A stretch of 64,000 nt of DNA from Rhodotorula mucilaginosa (lineage: Eukaryota; Basidiomycota; Microbotryomycetes; Sporidiobolales; Sporidiobolaceae), in contig CP137873.1 in assembly GCA_034406715.1 (NCBI GenBank), positions 186,001 to 250,000 of the forward strand, in the 5' to 3' direction. Numbering within the stretch: position 1 is the first letter of the stretch; each line of letters begins with the position of its first letter. The position numbers were made by a program, and so were the translations under genes. This document shows positions 1-64,000 of this stretch, piece after piece. A model generated the notes under the pieces. The model was not told where the DNA came from, made no database searches, and worked only from the letters and a program-made list of their open reading frames with translations.

Positions 1-964
1 TGCATAACATCCGGATGCCGGGCATACCATTCCTCAGCCAGTATGCCGCTTCGGGAAGGGGGAACGCGGAGTCTAAAAGTCAGCACGCCGCGTGATGGCG
101 AAGGTGAAGAAAGGAAGGACGATCCAAACTTACACGGTCACGTCGTCGTGCCATCCGCCCTCTTCCCAGACTGCCTTTCTTCGGAGGCCTTCTTCGACAA
201 AGCCGCTAAGCACGTGAGCTATATGTCAGCGCGAATAGGGCAAGTTGTGCGGCAGCGGGCGGCGTACACTTTTTTGTACGTGCTCAGTGCAGCCGTATTC
301 CAGCTGAAAACTCCACCTGTAGGAGCAGGTGCAGGTGGAAAAGTCAGGACCTTGAGAACAGTACACTCACGGAGAGCTGTACAAGGCCTACCTTCGACGC
401 GGTGCATGTTATACCCAATGAAAGCTCTACGAACGATCCATTCCATCGCTTCCGTGGCGTATCCTTTACCCTACAACCGAATCTCGCGTAAGTCTGAGAC
501 TCTGAGACGAGTCGGATGGACTACGACTCACTTGGTACTGCTTATTGATTACGAGGCCGAACCCGCAGCAGCGGTTTTGCGGACCGCCCATTTCCCTCTT
601 TTCGAGGTCGACCACGCCGATTGGCTCGCCGGCAGAACCGTCCTCCGCCTGAAGGCAGATCACGGCGCTGCAGAGAGTACGGAATCTCTTAGCACCGTGT
701 AGGCTTGAGCCGCAGGCAAGAGGCGTCTCTCGGGGCCGCGAGTAAGGAAAACAATAAAAACAAAACCCACGAGAGAATGTTTGTGTCGAGGTGTTTCTTC
801 CAGTTTTCCAGATGCCGCGCAGCGTAGGGCTTGGTGACCCCTCCGAAGTAGCCCATCTGCGTCGCCGGATCGCGGAAAGTCATGAGGAGGAAAGCATCGT
901 CTTTCGGAAAGTCGGCGGCGCGGTAGACGAGACGCTCGGAAGCGAACGAGCACGGTGCAAGCAT
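1..964 (-). CDS. GNAT-family N-acetyltransferase, copy 1 (3' end cut by window edge)
   Basis: A RimJ/RimL-like GNAT acetyltransferase, expected to move an acetyl group from acetyl-CoA to an amine or protein N-terminus; the substrate cannot be read from sequence. The ATG at 964 begins MLAPCSFASERLVYRA, the usual first strand of this family. Later exons carry the core (ICLQAEDGSAGEPIGVVDLE, about 660-530), GYATEAMEWIVRRAFIG (about 450-400), FSWNTAALSTYKKV (about 300-260) and the C-terminal GFVEEGLRRKAVWEEGGWHD block (about 215-155). A last exon ends with ILAEEWYARHPDV and runs off position 1. The gene therefore has about six exons in different frames. It is a tandem paralogue of the next gene on the same strand. 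Exact splice sites in the first half are not resolved. Confidence 0.75.
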
Positions 965-1429
965 GGCAGCTGGGTGAGGCGATAGCAAGAAGAGCTGAAG
1001 ATCAGAGCGCTTGTCGTGGCCGGTAGGGAGCTTATCTGACTCTGACTCCTGTCGCCATGTGGTGCCGCGTCCACGGACTCGATTTGGTTTCACGTGACGA
1101 CGGCAACGGAGGAGTCGCAGGCGCCGCTCGCGCCCTAAATACAGCAGACCCTTTCGGGGAAGCTCTCTTCTGTTTTCCTGAAAAGCGAATAGGTGCTCAA
1201 CAAGGGGACGAGCTCCGACGGCGCTGATGCGAGGGGCGCCAAAGCTTACGCCGGTTATTTGCAATCTAGCTTTAATGGGGCCGGCATGTACATGCAGTCA
1301 AGCGAGGATTGCTCCTCCCTCGAGACAAGCGCCTCAGCGATACTGTGAAGATGCTACAGCATGCACAGCACGCTTTCCAATGAGCCGGCACTCGCTTCTT
1401 TCCCATTCAAAGTTTAATCCGACGCTTTT

Positions 1430-2360
1430 CTACTGTCGCTTCTCCTCCGGATGCCGCTTGAACCAGTCTTTGGCCAGGATAGCACTGCAGGATGCGATAC
1501 TGTCAGCTCTAGCGTTCAAAAAAGCATCGTCTGAACGTACATCATGCAATCGTCTCGATAAGCTCCTTCTTGCCAAACGGCTTCTCGGCGGATCCCTTCG
1601 ACGACAAACCCTCTGTATCGGAGAAAACACGAGTTAATGGAATGTAGAAGTGCACTCGGTCCGAGGCGGTTTGCGGAGAGGACGCCAGGACTCACACTTT
1701 TTCGTAGACTCGGAGGGCGGAGATGTTCCAGCTCCAGCAGTTGCCTGACGGAGATCACGCGGTCAGTAGCTGCCTCTTTGATGAGAAAGACACGGGGGGT
1801 CGGGTCCCACTCACTCTCCACCCGGTTCAGGCCATGTCCGATAAAGGCGCGCTGGAGTAGCCACTCGACTGCCTCGGTCGCGTAACCGGATCCCTGCTCG
1901 CGGCCCAGCAAGATCAGCGCGCGAGCGAGAGCATCTGACCGGCACTAGAGTCACTCACGCGATAAGCCTTGTCGATAATGATACCGAAATGACCGCAGCG
2001 GTGCTGTGGTCTTTCCTCGAGGCGATCGAGTTGGCACCACCCGATGGGCGTCCCCGCCTTTGTCGCATCTTCCTCGGCGGGCAGGCAAATGACAGCGCTG
2101 GAGAGAGAAAGACAAAGGTCAGGTCAAGAAGCAAGTCCCGCGTCAAATTGGGGGGCCAAGACTCACGCCAACGCGCACGTCTCGAGTAGGCGTTGAAAGT
2201 CCTTCGTATCCTTCATCGCCATCGGCCGCGTGACGGAGCCCATGAGCCCGAGCTGCGCTGCAGGATCTTGAAGCATGCGTAGCATCAAATCGCCATCGCG
2301 TTCGCTGTCCCACGCGCGGTACCGGAGTCGTTGAGAAGAGAACGAGCAAGGTTCGAGCAT
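1430..2360 (-). CDS. GNAT-family N-acetyltransferase, copy 2
   Basis: Second RimJ/RimL-like acetyltransferase, tandem to copy 1. The ATG at 2360 gives MLEPCSFSSQRLRYRAWD, closely matching the start of copy 1. Later exons carry AVICLPAEEDATKAGTPIGW (about 2100-2040), GYATEAVEWLLQRAFIGHGL (about 1890-1830), WSWNISALRVYEKV (about 1730-1690) and RYRGFVVEGIRREAVWQEGA (about 1620-1540). A short final exon reads ILAKDWFKRHPEEKRQ and stops at 1430-1432. The exon order and splice phases match copy 1, so the pair arose by gene duplication. Acetyl-CoA-dependent N-acetylation is known for the family; the substrate is unknown. The exact donor and acceptor sites are partly inferred. Confidence 0.75.
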
Positions 2361-2782
2361 GATGGTTTCCGCGGCGCGTGGAAGCTTGTAGGGGTGGACC
2401 AGCGCAGTACGGGAGGCAATGGAAGTAAGAAGAGAGAGAGCAAGAGCTCGAGCACTGGTCGGTCGGTCCTGAGAGGAGGAGAGAACTTCTGCAGTGACTC
2501 GATTTGGGAAGCGGAGCGGCGCAACGAAGGCAGCCCTTCTGTAGCAGAGCAGGCAGCCGCGAGTCTTGCTACTCGAGTCATCCATGAAGAACGGTAGCGA
2601 AATACAGGAAGACAATGATGAGCAGGAGGGCTGTGAGGGAATCTGAAGCGAAATGCAAATCGACGAAAGAGTCTTCCCGAAGACTTCTCCCTCGCTGACA
2701 CGAAATGAACCCGGATCGGCGCGATAATCCTTATAGCATGTGTAGCTGCATTGCGTATATTTGCAAGGTCCCACACGACAAT

Positions 2783-4656
2783 TTAATCGCGATACTTGTC
2801 CATGAAGGACTGGTGGAACTGCTTCAACCGGTCGACATAGTCCTGCGTCCCGGGTGCGAGGAACGTCGTCCGGAAGTGCCACGTCCCCGGCTTCTGACCG
2901 AACCCAGACCCGGGCACGACGCAGATCCCAGTCGCCTCGAGGAGCGCGAGCGAGTAGAACGCGTCCGGCGCCTGCCCCTTCTTCTTGGCGGCCTCGATCG
3001 CCTTGGGCGGGAGCGTGATGGTCGGGAACAGGTACATGGCGCCGTTGGCGTCGTTGCAGGTGACGCCTTCGAGTTCGCGGAACGCCTTGACGAGGATCTC
3101 GCTCCGTTGCTTGAGCGTCTCTGAGATGCCGTTCACTTCCGACTGCCACAGCGGGTACGACTCGTCGCCTTCCTTCGGCGGGTTCACCAACACTTCGACG
3201 CCGATCTGCCCCTGCACGGACGGGCACAGCTGGATCGACGCGAGCTTGTAGACCTGCTCCTGCGCTTCCGGGTGGAAGTTGCACAGCTCAAAGTAGCCAC
3301 CGCGGCGACCGCATTCGCCCGACTGGCCCTTCGAGATTGAGTGGAAGCTGACCAGCTCGACGTTGTCGGCGTAGGGGGCGCCCATGTCCTTGAGGACCTT
3401 CTTGAACGAGAGGAACGGCTGAGCCTCCTTGTAGACGTTGGACTGGTACACTTCGTCGGCCATGAGGACTAGCCGCTCTTCGTAGCAGAGCTTGATGATA
3501 TCTTGCATGTTCTCGCGCGAGAGGCAGTTGCCGGTCGGGTTGCCCGGGTTGATCACGACCATCGCCTTGACGACGGTGCCGTCGTGCCGGGCCTTGTCGA
3601 GGTTGGCGTGCAAGTCCTTGATGTCGAGCCCCCAGTCGTCGGCTTCCGACAGGAAATACGGTACGGAGCGGGCGGCGTTGAGAGCGAGGGCGGCGGTGTA
3701 GAGAGGGTATTGCGGAATCGGGATCAGGACGCCGTCGAGGGGGCTCGAGATGAGGATCTGGAGGATGTTGGAGACACCGGTCGACGCGCCGGCCGTGAGG
3801 TAAATCTCATTCGGCGAAGCAGGGTGACCATCTCGCTCTGAAATGAACACCCGTGCGTCAGTCGAAACATTCTCTGCCGAAGCGAAAAGAGGGGACGTGT
3901 CTCACTCTCGATGAATTCTGCCACCCGCTTCCGGATTGTCGGGTTGCCCATCGAGTGCGAGTAAGCACCTGTGCTACCGACTTCGGAGATGAGTGACCGC
4001 GCGCGCGCGATGGCATCGGACGGGAAAATCGACGGAGTGAGGGGGTGGTCGAGGAGATCGGGGTAGTCGCAGAGCGCCGAAACCTGTTTACACCGGAATC
4101 CATGATCAGCTTGCGTACAGATACCGAGCAGTTCTTTCCTTGTTTGCAGAAACGTGCGCTCGCCCCCGATTGCCAGAGGTGCCGCCTCCCCACTTTGACT
4201 TGACTCGTCGGCAGATCGCGGCAAAAGCGTCGCCTGCCGTGGCGCGCTCGCCGCGTCCAAGAGTACTCGATGAGGAAGTGCACTCACTTGTCGCAAAAAG
4301 GTCAACGGCTTCTGGTCGAGCTGCTGCGGGTTTCCGATGTTGCAGTTGACGACCGTCTCGAACGGCAATCCGGCGTTCTCGCCATGCTCGTCGAGGTGGT
4401 CGCGCAGTTCTTCTGCCCGCAAAGGGATCGCACCGCGGACTGCGTACTGCGCTTCCTGGACGTGCTTGTTCATGCGCTCGTTGCGGAGGACGCGGTACGC
4501 CGGGTCGCGTGCCTCGCGCGAAGTCGAGTACTGCGCGCTCGTAAAGAGGGCCGAGCGATATGACATGGTGCTGGTGCTGGTGAGGAGGCGACGGGCGGTG
4601 TGCGTGCGCGACGACGACGAGTGAGCCGCCGAACGAGTCAACGTCGAGGTCAACAT
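2783..4656 (-). CDS. ALT1: Alanine aminotransferase (glutamate-pyruvate transaminase)
   Basis: PLP-dependent class I/II aminotransferase that interconverts alanine and 2-oxoglutarate with pyruvate and glutamate. Three exons (4656-4288, 4083-3906, 3837-2783) give a 533-residue protein with phases that agree. Family blocks: CNIGNPQQLDQKPLTFLRQ, the AYSHSMGNP segment, YLTAGASTG, NPGNPTGN, and the PLP lysine in SFHSISKG followed by ECGRRGGYFE, which is typical of alanine transaminases. The first 30 residues (MLTSTLTRSAAHSSSSRTHT and on) are rich in Ser, Thr and Arg and lack acid residues, like a mitochondrial presequence. A second in-frame ATG (MSYRSALF, at about 4563) could give a cytosolic form, as in some eukaryotes; that is inference. 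Confidence 0.93.
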
Positions 4657-5255
4657 GGCGCCAAGGCGGTGAAGGTTTTGGCGAGCGAGCAGGCGGGCGA
4701 GCGAGTTGCCGAGACGAGCCGGAGCGGAATACGCGGACCAGAACCGCGGGTTTAAGCTGCGTGAGCTTGCCAGGCGCTGGCGGGCAGGGAGGCAAGGAGG
4801 GGAGCGGGAGCTTCGTAGGTCAAGCTAAAGGCGAGGGAATCCAGCACCCGCCGACCCCGCGTGAGGGCGCCGGGTCCTCTTCGTCGACCCCAGTCGAGCT
4901 CGAGCTCGAGCGGCGAAAAGGGCGCCTTTCCGTCTCTACAGAGCTCTTCGATCAGAACGGATCAGACTCGATGTATTCCAAAATACCTATAGAGCTGCTT
5001 TGCACTCTGAACATGCCCAATGGAGAGGTGGAAGACGAGCGATAGGGCGGGATTCGTCGGAGATGGAGAGGGCGATAGGCGGCGAGATTCACGTGGGCAC
5101 CCGCGCACAGCTCTCTCCGCCAAGCCCTGCGCAGCACGTCTCTTCTCGCTATTATGTACTGTGTAGCTTCTGCAGTGATTCTCTCCACTTACGCAGAGCC
5201 TGGACCATGTCTGAGAATCCACGGGGTGAAGTGGTTTGCAAAACGAGCGTGCCGA
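4657..5255. other. Intergenic: alanine aminotransferase upstream region and URB1 downstream region
   Basis: About 600 bp with no supported gene. It should hold the promoter of the alanine aminotransferase gene and the 3' end of URB1. A run of overlapping GAGCTC/CTCGAG palindromes lies at about 4894-4911; no regulatory meaning can be given to it. Confidence 0.4.
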
Positions 5256-8200
5256 CTATTCACTGCGGAGCCGGATCACCTCCTGCTGCAGCTCCTCGAC
5301 GCCCGCGTCCAATCCCGCTCGCACGGCAGCAGACCAAAGTGCCTTATCCGCCTCCTCCTCCTCGCCAATGTCCGCCTCGTACCGAACAAACGAGAGCAGC
5401 ATCGCAGTCGCGTAAAACTGCTCCTTCAAAGTGCGAGAGGTCGACACCACGACGATTCGGCTCGAGAGCAAAGTCATGAGGGTGGTCAGGCGCGCGAGGA
5501 TGGTGCGCAAGAGGGGAGCCGGCGCCGGCGTCGTACCTGCGGCCGTCGGGCCAGCGGCAGGGGAGGGAGGCGCGAGGTGGGTGGCGATCTCGCGCACGAG
5601 CGCCAGCAGCACCGTGGCGTCGACTTGGGAGGCTGCCAGAGGAACGCGACAAGATCAGCACAAAAGCCACAATCTGACTCCCAGCGAGGAGTGAACAAAG
5701 TCTCACCGTCGCCCGCCACAGCGATCTCGATCGCCTCCACTGCGTCGGCCACTCCGGGCAACTTTTCCCAAGGCAGAACCTCGAGCACGTTTAGGACGAT
5801 CTCGAGCGCGAGTTGGCGCTCGCTCGCGTCGTTCCAGGTCTGCGCCACGAGCCAACCGAGCAAACCGTTACGGGAGAGCAATTCTCGCGCGGCGGTCGAG
5901 ATGCTGGTCGCCCGCACCAGGAACTGCAGAGGCGGAATGCGTCAGTCGGAGCGTCCTTGACCTCGAAACATCCATGCGAGAAACGTTGTTCGCTCACCTT
6001 GAGGACGGCCCTGCGCATGGATGGATCCGCGCGGGTCGACGAGAAGAGCGACGCGAGAAGTTCAAAGACTTGACGGCGACGGTAAATCTTCCAATCCTGT
6101 GAAAGTGCAACACAAGGTCAGCGCTGGCAGATATATCGAGGATCACTAAGACACACGCACCTGCGTCCGAACGAGACCCTCCGTCAAGAACCGAACCATC
6201 CAGGCGCGCTCATCGCGGGGCGAAGCCGCGAATTCGTCCGCATTGCTCGAATACAGCATCGAGTAGAACATCGGGACATCCCTCGCATCGATCGTCGATC
6301 GTTGCAGCAGGAAGCGCATAAAGGTCGGGTAGAGAGGCGACTCTGGCGCGCCGACGAGCGAGATGCAGTGAGCGAGGAAGAGCGCGATGCTGGCCGGGAG
6401 CGGCTCGCCCGCCGGCGAATAGATCGCGAGTCGGACCTGGGTCAAGACGAGTTCGAGCTCTTCTTTCTCGCGGAAGGTGAGAGGCTACCAAGGCAGCTCC
6501 AGTCAGTCTCGGTATTTGGCGCCGCGATTCGCAACGAGGAGCGCACCTTGATTCGCTCGGCAAGCGCTGCGAGCGTCGCCCGAGCAAGACCGCGTAGAGC
6601 ATACGACGACGAAGCGAGCGCGGCGACTGCCGTACCGAGGACACCGCTCTCGAGCAAGAGCGTCCAATCTTGCGGTTTCATGTCGTCTTCGTCGACGAGC
6701 GCAGCGAGGAACCCGACCAGGAAGACAGGATCGTAGGTCTTGGTGTTCTCCGTCGCCGAGTACTGAATGCGGGACGAGGCGAACGCGCGCGCCCAGGTCC
6801 GCCGGATCGCCTTCTTGTCCGCCACGGCGAGCGCACCGATGCGGGTACCGTCGAGGGACGCGTCAGGCTCGGAGGTCGGGATCCAGGCGCGCAAGAGAGG
6901 CGAGATCGAAGCCGGCGACATCATCTCGACGCGCTGGAAAAGGTCCAGCAAGGACCGGTCGCGGGTCGAGAGGGTGCCGCGATAGAAGGGAACAAGGCGT
7001 TCGACCGAGCGAGCGTTCGCAGCCGAGGCGATCGAAGTCGAGGCGAGCGCAAAGACGAAGTCGAGTACGGCCGTCACAGTCGTTGTATCGGCAGTGATTG
7101 GGTTGGCGGCGAGCGTGAGGAAGGCGGTCGAAGCGTAAATCTCGTTCAAATGCCGAGTCACCTCGTTGTCCTTGATCTGCTGTCGGCGACAGAGCGCAGC
7201 ACCGAGATTTGTCGCGTACGCCTGATCGACTCGCGCGGTCGCAATGGCAGTGAGCAAGACATCGAGCTTGTTGCCGTCGAGGGAGAGCGTCTCGTTGTTT
7301 ACGACCGCTTGAGCTGTCATTCCGACGATGGAATAAAGATGTCAGCAGCGCGAGTTGTGAGCATGGCCAGGCAGGACGCACCGAGCTGTTCGGAGAGAGT
7401 CTGCAGGGCCTCGTCGTTCTCACTGGTGTCGACCGCGTCGACAAAGGCGCGAGTGAGCGGTTCGAACGAATTGTTGACAGCACGTTCGAGCACCAGCGCC
7501 AGTTCCGGGCTGCCTGCCGTGATCGCCAGCACAGCTGAAAAAACCTCGGCTGATTCCGCGACATTGGTGACGCTCGCGATCCGTGCCAGCACGAGGTCCT
7601 TGACCGGCGCGATCGCCGACGCGGCATGCCTCAGAAGTGCCTGCACCGCTGCCGAGGCCTCGTCGGAGACGCTGCCGCCGGCGTCCAGAATCTGCTTGAC
7701 CAGACGAAGCACCACCGATTCCGGAACGGCGAGGGTTTCGTGGCGAGCCTTGGTCACCTGTACGAGAGCGAGGATAGGGCGTGCGAAGGCAACGACATCC
7801 GCGTCGTCCGGCGAGTCCGCCTGCTGCCGCAGCGACTCGGAGAACGCCGCACGCGCCGCGGCGGATCGGTAGACCAGGGACGCCACGGTTGCGGATTGCG
7901 CAGGACCGAACGGACCGCCCGACAGAAGAGTTGTGGTCCAGTTGGCTGCCTGCGAGTTCCACAGCTCAGGCTTGGCGTCGGCTTTCCTTCCAGTCACCGG
8001 CATGATCGCCTCGGCGCCCTTGATCATAACGACGGCCGCCGCTTCGAGATGGGCGTCCTGCGCGAGCAAGTTGAGCTTGAGAAGTTGAGACGACCAAAAG
8101 GCGAGGAACGCGTCCGTCGCTTCGAGCGCGGCGACGCCATCGAGCGCAGCGCTGAGCAGGTTGCGAGCGTTCTCGTCGAGGCCGGATTGCGACAAGACGC

Positions 8201-11200
8201 CGATGAGAGCTTCGAGCAACGGGAGGGAGCTTGCCGGATCGAAGAACGGGAGGAGGGGACCGGCAGCCAAGACGCGGGCGGGGAGGGCGGATTCCGCCGT
8301 CGCAGCTTCCGAAGCGCGACGCTTTCGCTTCTTCTCGCCCACAGTGGCGGTGGGAGACTGAGTCGTCGAGGGCAAATCGGCGAGGACGAGCTCGCAGAAT
8401 GGTTGGGCGAGCTGGCGATGGTGCTGGTCTTGCGGGTCGAGAACAGCCGACAGGAGCGCCAGCGTACCTGTAAAGGGACGATAGGGCGTCAGATCCCAGT
8501 AGCGAGGTCGCCGAAGGTATGCAAGGACTCACCTTGGAGGGTCTCGAAGCTCTGACCAGGCTCGGCAAAAACGCCCAGCAAACTGTCCTTGCTCGCGACG
8601 CGCTCAGCAATGGCCGCCTTGGCCCCCGACGTCTCGCGCACGCTCGCATCCACATCGCGCACAAACACCGCCACGCCGTTCGAGAAACCGGCCCCCAAGC
8701 GATGGAGAGCCACCTGCGCGGCGGGGACGCAAAAGTCGGCTTGTTGCACGAGTTGGACGAGGATTCGACGAGTGGCGGCCGTGTCAAAGTCGCTTTCGCG
8801 CGCGTGGAGGAGCACGAGCGGGATCGGCATCGCCGCGAGCACGGCTCGGAGGGCGTCCAAAGCCGTCTCGCTCGTCGATGGGGTTATCAACGCCGCGAAG
8901 ACGTTTTCGCGCATCGGGCTCAGTGTGCTGACAAACTCGCGCACCGCGCGCGCATCCGCATCGGCCAACAACGTCGACAGAGTCGCCGCGAGTCCGTCCC
9001 GCGCTTGGAATGCGCCAGGGGTCGAGGGGGCAGTCGAAAGGACGGAGAGGCAGTCTTCGAGTAACTGGACGGTCGGCTCGGCGACGACGGTAATCGCCTT
9101 GTCGGCGGCGAGGACGAGGGCCTTGAACTGCTGCACGGCAGATTGAGCAGCCGCGAGCGTCTGCTGCTGCGCGCACATGTGCAGGACCACGTCCCTAAAG
9201 AACGCGAGCACCTGCTGCGCTTTGTCGTCCTCCTCCTCGTCCGCCGCGAGCGTAGCCGGAAGGGCGGCGAGCACGTTCTGCATCAAAGGACTGAGCAGAG
9301 GTGCGGGGGGCACTTGTTGATCCGAGTCGGTAACGGCGGCGCTGATGGGCTTGAGCGGCGACGTGAGCGTCTTTTGGACGGCATGTTCAAAGAACGACAA
9401 GACGACTTCGACCTCGTCAGCCTCGACGGTCGGGACCGGCAAAGCCCTCAGCCAAACTTCAATCTCGTCGTCGTCGTTGGCCGCCGTCGTCGAGGAAGAG
9501 GAACCCAGCAAGAGCGGCGTATCGAGTTGGCGTTTGAGGATCTCGCGCAAGAGGGACCGGTTCGAAGGCGTCGACGGGATCCGGTACAGCTGAAAGAGCG
9601 GCACCAAGCTCTGCTTGAAGTGATCCCCCGGTCGATTGAACGAGACGATCGAAGAAGCGGTCGAGTGCGCCGCCGCGAGGCGGAGCGCATACGCGGACGA
9701 GATGGCGCGGATCCCTTCCTCGCCTTGTTGTTCTTGGTCGCCTGCACCGCTCTTGGTCGCGGGAGGAGGAGGACGACGAGCGTACGTTTGAGGGAGTTTG
9801 GCAAAGTCGAATTTGAGAGTCGAGATGAGTTGAGGGACGACGCGGTGGTAGAGGAACAAGATCCGGAGGGCGACGTTGGTGCGCAGGAGGGCGCCTTCCG
9901 ACCCAGCGGCGGCCGGGACGACAGTGGCGGTCGACATCATCTCGACATCCTCGGACTTGGACTTGGAGCCCTTCTTGCCTCCGCCAGAAGCCGAAGCTGG
10001 TGCGTCCCCCGCTGCGGCGGCCGCCGTCTTGGTCATCAACCCAACCACGATCGCCGGATCCGGCAACCTCGCTCTCAATTCCTCCCTCACCTTCCTGCAC
10101 TGAGTCGCCCACCTCCCCTGCGCCGTCTCCTCTTCCAACACTCGACTCGTCTCGGCCATCGCAGCGAGGACCGCCGCGGCTTTTTGGAGAATCGAGAGGA
10201 GGAACAAGGACGAGAGGAACGAGACGAGCGGGGTTTCGTGCGTCAGGGCTTTGGTGTACCAGGCGCGGTTGAGGGTAGAGGTGGTGGAGGGGGGGAGGAT
10301 CGTATCGAGAATGGAAGTGACTGAAGGCGGGGCCGTAGACGCCGGGGTGGCGTGTTGGTGCGAAGAAGAAGGCAGAGACAATGTCGCGGGTACGGGCAAC
10401 CCGACGACCCTCGTCGCAAACGTGATGGCCGACACCCACCGACTCGACAACCTCGGATCCAACGAGCTCGGGAACTTGGCCCAAAACGCCCCCGCCAGGA
10501 CGGGCGCCCCCGCGAGGATCTCGAGTCCCAACTCGCGTTGGACGCTATCTTCCGTCACTTTGAGGGCGCGCAACAAGGTCGAGAGGACGCGTTGCGGGCC
10601 CGAAGAACGGCCGATGGGGGACGTGGCGATTTGGTCGGCGAGCCAGTGCGAGATGAGGCGGAAGAAACGGTGGACCGACAGGGAAGGGTGGGAAGCCGGC
10701 AAGTCGACGTCGTCTTCGACGGCGGGTAAGGGATAGTCGTACAACTTGACGAGTTCGTTGATGCACGCCTCGTCGAACACGTTCCTCCTCGCTTCGAGCC
10801 CGACCCTCCGATCGAGGACCAACTCCCTCCCGACCGTCTCGAGCACCAAATTGACCACGACTTCAGCGTCCTCGTTCAAGCCTTTAAAGACGCCCGCGAC
10901 GAGTCCTTTGGTTTCGACGACGGAGGTTTTGAGGCGGAGGTCGCCTGCGGTGAGGAACGAGAGGACGAGGAGGACGAGTAAAGTCCGGATGTCGGGTTTC
11001 GTGAGGGCGTTGAACGACGTCAAGCTCCGAAGGCGAGTCTTGTACAGCCGGCTCGTGACCTGGGCGCGCGGGCAACGGTTAGCGGAGGGAGGGGAGCAGC
11101 AGCACCGAGAGAAAGGAACGGACTTTGGGCGACCAGGTGAACGAGTTGAACACTTTGCGAGCGTATTTGCCCCCGGCGAACCCGACCAAGACGTTTGCCA

Positions 11201-11720
11201 ATTTCAACACGGCGGTGGTGACATCGTTCCTTCCCGGGTTCAATGACCGTTCAAAGTACGGAGCGTACTGGGTCGAAAAGAGGGCTTTCAAGAGTTCCGA
11301 GTTGGACGAGGTGAACGGGTCGGTCGACGCGAGTCGGACGAGCGAAGTGAGGCACGAGAGGGCGGCGGCCGAGAGCGGAGAGTTGTTGGACTTGTTGGCG
11401 AGTTCCCACGCGGCAAAGACGCCGTTGCAGGCCGGGTTCCGGTCGAGGTAGTCGAGGAGCAAGTCGGGTTCACCTCGCGGCGCCGCCTTTTCGACCAACG
11501 CGATCGCGCGCTTGTCGATCTGGGTCAGAGCTGCACGGTCTCTGCCGTCAGTCCGTGGTCAGTCCAGGATCGAAAGAGAGAAACGCGCACCTTGCTGGAG
11601 TGCGTTTGGGTCTCGAGTCTGCAGCGCCTGTTCGACGGCATAGCCAGAGTCGAACGGCTCTCCGAGCGCCTGCTGCGGCCGAGCTGGTCGACTGCTCGGA
11701 CCGGCTTGGCTGCTGTCCAT
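5256..11720 (-). CDS. URB1: URB1/Npa1-type nucleolar pre-ribosomal-associated protein
   Basis: Large alpha-helical scaffold of early pre-60S particles. In yeast Npa1/Urb1 works with Dbp6, Urb2, Nop8 and Rsa3 in the nucleolus on 25S/5.8S rRNA maturation. The ATG at 11720 begins MDSSQAGPSSRPARPQQAL. Exon 2 (11530-11124) carries the conserved N-terminal region (LLDYLDRNPACNGVFAAWEL and VLVGFAGGKYARKVF). Exon 3 is very large (11059-8533) and carries the NALTKPDIRTLLVLLVLSFL block; exon 4 runs 8467-7382, exon 5 starts at 7313, and smaller exons follow to the stop at 5256. Early splice phases agree. Total length is about 2,000 residues, normal for the family. Low-complexity Lys/Ser and Asp/Glu patches occur in the middle. 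It is divergent from mL58 with 284 bp between the starts. Large antisense open frames over it are GC-driven shadows. Confidence 0.88.
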
Positions 11721-12004
11721 CCCGCGTCTATACTCTGAGTGAGTGGTCTCGACTTGAACCGGAGAAAGCGTGCGCAGATCATGTTTCGACCTGTTCCTCG
11801 CGCTCACCGCTGGAACTGGCTGAAGCTAGTAGACTGGCGTACGAGAGTCTAGTACAGCTATCCATGGAATGCAGTAATATATCAGAGCGAGTGACTACAA
11901 GTCGAGAAAACTCGGGCGAGTCGGCGAGACAGCAGCTCGTGGTCTCGCTGTCTCGTCCTCCTCTAGCCGCTCTTGACAGGCCGTTCTAGACCGACGCCGA
12001 AGCC

Positions 12005-12643
12005 ATGTTCAAGCGAGCGTTGACCGCCACCGCGCCCTGCCTCAAGCCCCAGCCCACTCCCGCTCCCGCTCCCTTGCGGCGAGTGCGCGACCCTTTGCTG
12101 TCGTCCCCCTCGGCGCAGCACTACACCCTCGAGAGCGGACACTCGTTCATCGTACGACCACCACCGAGCGTCGTCCCCCCGACCCACCCTTTCCTGCCCC
12201 AGTCGTCCACCGACTCGTCTCCCGCCTTTGCCGCGAGTCCGTTCGGAGCGAGCACCGCCTCGGGGTCGTCCTCGTCTCTCCTCCTCCTCCCCTCGAACCA
12301 CTACTCGATCGAGCACCAACACCGTCTCCCTTCAACACGACGAGGACCAAGCACGAACACGACGACGACGACCGTCCTCCTCTCGGCGGACCAAATCACG
12401 CGACTGCAATCCCTCCGTCGCACCAACCCTGCGAAATGGACCCGCTCGGCCCTCGCGCGCGAGTTCAACGTCCCGCAACACGTCGTCGGGAGGTTCGGAT
12501 GGGGCGAAGGGGTCGAGGCGAAGCAGGCCGAGAGGGAGAGGAGGAGACAAGTCGACGCGGTCCGGAAAGTGGAAGAGGAGGGACAAGGGTGGAAGAGGAC
12601 CATTGCGCGGGAGGAACGTAGGCGGAGGAGGAGTATGTGGTAG
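12005..12643 (+). CDS. MRPL20: Mitochondrial large-subunit ribosomal protein mL58 (MRPL20 family)
   Basis: Intronless 212-residue protein. The N-terminus (MFKRALTATAPCLKPQPTPA) looks like a mitochondrial presequence. The diagnostic part is residues about 128-165, LSADQITRLQSLRRTNPAKW followed by TRSALAREFNVPQHVVGRFG, which matches the fungal Mrpl20/mL58 pattern (aromatic-Thr plus a helix-turn-helix-like core). The rest is a highly basic Arg/Lys-Glu coiled C-terminal tail. It acts in the mitochondrial 54S subunit. Its start lies 284 bp from the URB1 start on the other strand, so the two ribosome-biogenesis genes share a short bidirectional promoter. Confidence 0.75.
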   Translation: MFKRALTATAPCLKPQPTPAPAPLRRVRDPLLSSPSAQHYTLESGHSFIVRPPPSVVPPTHPFLPQSSTDSSPAFAASPFGASTASGSSSSLLLLPSNHYSIEHQHRLPSTRRGPSTNTTTTTVLLSADQITRLQSLRRTNPAKWTRSALAREFNVPQHVVGRFGWGEGVEAKQAERERRRQVDAVRKVEEEGQGWKRTIAREERRRRRSMW

Positions 12644-13146
12644 GACAGTGTCTCGCGGGAATGAAGGCGGGAAACATACGCACTCTCTACACTCGGACGA
12701 TTTCCCTGAAGCGAGAAGACGAGGGTTCCAACGGCGTCAGGGGGTTTCCAGTTCTCAGGCGGTCGTTGCTACGGCGGAATGCGTTCTCCTGCTGGGTGTT
12801 TGCATTCCTCATGGGGTCACCCCATGGCTCGCCATTGTAAACCTCGCGCTGTCTGTCCAGTTGAAAGAAGACGTCCTTTTTTTTTCTTTTGCCCTTTGCA
12901 CTCCGCCAGATCCAATCCACCACGGCTTTCCTGTGCAGCTTCGCGAGACATAGTCCGATCAAAGCACTCGTCGCTCTACTACTGCTCGCTACCGTCTTGC
13001 TCTTTCGACTGTTGCAGCAGCCTCGCCTCCTCCTCGCGAGCGAGCCCCACCCGGTTCACCACCACCATCAGCAACAGCAGCACACGCCGGACAAGCCGCT
13101 CGATTTTGCGACTCTGTCACCGCTCTACAAGAACAACAACGACAAG
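12644..13146 (+). other. mL58 / acyl-protein thioesterase intergenic region with an ATG-less in-frame open stretch
   Basis: From 12865 to 13146 the frame of the downstream thioesterase is open but has no ATG. It would encode a hydrophobic helix (ALVALLLLATVLLFRLL) followed by His/Gln-rich sequence. It may be 5' UTR, or an exon joined to an upstream start by an acceptor such as the CCAG near 12906. A T-rich run lies at 12877-12890. Confidence 0.4.
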
Positions 13147-14562
13147 ATGGTGGTCAACCCGCTCGTGATTGAACCGCTCGGCAAGCACACCGCCAGCATC
13201 ATCTTTAGCCAGTTGCGTCTCCCTTCCCTCGCGTCGCCCTCCTTCGAAAGAAGCCAAACTGACCCTGAGCTGAGTGAAATACAGTGGTCTCGGAGATACT
13301 TCGGCCGGATGGGCGCCTCTCGCCATGAGTTTGAGGCAAAAGCCCCAGTTCCGGCACATCCGTTTCGTCCTCCCGACCGCGTGCGTCCGCTCTTGTGGTC
13401 ATCTCATCGCGACGCTACTTGCCGAAGAACTGATGATGACGATGATGACTGCGTCGTCTGCACTGTCTACGCGGCGCACAGTCCGGTGCAGCCGGTGACG
13501 GCCAACGGCGGCTAGTGAGTTACTCTTCTTGCTTGCTTACTCTAGACCCCGCTTTTCTATCTCTTTTCCATTCTCCATCTTGCATTCTTCTTCCTTTTCT
13601 CCCTCGGACTTTTCGCTAATTTCTCGCCTTTCCTCCCTGACCACGTACCGACAGCCGCATGCCTTCATGGTAAGCCCACTCGAGACAACACACAGTGCAA
13701 TCCCACTGTCCTTTGGCCCTCGATGTTTCTGACCTCTCGCAACCCACGGACGGAATCCTAACTTATAGGTTCGACATCCAAGAGTTCAACCCCCGCAGCG
13801 GCATCCGCGCCGACGACGAACCGGGCATGCTCTCCTCGGTCCGGACGATCCAACAGCTCATCTCGTCCGAACTCGAAGCCGGCATCCCTTCGGACCGGAT
13901 CCTCGTCGGCGGGTTCTCGCAAGGAGCCGTGATTGCGTACTTGACGGGAATCACGAGCGAGAGGAAATTGGCCGGCGTCGTCGCGTTGAGTGGGTTCTTG
14001 GGCATGGCGGGAAAGATCAAGTCGGTGCGTTTTTTTTTTTTCTCGCATGCTGTTCCCCCCTGCAGGAGACCACACCACGGTGTCGTGGTTGACGAGAGAC
14101 TAATACGACCTCTTGCCTTGAACGGGCATCCAGATGAAAACGGACCACGCGACCAAACTCCCCATCTTTGCAAGTCCCTCCGCCCTCTGTCTTCTCCTCG
14201 CGTCCAATTTGTGCGCCAGTTGGCTGACTCTCCTGGATCGCCTCGTCTGCAGCACGGTCACGGCGACGCGGACCCGGTCGTCGAGTACAAATGGGGCCAA
14301 AAGACGACCGAGACGCTCAAAGAGCTCGGCTTTACCGACATTACGTTCAAGACCTACCCCGGTGCGTGGCCCGCTTCGGCTCTCTCTCTCTCTCTCTCTC
14401 TAACGCCTCTCTCTCTTTTGATCGAAGAGACGATTGAGCTTATACGCATTGACGGTCGCTGGGCGCGCAGGGATGGAGCACTCGTTCTGCGATGCGGAAC
14501 AGCGAGACCTCGAGGAGTTTATCCAGCGCGTGATCCCCGCCACCACCACCACCGATGCCTGA
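13147..14562 (+). CDS. APT1: Acyl-protein thioesterase 1 (alpha/beta hydrolase)
   Basis: Serine hydrolase that removes palmitate from cysteines of membrane-associated proteins such as Ras and G-alpha subunits. Eight exons: 13147-13211, 13285-13380, 13482-13514, 13655-13669, 13769-14024, 14134-14169, 14253-14361, 14471-14562. They sum to 702 nt (233 residues) with all phases agreeing. Motifs: PLVIEPLGKHTASIIF, the oxyanion segment SHGLGDTSAGW, nucleophile GFSQGAV, catalytic Asp in HGHGDADPVV and catalytic His in PGMEHSFC. The ATG at 13147 is chosen because it is the first ATG of the frame and gives the usual family N-terminus. Oddities: exon 4 is a 15-nt microexon (RMPS-W junction), and the intron 14170-14252 begins GCAAGT, a GC-AG intron. 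Confidence 0.92.
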
Positions 14563-14747
14563 ATATACCTCGCCTCGTAGAAGCGTGGAAATTGAAACGA
14601 AGAAGAGAGCTCGACTTGGCTCAACTACAGAACTGAGCCCGATGTGCTCGTCGCCCGTTCCGCGTCTCTGAATCGAGGCGCAAAACGAGACTCGGCTCGG
14701 CTTTCTTTCCTTCCGTCCCATCAATTTCACCTGGTACGAAGCGATAC

Positions 14748-16200
14748 ATGAGCGCAAGACAAGCACTCGGAGTGCTGCAACCGAGGACAGCGATCGTCCG
14801 CCGCTCGGCGTTGTTGGCAGCTGCTCGCTTCCACCCTCGCCGACTCGGATCCCCACTTCCTGCTCCTCCGGCTGCTGCTGCTGCTGCTCCTTTCTCAACA
14901 GCAGCGAGCAAACCGAGCCATGCAGCCGATTCGACTCCGACTCAGTCCCGTCCCCGAGTCGACCCACAGCAACCGCAAGAGGCGAAACAATCCCGTCGCG
15001 GACTCATCCTCCTCTCGTCCGCCCTCCTCTCGACGGGCCTCCTCGCCGGCATCGGCCTCACCTTCTTTGTCCCCCGTCCGCGCATCGTCTCGCTCGTCTT
15101 CCCCCTCCCGACGAATCACCCCCCGCCGCGAGAATCGCCCGAACATCGCGCGCATACGAAGGAGATCGAGAGGGACTTGATGCAGCTCGAGGTGGTCAAG
15201 CAGTTGCAGGCCGAGACCGTACCTGCACCGGCACCGACCAGCTCGGGAGAAGACCAGACTCCGACGGCAACGAAAGAAGGCACGCCGGCACCGCTCGTCA
15301 AAAAGTACACCGTCTCGCGCCCTTACGCGGCGACCCCTCCCGGCCCGCACTCCCTCAGCGCCTACACTCTCCGCGGTCCGGGCAAATTCGCCGTCCCTCC
15401 CTTGGTGTTTACGACGCAGGACAAGCGCGAGAGCGTCTTGATCTTGCATGTCGGCGACGGACTCTGTGGACATGAAGGGGTCGTCCATGGCGGGTTGTTG
15501 GCCACCGTTTTGGACGAGGCGCTCGGTCGAACGGTGAGTCGCTGCATTCAGTGGTGGATTACCTTATTCTCTCCTCACATAGAAGAGCAGTACGCTGATC
15601 TGGCATTTGGCGATCGACAATATCGCCCTCCCCAGGCTCTCCTGAACCTCCCAACCAACATCGGCGTGACCGCCACCCTCTCGCTCAAGTACAAAAAGCC
15701 GACGTTTGCGAACCAGTTCCTTGTCATCCGGACCGAGTTGACCGAACAGAGGGGGAGGAAAGCTTGGGTCAGGGGCAAGGTCGAGGACCTCGACGGGCAG
15801 ACTTTGGTCGAGGCAGAGTGAGTTTTTGTATTCTCTCCGGGTTTTCAGATCGGCCGGTGGCGGCGGCGGCGGCGGCAGCGTCGGGGATTCCTCTTCAACC
15901 ACTACGACAGGAGCTTGGGGCATCGACACCAAAAGAACCGAAGACGCAGAAAATTGACCGCCTCTTTATTTGTCTTCCCCCCCTCTCCTCTCACTTCCTC
16001 TCTACCGCACCGCTCCGCGCCATGCACTGCATCTCCGCCTCACTCCACCGACACTCCGCCCTCTCCGTCTCTGTCGACGCCTCACCACCCCTTGACTCGA
16101 AACGAACCTCCCTCGGCCGCCGATCAACAGAGCCCTCTTTGTTGAACCGCGGATGGCCCAGTTCCTGAGCAGTTCGAGCGTCCGCGAGGCACTCAAGTAG
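14748..16200 (+). CDS. Mitochondrial PaaI/4HBT-type acyl-CoA thioesterase-like protein
   Basis: Three exons (14748-15533, 15636-15817, 16131-16200) give 345 residues. Residues 1-60 are Arg/Ala-rich and acid-poor, like a mitochondrial presequence. A single membrane segment follows at about 84-108 (GLILLSSALLSTGLLAGIGL). The hotdog-fold core carries EGVVHGGLLATVLDEALGR (the HGG motif of PaaI-type thioesterases) in exon 1 and GVTATLSLKYKKPTFANQ in exon 2. The third exon encodes ALFVEPRMAQFLSSSSVREA and the stop. This matches the fungal inner-membrane Fmp10-like thioesterase group; the acyl-CoA substrate is not known. The second intron (15818-16130, 313 bp) is unusually long for this window and contains a GGC-triplet run. 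Confidence 0.82.
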
Positions 16201-16676
16201 ATGGCAGACAAGACATATCAAACTACACCGAGTGGTAAAATAGAATTATACGGGCCCCGACCCAAAGGCGCGAATCGCGCGACTGTTTCTCGCTCCTTCG
16301 TTCTCCCCTGCGGAAGAGTCGGAAGGAGACGGCAGTTTCGGTACGAGTACTCGGTGCTCCGGCAAGGAATACAGAGGGGTTGGGCAGAGAAAGGCCGCAA
16401 GCTGCCGCCTTTGCCGGAAAGTCCGAATGTGAAATGTCTGCTCAGCGCGCATGGGCTGGCTTCTCACTCCGAATCTCCAGATGTCGCCGCTCTCACGCTC
16501 GGGTGTACAAAGTAAATACTCCAGCTGGGAGTGAAGACTCCGCTGGGAGGCAGCCCGCCTGCGAATTGAAAGATAGATAGATCACTCGATTTCAAGCGCA
16601 AGCAAGCGTTCAGCAGTCTCCGCCAGCAAACCCCACCCGCAAACCGCATCCGCCTTTGGAAAGCGCGTCACGCGCC
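16201..16676. other. Convergent intergenic region before the MATH-BTB cluster
   Basis: About 475 bp between converging genes. No gene is supported. The last 150 bp resemble the 3' flank of MATH-BTB copy 2 (about 19030-19180), so the duplicated unit extends into 3' flanking DNA. Confidence 0.4.
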
Positions 16677-18104
16677 TCACGTCTTGTCGATCGTCGCGAA
16701 CAAGTCGAACAAGATCTGCGCGGCGCCTTCCGTCTGACCGCTCGCCATCTTGGCCCGCACCGCTTGCCACGCTTCGGTAGGCTTGATCTCTTTCCAGTGG
16801 TCGACGACAAAGTCAAAGACGGTCTTGCGCAGCTTGTCGTAGGCGACCGAGACCGGACTGAAGAGCTCGTCGGGGGCGCTGTTGATCGTGAGACAGGAAG
16901 CGAACGAGTCGAGCGCCATCTTCTGCAGCTCGTCGCGCTCGAGGAGGTGGGCGAGGCGATAGACAGACTTTGGCGACACAGGGAGAGGCAAAGTCGGGTG
17001 TTCTCCCAAGCTGGTCGCGAGCGAGGCTCTGTGCATCGTGGCCAGCTGATCGGGCGGCAGCGCGTACGACGAGCGAATGGGCGCAAACTTGATGTGGCCG
17101 GTCTGGAGGTAGAGCAAGACGGCGCACATGGTCGAGTAAGCGGTCTCGCGAACCTCGATTTGCTGGTAGTCGAGCTCGGCCGTATCTTGCTTCGTCGTCG
17201 TGCAGCTCATCCAGTCGTGCTCGACGAGAAAGGCGTCCGTCTCATCGTCCGAGTCCTGCCAGTCAACGCTCAAATCGGGGCCTTTCGCTCGCGCGAAAGG
17301 CTTCTGCTCGGAGGTGCCACCCGGTCCGCGTTGGCGTTTCGACGTCCTGAGCGAAACCGTCTCTGCTGCGCCGGACGCGAAAAGAGCCTTGTAGTAACCG
17401 GAAGCTGTGCCGAGGAAGTCCGCCGTCGTCCACAGTTCGAGTTCGCGGCTGTCAACTTGCTTGAAGAGCAAGCGTACGTCCATGACCGGCGAGTGCGCAA
17501 GGTCTGGAACGTCACTACGTCAGCATGCGACAACAAAGGATACTCGAGAGAGTACGGGCGCACTCGCAAGCTGCAAAGCCTTCGTCGAGTCAGGCGTAGG
17601 AGTGCGATGCAAGCGCGCGACATCTCCCTCTGGCTCCTGCGTCAAGGTAATCGACACACGGTACTGCTGGAGGCTGCTCTGCACCGCGTGCGGTAACTTG
17701 CCCTTCGCGGCGAGTTCATTTCCCGAGCGCAAAAGCTTGTAACCGTTGAACGGCGAGCCCTTGGGGTCGCGCCCCGGATGCGGTTCTCTTGCGGGCCACG
17801 AAACGGTTTCAAACAGGCGCAGAGCACCGTCAGCAAAGTAGGCAAGCTCGCCCTTCACCGTGACGCGCTCTCCAAAGGCAGCGTACGCCAGATCCCCGTG
17901 TTTGACGTCGATGCTGAAATCATCGGCTTTGTTGATGAGGCTGAAGCTCCAGTTCCCGCGCAAAGGTACAGTTCCGAGCTTATCTTGCTCGAACTTGATC
18001 CCCTCTGGCGGCAGGTCCGAGAGCTTGGCTTTGAAGTCCCACGACATGCTGATGTTGTAGTCGGCCTTGACTTGTCCGCCGACATACTCGATCGGCGTCG
18101 GCAT
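16677..18104 (-). CDS. MATH-like plus BTB/POZ protein, cluster copy 1 (subfamily 1)
   Basis: Exons 18104-17564 and 17503-16677, a 60-bp GT-AG intron in phase 1, 455 residues. Residues about 1-180 are MATH-like: NISMSWDFKAKLSDLPPEG and a tryptophan-bearing PLRGNWSFSL strand, as in TRAF-C/MATH sandwiches. The BTB domain starts at the exon junction (HSPVMDVRLLF) with WTTADFLGTASGYYKALFAS, the 'aHk..L...S.yF.al' BTB pattern. An acidic insert (DWQDSDDETDAFLVEHDW) splits the BTB before ETAYSTMCAVLLYLQTGHI. A BACK-like helical part follows (SPKSVYRLAHLLERDELQ and onward). MATH-BTB proteins are known CUL3 adaptors that bring substrates to ubiquitin ligase; that role is inferred here. First of seven same-strand paralogues. 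Confidence 0.82.
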
Positions 18105-18249
18105 GGTCGCAGGTCTTCTTGCGTCGCTCGTCGCTTGTCGCTCGAGAAGCCTGCTGAGAAGAGACGATAGAAGAGCAACCGAACTCGGTCAAGCGTCGCG
18201 ACCCGAGCGCGCAGATCGGAGCAGCGTCGAGCAGCCTGACAGGCCGTAA

Positions 18250-18960
18250 GCGCAGCGTATGCGATGCCGTGCACGCACGGCGCGATCTGCTGGAAGGCGA
18301 GGTTGCGGCAGGAGGTCAAAAGGAGCGCCCCACCGATGAAGCGCTTCTCGACTTTTCCCTACTCACTATAGACTTTCCAAAGCTTGTAGCGTGGCCACTG
18401 ATAGCTGCTACGATTCAGCTCGAGCCACCGCTTTGCTGGCCGGGAGAGTCGACACCGCTGGAGCCGTTTCCAACCTCCCTCCGCAGCTTGCTGCAATCGA
18501 AACGCCACGCCTCCGTGATATACTCCTTGAACGGGCCGGCACGGAGCGAGAACATCATGACTGGATTGCCTCGACCTTGATGAGCTTGTCCTCTACGATT
18601 TTCGCTGCCTCCGGACAACTCCTGCTCCGCTTTTATCACTTCCAAGGTCGCCACTTCCGAAGCTGTGTTCACACAGATGCTAGAAGGTTCACGTGCTATG
18701 GACGGACGGACTGCCGCCCGCTAACTTGGCTTTCCAGGTGGCGACGTGAGGCCAAGCAGCACAGCGACTGTCTCGCTCGTTTCTTTCTCCCTGCGCGAGC
18801 GTCGGAGGGAACGAAGGGAGCTCACAGCGAAGCTTCGGCGCTCCGGAAGAAAGGGCACAGATAGATAGGGTGAAGAGAGGGCGACACTGCTGTTGACTGC
18901 ACTTCTTACACGAGCACGGGTAGTTGCCACCGAGACATGCAGGTCAAGCCGTTATTTCGA
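18250..18960 (+). pseudogene. Decayed upstream region and 5' part of an F-box gene beside copy 1
   Basis: This stretch aligns by eye with the regions next to copies 2, 4 and 6. Shared anchors are CACTATAGACTTTCC (about 18364), CACCGCTGGAGCCGTTTCC (about 18450) and the CTCCTGCTCCGCTTTTATCA segment (about 18616). Beside copy 4 the matching DNA leads into an F-box gene on the + strand. Here the frame is broken up and no long + strand frame remains. Called a remnant, not a gene. Confidence 0.5.
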
Positions 18961-19189
18961 AAAAGGCTCTCGGAGTTTCGCGACAGGATCAAGAGGCAAA
19001 GAGGGAAAAGCAGCTTTGCCCATGCTCGCAAACTTGTTATTCCAGCTGGAGTTGATGATCTCACTGAACGAGAGGAGGCGGCCGCCGGCGAAGAGAAAGA
19101 GAGAAAGATTCCATTCCAAGCGTAAGCAAGCATTCAGACTCGGCCACTAAACCCCACCCGCGTAACCGTATCCTCCGCTCAAAGAAGGC

Positions 19190-20611
19190 TCAAGTCTTGT
19201 CGATCGCCGCAAACAAGTTAAGCAAGATTTCCGCACCGCCTTCCAATTGTCCGCTCGCAATTTCGGCCCGCACCGCTTGCCACGCCTCCGTCGCCTTGAC
19301 CTCCTTCCAGTTCTTGACGACAAAGTCCAAGACAACCTGGCGCAGCTTGTCGTACGCGAGCGAGACGGGGCTGAAGAGCTCGCGGGCGGCGCCACTGATC
19401 GTGAGACTGGAAGCGAACGAGTCGAGCGCCAGCTGTTGAAGCTCGTTGCGCTCGAGGAGGTGCGCCAGGCGGTAAACCGATTTCGGCGAGACGGGTGGAG
19501 GCAGAGTCGGTTGCGCGTCCAAGGCTTCGACGAGCGAGGCTTTGCGCTTCGTGACGAGCGCGTCCGGCGGCAGAGCATGCGACGAGCGGATCGGCGCAAA
19601 CTTGATGTGGCCGGTCTGGAGGTAGAGCAGGACGGCACACATGGTCGAGTAGGCGGTCTCACGAGCCACGATCTGTTGATAGTCAAAGTTGACCGCGTCT
19701 TGCTTCGTAGTCGTGCAGTTCATCCAGTCACGTTCGACGAGAAAGGCGTCGGTCTCGTCGTCTGAGTCTTGCCAATCAGTGTTCGGATCGGGGCCGACGG
19801 CGCGAGCGAGAGGTTCCTGGTCGGAGGTGACACTCGGAACCCGCTGCCGTTTCGACCTGCTGAGCGTGACCGTTTCCGCCGCGCCGGACGCGAAGAGAGC
19901 TTTGTAGTAGTCAGAAGCTTTGCCGAGGAAGTGAGCAGTCGTCCAAAGCTCAAGTTTGACGCCATCAGCGTGCTTGAACAGCAGGCGTACGTCCATGACC
20001 GGCGAGTGCGAAAAGGCTGGAACGTCATTGACCGGTCAGCATTCCACGATAACGCATACTGAGAAGAGAGTGCGCGCACGCGCAAGCTGCAAAGCCTTCG
20101 TCGCGTCAGGCGTAAGAGTTCCGTACAAGCGCGTGACATCACCCTCGGGCTTCTGCGCAAAGGTGATCGTGAAGCGGTACTTCTGGACACTGCTTCGTAC
20201 GGCGGGCGGCAGACTTCCGAGTTCCTCGTCCGAAAGCGAGAACGGGTAGGAGCCGTACGCCGTGCCTTCCGCGTTCCGACCCGGCCTAGGTTCGCTCGCA
20301 GACCATGACTGGATATCAATTGTACGCAGCGTCCCGTCGGCAAAGTAGGCCAATTCGACCGTGACCGTAACGCGTTCTCCGTGCGCGGCGTACGCCAGGG
20401 GGCCATGGTGGACACGCATCTGTATTCGCCCTTTTTCGCTGGAGAGGCTGAAGCACCAGTCGCCGCGCAAAGGAACGGACCCGAGCTGTTCTTGCTTGAC
20501 CTTGATCCCCTTTGGCGGCAGGTCGGAGAGGTTGGCCTCGAAGTCCCAGGACATGCTGATGTTGTAGTCGGCTTTGACTCGTCCGCCCAGGTACTTGATT
20601 TGCTTCGGCAT
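19190..20611 (-). CDS. MATH-like plus BTB/POZ protein, cluster copy 2 (subfamily 1)
   Basis: Exons 20611-20080 and 20016-19190, a 63-bp GT-AG intron in phase 1, 452 residues. Same architecture as copy 1: MATH-like NISMSWDFEANLSDLPPKG, then BTB MDVRLLFKHADGVKLELWTT, the acidic insert DWQDSDDETDAFLVERDW, ETAYSTMCAVLLYLQTGHIK, and a BACK-like tail ending LLNLFAAIDKT. Exon 2 is exactly 827 nt, as in copies 1, 4 and 6. With the subfamily-2 gene to its right it forms one repeat unit (about 19.2-23.3 kb). CUL3-adaptor function is inferred from architecture. Confidence 0.82.
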
Positions 20612-20639
20612 GGTCGCAGCGCAGCGAGTCTTCTGGATA

Positions 20640-21420
20640 GGTAGTGTCGCGTGTCACTCGAGACTGAGTTTCGAGAAGCCCGCCGAAGAGCGGATGAAGA
20701 GCAATCGAACTCGGTCAAGCGTCGCGACTTGAGGATGCAGATCGGAGCGAGGTGTCGAGCTGCCTAGCCGAATCCAAGCGTATCGTGAGTAACGCAACGC
20801 ACGCGTGCGCGATCTGGCGGAAGGCGCGGTTGGGTCGAAGGTCAAGAGGTGCGCCACCTGATGAAACTCTTCTCGACTGCTCCCGTCCCACTATAGACTT
20901 TCCATAGCTTGGCGAGCGCACCGATAGAAGCTATGACTCAGTCCGATTCGCTGCTTGGCCGCCCGGGCAGAGTCTACACCGCTTGAGCCGTTGCCAGCCT
21001 CCCTCATCATCCGATGACGCGCGGCTATTAGACCAACCCCCCGCTACAACACTGCTCTAGCGAGTCGGTGCGGAGCGAGAATGTCAGAACAGGCCCGCCC
21101 AATTCTATGCGCTGATCGCCCTACCGTCTTTGCTGCCTCCGGAGAATCTGCTGCTTACCTTCCGTCAACTCGTCGCCACTCCCGAAGCTGAGAAGTGTTT
21201 ACGCTGCACTCGGTACTTTGGCTTTGACGGTCTGACCTACCCGCAATCATGTGCTTTATAGTCGTTACACCGTACGCACTCTGCCGCCCTGCCGCAGCCC
21301 ACCGCCGCCGACCTGACGCTCAAGCTTTACCGCTCTCAGCGCTCGTTTGCGACACGTTCGGCTCTCTTACTGTAGAGTTCGTCCGAAGCTTGGGCTGCTT
21401 TCGGATCCGAGGCTATATGT
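20640..21420 (+). pseudogene. Decayed F-box gene upstream region beside copy 2
   Basis: Homologous to 18.25-18.96, 25.36-25.94 and 31.32-32.10 kb. Anchors are CCACTATAGACTTTCC (about 20889), GTCTACACCGCTTGAGCC (about 20971) and a CGTCAACTCGTCGCCACT block (about 21163). The F-box reading frame seen after copy 4 cannot be followed here; the copy is heavily eroded. Confidence 0.45.
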
Positions 21421-21589
21421 ACCATCATGCTGGTATGAGAACCCCTCTCGCCCTCAGCAACACGAAGGCGATGACAGAAAGCGGCAGAGGGCAAACGAGA
21501 GAGGACCTACGCTACTAGCACTCCACGGACTTGCTGAAAATAGAGAAAGATGCTTCGGATGGGTAATGCCTAGACTCGCATGACCTGTG

Positions 21590-21780
21590 CCACCTGCGTG
21601 ACAGTCACCGACAAATTTCCTGGTCGCCGTTCTTCCTTCTCGATCGAGCGTAGCTTTCTGTCGGGCTGGCTCGGTCGTCTGTTTCGTCCGCATCGGTCTC
21701 GCTTGCAAGAAGCCAATGTATCGGCTTCGGAGCTACGGAAGGATGAACCCCATGGAAAAAGGCGGCGTACATAACGAGGA
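21590..21780. repeat. Conserved non-coding segment, unit copy 1 of 3
   Basis: This segment, just 3' of subfamily-2 copy 3, shares long words with 27355-27510 and 32225-32380, for example GTCGCCGTTC-like and TCGAGCGTAGCTTTCTG, then GGTCTCGCTTGCAAGAAGCC. It marks the same position in each duplicated unit (between the F-box slot and the subfamily-2 gene). It may be 3' UTR or a remnant of the F-box gene 3' end. Confidence 0.5.
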
Positions 21781-21845
21781 CCACGCGGATAGAAAAGACG
21801 AAAGCGGTTCGTTCTTTTCGCGGGAAGGGAACGGTTGAGGAGGTC

Positions 21846-23316
21846 CTACGTCGGCGTCTCGGAAGTCGCGCGTCTCGAGTCCTTACCGTGTAGCGCCTTC
21901 AGAAGGTCGAACGGGATTTGTGCGGCGCCTTCAATCTCGCCCGCCATCGCCTTCTCGCTCATTTCGACCCACGACTCGCTCGCCTGCACCTCCTCCCAGT
22001 TCTTGACGACGTAGTCGAGGACAATCTTGCGGACGCCGGTATAGGCGATGGAGACCGGACTGAACAGCTCACGGGCCGCTCCTTCAATCGTGAGACTATT
22101 CGAGAGGGCATCGAGGGCAAGTTGCTGGAGTTCCTCTCGCTGAAGAAGATGGGCGAGGCGGTATACTGATTTGGGCGTGACCGGCGGCGGCAGTGTCGGA
22201 TGTTCAGACACGTGCGTGTCGAGGAGCGCTCGACGCGTGGAAGGCCCATCTTCATCCAGCGTGACCAGCAGGGAACTGAGCGGCGCAAAGTCGATGTGGC
22301 CGGTCATGAGGTAAAGTAGGACAGCGCTCATCGTTGAGTAGGCTGTCTCGCGGACGTCGATCTGTTGATATTCCAGGTCGGTCGAGTGGTGTTTGGCCGT
22401 CTTGCATCCGGACCAATCGTGCTCGACGAGAAAATCGTCCGTTTCGTCATCCGAGTCTTGCCAATCGATCGTCGACTGCGCAGCACTGCTTTTGCCGGAA
22501 CTCTCCTGCTTGAAACGCGGTGGCGCTTCGCTGCGCTGACGCTTCGAACCAGTGGGAACCGTCTCGGCGCAGCCGGAAGCCAACAGCGTCTTGTAGTAAT
22601 CTGAGGCCGTCGCAAGTAGTCCCGAGGTAGTCCAGAGCTCGAGCTCGACGTCGTCGCGTCGTCCAAATCGTAGACGGACGTCCGAATGCCTCGTGTGGAG
22701 AGTGTCTAGCGGCGCAAGATCCAGAATCAGCATTGCGCTGAGCAAAGGCGAGAGATTTTTATGAAGACTTGCCGATCAGGCGTTGTGCTTTTGTTATGAC
22801 AGCAATGGGTGTACTATGGGCATGAGCCGTGTCCAACTGAAGATTGCGCAGGAGAGTGACTGAGTAGTTATACTGCTGCGCGCTGGTCTGCCGGCCGGTC
22901 GGCCAACGGCCGCTCGCCGCGAGTTTCTTTCGCGAGGCCGTAGAACAATAGGACATGTAGGCGGAGCACGTCCCTGGCGCAAGCCTGGGGGTCGGACTGC
23001 AAAGCCATGAATCTGTACTGAGCCGGCGCTCCTCCCCCTCGGCGAGCAGATTGGATCGGATCTTGACGGCGACGGAGTTGCCGAAAACGCCGACCGGCAA
23101 CTTCCCGAAACACACTCTGCCGTTGAGCTTGTCCGGGTCGTCCTCGGAATTGAACAACTCGAGCTGCCAGCTCCCCGGTAGCGGCACCGACTCGGGCGCG
23201 TCGAGGATGATCCCTTCTGGCGGAAGTTCGGAAAAGTTGGCTTTGAAACGCCAGCTGATTTCGATGGTGTCTTGGCGCTTGACTGCGCCACTGAGCAGCT
23301 CGACCGGCTCGGGCAT
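21846..23316 (-). CDS. MATH-like plus BTB/POZ protein, cluster copy 3 (subfamily 2)
   Basis: Exons 23316-22773 and 22705-21846, 467 residues. The intron starts GCAAGTCT and ends GCTAG, a GC-AG intron in phase 1. The ATG at 23316 gives MPEPVELLSGAVKRQDTIEI, matching the starts of copies 5 and 7; longer upstream frames lack support. MATH-like part: EISWRFKANFSELPPEG and PLPGSWQLELF. BTB: TLHTRHSDVRLRF, WTTSGLLATASDYYKTLLAS, acidic insert DWQDSDDETDDFLVEHDW, ETAYSTMSAVLLYLMTGHID, then a BACK-like region with LLQREELQQLALDAL. Subfamily 2 differs from subfamily 1 in the HTRH start of the BTB, the LLASGCAETVP segment and a longer C-terminus. Confidence 0.82.
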
Positions 23317-23931
23317 CGTCGCGTGTTCGTGCAGTGCGGAGGGTGCAAGACCGTGCGAGTGGCAGAAGGAGTGAGGTCGCACGAGGTCGACGTCGGCACG
23401 ATCGCGTTGGAGTGCTCAGCGTGCTCCACGGGAGCCCCAACGCGGGCTTGAGGTGCCTTCGATGCGTGCGGCCGACCTTGTGTAGCAGGAGAGCCAGGCA
23501 AACGAAGAGGAGCTGGGAAACGCAACGAAGAGAACGCGTCGACGAAAATTTTGCGCTTCGTCTAGCCTACACTCTGGAGCGGCGAGCTTCCTTTGACTCG
23601 AGCAGTCTAGGATGTAATCCCCCGAAGAAGAAAAATACGCAAGCGATGCGACTACTGAAAGCGAGGCATATTTCTCGCTTTGCAAATCTCAATCGCTGAT
23701 GTATTTTCACTTTTGCGCCCGACGCCCTGTGTCTTCAGCTCCGCCATTCCGATGCCGCAAAATGCGGGCATGGAACCGAGCATGGCGGGCCGCAGAGCGT
23801 CAGACAAAAAGGGCGAGGAGGGAAGTGATGGCGGTAAAAAAGAAAAGCGAAAGACCATTTCAAGCGCAAGCAAGCGTCCCGTTACCGCCACAGGCGTACC
23901 GCCCAACCGCGTCCGCCGCCCGACAGAGACT
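23317..23931. other. Spacer between cluster copies 3 and 4
   Basis: About 615 bp holding the promoter side of copy 3 and the 3' flank of copy 4. No gene is supported. Around 23830-23930 it resembles the 3' flanks of the other subfamily-1 genes (compare 19080-19180 and 29810-29890). Confidence 0.35.
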
Positions 23932-25357
23932 TCAAGTATTTTCGATTGCCGCAAGCAAGTCGAACAAAACCTGCGCGGCCCCTTCGGTCTGCCCGCTCGT
24001 CACTTTGGCCTGCGCCGCTCGCCATGACTCGGAGACCTTGATCTCCTTCCAGTTCTTGACGACGAAATCGACGACGACCTTGCGCAGCTTGTCGTAGGCG
24101 AGGGATACGGGGCTGAAGAGCTCGTCGGCAGCGCCGCTGATCGTGAGGCTGGAAGCGAGCGAGTCGAGCGCCATCTTCTGAAGCTCGTCGCGTTCGAGGA
24201 GGTGCGCCAGGCGGTAAACCGACCTGGGCGACACGGGAGGAGGCAGAGTCGGCCGCTTTTTCAAGCTGTTCGCACGCGAAACGTTCCGCTTGGTGGCGAG
24301 CTCTTCAGGCGACAAAGCATGCGACGAACGAATCGGTGCAAACTTGATGTGGCCCGTCTGCAGGTAGAGCAAGACGGCGCACGTGGTTACGTAGGCGGTC
24401 TCGCGAACCTCAATCTGCTGGTAGTCGAAGTCGGCCGCGTCTTGCTTCGTCGTTGTGCAGCTCATCCAATCGCGCTCGACGAGAAAGGCGTCCGTTTCGT
24501 CATCCGAGTCTTGCCAGTCGACGCTCGGATCGGGGCCCGCGGCGCCGGCGAGAGGTTTCTGTTCGGAGACGACACTCGGGCCTCGTTGGTGTTTCGACCT
24601 GCTGCGCGTGACCGTCTCCGCCGCGCCGGACGCAAAAAGGGCTCTGTAGTACCCGGAGGCTTTGCCGAGGAAGTCCGCCGTCGTCCACAGTTCGAGTTCG
24701 CGGCCGTCAGCTTGCTTGAAGAGCAAGCGTACGTCCATGAGCGGCGAGTGCAAAAGACCTGGAACGCCATTCAGTCAGCATGTGACGACAAAGAACACTC
24801 ATAAAGAAATGGGGCGTACTCGCAAGCTGCAAAGCCTTCGTCGAGTCAGGCGTAGGAGTGCAGTGCGAGCGCGCGACATCTCCCTCGGGCTTCTGAGCAA
24901 AGGTGATCGTGAAGCGGTACTTCTGGACACTGCTTTGTACGGCGGGCGGCAGACTTCCGAGTTCCTCGTCCGAAAGCAAAAGCCGAAACGGGTAGGAGCC
25001 GTATGTTCTGCCTTCCGCGTTCCGGCCCGGCTTAGGTTCAGTCACAGGCCACGACTGGGTTTCGATTATACGCAGCATCCCGTCGGCAAAGTAGGCCAAT
25101 TCGGCCGTAATCGTAACGCGTTCTCCAAGTGCACCATACGGCAGAGGTCCATGTCCGACACGCATCTTCACTTGATCGTCTTTGCTGGTGAGGTCAAAGG
25201 ACCAATCACCGCGCAAAGGAACGGATCCGAGCTTCTCTTGCCCGACCTCGATCTCGTCTGGCGGCAGGTCGGAGAGCTTGGCTTCGAAGTCCCAGGACAT
25301 GACGACGTGGTAGTCGGCTTTGACTTGTCCGTTGAAGAACTTGACAGGCGTCGGCAT
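23932..25357 (-). CDS. MATH-like plus BTB/POZ protein, cluster copy 4 (subfamily 1)
   Basis: Exons 25357-24820 and 24758-23932, a 61-bp GT-AG intron in phase 1, 454 residues. MATH-like VVMSWDFEAKLSDLPPDE and PLRGDWSFDL; BTB MDVRLLFKQADGRELELWTT; acidic insert DWQDSDDETDAFLVERDW; ETAYVTTCAVLLYLQTGHIK; BACK-like tail to LLAAIENT. The ATG at 25357 lies about 580 bp from the F-box exon on the other strand, the only place in the cluster where the divergent F-box partner is still largely open. CUL3-adaptor role inferred from domain order. Confidence 0.82.
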
Positions 25358-25937
25358 GGTCGCGGAGCGGCGAGTTTTCTTCTCGACTGGGCGGTGGTCG
25401 GTCCTCGCCTCAAGAGGAAGAGGGAGAGCGATCGGAAAGCCGTCGCGAGTCGAGAGCGCAGATCGTAGCGAGGCGTCGAGCTGCCTGTCCAGCTAGAAGC
25501 GTATCGTATGCGACGCCACGCACGCGCGGCGCGTTCTGCCGGGAGGCGAGGTTGTGGCAGGAGGTCAAGAGGAGGCGCCGACTGATGAAACTCTTCTCAT
25601 CTTCGCCTCACTTGCTATACACTTTCAGAACCCGGCGAGGACCGCCGTATGAAGTGCTGACCAACGCCGCTCGCCCGCTCTGCCACCACGGGAAGTCTAC
25701 ACCCCCCGAGCCATTTCGACCCTCCTTCTCATCGGCTCGCCTCGATCAAGAGGCCAAGACCAAGCTACGCAGCGCATCCGACAGCTCGGAGTAGGACGAA
25801 GAGGCCAACTATGACGTCTTCCGACGCTGTGAGCCGGTCAGATCCCACTTCTGCCGCCTCCGCAAGCTCTATAATCAGCTGCCCCACTTTCATCACCTCG
25901 TCTCCGCTATCTCGACGCTGACAGGTCGACTGTGTAG
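25358..25937. promoter_or_regulatory. Shared divergent upstream region between MATH-BTB copy 4 and the F-box gene
   Basis: About 580 bp between divergent genes, conserved in four places of the cluster (also upstream of copies 1, 2 and 6). Anchors are the TTGCTATACACTTTC element (about 25611) and ACCCCCCGAGCCATTTC (about 25701). A possible first F-box exon with an ATG at about 25811 lies at its right end, but its donor could not be placed convincingly. Bidirectional promoter function is inference. Confidence 0.4.
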
Positions 25938-27189
25938 GAGATCGGGATATCTCAACTGTGCGACCTACCCGAATACATATGCCAACTCGTCTGCGACGCC
26001 GTGCGCGACCTCCCGCGCGCCGTCGCCGCCTCGACCCTCTCGTCGCTCTCGCTCGTCTCGCGATCGTGGATGGCAGCAGCCCAATCCACTCTGCACCACG
26101 ATCCTTTCCTCTCATTCGACGCACCCGACACGATCGCTCCCCGGACGTTCGAGCGGCTTAGCGCTCTCCTCCGAACACTCCTCGCGAGACCTGATCTGTC
26201 TCGATCGGTCCGCAAGTTCGATCTGGGTTGCTACACTACCCGCTGCCAGACCGAAGCGCGCATCGACCGCCGAAGGGTTTCGACGCTTTCGGTCGATACC
26301 GTCGCGGCTTGTCCCGCGCTCAAGTCGCTCTCGCTGCCGTTCGCCACGCAGGCCGACAAACCTTACTTGATCGATGCGTTGCGCAAGCTCGAGCTCCTCG
26401 AAACGCTCGTCATCGGGGAGGGCACCTCGAGTCCTGATCCGTGGGTCATCAACGTCGACATCGGAATCAAAGACCCCTGGGGCTGCGCTCGCTGGTTCCG
26501 CGAGGACTTTGTCGCGCTGTCCGGACACTGGCCACGGATGCGGCGCCTAATCCTCGAAGCCCGGGTGCGGACCCGAGAGAGGGGACGACGAGTCTGGCGT
26601 ATCGTGGCAGCTGGAAGACTTCCGCTTGGACCTGCAACGGCACGGCCAACTAGCATTCCGCCAAATTGACCTTCTTTTGGCGGGCAGTCGAAACGGGTCG
26701 CTCAGGCGCCTTGACGTCAAAGAGCATCAGCTCGCAGACGACGCGCTGGCGCAACTCGTCGAGCACTACGGGTCAAACCTTACATCCTTGACGACCTTGA
26801 CGGCGGACCACTTTACGAGACACGACGAACTCTTTCCGGCAATCGCCGCATTCTGCCCTTCCCTCCGCTTCGTACACCTTTCGACGCCGATCTACGACCT
26901 CCTGCCCTGCCTGCAGCACCTCCTTCAATCTTCCAAGCTACAACGCCTCACTCTCTCCACTGTCGTCGCTCCTGCCAGGTCTTCGCCCGACTTGGTCGTC
27001 GAGGTGGTCCCCCTTGTTCAGAACGCTCGGAGCCTCGACCAGCTCAACATTGCACCCGGCACGCATTATGTCATGGACCGCAGTAACACCATCGCGTTTG
27101 CACAAGTTCTGGCGGAAGCGTCGCGGACTCTGGCTTCTTTCGATTCGAAGGCGACTTTAACTCTCTTGCCAACTTGGGGACCCATGTAG
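25938..27189 (+). CDS. F-box/LRR-like protein, divergent partner of MATH-BTB copy 4 (5' end unresolved)
   Basis: Exon 25938-26564 and exon 26611-27189 join in phase 0 across a 46-bp GT-AG intron, giving about 400 codons. The first exon begins with an F-box-like segment, LPEYICQLVCDAVRDLPRAV, followed by STLSSLSLVSRSWMAAAQST, the usual 'LP.Ei...I...L....L.sLslVsR.W...A' pattern. The rest has leucine-rich repeat-like strands (ALKSLSLPF, LELLETLVIG, SLRRLDVKEHQLADDALAQL). No in-frame ATG lies between the stop at 25935 and 26070, so a 5' exon (acceptor TAG at 25937) is needed, or the gene has lost its start. F-box proteins recruit substrates to SCF (CUL1) ubiquitin ligases. Confidence 0.55.
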
Positions 27190-27973
27190 CGTTTAAATAA
27201 CACAATGCGCATCGTTTACAGGACTAAGACAGGACAAGAGAAGAGAGGTACCTGCATCACGACACCATCAAGCGTATCAACAGAAGGAGAGAGATGAAGC
27301 GGTACATGGAGGGATTGACTCTAGCTTTACAAGACGGGATTTTCGCTGTCGTATGGCGGTCACAGACAATCTGAACTTCTTGCTGCCACTCATTTCAAGC
27401 TCGGCCATTGTTTACTTGCTGTTCTCCGTTTTCGCGAACGCAGCTTTCTGCTTTCTGTCGGGCTTCCTCGGTCGTCTGATTCCCTTTGCCCGAGTCGGGC
27501 TCGCTCATCAAAAATCAAAGGCTTGACATGGGAAAAACAGGCAAACGCATCACATGGAAAAGTGCACATGCAGAACAAGATCAAGCACAGCAGCAAAGGA
27601 AAGACAGGGGAAACGAGAGGGGAAATGTATCGCGGAGAGTTCTCGTCTCGGGCAGGGACTGTGCAGAGCGAGTGCGAATCGTTAGATAATGCAATAGAAA
27701 CAAGCTATGCACGATGCTACGTACCTGTGCAGAGCGAGTGCGAATCGTGAGGAAAACCACAAGATCCGACTCGCTCGCACAGGTCATCAAGGCGAGGCTG
27801 AGTGGCGAGGCCAAGCCTTCCGATGACGAGGACGACGAAACGCGAGACGATGAAGATGACGGAGCTGGGGAAACGAGGGGAGAAGTCGGGGCAACGAGCC
27901 AACGGGCGAAAGTGAGAAGGCCGTCACTTCGCGCCTCCAACAAAATGGACCGGGTGCGCGAGATCGCGAGGTT
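27190..27973. other. Spacer with conserved segment, unit copy 2 of 3, and a 23-bp direct repeat
   Basis: 27355-27510 matches 21590-21780 and 32225-32380 (TTTCTGTCGGGCTTCCTCGG and following). At 27660-27682 and 27726-27748 a 23-bp sequence starting TGTGCAGAGCGAGTGCGAAT occurs twice in direct orientation, start to start 66 bp apart. No gene is supported; short open frames here are not conserved in the other units. Confidence 0.45.
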
Positions 27974-29431
27974 CTACTGTTCTTTCGAGTCCTTCCCATG
28001 CAGGGCACTCAGGAGATCAAAGGTAATTTGCGCGGCGCCTTCAATCTCGCCCGCCATCGCCTTCTCGCGCATTTCGTTCCACGACTTGCTTGCCTGCACC
28101 TCCTTCCAGTTCTTGACGACGTAGTCGAGGACGATCTTCTTGACCTCGGCGTAGGCAATTGAGACGGGACTGAACAATTCCAGCGCCGCCCCTTCGATCG
28201 TGAGACCGGAAGAAATGGTATCGAGGGCGAGTCGCTGCAACTCTTCTAGCTGGAGAAGGTGCGCAAGGCGGTAGACCGACTTGGGCGAGACCGGTGGAGG
28301 CAACGTTGGGTGCTCAAGTGTGTGTTTGTCGAAATTCGCTCGACGCGCGGCAGTACGATCTTCATCCAGCGTGATGAGTAGAGAACCGAGTGGCGCAAAG
28401 TCTATGTGACCGGTGGCGAGGTAAAGAAGTACCGCATTCATTGTCGAGTATGCGGTCTCGCAGACATCGATTTGTCGGCATTCCAGGTCGGTCGAGTCGC
28501 AACTCGCGGTCTTGCACCCGGACCAGTCGCGCTCGACGAGAAAATCATCGGTTTCGTCGTCCGAGTCTTGCCAGTCAATCGTCGGTTGCACAGGACTTGT
28601 TTGTACAGACGGCTTGTGCTCGATAGGTTGTGGAACCTCGTTGCGCTTCCGCTCCGCGCCACAAGGTACCGTCTCGGCGCAACCGGAGGCCAACAAGGTT
28701 TTGTAGTAGCCCGAAGCGGCCGTGAGCAGTCCTGAAGTAGTCCAGAGCTTGAGATCGATGTTGTCAGGCCGACGGAATCGGAGGCAGACATCCGCATGCC
28801 TCGTATGGAATGAACCTGGGGAGCGAAGGAAAACAGGATGATCAGCAACGTTGGAAGACGAGGCAAGAGATCGCGACGCAGACTTGCCGGCCAAGCGTAG
28901 CGCCTTTGTCAGGTCGGCGGTGGGTGTACTGTGGATGTGAGCCTTGTCGAGCTGAACGTCGCGTTCGAGGACGAGCGTACAGCAATACTGGTGCACGCTG
29001 TTCTGCTCGCGCTTCGACCAGCGGTCATTCGTGGCGAGTTCCTCCCGCGACGACGAAACGCTGTAGCAATCGTAGGACCGTGCTGTGTTGGGTGCGGGAG
29101 CTGGCTCTGACCCATTGTCCCACGAGTCCTCGAGAAGTCGCCGCCTGAACTCGCCAATGACGAGATCGAAATGGAGCTTGACGGTGACGGATTTGCCAAA
29201 GGCGCCAACTGGCAGGCTTCCGTGAGTCGCGTTAACTTCGAGACTGTCCGTATCGTCTGCTTCATCGAGTATCATGAGCTTCCAGCTTCCCGGCAGCGGC
29301 ACCGGTCCAGGTGCGTCGAGGGTAATTCCTTCGGGCGGAAGCTTGGACAGGTTCGCTTGAAATTGCCAGTTGATTTCGATGGTCTCTCGGCGCTTAACCG
29401 CGCCACCGAGCCGTTTGGCTGACGCTGGCAT
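27974..29431 (-). CDS. MATH-like plus BTB/POZ protein, cluster copy 5 (subfamily 2)
   Basis: Exons 29431-28888 and 28815-27974, 461 residues. The intron starts GCAAGTCTGC and ends CCCCAG (GC-AG, phase 1). The whole region also reads open without splicing, but the spliced form restores the exact join seen in copies 3 and 7. MATH-like IEINWQFQANLSKLPPEG and PLPGSWKLMIL; BTB SFHTRHADVCLRF, WTTSGLLTAASGYYKTLLAS; acidic insert DWQDSDDETDDFLVERDW; ETAYSTMNAVLLYLATGHID; BACK-like LLQLEELQRLALDTI. Tail ends LLSALHGKDSKEQ. Confidence 0.82.
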   Translation of the reverse strand: MPASAKRLGGAVKRRETIEINWQFQANLSKLPPEGITLDAPGPVPLPGSWKLMILDEADDTDSLEVNATHGSLPVGAFGKSVTVKLHFDLVIGEFRRRLLEDSWDNGSEPAPAPNTARSYDCYSVSSSREELATNDRWSKREQNSVHQYCCTLVLERDVQLDKAHIHSTPTADLTKALRLAGKSASRSLASSSNVADHPVFLRSPGSFHTRHADVCLRFRRPDNIDLKLWTTSGLLTAASGYYKTLLASGCAETVPCGAERKRNEVPQPIEHKPSVQTSPVQPTIDWQDSDDETDDFLVERDWSGCKTASCDSTDLECRQIDVCETAYSTMNAVLLYLATGHIDFAPLGSLLITLDEDRTAARRANFDKHTLEHPTLPPPVSPKSVYRLAHLLQLEELQRLALDTISSGLTIEGAALELFSPVSIAYAEVKKIVLDYVVKNWKEVQASKSWNEMREKAMAGEIEGAAQITFDLLSALHGKDSKEQ

Positions 29432-29895
29432 GATCGCGTACGCCGATCAAAGCGTGGAGGTCGATGTTGGCTGCGTCACGCGGCCGTGCTTCTTCAAGCG
29501 TCACAACGCACACGCGAGGATCGGTCCAAGAGTTTAGTCTGCCTGGCCAAGCCGGCGCCTGAAGCGACAAAGCGAAGCAGAGTCGAGATCGAGAAAGAGA
29601 GAGAACGAGAGAGAAGACGACGGACGCGAAGACGTGCGAGCGACGGACGGATCGATGAACGCGATGAACGCGCGTCTGGAGCAAAATTTTGCACACGGCT
29701 CGGACTACGCTTGCGGACAATGGACTCTCTTCTCGCGACCTAGCTCGAGCGGTTCAGTAATCAGAAGCGACTTGAAGACGCGAGGTGATCACCTCGAGCG
29801 AAAGAACAACCGCAACATGAAGAGAAAGAACGATTTCAAGCGTAAGGAAGCGTCAAGTCTCCGCCGATGACCACCGCGCCCGACTACGAGGCGCT
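29432..29895. other. Spacer between cluster copies 5 and 6
   Basis: About 460 bp holding the upstream side of copy 5 and the 3' flank of copy 6. A purine-rich GAGAAAGAGAGAGAACGAGA run lies at about 29590-29612. No gene is supported. Confidence 0.35.
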
Positions 29896-31321
29896 TCAAG
29901 TGTTGTCAACCCCGGCAAGCAAGTCCAGCAAAACTTGCGCACCACCTTCCGTCTGCCCGCTCGCCACTTTGGCCCGCGCCGTGTGCCACGCCTCCGTCGC
30001 CCTGACCTCCTTCCAATGCTTGACGACGAAGTCGACGACAACTTTGCGCAGTTTGTCGTAGGCGAGCGAGGCCGGACTGAAGAGCTCGGCAGCGGCGCCG
30101 TTGATGGTGAGGCTGGAGGCGAACGAGTCGAGCGCCAGCTTTTGAAGTTCCTCGCGCTCGAGAAGGTGGGCGAGGCGGTAGACAGACTTTGGCGACACGG
30201 GTGGAGGCAGAGTCGGCTGCTTTTTCAAACTCTCCGCGCGTGAAGCGATCCGCCGGCTGGCGAGCTCGTCTCGATGCAGAGCGTGTGACGAACGAATCGG
30301 TGTAAAGTCGATGTGGCCGCTCTGCAAGTAGAGCAAGACTGCGCACATGGTGGAGTACGCAGTCTCGCGGACCTCAATCTGTCGATAGTCGAAGTCGGCC
30401 GTGTCCTGCTTCGTCGTCGTGCAGCTCATCCAGTTGCGCTCGACAAGAACGGCGTCCGTTTCGTCGTCCGAGTCCTCCCAGTCGACCTTCGGATCGGAAC
30501 CGGCGGCACAGATGAGAGGCTTCTGTTCAGACGTGACACTCGGGCCTCGCTGACGTTTTGACCTCCTGCGCGTGACCGTTTCGGTGCTGCCGGACGCGAA
30601 AAGAGCTTTGTAGTACCCGGACGCTTTGCCGAGAAAGTCCGCAGTCGTCCAGAGTTCAAGGTCGAGGTCGTCAGCTCGCTTGAAAAGCAAGCGTACGTCC
30701 ATGTGCGGCGAGTGTGAAAGATCTGGAACGCCGGATAGTCAGCATTTGAAGAAGTTGAATGTTGAGGACAATTGGCATACTCGCAAGCTGCAAAGCTCTG
30801 GTCAAATCAGGTGTAGAGGTGTGGCATAGGCGCGTGACATTCCCCTCTGGCTCCTGCGTTATGGTGATCGAAACGCGGTACTGCTGGAGGCTGTTTTGCA
30901 GGGCGCGCGGCAACCTTCGCTCATCCGCGAGTCTGCTCTTGGAAAGCGGAAACGTGTAGGCGCAAAACGGCGAGCCTTCTGTATCCAGTCTGGGCTGCGC
31001 ACCTCTGACGGGCAATGCAACGGCATAAAACAGGCGCGGAGCACCGTTGGCGAAGTAGGAAATTGCGCCCCTGACCATGACGCGATTTCCGAGTGCAGCA
31101 TGGGGCAACCCGCCATGCTTGATTTCGATAACGAGATCATCGGCTTCGCCGTTGAGGCTGAAGCACCAATCACCGCGCAAGGGGACGGCTCCGAGCTGTT
31201 CTTGCTGGATGTCGATCCCCTCCGGCGGCATATCGGAGAACTTGGCTTTAAAGTCCCACGACATGGTGACGTGGTAGTCGGCCTCAACCTGTCCGCCGAC
31301 GTACTCGATCGGCGTCGGCAT
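29896..31321 (-). CDS. MATH-like plus BTB/POZ protein, cluster copy 6 (subfamily 1)
   Basis: Exons 31321-30781 and 30722-29896, a 58-bp GT-AG intron in phase 1, 455 residues. The ATG at 31321 (MPTPIEYVGGQVEADYHVTM) matches copy 1; a longer open frame upstream has no family support. MATH-like VTMSWDFKAKFSDMPPEG and PLRGDWCFSL; BTB MDVRLLFKRADDLDLELWTT; acidic insert DWEDSDDETDAVLVERNW; ETAYSTMCAVLLYLQSGHID; tail LLAGVDNT. It forms a repeat unit with copy 7. Confidence 0.82.
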
Positions 31322-32110
31322 CGTCGTAGTCTGCTGTGCTCGCCGGTCCGGTGGTCGCTCCTCGTTCGAGAACTGCTCCGACTCGAGCGCGCAAATCGGA
31401 GCGAGGCGTCGAGCTACCTGCCCTAGATCTCGATTGGCGTATTGTATGCAACGCCCTGCACGCGCGGCGCGACACGTCGGAGGGCGGGTCTGTGGTTGAA
31501 GGTCAAGCCGGCCAAGAGGAGCGCCGATTGATGAAGCGCTTCTCGACTTCTCCCGATTCACTATAGACTTTCTGAAGCCTGGCGAGGATAGCGATAGCTG
31601 CTATGATCCAGCTTGATCCATTGCCTTGGTGCCCGGAAGAGTCTACACCGCTGGAGCCGTTTCCACCCTCCCTCGCGGCTTGCTGCAATCAAGAGGCTGA
31701 TCCTCGGCTATACACTGCCTCAAATGGGTCGCACCGGCGCGAGACTGACAGGACTGGACTGCTTCGACTCTACGAGCGGTTATCCTACCATCTTTGCTGC
31801 CCCTCCGGGGACCTGCTGCTCCGCTTTCATCACCTCGTCGCCACTGCCGAAGCTGTGCCGGGTTCACGCTGTGGCACATGCAGTTCTCCCATTACGTGGT
31901 GTGCCCGAAGAACTATGCGAGCCTTTGCTACCTGCTCGCGACCTCCCGCGAGCCGTCGTCTCCTACGACACCCCTCTTGCTCGTCTTCGACTTTCGACTC
32001 ACTTTGTTCTGGACTTTGGCCTAAGCGTCGATACTTCTGGCTTCCTCCAGAGTCGAAGCCTATGGTCAGCATCTTGCTGGCATGTGGACGCCTTTAGCTC
32101 TCTGTGATCC
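31322..32110 (+). pseudogene. Decayed F-box gene and upstream region beside copy 6
   Basis: The best preserved remnant. ATTCACTATAGACTTTC (about 31556) and the TACACCGCTGGAGCCGTTTC block (about 31644) match the other units. Around 31903-31950 a peptide PEELCEPLL...ARDLPRAVVS resembles PEYICQLVCDAVRDLPRAVA of the F-box gene at 25.9 kb. The frame then stops at about 32024, whereas the intact copy continues for another kilobase. Best read as a truncated F-box pseudogene. Confidence 0.55.
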
Positions 32111-32224
32111 AAACGCATTCTCAGAAAACCACGAGGGCAAAGAAACGAGGACCTACCGCCACCACCCTTATGGAATCGATACAGAGAGGTGGTGCATGGA
32201 ATGTGTGATGCCTTGGTGTAAACT

Positions 32225-32380
32225 ACTTCACCTCAATGGCGGTCACTGCCAAACATTCTAGTCGCCGTTCCTGTTTCTCTCGAGCGTAGCTTTCTGCCAA
32301 GCTGGCTCGGTCATCTGCGCGGACGTCCTTCACGGCCGCCTCGGTCTCGCTTGCAAAAAGCCGATGTCTTGGCCCGGAAG
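32225..32380. repeat. Conserved non-coding segment, unit copy 3 of 3
   Basis: Matches 21590-21780 and 27355-27510 (CTCGAGCGTAGCTTTCTGCC, then GGTCTCGCTTGCAAAAAGCC). Same position relative to the subfamily-2 gene as in the other two units, supporting tandem duplication of the whole unit. Confidence 0.5.
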
Positions 32381-32496
32381 AGACCAGAGAAAGGAGCACA
32401 GGGAGAAGCATGACATGCATATATAGGAACAGGCGCAACAACAACCGTAAGTCGGAAGGGATTCTTCCTCGCGAGAAGGAACGATCGGGAGGGGTC

Positions 32497-33984
32497 CTAC
32501 GTCGACTTTGCGGGAGTGGTACGAATCAACCCCTTCGTGTGCAGCTCCCTCAGAAGGGCGAAAGAGATCTGCGCGGCGCCTTCAATCTCGCCCGCCATCG
32601 CCTTCTCGCTGATTTCGTTCCAAGACTCGCTCGCCTGCACCTCCTCCCAGTTCTTGATGACGTAGTCGATGACAGTATTTCGGACGTCAGCGTAGGCGAT
32701 CGAGACGGGACTGAACAACTCGTGTGCTGCCCCTTTCGGCGTGAGACTCGTCGTGAGGGCATCGAGGGCGAGTTGTTGCAGTTCTTCACGTTGGAGAAGG
32801 TGAGCAAGGCGGTAGACTGACTTTGGCGACACAGGCGGCGGCAGCGTCGGGTGAATGGAGATGTATCGGTCGAGGAAGGTTCGTCGCGAGCTAGTACCGT
32901 CGTGACTGCGCGTCTCGAGTAGAGAGTTGAGCGGTGCGAAATCGATGTGGCCGGTCATGAGGTACACCAGGACGGCGTTCATCGTCGAGTAGGCAGTCTC
33001 GCGGACATCTATTTGTTGATATTCCAGGTCGGTTGAGTCGTGTTTGGCGGTCTTGCATCCGGAGCAATCGCGCTCGACGAGAAAGTCGTCCGTTTCGTCG
33101 TCCGAGTCGTGCCAATCGATCGTCGGCTGCGCAGGACTGCCATTTCCAGACGACTTGTGCTCGAGAGGCGGTGGAGCTTTGCCGCGCTTGCGCTTCGAGC
33201 CAGAAGGGATCGTCTCGGCGCAGCCGGAAGCCAGGAGAGTCTTGTAGTAGTCGGAAGCCGTCGCAAGCAGTCCCGAGGTGGTCCAGAGTTCGAGATCGGC
33301 GTCATCCGGCCGCAGGAATTGCAGGCAAATGTCCGCATGCCTTGTATGTAGAACTCCTAGGGGGTGAAAAAAAAAAAGGAAAAAACACGGGATCAGCGAC
33401 GCGATGGTAAGCTGGCAGGATCCCTGTGGAGGAAAGAACTTGCTGGCCAAGCAATGTGCTTTAAGTACATCGGCGGTTGGAGAGATATGGGTACGAGCCG
33501 TACCCGGCTGCAGGTCGCGGAGAAAGGTGATGGTACAGCAGTATTGCTGCACGCTCTCCTGCTCGCTCGTCGGCCAGCGACCGGCCGCAGCGAGTTTGCT
33601 TCGCGACGACGGACAAGCGTACGAGCCGTAGGAGCAGAATAGGTGGGGCACGAGAGCTGGTTGCACCTCACTGCTCCATGCCTCCTCATGAAGCAGGCGC
33701 AGCTGGCCCGCGCCGACGACCCGAGCGAAAGAGACCTTGACGGCGACGGATCGGCCAAAGGCCCCGACGGGCATGGATCCGTGCTGGAACGTCACGCGAA
33801 GGGTGTCTGGGTCGTCGCTGTCGTTCTTGAGCTCGAGCTGCCAATTCCCCGGCAGCGGCACCGGGCCTGGCGCGTCAAGAATGACTCCCTGGGGCGGAAG
33901 GTCGGACAGGTCCGCTTCGAAGTGCCAGCGGATCTCGACGGTGTCCGTGACCGAGCCGCCGAGCTGCTTCACCGACGTATGCAT
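32497..33984 (-). CDS. MATH-like plus BTB/POZ protein, cluster copy 7 (subfamily 2)
   Basis: Exons 33984-33444 and 33356-32497, 466 residues. The 87-bp intron starts GCAAGTTC and ends CCCTAG (GC-AG, phase 1) and contains a pyrimidine run. MATH-like VEIRWHFEADLSDLPPQG and PLPGNWQLEL; BTB VLHTRHADICLQF, WTTSGLLATASDYYKTLLAS; insert DWHDSDDETDDFLVERDC; ETAYSTMNAVLVYLMTGHID; BACK-like LLQREELQQLALDAL. Last gene of the cluster. Confidence 0.82.
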   Translation of the reverse strand: MHTSVKQLGGSVTDTVEIRWHFEADLSDLPPQGVILDAPGPVPLPGNWQLELKNDSDDPDTLRVTFQHGSMPVGAFGRSVAVKVSFARVVGAGQLRLLHEEAWSSEVQPALVPHLFCSYGSYACPSSRSKLAAAGRWPTSEQESVQQYCCTITFLRDLQPGTARTHISPTADVLKAHCLASKFFPPQGSCQLTIASLIPCFFLFFFHPLGVLHTRHADICLQFLRPDDADLELWTTSGLLATASDYYKTLLASGCAETIPSGSKRKRGKAPPPLEHKSSGNGSPAQPTIDWHDSDDETDDFLVERDCSGCKTAKHDSTDLEYQQIDVRETAYSTMNAVLVYLMTGHIDFAPLNSLLETRSHDGTSSRRTFLDRYISIHPTLPPPVSPKSVYRLAHLLQREELQQLALDALTTSLTPKGAAHELFSPVSIAYADVRNTVIDYVIKNWEEVQASESWNEISEKAMAGEIEGAAQISFALLRELHTKGLIRTTPAKST

Positions 33985-34453
33985 GGCTACGCGGTCGAGT
34001 GTCTTCGAAGGCGAACGACCCTTGCGGGTGGCGGAAGACGCGGTGTCGAGGGAGGAGGTCGTCGCGGCGAAAAACGGGCGTCTTCGAGCGTTACAGCACG
34101 CACGCGCGAGGAACCGGCGGGGCGAGTTGCACAGCTAGTTCAAACCAGCGTGAGGAGCGACGTAGGGGACCACCGGTTCGACAGTTGCAGCAGCAGGTCG
34201 AGACGGGCAGCGAAGACGCGCAGCCCAGACGTTTCAAGCGGACCACTTGACTGCTTTTTTTTTTTTTTGGACCATACACAAACGTCTATGCTCGCAGACG
34301 AAAACGCTTTCATGCGTGCTTCTAGCTCATCCCCCAGGCACCGAGCAATCTCTGCGTCGACGGAGCGATCTTTCGCAAAGCGTTGCGAGATCAGTTTCTT
34401 CAGGCTCGGATTCAAAAGGAGATCGAATGCACGGGGAGGTACGGCGGCCTGCG
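33985..34453. other. Region between cluster copy 7 and MED8
   Basis: Holds the upstream side of copy 7 (right next to 33984) and the 3' side of MED8. On the minus strand, one frame over from MED8, 34440-34270 would encode AAVPPRAFDLLLNPSLKKLI and further protein-like sequence. It could be an unrecognised MED8 exon or another small gene; no splice join was convincing. A run of about 14 T lies at 34255-34268. Confidence 0.35.
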
Positions 34454-35272
34454 TTAAGTCGAGGGTCTCTTCCCCGTCTGCATAAAGGCGTGCAGGTCTC
34501 GCAACGTCCAGTCGCTGCCTGCGGCGGCTGAACCCTTCTCCATGACGACATCTTCTTCTTCCTCTTCCTCCTGATCCAACTCGACCCTGGCCTTCCAATC
34601 CCATTCCTCGCCTCCACCCGCCGAGAATTGCTTGAGCGCGACGATTTTCTGATGAGCGGCCGTGACGAGTCGAGCTTGAGATTGGGATAATGAGGCGAAT
34701 GAGGACGCTGGTGCTTGTGGTGGTTCTTTTGGGGAGGAAAGAGCAGAGAGGAACGGTTCGGGGAGGGAGGACGCTGCGGATTGTTGGACCTGTTCGATCT
34801 CGGGGGTCTAGAGGCGGTTCCAATATGTCAGCACGGGAATCGCGGATTGAAGGAGTCTCTCTCTGTGTGTGAAGAGAAGACGCACCTGCTTGGTCCGGAG
34901 GAGGGTTCCGACGATCCAGTCTTTTGACTCGTCGACCCTATGCGCGGGTACGACGGCCAACGAGTCCCACTTGTCCCTCTTGGGGTCTGCACTCTCCCCT
35001 GCTCGTCGAGGAGGGGGCTGGAGTTGATCCTGTTGATCCTGTTCCGAGCTGACGAGGCGGTGGATGGCAGCCAGGTTGGTCAAGAGCAGGTTGTACCGGT
35101 TCACGAGCTCGAGGAACGGCGGCAGTGCGTGCGTCGGAGACGGGTGGTGTTGGTACGCGGCGAGTTGAGACTGGAGGTGCGAGACGGCGTCGATCAGCTG
35201 GACGAGGCGGAGGCGGAGCGGGTCCAGGTCCTGGTTCCGGTTCCGGTTCATCGCAGGTGTTGGAGTCTGCAT
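34454..35272 (-). CDS. MED8: Mediator complex subunit 8
   Basis: Head-module subunit of Mediator, which links activators to RNA polymerase II in the nucleus. Two exons (35272-34886 and 34807-34454) in phase 0 give 246 residues. N-terminal helices carry LDPLRLRLVQLIDAVSHLQS and PPFLELVNRYNLLLTNLAAI, the Med8 core. The middle carries the conserved DKWDSLAVVPAHRVDESKDW and VGTLLRTKQ. The second exon starts TPEIEQVQQSAAS and ends WTLRDLHAFMQTGKRPST, with an acidic run (DQEEEEEEDVV). A second in-frame ATG (35251) is possible. It is divergent from the SNM1-type nuclease with 417 bp between starts. Confidence 0.85.
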
Positions 35273-35689
35273 TCCCCTCCGGGGCCGAGCTCTTGCGTCG
35301 GAGATCGCTGAGCGGTGAAAGGCAAAGAGCAGCTTCTCTCTCTCTCGGCGACCAATTTGCACCTGTCATTCGAATGGCTCTCCAATCGCTTGCTGGCTGA
35401 TTCGGCGACTAGTCTACTCACTCTACGCTCGCCCGCCTAGCTGGACTCGGCCCGCTCGCCCCCTCGTCGCGACTCAGACTCGTCCCCACTCGAGGACCCC
35501 TCATCGCCCGACTCGCACCTCCGCGAACAACGCTTGCGAGGAGGAGGCGGACGCGTCTGAAAATCCGAGCTTGGCTATCGTAGCCGCGCCGCCGCCCTCT
35601 CGGGGTCCAACGCCCGAGCAGCTCCGACCGCCGACTCGGGACCGACGCGTTGCTTTTGACTTTGTTTTGACATTGGCCGGAGGAGCGCC
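35273..35689. promoter_or_regulatory. Divergent intergenic region MED8 / SNM1-type nuclease
   Basis: 417 bp between two start codons on opposite strands; it must hold both promoters. No defined motif is recognised. Confidence 0.4.
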
Positions 35690-38600
35690 ATGTCGACCCA
35701 CGACGGCTACAGTGCGTACCCCGGACCCTTTCATTCCCTTTCCCGATCCACTCCCTGACCCTCACAAGTTCCCCCGCAGTCGAGTGGTTCCCGTGGTTGA
35801 GGATCGACTGCTTCACCACCCAACCCAACCCGGCCACGGGGAAGATGCCGCTCGTCTACCTCTTGACCCACGCACACTCGGACCACCTCGCAGGCAAGCC
35901 TCCGTTTTGGTCTCCTGTCGAGCGTGCCCCCGACAGACGACATCAGACACGAGCACTCTTCTCACTCGAACCCTTACTCACGCACCCACCCACGCCACGC
36001 AGGCCTCGACCGCGGTACCTTCAGCGGCAAGATCTACCTCCACCCACTCACGAAAGAGCTCGTCCTCAACTGGATCGAAGCGCCCGAACGCGTCCGGTAC
36101 ACCGAACTCGGAGTGACGACGAGCGAGAGCGGCGCGACCCTGCGCAAACCGGCGTACAGGTTCGCGAATCTGTCCAAACGACCGGGCGTGGCGCGGAACG
36201 CCCAGAGAGGGACCAGGGGTCGAGTCTCGGTCGCGGATCAGATGGTGAGTCCGGCTCGGCGGGCTCTTTTTGACGCACGCACGCACGCACGCACGAGAAG
36301 CCACCACTAATGACCCCCCTCCCCTGGCGATTCTGGGCATCAAAAGGTCGACGTCGCGTACAATCAACCGTTCCAGCTCGAAGGGCCAAACGGCCTTACT
36401 GTCGACGTGACCCCGATCGACGCCAACCACTGCCCCGGGTCCTGCATGTCCGTTCCCGTTTCCTCTTGTCTCCCGTTCATTTTGGGCCTCTTCAATTCCT
36501 CCCCACCTCTCTCTAGAGCCCGTGTCATCATCATCACCTCTGACTGACTGAAAGGGGAACGAAAGGGATGCTGACATTCTCAGAAATCGCACGCGAAAAA
36601 ATGATAGGTACCTGATCGAAGGCATGGTCGAGAACCGACTCCGAACCGTCCTCGTGACGGGCGACATCCGCATCGACGCGGACTACCTCGAAAGTTTGCG
36701 TCGGAACCCGCTCCTGGCGCCTTATGTCGCCTACTCGCCTCCTTTTGGCGCGTCGACCTCGACTTCGATTGTGGCTTCGAGGGGTTCGGCTTCGAGCTCA
36801 AAGGCCGGGCTTGGAGACATCGAGCACGACAACAAGAATCGGGGAGACGGCAATTTCGACGAGGATGAGAGGCCCGCGAAGCGGAAAAAAGTGGCGTCGG
36901 CAGCGGCGGCGGCGACGACGACGACGAAGAGGCCGACGGTCGCGGTCAAGACCCTGGACCGGATCTACCTCGACACGAGCCAGGTCCAACTCGACGAGAA
37001 ACTTGTTTCTAAGGTAGGTACCCCTCTTTCTCTTTGCGGTTTTCGTCGGATCTCGGAAGGAGTGCACGAACCGCAGCGCGTTTCCCTCGCCGCTTGCGTT
37101 CTTTCCCCAAAGTCCCGCACTCCTGAACCTCCCTCCTGCGCATCCGCTCAAACATCGAACGAACAAACTCCTTGAGGGCTTCTTTTTCTTCTTCTTGGGT
37201 TAAGAGCGGCTGATTGTGCTCCGCTCGCGTGTACCTTCTCGCAGGAACGAGCCGTCGCCGACCTGGTCCGCTTGATCGAGCTGTACCCGTCCGATACCCA
37301 GTTCTTCCTCAACGCCTGGACGCCTGGATACGAAGAGATGCTCAAGGGGGTGTATCGGGCGTTCGGCGAGCGGGTGAGGCAACAAACTCTCTCTCTCTCT
37401 CTCTCTCGTCGTTGGGTAGGGGCCGCGCGGCAGAGCTGACGATTTCTGTTGTTTGGCCGGTTCCCGCGTACCGGCACAGATCCACCTCGATTGGTACAAA
37501 GCTCGGCAGTACACGTGTCCCGCTATGCGCGCCACCGATCCTTTGCTCGCCTCGCTCGGTCACTGCGACCCTCATCCGTCCGTGGTCAACTCCGCGGCGA
37601 CCTCTTCCAACTCGGCGGGGGCGGGGGCGGGGGCGACGACAAGGTGTCCGGATCACAAACCGTTCGTGGGACGCTTCCATGCGTGTGAGCGGAGGTGGAA
37701 GTGCGATCGCGTGTGGCAGGGTGGAGTGGGGTGTTATGAGTGGGACGAAGAGTACCTCGATCAGATCGGCAAGGGGGTGAAGAAACTCGTCCGACCTACA
37801 CCATCCTCCGCCGATACATCCGCAGCGTCTACCAGTGATGCCAGTGCGAGGGGTCCGCTGATCGTCAATGTCAACCCGGCCGAGATGCCCGAATGGTGTT
37901 GGGACGAGTATCGGCCGCAGAAGGAGAAGGAGATTCGGGACTGGGTCGAGTCGTCGCGACAAGGACGAGCGGCCGGACGCGCTGGAGGAGGAGCAGGGCC
38001 GTCGCGGAATCGGGACAAGGAACTCTCGAACGGGGAGGGGCTCGTTCCGCCTGATTCTCTCGTGCGTGTCTCTGCGACTTCGAACGGACGGATGGTAAGC
38101 CCTTCGTTTCAACTGACCACGATGCGACGCATTGCTCTCGGCAGGTCGTCCCCCTCGCTCGGCACTCGTCCCGCCCCGAGCTGCAAGACTTTGTCGCCCT
38201 CTTCCGTCCCCGGACCGTCTACCCCCTCACCTGCACCAACCCCGAACTCTTCAAACTCCTCCCCGTCATCTTTGACGAGCGACACCTCGCCCCCGGTGGC
38301 GTCGAGCAACAGCGTGCCGAGATTGCGCGGCACACGGCGGCTTGGTTCGAGAAGGCGGGGGTGCGGAAACAACTCACGGCGCTGCTCAATTCGGGGTTGT
38401 TTGCCGCCGCGTACGGGTTCCCTCCGAGGGGTCAAGACCGGCTTGATGATGACGATGACGACGACGGAGGAGGAGCAGAAGAAGCAGACGGGCTCAAGAT
38501 GTCCAAGACGATGGCGAACGCTTTGGCGAAAGGTCTCAACGTCGAAGGCGACGACCGTATTATCGAGGAGCATCTCAAGTGGCTCAAGAAGGCGGCCGAG

Positions 38601-39680
38601 CGACACGAGACCGCGTTGGTCTCGCCGCCGTCGCAGCAGGAGCCGAGCCGCGTGATCGTCCTGTCTGACTCGGAGGATGACGACGACGACATTCGCCGGG
38701 GAGGAAACATCTCCGCCGAGCCCGCTCGGCCGGTTCGCTCTATGCGACGGCAGTCGTTGACCTCTAAGGTGGCTCGAGCCGTTCAGGCTGCGTCCGCCCT
38801 TCCTCGCCAGCTCGAATTCGCCTCGCTCTCGTCCGACGCTTCCCGCCGCATGTCCAAGCTCGGTACAGGCCTCCTACCACCCTACAGCAACCGAATGCCG
38901 TCTCCGTTCCTTGCCGCTGTCGACGACGACGACATCACGGATGAGGGCATTCTGCCGCGCAATCTCACGAGCGTGGACGAGAACAGGGACGACGGGCTGG
39001 GGTCGCCGCTCCGGCTCAGTGACGCGCCCAAGTCCTCGGGCGCGACGACGGCCTCCGCATCGGACTCGCTGGGTCCTCGCTCATCCTCGACGACGGTCGA
39101 TTCTGAGGGGGTACGAGTGCGACGGGAACGTCGACAAGTCGTTCCGACTCCGGAGCTCTGGCCGCCGCCGCCTTTTCCTCCACGCCAGGCGATGTCGGTA
39201 CCTCGCCTGCCCTCCGCCGTTCTGTCAGACGCGACCGACATGCTCAACATGAAGGCGGCCGGACGTGGCGCAGCTTCTTCTCCCTCTCGCTCCCGCCAAC
39301 CTCCCGTACCGCCTCCTCCAACGTCGTCCTCGGACGCCTCTCCCCCTGCCAGCAAGCGAAGCAAAGGCAAAGCGAAGCAGAAGGCAAGGTCCACCTCGCA
39401 CCTCCGTCTCGAGGCTTCCATGTCGGCAGCGGACGCCGCGACCGTCGCCGCCTTTTATCGGATCCAGCGCGGCAAGATCGGTCCCGGCAAGATTGTCTAT
39501 TTCGACGCCGGCGATCCTCGCTTGCAAGGACGCTCGTCTGTCAAGGCTATGAAGGCGGCAAAGGCCGCCGCCAAGGCGGAACGGAAGCAACAACGCGAGA
39601 AGGAGAACAAGGCCGCGACCATCTCCCCGAAATCCTTCCGCACCGTATCCGCCAGTGTCAGTGTCAGTCCGCGTGCATGA
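35690..39680 (+). CDS. SNM1/Artemis-type metallo-beta-lactamase (beta-CASP) DNA nuclease
   Basis: DNA repair nuclease family (SNM1/PSO2, Artemis) acting on interstrand cross-links or hairpin ends in the nucleus. Eight exons: 35690-35711, 35780-35893, 36003-36244, 36347-36447, 36608-37013, 37245-37373, 37480-38094, 38145-39680; 1,054 residues, all phases agree. Metal site LLTHAHSDHLAGLDRGTFSG lies near residue 40, as in Artemis. Then DANHCPGSCMYLIEG, VLVTGDIRIDADY, IYLDTSQV, FFLNAWTPGYEEML, and a late VVPLARHSSRPELQDFVALF / VYPLT block typical of beta-CASP proteins. An acidic, lysine-rich insert sits at about 185-245. The last 400 residues are low-complexity. The intron 35894-36002 starts GCAAGC, a GC-AG intron. 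Confidence 0.88.
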
Positions 39681-39790
39681 CATCCCCCACCGCGGGCGAG
39701 TAGAAGTAACGAGTATGTTCATGTCATGCATATCATGCTACAACAAAGGCAGAGATCACCAGGAAAGTGTGCAAGAAAGAGAGCTAGTAT

Positions 39791-42235
39791 TCACTCCCAG
39801 AAGGTCGCGACGTCCCAGACGACCATATCGTTGGCGCCCCGCCGAGGTCGGTGCAGTGCGACAGAGCGAGTGACGCGCTTCCTCGCCTCCTCCTCGTCCT
39901 CGCTCGACTCGTACTCGCTCCGCCCCGAATCCGACGCGGCATCGACCGCCTTGACCTTTTCCTTCTTCTTCTTCGGGACGTACCACGGCGAGTCCATGAT
40001 TGGCGGCAGCGGCGGCTCGCGCCTGTCTGCGGGCAACTTGCCCTTTTGCTGAGGGATGAAGACGGGATAGACGATCGGAGTCGGCGGCGCGGCGTGCGCT
40101 GATTTGGATTGGCTGCTCTTCTTGCCGCCTCGACTTGACGACGCCTTGACGGAGCCGGCGCGACTGCCAGCAGCGGCAGGTGAAGCGGACCGCGAGGGAG
40201 GTTCCGTCGCGCTGATCCGGGCGCGAGCAGCCTTGGTGGCCTTGGAGGTCGTCGCTTTCGACGTCGACGCGACAGACGCGTCGGACCCGGCTGACAGGGT
40301 CGCAGATACGTCAGTATGGCAGTAAGACTAGTTCGACGCGCGCAGGGAGCGTACCGGGAGAAGGCGAGAGCTTGGTACGCTTGCGAGCCGTTTGAGAAGG
40401 TCGACTTTCCTCTCGTCTGCGGTCGGTCGATCTCGGGTCAGCTGAGCAGCGGGCGCATAGCAAAAACGGGTAGCAGCGCACCTCTTGAGCGCGCCTTTCC
40501 AATCCGCCGTTAGCTCGTCCCACCACTTCAACCATTCGGTCGTTTCCGCCTTTGGCACGTTCTCGTCCTCGGCGCGCGTGATCTTGTACACGGTCGTCAC
40601 GTCCTTCAGGATCGCCTCGAACTCGGGTCCAGGCAGACGGGGCGACTCTCGCTGGTCCGGGACGAGCGGCGTCGCCTTGTCGAGCAGTTTGCCGAGCGGG
40701 CCAGGCGTCATCGTGAGCGCAAACACGACGAGCTTGAGGTTCGTGATCGGATAGGTCGGGAACTCGAGCAGCGCAGAGACTTTGGTGTATTCGACGGCAG
40801 TCTTGAAGAGGCTTTCGGCGCGGGGGGCATAGAGCGGCGTGTTGACCGCGGAGAATCGCTCTTGCGCCGCGTCGAAGTCCGCTGGGTCTGCGGGCGCGCG
40901 TGGGTCAATCAAGTGGTCGACGTGGCTGTCGAGTATCAACACATACCGTGTGGTTGCTCGGACAGCGTGCGAAGGATCAAAGGCAAGTCGTCGCAGATCG
41001 CCTTCAGCTTTCGAGGCTGCTTGCGGGCGGCTGCGGTCACGTGCATGTCAGCCAACGATCCGAGTCGGCTGTAAAGCTAGAAGCACGCACGCTGGATGAA
41101 CTGGTCGGGAGGAGGCGTCATGTGCTGAGGCGGAGGCGGGGCGGGCGGCACGTGCGTGAGGAGCGGTCGGGCCGAGGAGGGTTCGCGCGTGAGCTCGATC
41201 GGGCTTCGAGCTTGTCGAGCTACGGCCGCGCTGTAGAAATCGCTCTGAGGCGGAGGTCGCGTCGCCAGCGCCTGATTCGGTCTGCAGAGGGGTGGGGTTC
41301 AGTTCGCCGCCGCAAAAGGCCGCGCAAAGTGGGTCGGGACCCACGAGTAGGTATCGATAAAGTTGAGCACCTCGCGAGTGGACTCGTAATGCTCGGGAGC
41401 CCTGATGAAGCAGACGATGTCGGGCCAGAGGTGCCTCGTGGCGCGCGCCGCCAAGTTGAGGGCGCTCATCATCTCGCGGACGCCGTCGAGCGGCATCGTG
41501 TCCCGCACGGACGCATACTGGCGCAGCTGGTTCCGGATCGGGAGCGGGGTGTACACCGCCAGGGCGAGAGCGACTTGGTCGGGCTGAATAGGGTAGATGG
41601 GCATGTCGAGGTATTGCGCGACGCGTGCGAACCGAGCCCAGGCTTTCCACAGGGCGGTACGAGCGGCAGCGGGTTCGGCCGCGTTGTAGGCCTTGGCGAC
41701 GGCGACTTGCGACTGCCGGTGGACCTGCTTAAAGTCGGGCACTGCGGGTGTGTCTCGGGGTCAGTACTATCGCCCCGGGACGCAGCGGGGCACCGCGTGC
41801 TTCGCTCGGAGGCCGGTAACCAGGGTCCAGCTAGGGGAACCTCCCGGACGCACCCGCTCGCACTGCCGTGCGCATGCCTTCAATGATGCGTTCCACCTTG
41901 AGGAGCGAAGTCGTGTGCAAGACCTGCTTTACGCTGACGGGTTCGACCGACTGGGCGAGCGAGGCGGCGAGGCTGGGATCGCTCTGCGGCACCGACCGGG
42001 CGGGGCCATACCTGGGTGAGCGGGACGAGTCAGGAAACGCGTGCATTCTCCGGCGTTTCCGCGTCGCAGCCACGTACTGCCAGGCCGACAATGCGTCGTC
42101 TTGCGCTGCTGATGAGGTCCGGCCGAGGCGGTGCTGCGCCTGCGGTTCGGGTGCAGCAGGACCCTCGCTGGCGTCCTGCGCGTAGTCGAGTCGCATAGGC
42201 GGCAACGGCTCGTTCAGGAGCGTCCGCAGACTCAT
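39791..42235 (-). CDS. Unrecognised protein with an internally duplicated helical domain
   Basis: Multi-exon gene rebuilt by phase: 42235-41854 (MSLRTLLNEPLPPMRLDYAQ), an exon from 41741 to about 41360, a proline-rich exon about 41284-41092, about 41045-40967, then DPADFDAAQERF from about 40907 to 40476, a small exon (RREESRPSQTARKRTKLSPS) and a last exon to 39791. Two copies of one helical pattern are visible: FARVAQYLDMPIYPIQPDQV...ALALAVYTPLP and YTKVSALLEFPTYPITNLKL...VVFALTMTPGP. Helix-rich segments with W...F followed by a short 'P..P' loop recall the N-terminal SAM-like domain of tyrosine recombinases, but no catalytic domain is present. The C-terminus is basic then acidic (PKKKKEKVKAVDAASDSG, SSEDEEEARKR). 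One intron near 41,300 is unresolved. Function unknown. Confidence 0.55.
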
Positions 42236-44000
42236 CGTGGGCCGGTCGAGGTGCGCGCCTCTGCACGCGAGTTCTCGGAGTGACGCTTGAACCTGGGAGT
42301 ACGCGCGTCGGCGCCGGTTGAGCTCGCTGGGCTCTATGCGAGAGTAGTTTGGATTCTGTTCGAGCGCACGCAGGGCAGAAAAACCGAGCTTGTGAGGAGT
42401 AGCGATGTTGAGCAAAGGAAAGAAGCACGGCGGCAGTCCTCGTCGCGATCACCCTTTCGCTCGCGGTCCTCTTTCGGGTGGTGCGTGGCGCGTAGGGATT
42501 CTTTCCGCTATGGAGGTGATACGGAGATACGCGCGCAACTCTCACAGTCCGCTTTCTACGTGCGCGCGCCCCTCGAAATCTCCCTCTCGGTCGGGCCTTC
42601 TCATGTGCGTGGCGGTGGGGGTGCCGACTCGTCAAGTTCGGACTTTTGGGTCTCGGCGCGCGGCCTTTCCTCCTTGCTTGCGGACTGCTGGCGGGCTTTC
42701 TTTAGTGCAGCGAGGTGCGGACCTGAGGCTGTTTTGGATGCTTTGCAGAGAGGGCAATTCTGGCTGGGACATTGTACTCCTGGTCCGCTCGCGAGGCAAA
42801 GAAGCACCTCCGTCATGCTCGCCGATCCGAGGGTTGAACTCGCGCGAGAGAGCAAGAGGGGCAGGATTGCGCATCTTTGCAGAAAGATGCCGTCGCTGGA
42901 GAGGGCTGCTGGCGTGTCGTCCAGTGTCGCTGCTGACGAGGGACGGCCGCCACCCGGAAGCGAATCGAGGTCCGTCTGCTGCTCGTCGCCAGACCAGCCC
43001 GACGGCCGAACAGCTGTGCAGAAAGTGAAAGCTCGGTGACGCTGTCTGCTCGGGGATCGTCCCAGCGTGTGCCGAGTTTTTTGTTGCAGCGATGAAGGGC
43101 AAAGTCGCGGCGGGTCCGTTTCGAGGAGGAGATGATAGGTGGGCCGCCGGTGTGAGTTCTAATAGGAAGGACCCGCGCGTGACCGCGCAGCCTGAGGTTG
43201 GGTCGACCGTACGCGACAGGCAGAATGCACGACCAGTCGGATTGGGCTGCATGCGTGAATCCTGCCAAGTGAGAACGAGTCGGCCAGTCCGTTCCGTCAT
43301 TGTCCGCTTCTTCTGCGTGTCGGCGCCAGTGTTGCCGTGAAGAGTCTGCTCTCCTCCTCCTCCTCCGCCCGCCCGCCGAACGCCTCTCGCGAGCGACTCC
43401 GTTGACCTGGGATATGTCGAACCTCAATTTGCGCCGTCCTCGTCCGCGTGCCTTTGAGAGCGACCCTGAAAAATGATTGAGGAGTTGTTGGACTCCTTGC
43501 TATTGACGTGATGTCGACGAGTCGATCTCGTCTCGTCGGGTGAGCTGCATCGGTCGGGCTGTCGTAACGAGGGGAAGCGAGTCGAGGACGAGTCTAGATG
43601 CGTACCGACTCGCCGTAGCCTAGCAGTGCGGTCGTCCGGCGGAGCACGGCCTGGGCCGGCAGCAAGCATTTCTGGGTGTCTCGTAACTTGTCCAGCCAAG
43701 GCAGCAGGTCGAGCGGTGTGCAAGGTTCCCGAGCCGTCGCCGACTCTGACGAAACAGCCTCGTCGCCAACTGTGCCGGCGATTGCCGCTGCTTGGGTCGT
43801 CTTTTCCCTGAGCTTATTGCAACTGCTACGCTATGCGCGCTTTAATTTGCCCGCCGCTCGCTCGCTCGCACGCATGGTTGCGCTGTCTGGCTACCGCTCG
43901 TCTTCATCAGCTGCAGCGACTCGCCCGTCAGCATCTCGGCTCACCAGCCCAACGACTGGCGCGCGTAAAGCGGCCCGACCGTAGCAGGCACGTGCTGCTT
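42236..44000. other. Upstream of the unrecognised gene; possible 5' exons, otherwise empty
   Basis: On the minus strand, 42400-42236 reads open into the gene to its left (ALEQNPNYSRIEPSELNRRR and on), so translation may start further up. An ATG at 42772 (MSQPELPSLQSIQNSLRSAP) is a candidate first exon. No confident splice join was found. From about 43430 to 44000 nothing is supported. Confidence 0.35.
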
Positions 44001-46680
44001 CAAACCCCCGAAGAACTTCCGCCGTTCGCTGACCCTGGCTTGCAACAAAAATGTGAGTCTCTTATGTCCATGAATCCTGTATGAACTATATATTCGCCGT
44101 GCCACGCTCGCTCGCTGGTGTGGATCTTGTCAAACCGAGCTGACGATTGTACTTCTCGCTGCAGGTTTCCTTGCAGTCGTTGTCGACGTCCGGTTTCGAG
44201 TTCGATCCCGCGGGCACATGGCTCGATCTTGTTCTCACTCCTCCGCTGCGCGAGCGCGTCGATGTCGGGACGATCCTCTGCGGCAGAGTCGTCTTTGAAT
44301 TGAACCGCTCCCTCGGAACAGCTAGCCCTACAATTGCTTCACTCACGACGTCAACTCGACACGGTTGCTGCTCCTGACCGGCGAGATCAAGCCGCTCGTC
44401 GGCGCGCAGGTTCCGAGCAGGACGGGCGATCAGGTCTCTGCCGAGCTCATCCGCCGAGCTCAACATCCTCCGTTGCTCGTGCGTGGCCATCAGTGCTCGG
44501 GACACCGAGTGGCTCGAGGGCGAAGACGGCCTCTTCGACCAGATGAGCCCTCCTTCTTCTGATCTAGTAAATTCCTCGCGCTTGACTGACTTTTCGACGC
44601 TTCCTCTCGATTCCGACATCTCGTCTCAAGATGACGGACGACGACCTTTGCGCGACCTGGGACGGCATGGACAACGAGCTCCGCGACCGATCCGAGCAAG
44701 TTTGTCTGTGGCGGGTTCAAGCGGACCGGGCAAAAGACGGGGACGGGTCCGTTCCGGTGCGTCTCTTTTTTGCAAGCCTCGCGTAGTCATCAGTTGCTAA
44801 TATCTGTCATCCCGTTCTGCAGCGACGAGGAGATCCTCCGCAGCGACGAGGAGATCCTCCGCAGCGGTGAGGCGATGAGGACATCCTCAAGACGCTCACG
44901 AACGCGACCGAGTGGGTTGCGGGAGCTTTCAAGGCGCGCAGTGAGTTCTCAGAGGGTTCATTCTCTCAACCGTATCCCGCAAGATCCTGACGACAGTTCC
45001 TTCCCACAACAGGCATTCCCAAAGCCATGCGCATCATCGCCTGCGTCGCGATGGACGCCGCCCGCACCGAGTGCCGCTGCGCTTCGCTCAACGAGTATGT
45101 TCTTCCCTCCTTCTGTGGCTCGGACTTTGGTCAGAGCAGCATGACTGACCGCGACACACTCTGTCCGCCGACAGGTTCCGTGAGATGCTTGGGCTCTCTA
45201 TACGTACAACATCTGCGAGGAACGGAACCCGAGCCCGGGAAATCGCCAACACGGCTCGCCACCTCGACAAGGAAGTCGAGAACCTCGAGCTTTACCCGCG
45301 CTTGATGTGCGAGGAGTCGAAGCCCCGCTTCTGGAACTTGCTCCTGCGATATACCACCTCGCGCGCGATCCCGGGAGACGCCGCCGCTTCGTGAGTTTCC
45401 CCCTCCATTCCTAGCGACCATCTCTCCCTTGTACTGACTCTCCTCCCACGGAAAGCTCACCTACGAGGCGACTGCCGGCAGCCTCACCTCGTTTCACCGT
45501 CACGACTCGCAGCCCGACTACGAGAACAGCGCGTTCAGCGGCCAGATCGGCAAGCTCCTCATGCGCCACTTCTTCCCCAAGGCCTACACGTACAACAACA
45601 GCGTCTAGTCGGTTCACGACGCCGGCGGTCAACAGGCAGCTCTTGACCGAGCTCGGCATCGCCGACAAGTACGACTTTACGCCTCCCCGGGGTCGTACAA
45701 GGGGGGCCGAGAGGGTCTTGACCGACTCGGAGTTGTTCTTCGACGTCTACGGTCCCTGCCCTCGCCGAGATGACGCGCGAGCCACGAATCGCGGCCTCCT
45801 CGACTACCTCTTACTGTTGAAGTCACCCAAGTCGTTTGAGAGCTTCAGCAAGGTCCTCGACGACACGTTCTACTGGGGGCTGATGGCGACCTCGCCAAGC
45901 TGGTCAAGAAGCACCTCGGCGCGACCGCCTTCCAAGACCGCTCGCCACACGGTCGACATTGTCGCCGACGTGATCGTGCCGGTCGTGACCGAGTTCATCG
46001 CGGACAAGTTTGGCATCCCGCTCAAGTTGGAGGAGAACCCGCTCGGGCGGTTCACCTTGAAGCAGCTCTACGAGGCGCTCACCGAGTGCTGGGCCTACCT
46101 CAAGTGAGTCTCCTTCTCTTCTTTAAAGCTGAAGTTTTCCTGATACCCGAGTGTGTTGGACACAAGGTTCAGCCCGAGTTGAGGAGGCGGCAGGTGGACC
46201 ACCCGCCCGTGCCGACGACGCTCGCTTTTAACGCCGCGACCATCGCCGTCTTTATGCGCGCCTTGCGTGCTCAGTGAGTTTATCCCTCCGCCAGAACAAA
46301 CTTCCCCGAGTTGACGAACGCTAACCGTACACACGCCCGCGCAGTCACGATCTCTCCACCGGCGGCGACGTCGAGCTCTTCGAGGAGGTTCGCCTCGATC
46401 CCTTGCAACTCTGCCTCTGAGGAACTTCTCGTCGAAGAACCCCGACTCGGAGCCCGGCATGGCCGCGACCGCCTGCTCGCCCGAGATCGAGGCCGAGCGC
46501 AAGCGGAGGTACGGGCAGGAGATTTCGGTCGACAAGGTCGTGACCGCTTTGCGCCAGGCAAAGAGCCACTGGTCTTTGCGCGAGCTAGCAAGCGAAACCC
46601 TCACCCGTCGGGGGCTTCGGTCCGTTGGTCATCGGCTTCCGGAGCAAAGCGAGAGCAGTTGCAAGCAAAAGACTTTGTAG
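44000..46680 (+). pseudogene. Decayed psi-producing-oxygenase (Ppo)-like fatty-acid dioxygenase
   Basis: Ppo enzymes fuse a heme dioxygenase of the animal-peroxidase superfamily with a P450-like domain and oxygenate linoleic/oleic acid. Pieces in order: TPEELPPFADPGL (about 44008), DEDILKTLTNATEWVAGAFK to 44940, IPKAMRIIACVAMDAARTEC (45013-45094), FREMLGLS and NLELYPRLMCEESKPRFWNL (45175-45390), YEATAGSLTSFHRHDSQPDY and GKLLMRHFFPKAYTYNNSV (45458-45605), RFTTPAVNRQLLTELGIADK (from 45613), then P450-side FIADKFGIPLKLEENPLGRF to 46105. Two joins do not keep frame (at 45390/45458 and at the TAG near 45606), a 22-nt tandem duplication sits at 44820-44866, and no P450 heme-Cys loop is found. Probably a pseudogene; a functional but diverged gene with unusual introns is less likely. 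Confidence 0.55.
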
Positions 46681-47780
46681 AGAAGCTGTCGGCGAGAGCA
46701 AGGGAGAAGTCGTCCGAGTCCGAATCGGAGTCACAAGGAGAGCAGGAAATCCCGTTGTGACGCCGCTGCGTCATGTCTCTCCTCTTCTCCCTCTGACACT
46801 CACGCCTCGAACAGTGCGCGGATCTGTCATGTGAGTTGGGTTACGCTTCTCTTGCATGCGGCTACTTCGAAGATCCGGACTAGGCCGAGTCCACCTCGCC
46901 TTGAGCGGAAACCGAGCCGTGGCTGGATCGCGCCTGACGAAGGCTCCTCCCATCACCTCGCTCTGGACTCGACAGAAACGACAACGATCAGGTTCGCAAA
47001 GCTCGGACCGAACCTGCTCCAAGCCGTCCGAAGCGCTGCGCGATGTGGTGCGACTTGAACTCGCGGCTTCCGTCCTTGCGACTGTGGCTCTCGACTTTTC
47101 GACCGCGGCACCGCTTGCGCATGGCCCGCGCACCTGGGACGAGCTCTCGCTTCCTCAGAATCGTGCCCTCGTGGCCCCGTCAGCCGGGTCCGAGGGTCGG
47201 GAGAGGCGACTCGCAGTCGCCCGTGGTGCTGGCGGAAACTTGTGCAACTGCGGCTCTCGACTCTCCGACTCTCGAGCCACCACTCACGAGCCGACTCTCG
47301 AGCCACCACTCACGGCACGAGCGCGTCGAGCGCGTCCGATAAAATGTACTATGACGCAAGCACATCAGGGTACTCTACCGGAGCCGCGGGCTGCCACGCC
47401 AAGCTCGGGCGGACTCTGGTGCGGAAAACGGTAATAATTCTACCAGATCCCTTTTCTCCCGCAAACTTGATACGCTCACGGCAACCACATTGATCTCAGA
47501 GAGCAAGGTCTCCTCCGGCCAGTAGAGTCGCCGAGATCTGCAAGCAAAAAGCTCAGCTGCGACGCCATCACGCATTCAGTTAAAACGGGTCTGCCGACGT
47601 GAGCACCTCTCGGCGAGCTAGCGAGCACGGGAGCGTTAGTGAGCGACTTGTGTAATGCATCATGTGTGTCTAGAGAGACTACGAAGACACCTAAGCGAGC
47701 ACGGGGGCGTTAGTGAGCCGCTGACTTGAATGCAAACTGGTCACTTGGCTCGAGCCCGAATTATAAAAAATAAAAAAAAA
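46681..47780. other. Gene-poor region downstream of the Ppo remnant
   Basis: About 1.1 kb without a supported gene. It contains a short tandem direct repeat at about 47267-47310 (two copies of GACTCTCGAGCCACCACTCA separated by a few bases) and, near 47600-47720, two similar GCGAGCACGGG-GCGTTAGTGAG stretches. Confidence 0.4.
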
Positions 47781-47862
47781 GCCTCCGGCGGGGGTCGAAC
47801 CCGCGATCCTCTGCTAACATAAGAATAGAAGGCAGAAACCTTAACCACTAGGCCACAGAGGC
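47781..47862 (-). tRNA. tRNA-Arg (anticodon UCU) with a short intron
   Basis: Read on the minus strand, GCCTCTG pairs with CGGAGGC (one G-T pair). The D stem is GCCT/AGGT and the T arm is GCGGG-TTCGACC-CCCGC. The anticodon stem TCTGC/GCAGA encloses CTTCTA, a 10-nt insert (TTCTTATGTT) and A, so the anticodon is UCU with the intron at the canonical 37/38 site. A run of nine T follows directly as the RNA polymerase III terminator. It would decode AGA. Confidence 0.85.
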
Positions 47863-47892
47863 TTCGCCCCGGGCCTAGTGGTACAAAGTCGC

Positions 47893-47983
47893 GCGCCCGG
47901 CGGGCGTCGAACCCGCGATCCTCTGTTATCGAGCACTCTTACTAGAGGTTGAACAGAAACCTTAACCACTAGGCCACAGGGGA
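47893..47983 (-). tRNA. Degenerate tRNA-like copy next to tRNA-Arg
   Basis: Shares GGCCTAGTGGTTAAGGTTTC and the GGATCGCGGGTTCGA T-arm with the neighbouring tRNA-Arg, but the acceptor stem has mismatches (TCCCCTG against CGGGCGC). The anticodon stem TCTGT/ACAGA encloses a loop of about 24 nt without a T at position 33. Internal A and B boxes are still recognisable. Probably a tRNA pseudogene made by local duplication. Confidence 0.6.
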
Positions 47984-48985
47984 GTTAAAAAAGTCTCCCG
48001 TTTTGCTTATATCAGGCGCGCAAGGTATAGTGGCGGTTCTATAGATTAACACGTACCTGACTGAACTCCGAGCGAAGTTCGAAACACGCCAACACGGAAG
48101 CAAAAGCCGTCGTCGAGGCAGAAGAGGAAAGGGGTCGTCATGCGGAAAGTCGACCCCAACCGCACGATCGCGCGAGCCCACCCAGGCGACGAAAGCTTCT
48201 CTCTCTCTCCGCAGCTGGGCGCTGCTCACGAGAGACGCTCGGAGCCAAGGGCGAGGTGCTCTGCATTGCTATCACGCTGGGGAAAGGCAACCCACCCTCC
48301 TCCCTACAACTTGCGTTCCGCTATTCTATTTCTATTGAAGTTCCTGAGAGAAAGGACGACGCGCTGGCAGTACTTGGTCTGATGCTCGGATATCCGTCGC
48401 CGCAAGTTTCCCTCACCCGAATCATCTCTCTAGGGACGAACTCTTTCAGAAGCCTGGGACAGGCGAGGCAGATCGTGCGGGCGTCTTTCCTCGATCGGCC
48501 CGGAGCCTGGACCGCCGTTCCGAGACTAGTCACGCACTGCGGCGTGTAAGTACGGTCAAATCCGGTACCCGTCTTGCTCGCGCCGCCGTCCCACAACTCG
48601 TCGTCAGGTCGTCGTCAGGAAGAGAAGGCCAAACACGTTGCTCTCCAGATCGAAGACCGTGTACGGCCAATGTACGGCAGTCACCTGGACTCATTGTGGC
48701 TGGCCACTCTATACTTCTCAAATCTCATTGTCCTTGAGGCGTCCCTGTGCGTTTGAGAAGCAAGTCCAAAAAGACGCGGCAATTTCACGGAAGCAAAGTC
48801 CTCATCGAGTTCCTTCGTTCCTTCCTCTGTCGACCAGGTGGCCGGAACCCGGTTCCGCGACCAGGTACACATGTTGCCTTTGTCTGTCAAGGCTGGGCGC
48901 AGGAGACCAAAGAATGACCGACCAGCTCAGTGAAGGGGAAGAACATCGGTGGCTTGCTCAAGCTGACAGCTCTGGATCATCCCCT
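47984..48985. other. Intergenic region between the tRNA-like copy and the desaturase fragment
   Basis: About 1 kb. Short open frames exist on both strands (for example 48256-48549 +) but none shows a recognisable domain or splice-consistent extension. Nothing further is supported. Confidence 0.35.
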
Positions 48986-49320
48986 TTTGGGACCTTTGGC
49001 GCGGAGGGGTACCATGTGCTGATAGGTAATAGGCAAATGAAGCTGTCCCGCAAACTCCCCGGTGATAAAGCGCCAGGCGACACCGGGCCAACTCGGGTGA
49101 GAAGGCAAAGGAGCGTAGAATTCATCTGCAATTTTGTGAAGTTTCCATAGGCGCCTCCACGGAATTGAAGGGACATCATGGTGCTCGTTGTGCAGACCCA
49201 CTGAACCACGGATGGAATGTCAGCACATCCTGGATTCCAGAAAAAGGCAAAAGGCAAAAGGCAAAAGGCAAAAGAAAGTTTTACCGTTGTAAGCCAGCGC
49301 GTTCAAAGGCCCACATGCAT
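48986..49320 (-). pseudogene. Duplicated 3' fragment of the sphingolipid delta-4 desaturase gene
   Basis: Minus-strand translation VGLHNEHHDVPSIPWRRLWK and SHPSWPGVAWRFITGEFAG copies exon 6 of the intact gene at 51381-51521. The flanking intron and the end of exon 5 (GTTGTAAGCCAGCGCGTTCA on the plus strand, compare 51592-51611) are copied as well. Because introns are included, this is a DNA-level duplication, not a retrocopy. It lies about 2.3 kb from its source on the same strand, is truncated at both ends, and its intron has an expanded 7-bp repeat. Confidence 0.8.
49243..49274. repeat. Heptanucleotide tandem repeat (AAAAGGC)n
   Basis: About four and a half copies of AAAAGGC within the copied intron of the desaturase fragment; the source intron (about 51560-51590) has only a single GGGCAAAAGGGCG-like unit. 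It therefore expanded after duplication. Confidence 0.8.
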
Positions 49321-49564
49321 AGCGAGTCTCTGAAGGGCAGGGAAGTTTGAGATTTCTCAGAGGCTCACTTCAAGGCTGCCAGCATTGCATACTCTGCTTG
49401 CTTCTCTCTTCTTTCTCAGCGGCCCGAAAACAAGAAAAGTCCAGGAGATTCCCATTTCAGTTGCTGGTTACTTCCTCTTTGTTCAAGCAAAGGAGGAACC
49501 CAATCCACAACATCAAACCATGCGACGCACTCGGCTCGTGATGAGCGAGCGTCTGTCCGTCGAG

Positions 49565-50617
49565 TCAACTTGCTGTTTCGAGTTCCTCATGCCTCGCATC
49601 CTGCGCAGTCTCGCTGCTTGCGCGCTGGCTGACCTCCACCTGACCCGGACGCAGTTCCACAAGCTCGGCGTCAGAGTCACTGAAAGTATCGCCCTGTATG
49701 CAGCGTGTGCAATGTGAGCCAAAAAGACAAGACGAAATCTCAGATCACAACTTACCGGTTCCGGTGGTTCCTCTGTCAGAGGTTTCTTCTTCTTCTTTGC
49801 GCCTTGGGCCAATGCATCGGCCGGTGTCGCTTTCCGGAAAGTCCTGATGAGGACCTCCATGTCTGCTACCGTGAGCGGCCGAGGCGTCGAAACTGCCAGG
49901 GCCTGGAACGTCGCCTCCCACCGTTCGCGGAGCCGCTTTCTCCTCGTTGGCATGTTTCCTTTGATGCCCTGGACCAGCACCTTGATAAGCCGGCCCCACA
50001 TCCTGGCAGCCGTTTCGAGTCGGAGATCTGGCGGTGTGACGATGGTCCAGGAGAGCTCGCTGATCGAGATGCCGGTGGCTTTGTGCAGGGTTGTGGCTGC
50101 CACTTGGCATGTTCGGATGGCCCGCTGCGAGATGACGCGCTCGCGTGCAGGAGCGCCGTTGTCGCCTGAGCTGCTTCCCTTGGTGGACGAGTCGGTGACG
50201 CTCAGATGACCGACAAGATTCACGCCGATCAAGCTGAGCGCCTCATTGACGAGGCGCAGCCGCGCTGCCTCGCGTTCGAGGAGGCGAGCTTTCTCCTCGA
50301 CGCCTTGTTGCAGGCGGCGGACGACCGCGCTCGCGACATCGGAGTATCGCTCGTACCACGTCCTGAAGGTGGACGTATTCGGGTCGAGATCTCCTCCCAG
50401 GCTGTCAATTACAAGCGCTAGGGCGTCGTAAGCTTCTTGTTCTCGCCCGTCCTGGCGGTGCGTAGATACCTTCAAGTCAGCTGGTGACGCAAAAGCGCTC
50501 GACTTTAGCCCACCCCGCTCCGATAGTCCGAGGGCTGTGACTCACCTGAGCAGCGATTAAGAGTGCTTTTGCATCGGCAGTCGGCTCGGCGTCGGCGGTC
50601 TGTGATGGGCCCGACAT
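49565..50617 (-). CDS. Unrecognised 304-residue protein with a helical central region
   Basis: Three exons (50617-50546, 50469-49756, 49693-49565) join in frame with GT-AG introns. The start MSGPSQTADAEPTADAKALL is the first ATG. The central region has a long amphipathic helix (VVRRLQQGVEEKARLLEREA) and a second helical block (ARMWGRLIKVLVQGIKGNMP TRRKR, basic). A lysine run (AKKKKKP) and an acidic C-terminus (GDTFSDSDAELVELRPGQVE) follow. No family is recognised. The gene lies between the intact desaturase gene and its duplicated fragment. Confidence 0.6.
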
Positions 50618-51196
50618 CGTGAAGCGTCGAGATGATGAGACCCGAAGGAAAGGTCGCGGCCGCGCCGAGCGACAAGGGAGCGTGCAGAGCTGGGTCTTAC
50701 CCGCAAAGCGCTCAGTCGAGGTCCAGTATAGCTCCAGACTCGTTGTCCTAGCAAAAAGTGTTGAGCGGGCAAGGCGAGGAAGCGGTTCGTGCGAACGCGT
50801 GGGCGCCGGCAGCTCGCAGACCACTTTCGCCTGTTCTCGCTCCCGGCGTGGACCTCCGAAGCCTTGCGAGATAAGCTGGTAAGCTTCGCATCCAAGTCTA
50901 TCCGCGTGCCTAGCCGAAATCTGCCTCCTCTAACCACCCGATCAAGCTGTGGCAAAAATTGGGTCATTACCACACGACATTTTCTTCTTGCCCTCCCGGC
51001 AGCGCTCTGGAACAGATGGTAGCGTGTCGCATAGGGTAAGAGAGTGACAGAATGCAAGCAGATGCAGAGGAGGATGATACGGAGGGGACACCGCAGAGAG
51101 AACAGAAAGAGCGAAAAAAAACAAGGGAGCGAGATGGAATACAGAAATGACAGACAAGGATGATGCAGGGACATAGAAAAGGGGAGGAAGGGCTCT
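50618..51196. other. Upstream region of the 304-residue gene and desaturase 3' flank
   Basis: About 580 bp. No gene supported. An A-rich stretch (GCGAAAAAAAACAAGG) lies at about 51111. Confidence 0.35.
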
Positions 51197-52927
51197 CTAG
51201 TCATCCTTGAGGCCTCCGGCGTTGGCCTTGGCGCCCTCGCCTCCGCCGCCCTCGTCGCCGCGGGTGTTGCCCTTGCCTTTGCGCTTGAGGCGACACCACA
51301 TGCCCACCTCCGGGTCTGCAGCAACACTAGAGTGGTCAAGACTGCTCTCGGAAGCAAATAAAGCCGTCCCGCAAACTCACCGGTGATGAAGCGCCAGGTG
51401 ACACCGGGCCAACTGGGATGAGAAGGCAAAGGAGCGTAGAACTCCTCTGCAATTCCGTGAAGTTTCCATAGGCGCGTCCACGGAATTGAAGGGAAATCGT
51501 GGTGCTCGTTGTGCAGACCCACTGGACCACGGAAGGAATGTCAGCACATCCTGGATTCCAAAATGGTTGCGGGCAAAAGGGCGCTTTTACCGTTGTAAGC
51601 CAGCGCGTTCAAAGGCCCGTAATACGACCAAGTCTCTTGGTCGTGCCCTTCAAAGAGGTAGTGCTCCGCGATCTAGAGGTGCCATGGTGTCAGTCTCGCG
51701 CGTACCGATGCGAGAAAGCCAGAAAACCCACAAAGTGCCCCGCGCACGGGTGGAGGCTGCCCGCCATGTGGCTGCTGAGGAGAAAGTACAGCATCGAGTA
51801 CCACCCGAGCGTCTTGACGACGAGAGCGTTGAACGAGAGCTGAACGGCAAAGTTGAGAGCGATCCAACGCGTCGGAGCCTGGTATCGGATGAAACCAGGT
51901 CGCAACGCGTAGAAGAAGATCTGGAACGTACTGAGTACCTCATTCGGCCCACACCGCACTCAGTCAGCCCCGGACTATCCTCTCATACAAGCTGCGACAT
52001 TGGCCGACGTACGCGAAGAACGCCTTGCCGAGGACGGTTTGCAGAACGAGCAACTCGAGCCGGGAGGGAAGGTCGGTGTCGATGCCGTCTTCGCCCAGAA
52101 ACTATTCGCCGACGACCGTCAGCACAACGCCCTCCGAAAGCAAACCCGAAACTCACCTTGTGGTGCTCGATGTGGTACTTCTTGAACATCATCGCAAAGG
52201 GAACGCCGATCGGGAGGTTGGTCAGGATTGCAAAAATGCGGTTCGCGCGGACGCCCCGGAACGCCAAGTTGTGCGTGATCTCGTGCACCGCAAGAAAGGT
52301 GTTTTGGTTGGCCGTGCCGCCGATCACGTAGGCGAGGATCCAGAACTTCCACGACCAGAACGGCGTGTTGCGGAGGTAGTAGGCGGTCGAGAATTGGACG
52401 AGCGTGACGAACAGGACCACCCATTTCGTGAGCGGTTCGTGGCCCATCAGTTTGGTCACCTGTGGGCGTACCGGTGGCTCGTGAGTTTGAATTGCCAATA
52501 CGCCGCGACTATCCAGGCAGTTGAGAGGGCGATAAAACCCCCAAACCTCTGCACTCACCTCGGGGTGCGCCTTGAGGATCGCCTTTCTCCGAGACCGATG
52601 CGGTTCCTCTGTCAAAGACCAGAGAAAGTCTGTGCCGTCCAAAGGCGGCTGGATCTCGCGCGGTGCCCATTCCAAACCTCGCGGCTGCGGCACCGCCTCC
52701 TCGTCGAACTTGACGTCCTCCTCCAAGCCCGGCGTAGTCGCGCGCGTCGTCGCCTCATCCGCGCTCTCGTCCGAAGAGCCTCCGGGCAGCATCGAGACGC
52801 CGGAGTCGGTGCGGGACAAGTCGGCGGTTTTTTTCGAGCGGGCGCGAAGAGAAGGCGGCAATTCCTCGGCGCCGCCAAACAAGTCGAAGCGCGTCTGAAG
52901 CGCCGTAGCATCCATCGTCACGTCCAT
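51197..52927 (-). CDS. DES1: Sphingolipid delta-4 desaturase (dihydroceramide desaturase)
   Basis: Membrane di-iron enzyme of the ER that puts the C4-C5 double bond into dihydroceramide, feeding fungal glucosylceramide synthesis. Seven exons: 52927-52559, 52459-52157, 52101-52013, 51930-51732, 51672-51591, 51521-51381, 51315-51197; 433 residues with phases that agree. The three His boxes are HEITHN (in LAVHEITHNLAFRG), HIEHH (in KKYHIEHHKFLGED) and NEHHD (in VGLHNEHHDFPSIPW). Membrane segments include WVVLFVTLVQFSTAYYL and FWILAYVIGG. The N-terminal 90 residues are Ser/Thr/Asp-rich and disordered, ahead of the DES-specific DFLWSLTEEPHRSRRKAILK block. The ATG at 52927 is chosen; a second one lies at 52915. 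C-terminus is Gly/Lys-rich. Confidence 0.92.
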
Positions 52928-53289
52928 CGCGCGTGTCTGAGCAGTCGACCAGGCCAGCTGGAGTCTGCAGGAGCTTGTACTGGCTCTCGAGACGTTGGAC
53001 ACGTTGCCGGATTTTTTTCTCAGCTGCTTCCGCGTGTCGGCTTGGCGGAGCCGATCGAAAACCCTCCCCTTCAGTGCTCTGCGTTGCCACCGAAACGGTG
53101 AGAGGCACCTCGGCTTCTCTCTGTAAGCCATACTATCCCTCGGAGCTACACGGGCGGCTTTCCTTGGCGAACTCTCAGCTGCCGGCCAAAGGTTCTGCCT
53201 GCTTGATCCGACGTGACGGAAAAGACTGCAATTACAGACCGTTCGCAAGCTATTCAAGCGCACCCCTGGCCACCGTCGCTCCACCAAGC
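52928..53289. other. Desaturase promoter region / F-box gene 3' flank
   Basis: 362 bp between tandem genes. Nothing beyond the presumed promoter and 3' UTR is seen. Confidence 0.35.
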
Positions 53290-55540
53290 TCACAGGCACA
53301 ACCGCTCCTCGTGCCATTCGCTGTACCCAGGATGGGCTGAGCGGCAACTGCAGTCCCAGTCCCCGCATCCGACACCCCATTTCAGCTCGACTCCGACCGC
53401 CTGCTGGCAATACTGCACGGCGAGCTCGTCCTCGCGCGCTCGCTGCCACTTTTGCGTCAGGGTGCACGCTTCCTCAAAAACTTGCTGCGTTCCCGCCGGG
53501 CGAGGAGGAGGCGGCTTGGGAGGGTTTGCCCCGTCGCCATTCGCGTCGAGACCGAGGATCGGCGTCATCGCAGGCGGCTCGGCGAGGTCCAGGATCTCTT
53601 GCTGGATCTGTTCGAAGCTCGGCGCGTTCGGAGGGAGGTTGACCAGCAGGCGCACCGGGACGTGCGAGACTTGCGCGGACGAAAGGGTCAACAGGATCGC
53701 GCGGACGCGGGTGCGGAGCTCCGTCGGCGTCGCGTCGTCTTCTTCGTCCGCATTTGGATCGCCTATGACAACAGGATGACCAGATCAGGATGACCGGAGT
53801 GGATCATATACGTCCAGAGGGAACTCACGAGTGACCATCGTGAGGCGGAAGGCGCCGATCCAATTCGACAAGCTGCGTTTGAGCCTGAGACGACTCGCGA
53901 GTCGCGCAAGGGCCGGCAGACTCGGTACCTCCTTTCCCTTCTCCGGATCAAAGACGTCAAGCCACTCCAAGCTGGGCAAAAGTACGTGCAAACGGTCGAC
54001 GACTTCGTCGGAGCGGGCGGCGGTAGTCCCGCCGATGCAGAGGGTGGTCAGGCTGCCGGTAGCGAACGCGAGCGCCGTCGAGAGAGTCTGGGCATTGATG
54101 GCACACTTTTCCAAGTTCAGGGCGGTAAGCTCGGGCGAATTGCGGAACAGCGTCGCGAGCGACTCGGCCTTGAGGTTTTGCGCCGGCGGGACAAAATCGT
54201 CGTCTTCGTCGATGTACTGGAAGCCGAGCTGCCATCCGAGACCGATTTTCTTCACCTTCGGAGTCGCGACGATGAAGTGCGAATTGGTCGGAGCCGGCGG
54301 AATCCAGAAGGAGGGAGTCTGCTTCCCGGCGAGCAAGAGTTCCTGCAACGCCCGCAACCTGCGCAGGGACACACGCGTCAGCTTCGGGTGGCAGCACCCT
54401 ACTCAGATACAGACTGACTCGAAGGGGGCAGGGACATCCTTTTGTCCGGCCGCGTCGGGGGCGGGTGGCAAATACCGGTTCGCGGGATCCGCCTCGACGC
54501 CAAACAGCCAAAGGTGCTGCAGAGTTGCCGAGCACGCGCTCAAGAGCCCGAAGAGATTGCAACATTGGACGTTGTAGAGCTTGACGAGCCGCAGGTGGGG
54601 AAAGTGCGGCAAGACCGAGTCCGGAAGCGAGACGCCTGTCGAAGCAAGGCCAAGTCAGCCCCGCCTTTGGCGCCACGCGACCACCACGGGGAGTTACCTT
54701 GAAGCTTGAGCTTGGTCAACATTGACGCGTACGACGGCGTCGGGCTGGCGGGAGCGACTTGACTGAAAAAGTCGGGCAGGCGGCCGTCTCCGGAAATGTA
54801 CGAGCGAGACACGAGCAAAAGCTCTTCGAGGTCGGGGAGTGCGGCGAAGAACGGGGCGCCGGCAGGGAAACGGTCCGCATCGGTGACGATTTTGAGAGTC
54901 TTGAGGCGTACGGAGGCGAGCTCGGCAAAGTTTACCGTTTGGACGACGCAGGCGAGGGGAATATCAGGGTCTCCGAGAACGCTGCGCATGTTGCTCAGGT
55001 CGACTTTGAGGGTGCGCAGGCGACGGGCTCCATCTCGTTGAGAGATCTCGCGGTACACGTCCCGGAGCGCGAGGGTGGCCGCCGGTGGATCGTCGTCGAA
55101 GAACACGCAGTCGATGCTGAGGCCGAGCTCCCGCAGGAAACCCTGGAGGCGCCCGCCGCGCACGCAGTCAGCATCCTTCGAGTCCCCCGTCGCCGAGAGG
55201 ATCTAGTACTCACCTTGGCACGGCTGGCTGTGGTGCACATGCGCACATGCGCTCTGGCGGCGCCGATGTCGACGTGGTTCAGCTCATCCCACAGGTCGGG
55301 ACAATCGAGAATCGCTTTGCGCCACGCCGGGCAGACGTGGCTCGCGTAGACCAGATCGCTTTCCGAGGCGGTGCGCACGTGCCTCATCACGGCGAGGAAG
55401 AGCTCGAGCGGCAGTCCTCTGCCGTTGATGACGGACGTGAAGAACAAGCCCGCGAAGCCTTCATGCGCTGGCGGAACCCGGCCGTTCGCGCCCTCGGCAG
55501 CCTCGGACGGCTCGTGCTGGCCGTTTTTCGGGCTGTCCAT
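53290..55540 (-). CDS. F-box/leucine-rich repeat-like protein
   Basis: Five exons (55540-55214, 55142-54698, 54635-54419, 54358-53829, 53762-53290) sum to 1,992 nt, 663 residues, all phases agreeing. The first ATG of the frame is at 55540 (MDSPKNGQHEPSEAAEGANG). Residues about 40-90 are an F-box-like domain: LPLELFLAVMRHVRTASESD then LVYASHVCPAWRKAILDCPD LWDEL. The rest is LRR-like (LRTLKVDLSNMRSVLG, LEELLLVSRSY, LVKLYNVQCCNLFGLLSACS, LTALNLEKCAINAQTL). The last exon encodes a separate C-terminal region with EEACTLTQKWQRAREDELAV. F-box proteins serve SCF ubiquitin ligases. It is not obviously a paralogue of the F-box gene at 26 kb. Confidence 0.8.
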
Positions 55541-55908
55541 CGCGCTGGGGGCGTTGTCCTGAGGCTCAGCGTGACCCACGCCGTCGGACGCTAGCAGACG
55601 GACGGCCGCCGACTCACGCGTCAGCGCTGGGAGTGAGACCAAGAGGGAGCGACGACACAGCGCCTATGGTGGCTGGATACGCGGTACGCCCGCCCTGGTG
55701 TGGCGAGTATACCCGTGCACAGGAGTCTCTGACCTCGACCGACGGTGCGCGAGGTGGGGAGAAGAGCAAAAAACAGGAGTTCGAAGCGAGTGGAGCGCTC
55801 GAGCCTCCTCTGCTTCACTCACGATTGAAGAGAGTCAGCTGTAGTTGCTATAAGTTCGATTCACTTCTACTGTGAACAACAGTAAGGACAGTCAGGGGAG
55901 ACAAAAGT
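55541..55908. other. F-box gene promoter region / VWA8 3' flank
   Basis: About 370 bp between tandem minus-strand genes; no feature recognised. Confidence 0.35.
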
Positions 55909-58900
55909 TCAGAGACCGCGGTCAAGAGTCGAAGAGAGGATGGTCCGCAGCGTGCGCGCCAGGTCGCCCGTCTCGCGGACACAGAACGCCTTGCCCGGCA
56001 GGACCGTCGGCAGCCACTCGGTCTCGGCGCCTTCGCCGATGCCGAGGAGCGCGACGTGCACTTTCGAGTTGCGCGTGAGCGAGCGGCGGAGGTCCTCGGC
56101 CGTGATTCCGTAGCGGTCAAAGTTGGCGTCGGTGATTGCGATCACGATGTAGTCGTCTGTGTAGCAAGAGTCCGATGAGTCAGACACCGTCAAGTTGACG
56201 CCTTCGAGAGAAGGAGAAGCGGTTTCGAGCGGGGCGAGAACTAACCGGCATCGGTTTCTGCGACAGCATCGACAGCCTTGTTGATCGCGTTGAGCGTCTC
56301 GTCGCCAGGCCAGCAGTACTGAGCAATGAGCGACATCTTTTCGAGGATCTTCCATCGGTCCCCCGAGTTGGCGGGCAGCGCATCGACGTTGACGAGCGGG
56401 ATCTCGGCGGATTCGCCAGAGTGACCGACGAGGTCGAGGCGGAACTTGGGCTTGCCGGTCGCGGACAGTCGGTCAAACGCTTCGAGGATCATGACGACTG
56501 TGCGCGCAGGCCAAATGCGGCACGGGTCAGCACCGCCATCTTCCGCCTCGAGTCTAGCTGCGAAAGCTCACCTGCTTCGAGCGATCGCGTGAGACGCCCA
56601 TCTCCTTGATTACGGTACATTGACGCTGAAACGTCGACCACAAAGCGGATCCGCTTCGGTTTCAGTTGAGGTCGACCAGCCTCGGCTGCGGGCGCGAGGG
56701 GCCGCGTGAGCTCACTCGTGTGCTTGGTAGCGTCTTTGAGAGGGGACCGGCAACTCACGCTTCTCCATGCCTCGGCGCTTGTAGACGGTCGACTCGCCGG
56801 TGAGACCTTCCCCGAGACGGGTTTCGTCCAGCTCGCCATCGCTCTGACGCTTCAGCCAAACGCGTTCCTCCTCTTTCGCCTCGAGGTTTTCGAGGAAGGT
56901 GACGAGCTGGTGCACGTGGGCGGCGACGCGGTCGTGGTAGTACGAATACATGTTGGCCTGAGCGCTGCTCATGTCGAGCTCGGCGAGCTTTTGAGCCAGC
57001 TCTTTTCTGCAATAGGATCGATGTGAGCAAAGGGTGCGGGTTGGATCCTTTCGGAGCGCACACCGTACCTCGCCATATCACGCGCGCGGTCCTTGATCTC
57101 GTCAGGGACCTGCGCTTTGAGCGCGTCCGGGATCTGTCGTATGTCGTGACCCTTGTACAAACGCATGTAGCCGCCGCGACCGCCAAGTCCGGCCGTGTCG
57201 CGTCCGCCCGTGCCTCCGGCCCAGGTGTTGCCTCCGTGGTGCTCCTTGTTGTCCTGCTTGCCGAACTTGGGCCCGCTGAGGTCGGTCTGTCGCCCCTCCT
57301 TGACCGGGTCAAAGTCGATCTCCTTGGCGCGGCGCAGCTCCTCGACCGGCACTTCCTGTCCGCGGACAGCATCGACACCGACGTGAATCACGCCAAGCTT
57401 GTACCGCTTGAGCACAGCTGCGAGAGCGTCGATAGTCTCTGGACGGTGGATGTCAAAGTCGAAGAGGTTGCGGAGCGCCTGTTCGAGCGAGTCGGTCGGG
57501 AAGCGGCGCAAGTGGCGAACGAGGGCGAGCATCTCGCGGAGCGAGAAAGGGTATGACAGGGTGCCAGCCTGCGGATTTTTCCGGATCAGTATCCAAGAAG
57601 TACATCGGCAAGGATGTGCGAACGCACCTCGAATTCCTTGCGGAGATCGTTGAAAGCGAAAACCAGCGCTTTCAGCATGTCGGGCTCGAGCTCCGGCGCC
57701 AATTGTTGCAGGACCTTGAGTTCGCTCGCCGGATCGGGGTTCGCGATGGTGTACGTGCTGAACGCATCCCCGAGGTGGTTCAAGAACGGATTGCCAAGGA
57801 ACGGGTAGCCCGGCCTGTTGGCGAGGATGACGAGGCGGAAGTTGGGGTGAAGGATGATGTCCTCCTCCGACAATCCGGGCTGTCGACGCGGTCGGATCTT
57901 GCGACCGTCCGCAAGCGTCATCTCGCCGCGACTGGCGAGCGAGGCAAAGATCGCGACGACCTGCGGCGGCGCCTTGTCGACTTCGTCAACGACGATGACC
58001 CGCCCGAGCTTGACCGCACGGAGGAGGGCAGAATCGACGAAGCGGATGACACCGCCTTCGATCGAGGTCGTGTACATGAGCGACTGCGTGGTGGTGTCAC
58101 GGTGGAGTTGCATGTACTCGCGCGGGCGTCCCAGCAGGTGCAGGAGCTGGTCGATGATGCGGTTCTTCCCCGTGCCTTGGTTCCCGAGAAGGAGGATGTG
58201 CTGTCCGAGGACCTCGAGATCGACCGCGATGTCTCGAAGGTACCTCGTCTGCTGAGCGTTGTCGAGATAGCCGGGAACAAATGGAATGTGGGAAGCGCCG
58301 GCTTCGTCGTGCGCGAGGTCGAAGCGAGGGATCTCGTACGCCGCGTCCCTTGCGACGTCGGCTTCGAATGCGAGGTGCTTGTCGGACACTTTGACCGGCG
58401 AGAGTTGCTACACGTGGCGGCACAGTCAGTCCGAGTTTCACGTCAACAAATGAAGCTGAAGCTCACCGATTCTTTCGCTTCCTCCATGTACATCTCTTCG
58501 AACAAGTCGGCAATTGCTGCGCGCTCGGTATTCGGCAAGAAGTCGACGAGCAGAGCGCGTTCGAAAAGCGTCCGCAAGTTCTCCTTCGGGAAGCGAGAGA
58601 GGCGCTTCGCGATCCGGACGAGACTGGCCGTCCCGAGTCGGCGAGACTTGCTCCCCATCGCCACCGTCAAGCTGCGATAGCGTTGCGCAAACAGTTCGAT
58701 ATCGTCGACGAGCGATTCGGGGCAGCCGACGGCCAGGAGCAGAGCGCGCTCTTCCGCGAGGGGCATTGGGATCGTAGGCAGGGCGAGGATGTTGGCGGCC
58801 ACTTGCTCGGTGAGCCACTCGCTCGGAGGAGTCGCCTTGGTAGCGGTCGTAATGATCCGGAACGCCGGGTGGATCGGATCCAGAATCGACGACGCCGCAG

Positions 58901-60948
58901 CAGTCTCGCCGCGCAGGGTGAGGCGCTGGCCTTCCCACATCTCGCCTTCGCGGTCGTTGAGCAAGCGCGACAGCGAGTTGAAAGTCGGTCCGAGGGTATC
59001 GATGCCGTCCAACCAAACGAGGCGCCCTTCCTTGGCGCCGTGCACCAACGGAGCGGCTTCCCACCCCGTAACGCCACCTTGTCCGCCGACGACCCGACGC
59101 ATCCAGAGTTCGCGACCGCCGAGCTCCTTGTAGAGATGCACCGACTCGAGCTCGTATCCGAGCAAGGACGAGAATGTCGAAAGTACGAGAGACGTCGAAG
59201 CCGACGAGGATTGGACGGTCGGCGCCGACGGCACGAACGAGATGTCGAACGTCGACAGAGCATGAAGCTGAAAGAGCGAGGTGAGGAGGTGGGTAAAGCG
59301 CGGAGTGATGTGCAACGCGTCGTCGGATGTAGGTGGGAAAGTCGCAAATGGCAGCGGTCCGGCCGCGACCGTGACCTTGACGTTGTCGCAACCCTCCCTC
59401 GAGAACACGAGGCGGGCGGTCCTCTCCTCTACATCGGCCCGTTCGACGCTCTTGAGCCTCCATCCAAAGATACCATCCACGCTCTTGGCAGACTCTTCCG
59501 CAACGTCGATTTCCGCAAGACCCTCGGCCCAGGCCTCGAACCCGGCCGCCTTGAGCGCGTCTTCGAGGGCTCGGCGAGCCGGCAAGCCGGCGTAAGCGAG
59601 CGCAGGATGAGCGACGAGAAGGAGCTGGAGGAGATGTAGGGGCGAGACGTGCGCTTCGTTTGCAGGCGGAGGGAACACGGCCAAAAATCGAGCGAGTTTG
59701 ACGAGCGTCGTTTGTGGGAAGAGCGGGACTTCGGTCTTGGAGTCGGACTTGACGCCCGAGGCCATCTTGGCGCCTGCGGTAGGGTAACCAATCATTAGTT
59801 GATGCGTGTGGAACAGGACAGATTCGCAAGCCGACTCACGCATTTCCCGCGCAATCTGAAGACTGGCCATGACTTCTGCCATCTTGCCGATTACCTCGTC
59901 GACCTTGGGCGACACTGCTGCCGAATGGACGGCACGCAGTTTCCCGAGTTCCTGCCGTGCGAGAATCTTGGCTGCCTCGACGCCGTCGATGTAGCGAGCC
60001 TGGAAACGAGAGCGGAAGGGTGGATCGATCGGCAAGCCCGCATAGGGGGCTGTCCGAGAGAATCAGTTAGACATTGTAGCTAAACAAGTTGAAGAAAGGT
60101 ACTCACGGACGGGAACGCCGAGAGCGATGATCCGGAAGTCGGGGTGCGCGGGGATGAAGCCTGTCGTGTCCTCGCCGTTCTTGACCATAAGGTCGTACCG
60201 GCTCGCCGAGACGATGTGCGTCCCGTCTTCGAGGTTCATCTCGCGGTACTCGAGCAAGTTGTTCAAGAGCGGGAGGACTCCGCGCTCGACGCGCTCGATC
60301 CCATCAAGGAGGAGGACTTTGCCCTCTTTCGCTGCGCGGACGGCTCCGCTGTCGGTGTACTCGAGGACTCCGCCCGGTCGGATCTCGCGACCTTGTTTGA
60401 GCTCGGATTCGCCGACATCTCGGTGGAGGACGCAGATCTCGAAAGGTTTGTTCAGGAGGTGAAGGAACGTGAGCGCGAGTCGGCGCGTGAACGGTCCGGG
60501 CGAGGCGAGCAAAAACACATCCTGGTCTGTGTATACCCAGGTGTGTCAATTCCTCGCGATCAGGGTCAGAGAGGGAGCGGACATCCCACGCACGCAATTC
60601 CCACTTTTTCATGAGCCAGAGGATCTCGGCGGCGACGGCCGGGTCGGAATAGTCGAGGAGCAAGTCGTCTCTCGGCAACCGGTCCTTGTCGTCCGTCTCA
60701 TGGACCGGCAATCGCAACCCTTCGAGGGTCAAGTGGCCCAGCAGCGGCTGCGGCGCAATCTTGCTCAGAGCCGGCGACGACGAGAGTGTGGGGCTCGAAC
60801 CAGACGCCGCCGAGGAGGAAGAAGCGAGCGAGCGAGTGAGAGCCTGCAGGCGGTTCGCAGCTGCGGTCGAGTTGCCACCGGACGGACTCATGCTGTATCG
60901 TCCTGGGAAGCAGCGGATGCGTCTCAAAGAGAGCGCAGGAAGGAGCAT
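55909..60948 (-). CDS. VWA8: VWA8-type mitochondrial AAA ATPase with C-terminal von Willebrand A domain
   Basis: Dynein/midasin-like tandem AAA protein. The ATG at 60948 gives MLLPALSLRRIRCFPGRYS, an Arg-rich acid-free presequence fitting the mitochondrial matrix site known for VWA8; a second ATG at 60891 would remove it. Exon 1 joins exon 2 as WELHQDVFLLASPGPFTRRL, the first AAA module, followed by VLLLDGIERVERGVLPLLNN. A later AAA module has Walker A LLLGNQGTGKNRI and Walker B RVIVVDEVDKAPPQV (about 58260-57960). The family-specific GGNTWAGGTGGRDTAGLGGR motif lies near 57230-57170. The VWA domain has the MIDAS start RFVVDVSASMYRNQGDGR (about 56640-56590) and ends near IAITDANFDRYG. About ten exons and 1,550 residues, somewhat shorter than animal VWA8 (about 1,900). 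Confidence 0.87.
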
Positions 60949-61173
60949 TCGCTTACTTTTTTCTCTCTCTCCCCTCCGGAGAGGAGGAGCGGAACGCCAT
61001 CTCCGGCCTGCTTGCTCGCCGAGCCAAAATTCCGGCTACTTCGGCCACCTTTTCGTCCCGGATCCATAGCATCCGGAAAATAAAACGAGTTGCACAGAGA
61101 AACGCGACGGCTCACACAAGGAGGGACAAACACAGAGAGGAAAAAAATAGACAGAGAGGAGACGACCCAGCGC

Positions 61174-62459
61174 TCAAGAGTAGAACCTCCGGTTCTCGTT
61201 CTTGCCAAAGAGCGACTCGCGGATCTCGGGCAGCATCCGCTCCTGCAGCAACCGCAGCCGTTCGTCGAGCGTGTTGTTGACCGTGATCCGAGACCCGTAC
61301 CCGCGCAAGAGGACTCCGCCGTGCCTGTCGGGTTGCACACGTAAGCTTGGAGAGAAAATCCGGACAGAGACGCAAGGACGCACGACTTGTCACCGAGCTT
61401 GTCGTCGACCTCGTACTGCACCTCGAACCCTGCCTTGTCCTTGAACTCGCTCGCCGCCTCCTCGACCGCCTTTTGCAACAACTTCTGGTCTTTCGGTCGG
61501 CCCGAGACGGTAATGTCCTTCTCCATCAGGGTGTACAGAGCCTGTGCGACCCCGAGGTCAAAAAGAATCAGCCTTGGTTTTTGACAAGAGCTGCGTCTCG
61601 GCCCTCTGAAGAAAAAGGCGACTCGGTCCGGTCCGGGACGCACCTGCAGTACCAAGTTCTTGAGCAACTCCGCGTACTTTTTCTCGTCTTTGGTCACCTC
61701 TCCCAACTTGGCCTTGGCCTCGTCAAACACCTTCTCGAGCAACTCTTCGCGCTTCTCGAGTAGTTGCAGCCGCGCCTTGTTGTTCTGGTTCGAGATGGCG
61801 CTGCGCGAAGAGGTTGTTCGATCGCGGTTAGCAGGGTTGCGATTTTGTGCGGCGGACGACCTAAGTCCAACGCTCAGCTTGACAAGAGTCCGGGAGGGAA
61901 GAGCCTCCAGACCAACGTCGAGCAGAGGCAAAGAGCTCGACGACCGCTCACGCACATTTTCTTCTCAATCTCAGCCTGCTTCTTCTTCCGCTCAAAGTTG
62001 GCATCGATGTTGGCACTCTCTTGCCGGACGATTTTGCCCTGCAGAGCGTCGCAGTCCGAGTTAGCCCGCAGTTCTTCCTCTCACCACCGAAAAGCTCATG
62101 GTCATCCCGCCGCGTCCGATGCGGACCCCGCGGTTGACAAAGCAGCCGTGACCAGAGAGGGAAGAGCACTACGCGGCACGCACTTTTTCGATCGCAAACT
62201 CTTCGTCGGCCTTGACCTTGATCTCGCGAGCCTTTTCGAGCGCCTCCTGCTTGATGAACGCCGTCTGCAAGTACGATGGAGGGAGATCGTCATCAGCGTC
62301 ATTTCCTCCTCGACGAGAACCCTCTTTCCAAGGACCAAGTGATACTCGGGGGGAGAGTGACAAGTATCACTGGGGCCATGGGCAGGGTAAAGAGGAAAGG
62401 AGAGGACTGACCATCTTGCGCATCTCGCTGACGACTTCATCGTCGGTAAGGCCGGGCAT
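61174..62459 (-). CDS. VMA4: V-type H+-ATPase subunit E
   Basis: Peripheral-stalk subunit of the V1 sector, needed to couple ATP hydrolysis to proton pumping in vacuoles. At least six exons: MPGLTDDEVVSEMRKM (from 62459), TAFIKQEALEKAREIKVKAD, GKIVRQESANIDANFERKKK, IAISNQNNKARLQLLEKREE through AELLKNLVLQ, ALYTLMEKDITVSGRPKDQK through FEVQYEVDDKLGDK, and GGVLLRGYGSRITVNNTLDE to the C-terminal RRFYS, stop at 61174-61176. These are the standard subunit E blocks, including the C-terminal GG(V/I)...N.I..NNTLD..L motif. The N-terminal half is one long coiled coil. The stop lies only 226 bp from the VWA8 start. Confidence 0.92.
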
Positions 62460-63000
62460 TCTGTTTCGCACCCGCGGACACGGCGGTCAGACTTGGAATT
62501 CAGTAATCGTCCGACGCTGATTATGGCATGTGCTCCGTGCGCGGGCTGTAGAGGGAGCGAGGTGTCCGCCCTCCCTCTTGGTGGGGTAAACCGCTCCGTC
62601 CTGTGTACGACGGTTAGTCCGACCTCGTGCGCCCGCGATCGACCTTGCCGTGTATTGCGTGGGGTCTGATCCTGATGTTCTGCCTCGTCTAGTCGTCCTC
62701 CGCCAGCCCGAGAGATGAACCAGTCGTCGATCCGGCGAACATGACGATGGCCTCCGTTCGTCGTCGTCTCCCTCAAGCCGGGAAGCGTCCTCTAGCCCGA
62801 CCCTAGCCAGTGCTGTAATGGCTTCAATACTTTGACGGTAGACTCACGCTATTCGAGTGCGTGGGAGTGTGGAGTGCGGCTAAACTGCCAACTCACCGCC
62901 GCCTCATCAGGCACCTCGTCATTAATCGAACATTACAAACCGCTTGGTATTCAGATCCGAATACTTTTCACAACAATTCCTCAGATTACAGGCACGAGGG
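62460..63000. other. VMA4 promoter region / UBC6 3' flank
   Basis: About 540 bp between tandem minus-strand genes; nothing else is supported. Confidence 0.35.
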
Positions 63001-64000
63001 CTATACCAAGTGTCTTAACGCGACGGCACATACCGCCGCAAACACAGCGAGAGCGAGTAAACCTCGTCCGGTGGTGAGCTGGACGAGCCACTCGCGGCAG
63101 GACCGTCGAGGAGCAACGTCGCCCGCATTTTTCGGCGAGGAGCCCGTTGCTGCCCTATCCATCGGTGCAGCGGTAGTGGCTTCTTTTTCATCGCTTCCAT
63201 TCACGAGCTGCTCTGCAGAGAAACAAACGGGATTCGTCAGCCTCTTCACCATAGAAAAGAAAGCGAAGGAGAGACTGACCCCCGGCGGCGCCTTCCCCTC
63301 CCCCTGCGGTCCCGCCGGCTCCGGCGCCTTGCCACTCATATTCGGCAAGTCCTTCATCCGTTCGCCCGCATACTCGGGGAACAAGGTCCTGAATTTCGGT
63401 TGCGCGGCGTTCCAGGCGTGCGATTCCGCCGCGAGGGTTTTCCGTTCGCTGTCGGAGTGCTTGACAGCGCCGGTGGTGATCTCGTCGCTGAGCATGAAGC
63501 TCAACAAGCCGACGAGGATCGTGTCGACTGACCTGGAAGGGGAGCGACAGGGCGGGCAGATTCAATGCGTGGAAGCGAAGTGCCTGCGCCCTTTTACGGG
63601 GAGGGGAAGGACGCTCACCACGCCACGTTCCACGAGCCAGGGTGATATTCAGACATCGAGGTGCCTGCATCCCAAGTCCAGACTCCATGTTAGCTCCTGC
63701 CTGCCTCCGTCTTGACTCGATCCGGAAAAGAAGAAAAAGAAAGGCTGCTGCAAACGGACAGATGGACTTGTTCGGCTCGAACCGACCCGACGGGGTCATC
63801 ATCCGCAGTGCAGGCGGTGCAAAGGGATAGTCCTAACGGAATTGTTCGGGCGCGTCAGCTCCCGGTAGCGATGCGAGAGAATGAGAAGAAAAAAGGACGA
63901 GCGTTCGCTCACCTTTGGAAAGACGATGGTACCCCAGTACTCCCCGCCATCGTACGGCGTCTCGGGCGGTCCGCGGAAGATGTAATGCCATTCGAGGAGG
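63001..64000 (-). CDS. UBC6: UBC6-type ER tail-anchored ubiquitin-conjugating enzyme E2 (5' end cut by window edge)
   Basis: E2 of ER-associated degradation. At the window edge the minus strand reads [29 protein letters not shown], the E2-J/UBC6 hallmark; then [12 protein letters not shown] with the catalytic-cysteine segment, [11 protein letters not shown], and [20 protein letters not shown]. The C-terminus has a single hydrophobic segment ([20 protein letters not shown]) and stop at 63001, the expected tail anchor. Around 63215-63280 an intron-like stretch (GTCAGT...CTGCAG, 67 bp) also reads open; removing it exactly would shift frame before the anchor, so either it is retained or the true splice sites differ. 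The start codon lies beyond 64000. Confidence 0.88.

Follow-up and report, generated by a model that had tools for sequence, protein, structure and literature searches.

Seven tandem MATH-BTB genes on the minus strand of a 64,000-nucleotide stretch of Rhodotorula mucilaginosa DNA (the window) probably form a diversifying family of CUL3-RBX1 substrate receptors built like SPOP. The target-binding half of these proteins has diverged and been swapped among copies, while the CUL3-side half is more alike. CUL3 binding, peptide binding and target degradation are activities that we infer for the family.

Results

Gene models of the array

The array lies at positions 16677-33984, and each gene is modelled with a single intron of 58-87 nt (Table 1). 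None of the seven spliced products contains an internal stop, which agrees with the original prediction of seven same-strand, two-exon genes with open frames of 452-467 residues. The junctions are predicted and not derived from transcripts; the scoring fixed the intron phase at 1 and favoured introns with a CTRAY branch motif, and all seven introns have this motif. Two subfamilies can be told apart, A-type genes with GT-AG introns and B-type genes with GC-AG introns and the donor GCAAGT. Members of the two mostly alternate along the array.

Table 1 Features of the array, with positions in the window
Feature	Positions	Strand	Exons	Remarks
W1, A-type MATH-BTB, 455 aa	16677..18104	-	exon 1 18104-17564, exon 2 17503-16677	splice model; fold assigned through homology with W5
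W2, A-type, 452 aa	19190..20611	-	exon 1 20611-20080, exon 2 20016-19190	splice model
W3, B-type, 467 aa	21846..23316	-	exon 1 23316-22773, exon 2 22705-21846	GC-AG intron; splice model
W4, A-type, 454 aa	23932..25357	-	exon 1 25357-24820, exon 2 24758-23932	splice model
F-box-like (LRR-like) gene	26001..27189	+		frame interrupted in window; Pfam F-box-like E 0.027, below cut-off
W5, B-type, 461 aa	27974..29431	-	exon 1 29431-28888, exon 2 28815-27974	GC-AG intron, in frame; splice model
W5 MATH domain exon, segment modelled alone	28889..29431	-		structure prediction
W6, A-type, 455 aa	29896..31321	-	exon 1 31321-30781, exon 2 30722-29896	splice model
W7, B-type, 466 aa	32497..33984	-	exon 1 33984-33444, exon 2 33356-32497	GC-AG intron; splice model

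Predicted MATH-BTB-BACK fold

Single-sequence Pfam scans of the array ORFs returned no MATH and no BTB match, a result that we do not read as absence. The Pfam MATH model also matched nowhere in the whole genome, but the control likewise matched nowhere, and this search is hence uninformative. The MATH domains of the family have likely diverged beyond the reach of that model.

Structure prediction was performed for W5. The AlphaFold model, built from the open frame with the intron read through, reached a pLDDT of 84.6, and its closest structural match is full-length human SPOP, a MATH-BTB-BACK CUL3 adaptor. The model contains a predicted TRAF-like MATH fold at the N-terminus and a predicted BTB fold C-terminal to it, followed by BACK/3-box helices (model residues 383-484) with a profile match to SPOP residues 280-341. 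Folded alone, exon 1 gave a pLDDT of 87.3 with SPOP MATH, USP7 and TRAF as best matches; SPOP, USP7 or TRAF titles account for 49 of the 50 best aligned entries. Identity to SPOP is about 10-16% in the structural alignments, and hhalign gave no significant alignment between the MATH profiles and SPOP MATH, its register serving only as a hint. The proposed MATH-BTB-BACK architecture is thus borne out at the level of predicted structure, where both MATH and BTB folds were recovered. In the profile searches, suggested at the outset as a check, the Pfam MATH and BTB models missed the proteins, and the BTB-BACK half found SPOP as its best sequence-profile match.

Family members across the genome

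Whole-genome searches recovered at least 15 close family members (nearest paralogue E 4e-280), and the array is therefore not a chance assembly. Fourteen of them lie on contig C10, in three clusters within one 134-kb stretch; the two besides the window array are at C10:131.7-140.1 kb and C10:260.3-265.8 kb. Frames are fully open in 13 of the 15 close members and broken in two, A3 having a single in-frame TAG and A4 being an interrupted copy. Pairwise-identity tables, dN/dS and the counts for recombination and selection were made without A4; A3 was excluded from the selection models but kept in the exon-history and permutation analyses, where the stop column was skipped. That cluster C is simply a part of the window array copied in inverse orientation was considered and rejected, the windowed identity being a mosaic.

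Exon histories and strain differences

The MATH exons differ from the BTB exons in their history. Between W5 and C2, synonymous divergence of the MATH exon is 0.06 and that of the BTB exon 0.57, and an order permutation for unequal exon histories gave 0 of 2000 as extreme. Between strains, one counterpart of W1 keeps the BTB half and carries another MATH half, the W7 counterpart in Rhodotorula sp. CCFEE 5036 retains 92-100% identity per 40-residue window over aligned residues, and strain-specific family members were seen. As to the diversifying set of the original prediction, diversification of the MATH half and differences between strains are supported by exon divergence, permutation, selection models and strain comparison.

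Selection on the MATH domain

The dN/dS analysis across MATH, likewise proposed beforehand, revealed positive selection in MATH that is clear for the B-type (M7/M8 p 2.3e-4) and borderline for the A-type (p 0.053; both chi-square), and not significant in BTB. The MATH exons contain a site class with omega>1, and none of the null simulations, which were run for MATH only, was as extreme as observed (0/40 and 0/24). For the BTB exons, M7/M8 gave p 0.25 and 0.33 and M8a/M8 gave 0.083 and 0.070, with omega near 0.2. Mean omega is higher in the MATH exon than in the BTB exon, by a factor of 1.7 for the B-type and 2.4 for the A-type, yet stays below 1.

Selected sites of the A-type and B-type coincide. 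Taking the best 18 B-type sites, and with a range for the clustering p-value (residues 53-72) chosen after the sites had been viewed, they cluster on one MATH strand, which a weak alignment matches to the strand of the SPOP substrate groove that bears Tyr87. Because these sites fall on a putatively groove-equivalent strand, the property under selection is probably the choice of recognised protein.

F-box-like gene and flanking DNA

F-box partners had also been predicted, and this part is weakly supported: a single F-box-like gene was found in the array, its frame interrupted, and the sole PF12937 match above cut-off in the window (55280-55414) lies outside the array, 21 kb away. The search used PF12937, without PF00646, and since it skipped the ORF at 26001 too, weak F-boxes may be missed. 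The F-box-like gene recurs, with one copy beside the window cluster and another beside cluster C. The window copy has a split reading frame where the cluster C copy is open, and the two share 92% protein identity over the first 194 residues; the W4 5' flank that includes the gene is 82-99% identical per 150-nt window to the C1 flank of cluster C. Other DNA upstream of A-type genes repeats as well, e.g. 20725-21206 and 31379-31871 at 70%.

Discussion

All 15 close members carry an insertion of 64-67 residues between the glutamate of phi-x-E, the CUL3-contacting motif, and beta-4, i.e. at the BTB edge expected to bind CUL3. The glutamate is present in 15/15, the phi position is small (Ala, Cys, Ser or Gly), and the insertion follows, with a basic patch and then an acidic DSDDETD loop. 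Among 115 collected relatives, 104 have a loose form of the acidic motif and 43 have the basic motif. These features would suit proteins that have given up CUL3 and act as BTB scaffolds or as regulators of transcription or chromatin, in which patch and loop would form a nuclear-import, kinase-controlled segment and MATH would bind partners without degradation. We consider this unlikely, as the BACK/3-box half is kept, with SPOP as its best sequence match, and the organism has both a CUL3-like gene and zf-rbx1 matches: cullin genes number three, with one further weak match, the one labelled C3 being nearest Cullin-3, and eight zf-rbx1 matches (six above cut-off), a count that lumps RBX1 and others together. 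The array proteins would be CUL3 adaptors whose expected CUL3 contact is unusual.

Neutral birth-and-death of a dispensable family, through relaxed constraint and ordinary gene conversion without an adaptive role, could account for the two broken copies, the disrupted frame of the F-box-like neighbour and a MATH mean omega that is raised over BTB and still below 1. It sits poorly with the 13 fully open copies, the low BTB omega, the omega>1 class in MATH with its null simulations and the coincidence of selected sites between subfamilies, and we regard it as improbable. Strain-specific members would also fit antidote or drive elements, each receptor neutralising a selfish toxin or an incompatibility factor linked to it, by analogy with the F-box antidotes of Caenorhabditis described in PMC12680543. 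This seems very improbable: a linked candidate factor was not identified, although one may lie in the repeated DNA upstream of the A-type genes.

For a family of SPOP-like CUL3-RBX1 receptors, the N-terminal MATH domain would grip a short peptide of the target, and BTB and BACK/3-box would join the dimer to CUL3. Tandem and segmental duplication, together with gene conversion or unequal crossing-over, have probably diversified the copies, pairing new MATH halves, as sensors, with a conserved BTB half, as effector. The driver may be foreign or selfish proteins, conflict between strains, or some other kind of changing target. More speculatively, and with considerable doubt, the C10 clusters might be a receptor-diversity locus, in which recombination attaches MATH sensor exons to a constant BTB-CUL3 effector half and strains differ in the proteins marked for destruction; this would be ubiquitin-based recognition of non-self or selfish elements, with the acidic BTB loop as a phosphorylation-controlled gate on ligase assembly.

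In worms and grasses, expanded MATH-BTB families are believed to recognise proteins that change fast; few of their targets are known, and both kinds of host are complex. With at least 15 close members in a unicellular yeast, the present family is a simpler setting in which to find the drivers of such families. MATH replacement between strains provides natural experiments, and the conserved BTB insertion poses a specific question, the control of CUL3 assembly. Fungal MATH-BTB gene counts may be too low because this family escapes standard domain models.

Comparison with known systems

No report of the array came up in the open-licence library searched, in which 'Rhodotorula mucilaginosa' and 'BTB domain' never co-occur within a paper; subscription journals are mostly outside that scope. 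A homologue search with exon 1 returned four proteins, two of them from Rhodotorula, and the homologue alignment (A1) took in 64 of 74 collected proteins. Hypothetical and 'BTB/POZ-like' proteins of Rhodotorula, Rhodosporidiobolus, Sporobolomyces and Leucosporidium resemble the array proteins in the BTB-BACK half and mostly have the acidic loop motif, but 35 of the 50 examined, fragments included, align over no more than 63% of W5. Rhodotorula pacifica has sets with consecutive locus tags (003349-003352 and 007188-007191), which are therefore probably tandem.

The array proteins share with SPOP the domain order MATH-BTB-BACK and the predicted fold of all three parts, and differ in the insertion with its acidic motif, in the small phi residue and in forming a multi-copy array. 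Fungal NOD-like receptors, according to PMC4986451, are likewise variable repertoires of recognition proteins in fungi, but with other proteins and another output; the family here would be a ubiquitin-ligase adaptor, and any non-self recognition by it is putative. Lineage-specific expansion is shared with Caenorhabditis elegans, for which PMC1257465 gives 46 MATH-BTB genes, and with grasses, whose families are expanded according to PMC6883508; in such families, positive selection is reported in substrate-binding and not in Cullin-binding domains (PMC4334554). Unlike those sets, the present one belongs to a basidiomycete yeast, its domains are missed by the Pfam MATH and BTB models, and its MATH and BTB domains lie on separate exons with mosaic histories, in two mostly alternating subfamilies.

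Gene models, copies and strain comparisons

The seven same-strand, two-exon genes with open frames of the original prediction agree with our splice models, in which all seven window MATH-BTB genes (W1–W7, from low to high coordinate) lie on the minus strand and give products of 452–467 aa free of internal stops. Each has one predicted intron of 58–87 nt; phase 1 was imposed and a CTRAY branch motif favoured, and the junctions are predicted. A-type (W1, W2, W4, W6) and B-type genes (W3, W5, W7) mostly alternate; read in the direction of transcription, they run B A B (F-box-like) A B A A. The introns are predicted as GT-AG in four of four A-type window genes and as GC-AG in the B-type (see table). 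In W5 the intron preserves the reading frame, and a public prediction, P0001, reads through its equivalent. The flanks of the array (window 2783–15821 and 52000–61955) look like ordinary genes: an aminotransferase, an Npa1-like ribosome biogenesis protein, a phospholipase/carboxylesterase, a 4HBT thioesterase, a sphingolipid desaturase, an AAA_5 ATPase and a V-ATPase E subunit.

Searches of the genome (20.35 Mb, 19 contigs) gave 30 matches with W5 as query and 23 with the W1 BTB exon, and the matches were then arranged at exon level. At least 15 close members were found: seven in the window (C10:186001–250000), four in cluster A (A1–A4, C10:131.7–140.1 kb), three in cluster C (C1–C3, C10:260.3–265.8 kb, all on the plus strand) and one on contig C15 (91.4–92.9 kb). 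The C3 intron fits a GT donor. Two of the 15, A3 and A4, are broken; frames are open in the other 13. P0016, the public A3 counterpart from Rhodotorula sp. CCFEE 5036, is without residues around the stop, which suggests that the stop is common to strains. DNA upstream of A-type genes is repeated at ~70% identity (20725–21206 and 31379–31871; 31.3–32.1 kb also at C10:135.6–136.4 kb). More distant BTB relatives lie on contigs C11 (n = 4), C9, C2 and C6; at the C11 set, a similar MATH exon was not found at E 1e-6.

Over aligned residues, the CCFEE 5036 counterpart of W7 is 92–100% identical per 40-residue window and those of A1 and A3 are 100% identical; stretches are skipped or added in these public predictions. 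The W1 counterpart, P0013, is 97–100% identical from W1 residue 223 to the end, 85% at residues 183–222, and 72% and 57% over two N-terminal blocks, although as a truncated gene prediction its exact N-terminal half is uncertain. In R. mucilaginosa JCM8115, P0001 (JCM8115_001037) matches gene C2 with 100% identity in both exons, which makes our genome R. mucilaginosa or a very near relative. P0009 is also present in JCM8115, its best matches in our genome reaching no more than 80% (BTB exon) and 74% (MATH exon). Copies per strain are unreadable in the protein database, which is clustered at 90%.

Coordinates of features in and around the array
Feature	Location	Strand	Remark
BTB insertion of W5	window 28481–28672		acidic motif DSDDETD near-invariant, at equivalent place in other members
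B-type introns (3/3)	window 22706–22772, 28816–28887, 33357–33443		predicted GC-AG, donor GCAAGT; splice models
F-box-like gene	window 26001–27189	+	frame interrupted
F-box-like gene, second copy beside cluster C	C10:259.0–259.9 kb	-	frame continues through same stretch
F-box-like match (PF12937) outside array	window 55280–55414	-	over Pfam cut-off; profile search
Broken copy A3	C10:134158–135612		one in-frame TAG
Broken copy A4	C10:131.7–133.6 kb		interrupted
Second, more distant tandem BTB set (L023, L024, L025, L027)	C11:585.8–591.6 kb		four genes, similar C-terminal half

Mosaic history of the MATH and BTB exons

Within subfamilies (14 members, A4 left out), protein identity is 67–86% for BTB exons and 47–95% for MATH exons. 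Synonymous divergence is 0.06 in the MATH exon versus 0.57 in the BTB exon for W5/C2, 0.23 versus 0.55 for W2/W4, and 0.75 versus 0.30 for W6/C1. Because these contrasts run both ways, an exon-wide rate difference does not explain them. Selection alone does not give rise to synonymous contrasts of this kind. When silent sites were examined with a Sawyer-type runs test, 0 of 2000 permutations were as extreme in either the A-type (8 sequences) or the B-type (6 sequences). Per-exon Fisher tests, Bonferroni-corrected within each set, were significant for W5/C2 (5e-6), marginal for W1/A3 (0.02) and, with this smaller number of sites, not significant for W2/W4 (0.11) or W6/C1 (1.0).

By windowed DNA identity, the C1 5' flank, including its F-box-like gene, is 82–99% identical to the W4 flank; its MATH core (C10:260533–260861) is just 57–68% identical to W4 or W6; and its BTB 3' half, with downstream DNA up to the C2 MATH exon, is 89–99% identical to W6–W5, before identity drops to 71–91% in the C2 BTB exon. 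This mosaic pattern fits gene conversion or unequal crossing-over.

Evidence for selection on the MATH exon

Site models M7 and M8, written for this analysis with branch lengths from IQ-TREE, gave 2dl = 16.7 (p = 2.3e-4) for B-type MATH exons and 5.9 (p = 0.053) for A-type; BTB exons were not significant (p = 0.25 B-type, 0.33 A-type). The stricter M8a/M8 test gave 0.009 and 0.008 for MATH exons, and non-significant values of 0.083 and 0.070 for BTB exons. Across simulated M7 sets, which covered MATH exons only, the observed value was reached in 0 of 40 (B-type, largest 5.3) and 0 of 24 (A-type, largest 3.5). Eight of the 18 listed B-type sites, from a set of at least 18, fall within residues 53–72, one beta-hairpin (p = 1e-4, range picked post hoc). 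Of the four A-type sites above P = 0.7, three occupy a column of the alignment that also holds a listed B-type site (p = 0.003). Site 67 aligns to Tyr87 of SPOP, the human MATH-BTB-BACK CUL3 adaptor, in an hhalign register that is itself not significant (E 0.083); Y87N in SPOP is reported to abolish MyD88 binding (PMC7618200). These sequence comparisons are good evidence for positive selection in MATH but not final, because recombination violates the single-tree assumption and mean omega is below 1.

BTB insertion and ligase components

All 15 close members carry 64–67 residues between the glutamate of phi-x-E, the BTB motif expected to contact CUL3, and beta-4. Within it, a patch of basic residues accompanies the motif DSDDETD (DSNDETD in C2, DSDNETD in A4); a looser form, [DE]SD.E.[DE], is shared by 104 of the 115 relatives that were gathered. 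In SPOP the phi-x-E glutamate and beta-4 are nearly adjacent, which places the insertion at the expected CUL3 contact; the SPOP alignment shows the glutamate side of this stretch. The insertion may act as a gate on CUL3 binding, alter it or block it. RhoBTB2 is described as still able to bind Cul3 with a larger insertion at another position of its first BTB (PMC1257465).

The genome search returned three cullin genes and a weak fourth match: one on contig C3, closest to Cullin-3, one on C15, closest to Cullin-1, and a third on C18. Six of eight zf-rbx1 matches exceed the cut-off. As for the F-box partners originally proposed, one F-box-like gene was found within the array. Its frame is interrupted in the window copy, which could reflect either a pseudogene or an error in the sequence. 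It is duplicated together with the adjoining A-type gene. The PF12937 search did not report this gene, so weak F-boxes may escape it.

Comparison with known MATH-BTB families

Expanded MATH-BTB families are reported in C. elegans, where the substrate domain is under positive selection (PMC4334554; PMC1257465), and in grasses (PMC6883508). Since expanded, positively selected families are already documented, ours is a variant on a known theme, and a defence or conflict role for the array would be an analogy, not a result. Expansion is common to the Rhodotorula, C. elegans and grass families; what is new here is a fungal family that is missed by standard profiles, carries a conserved BTB insertion and has recombining MATH and BTB exons.
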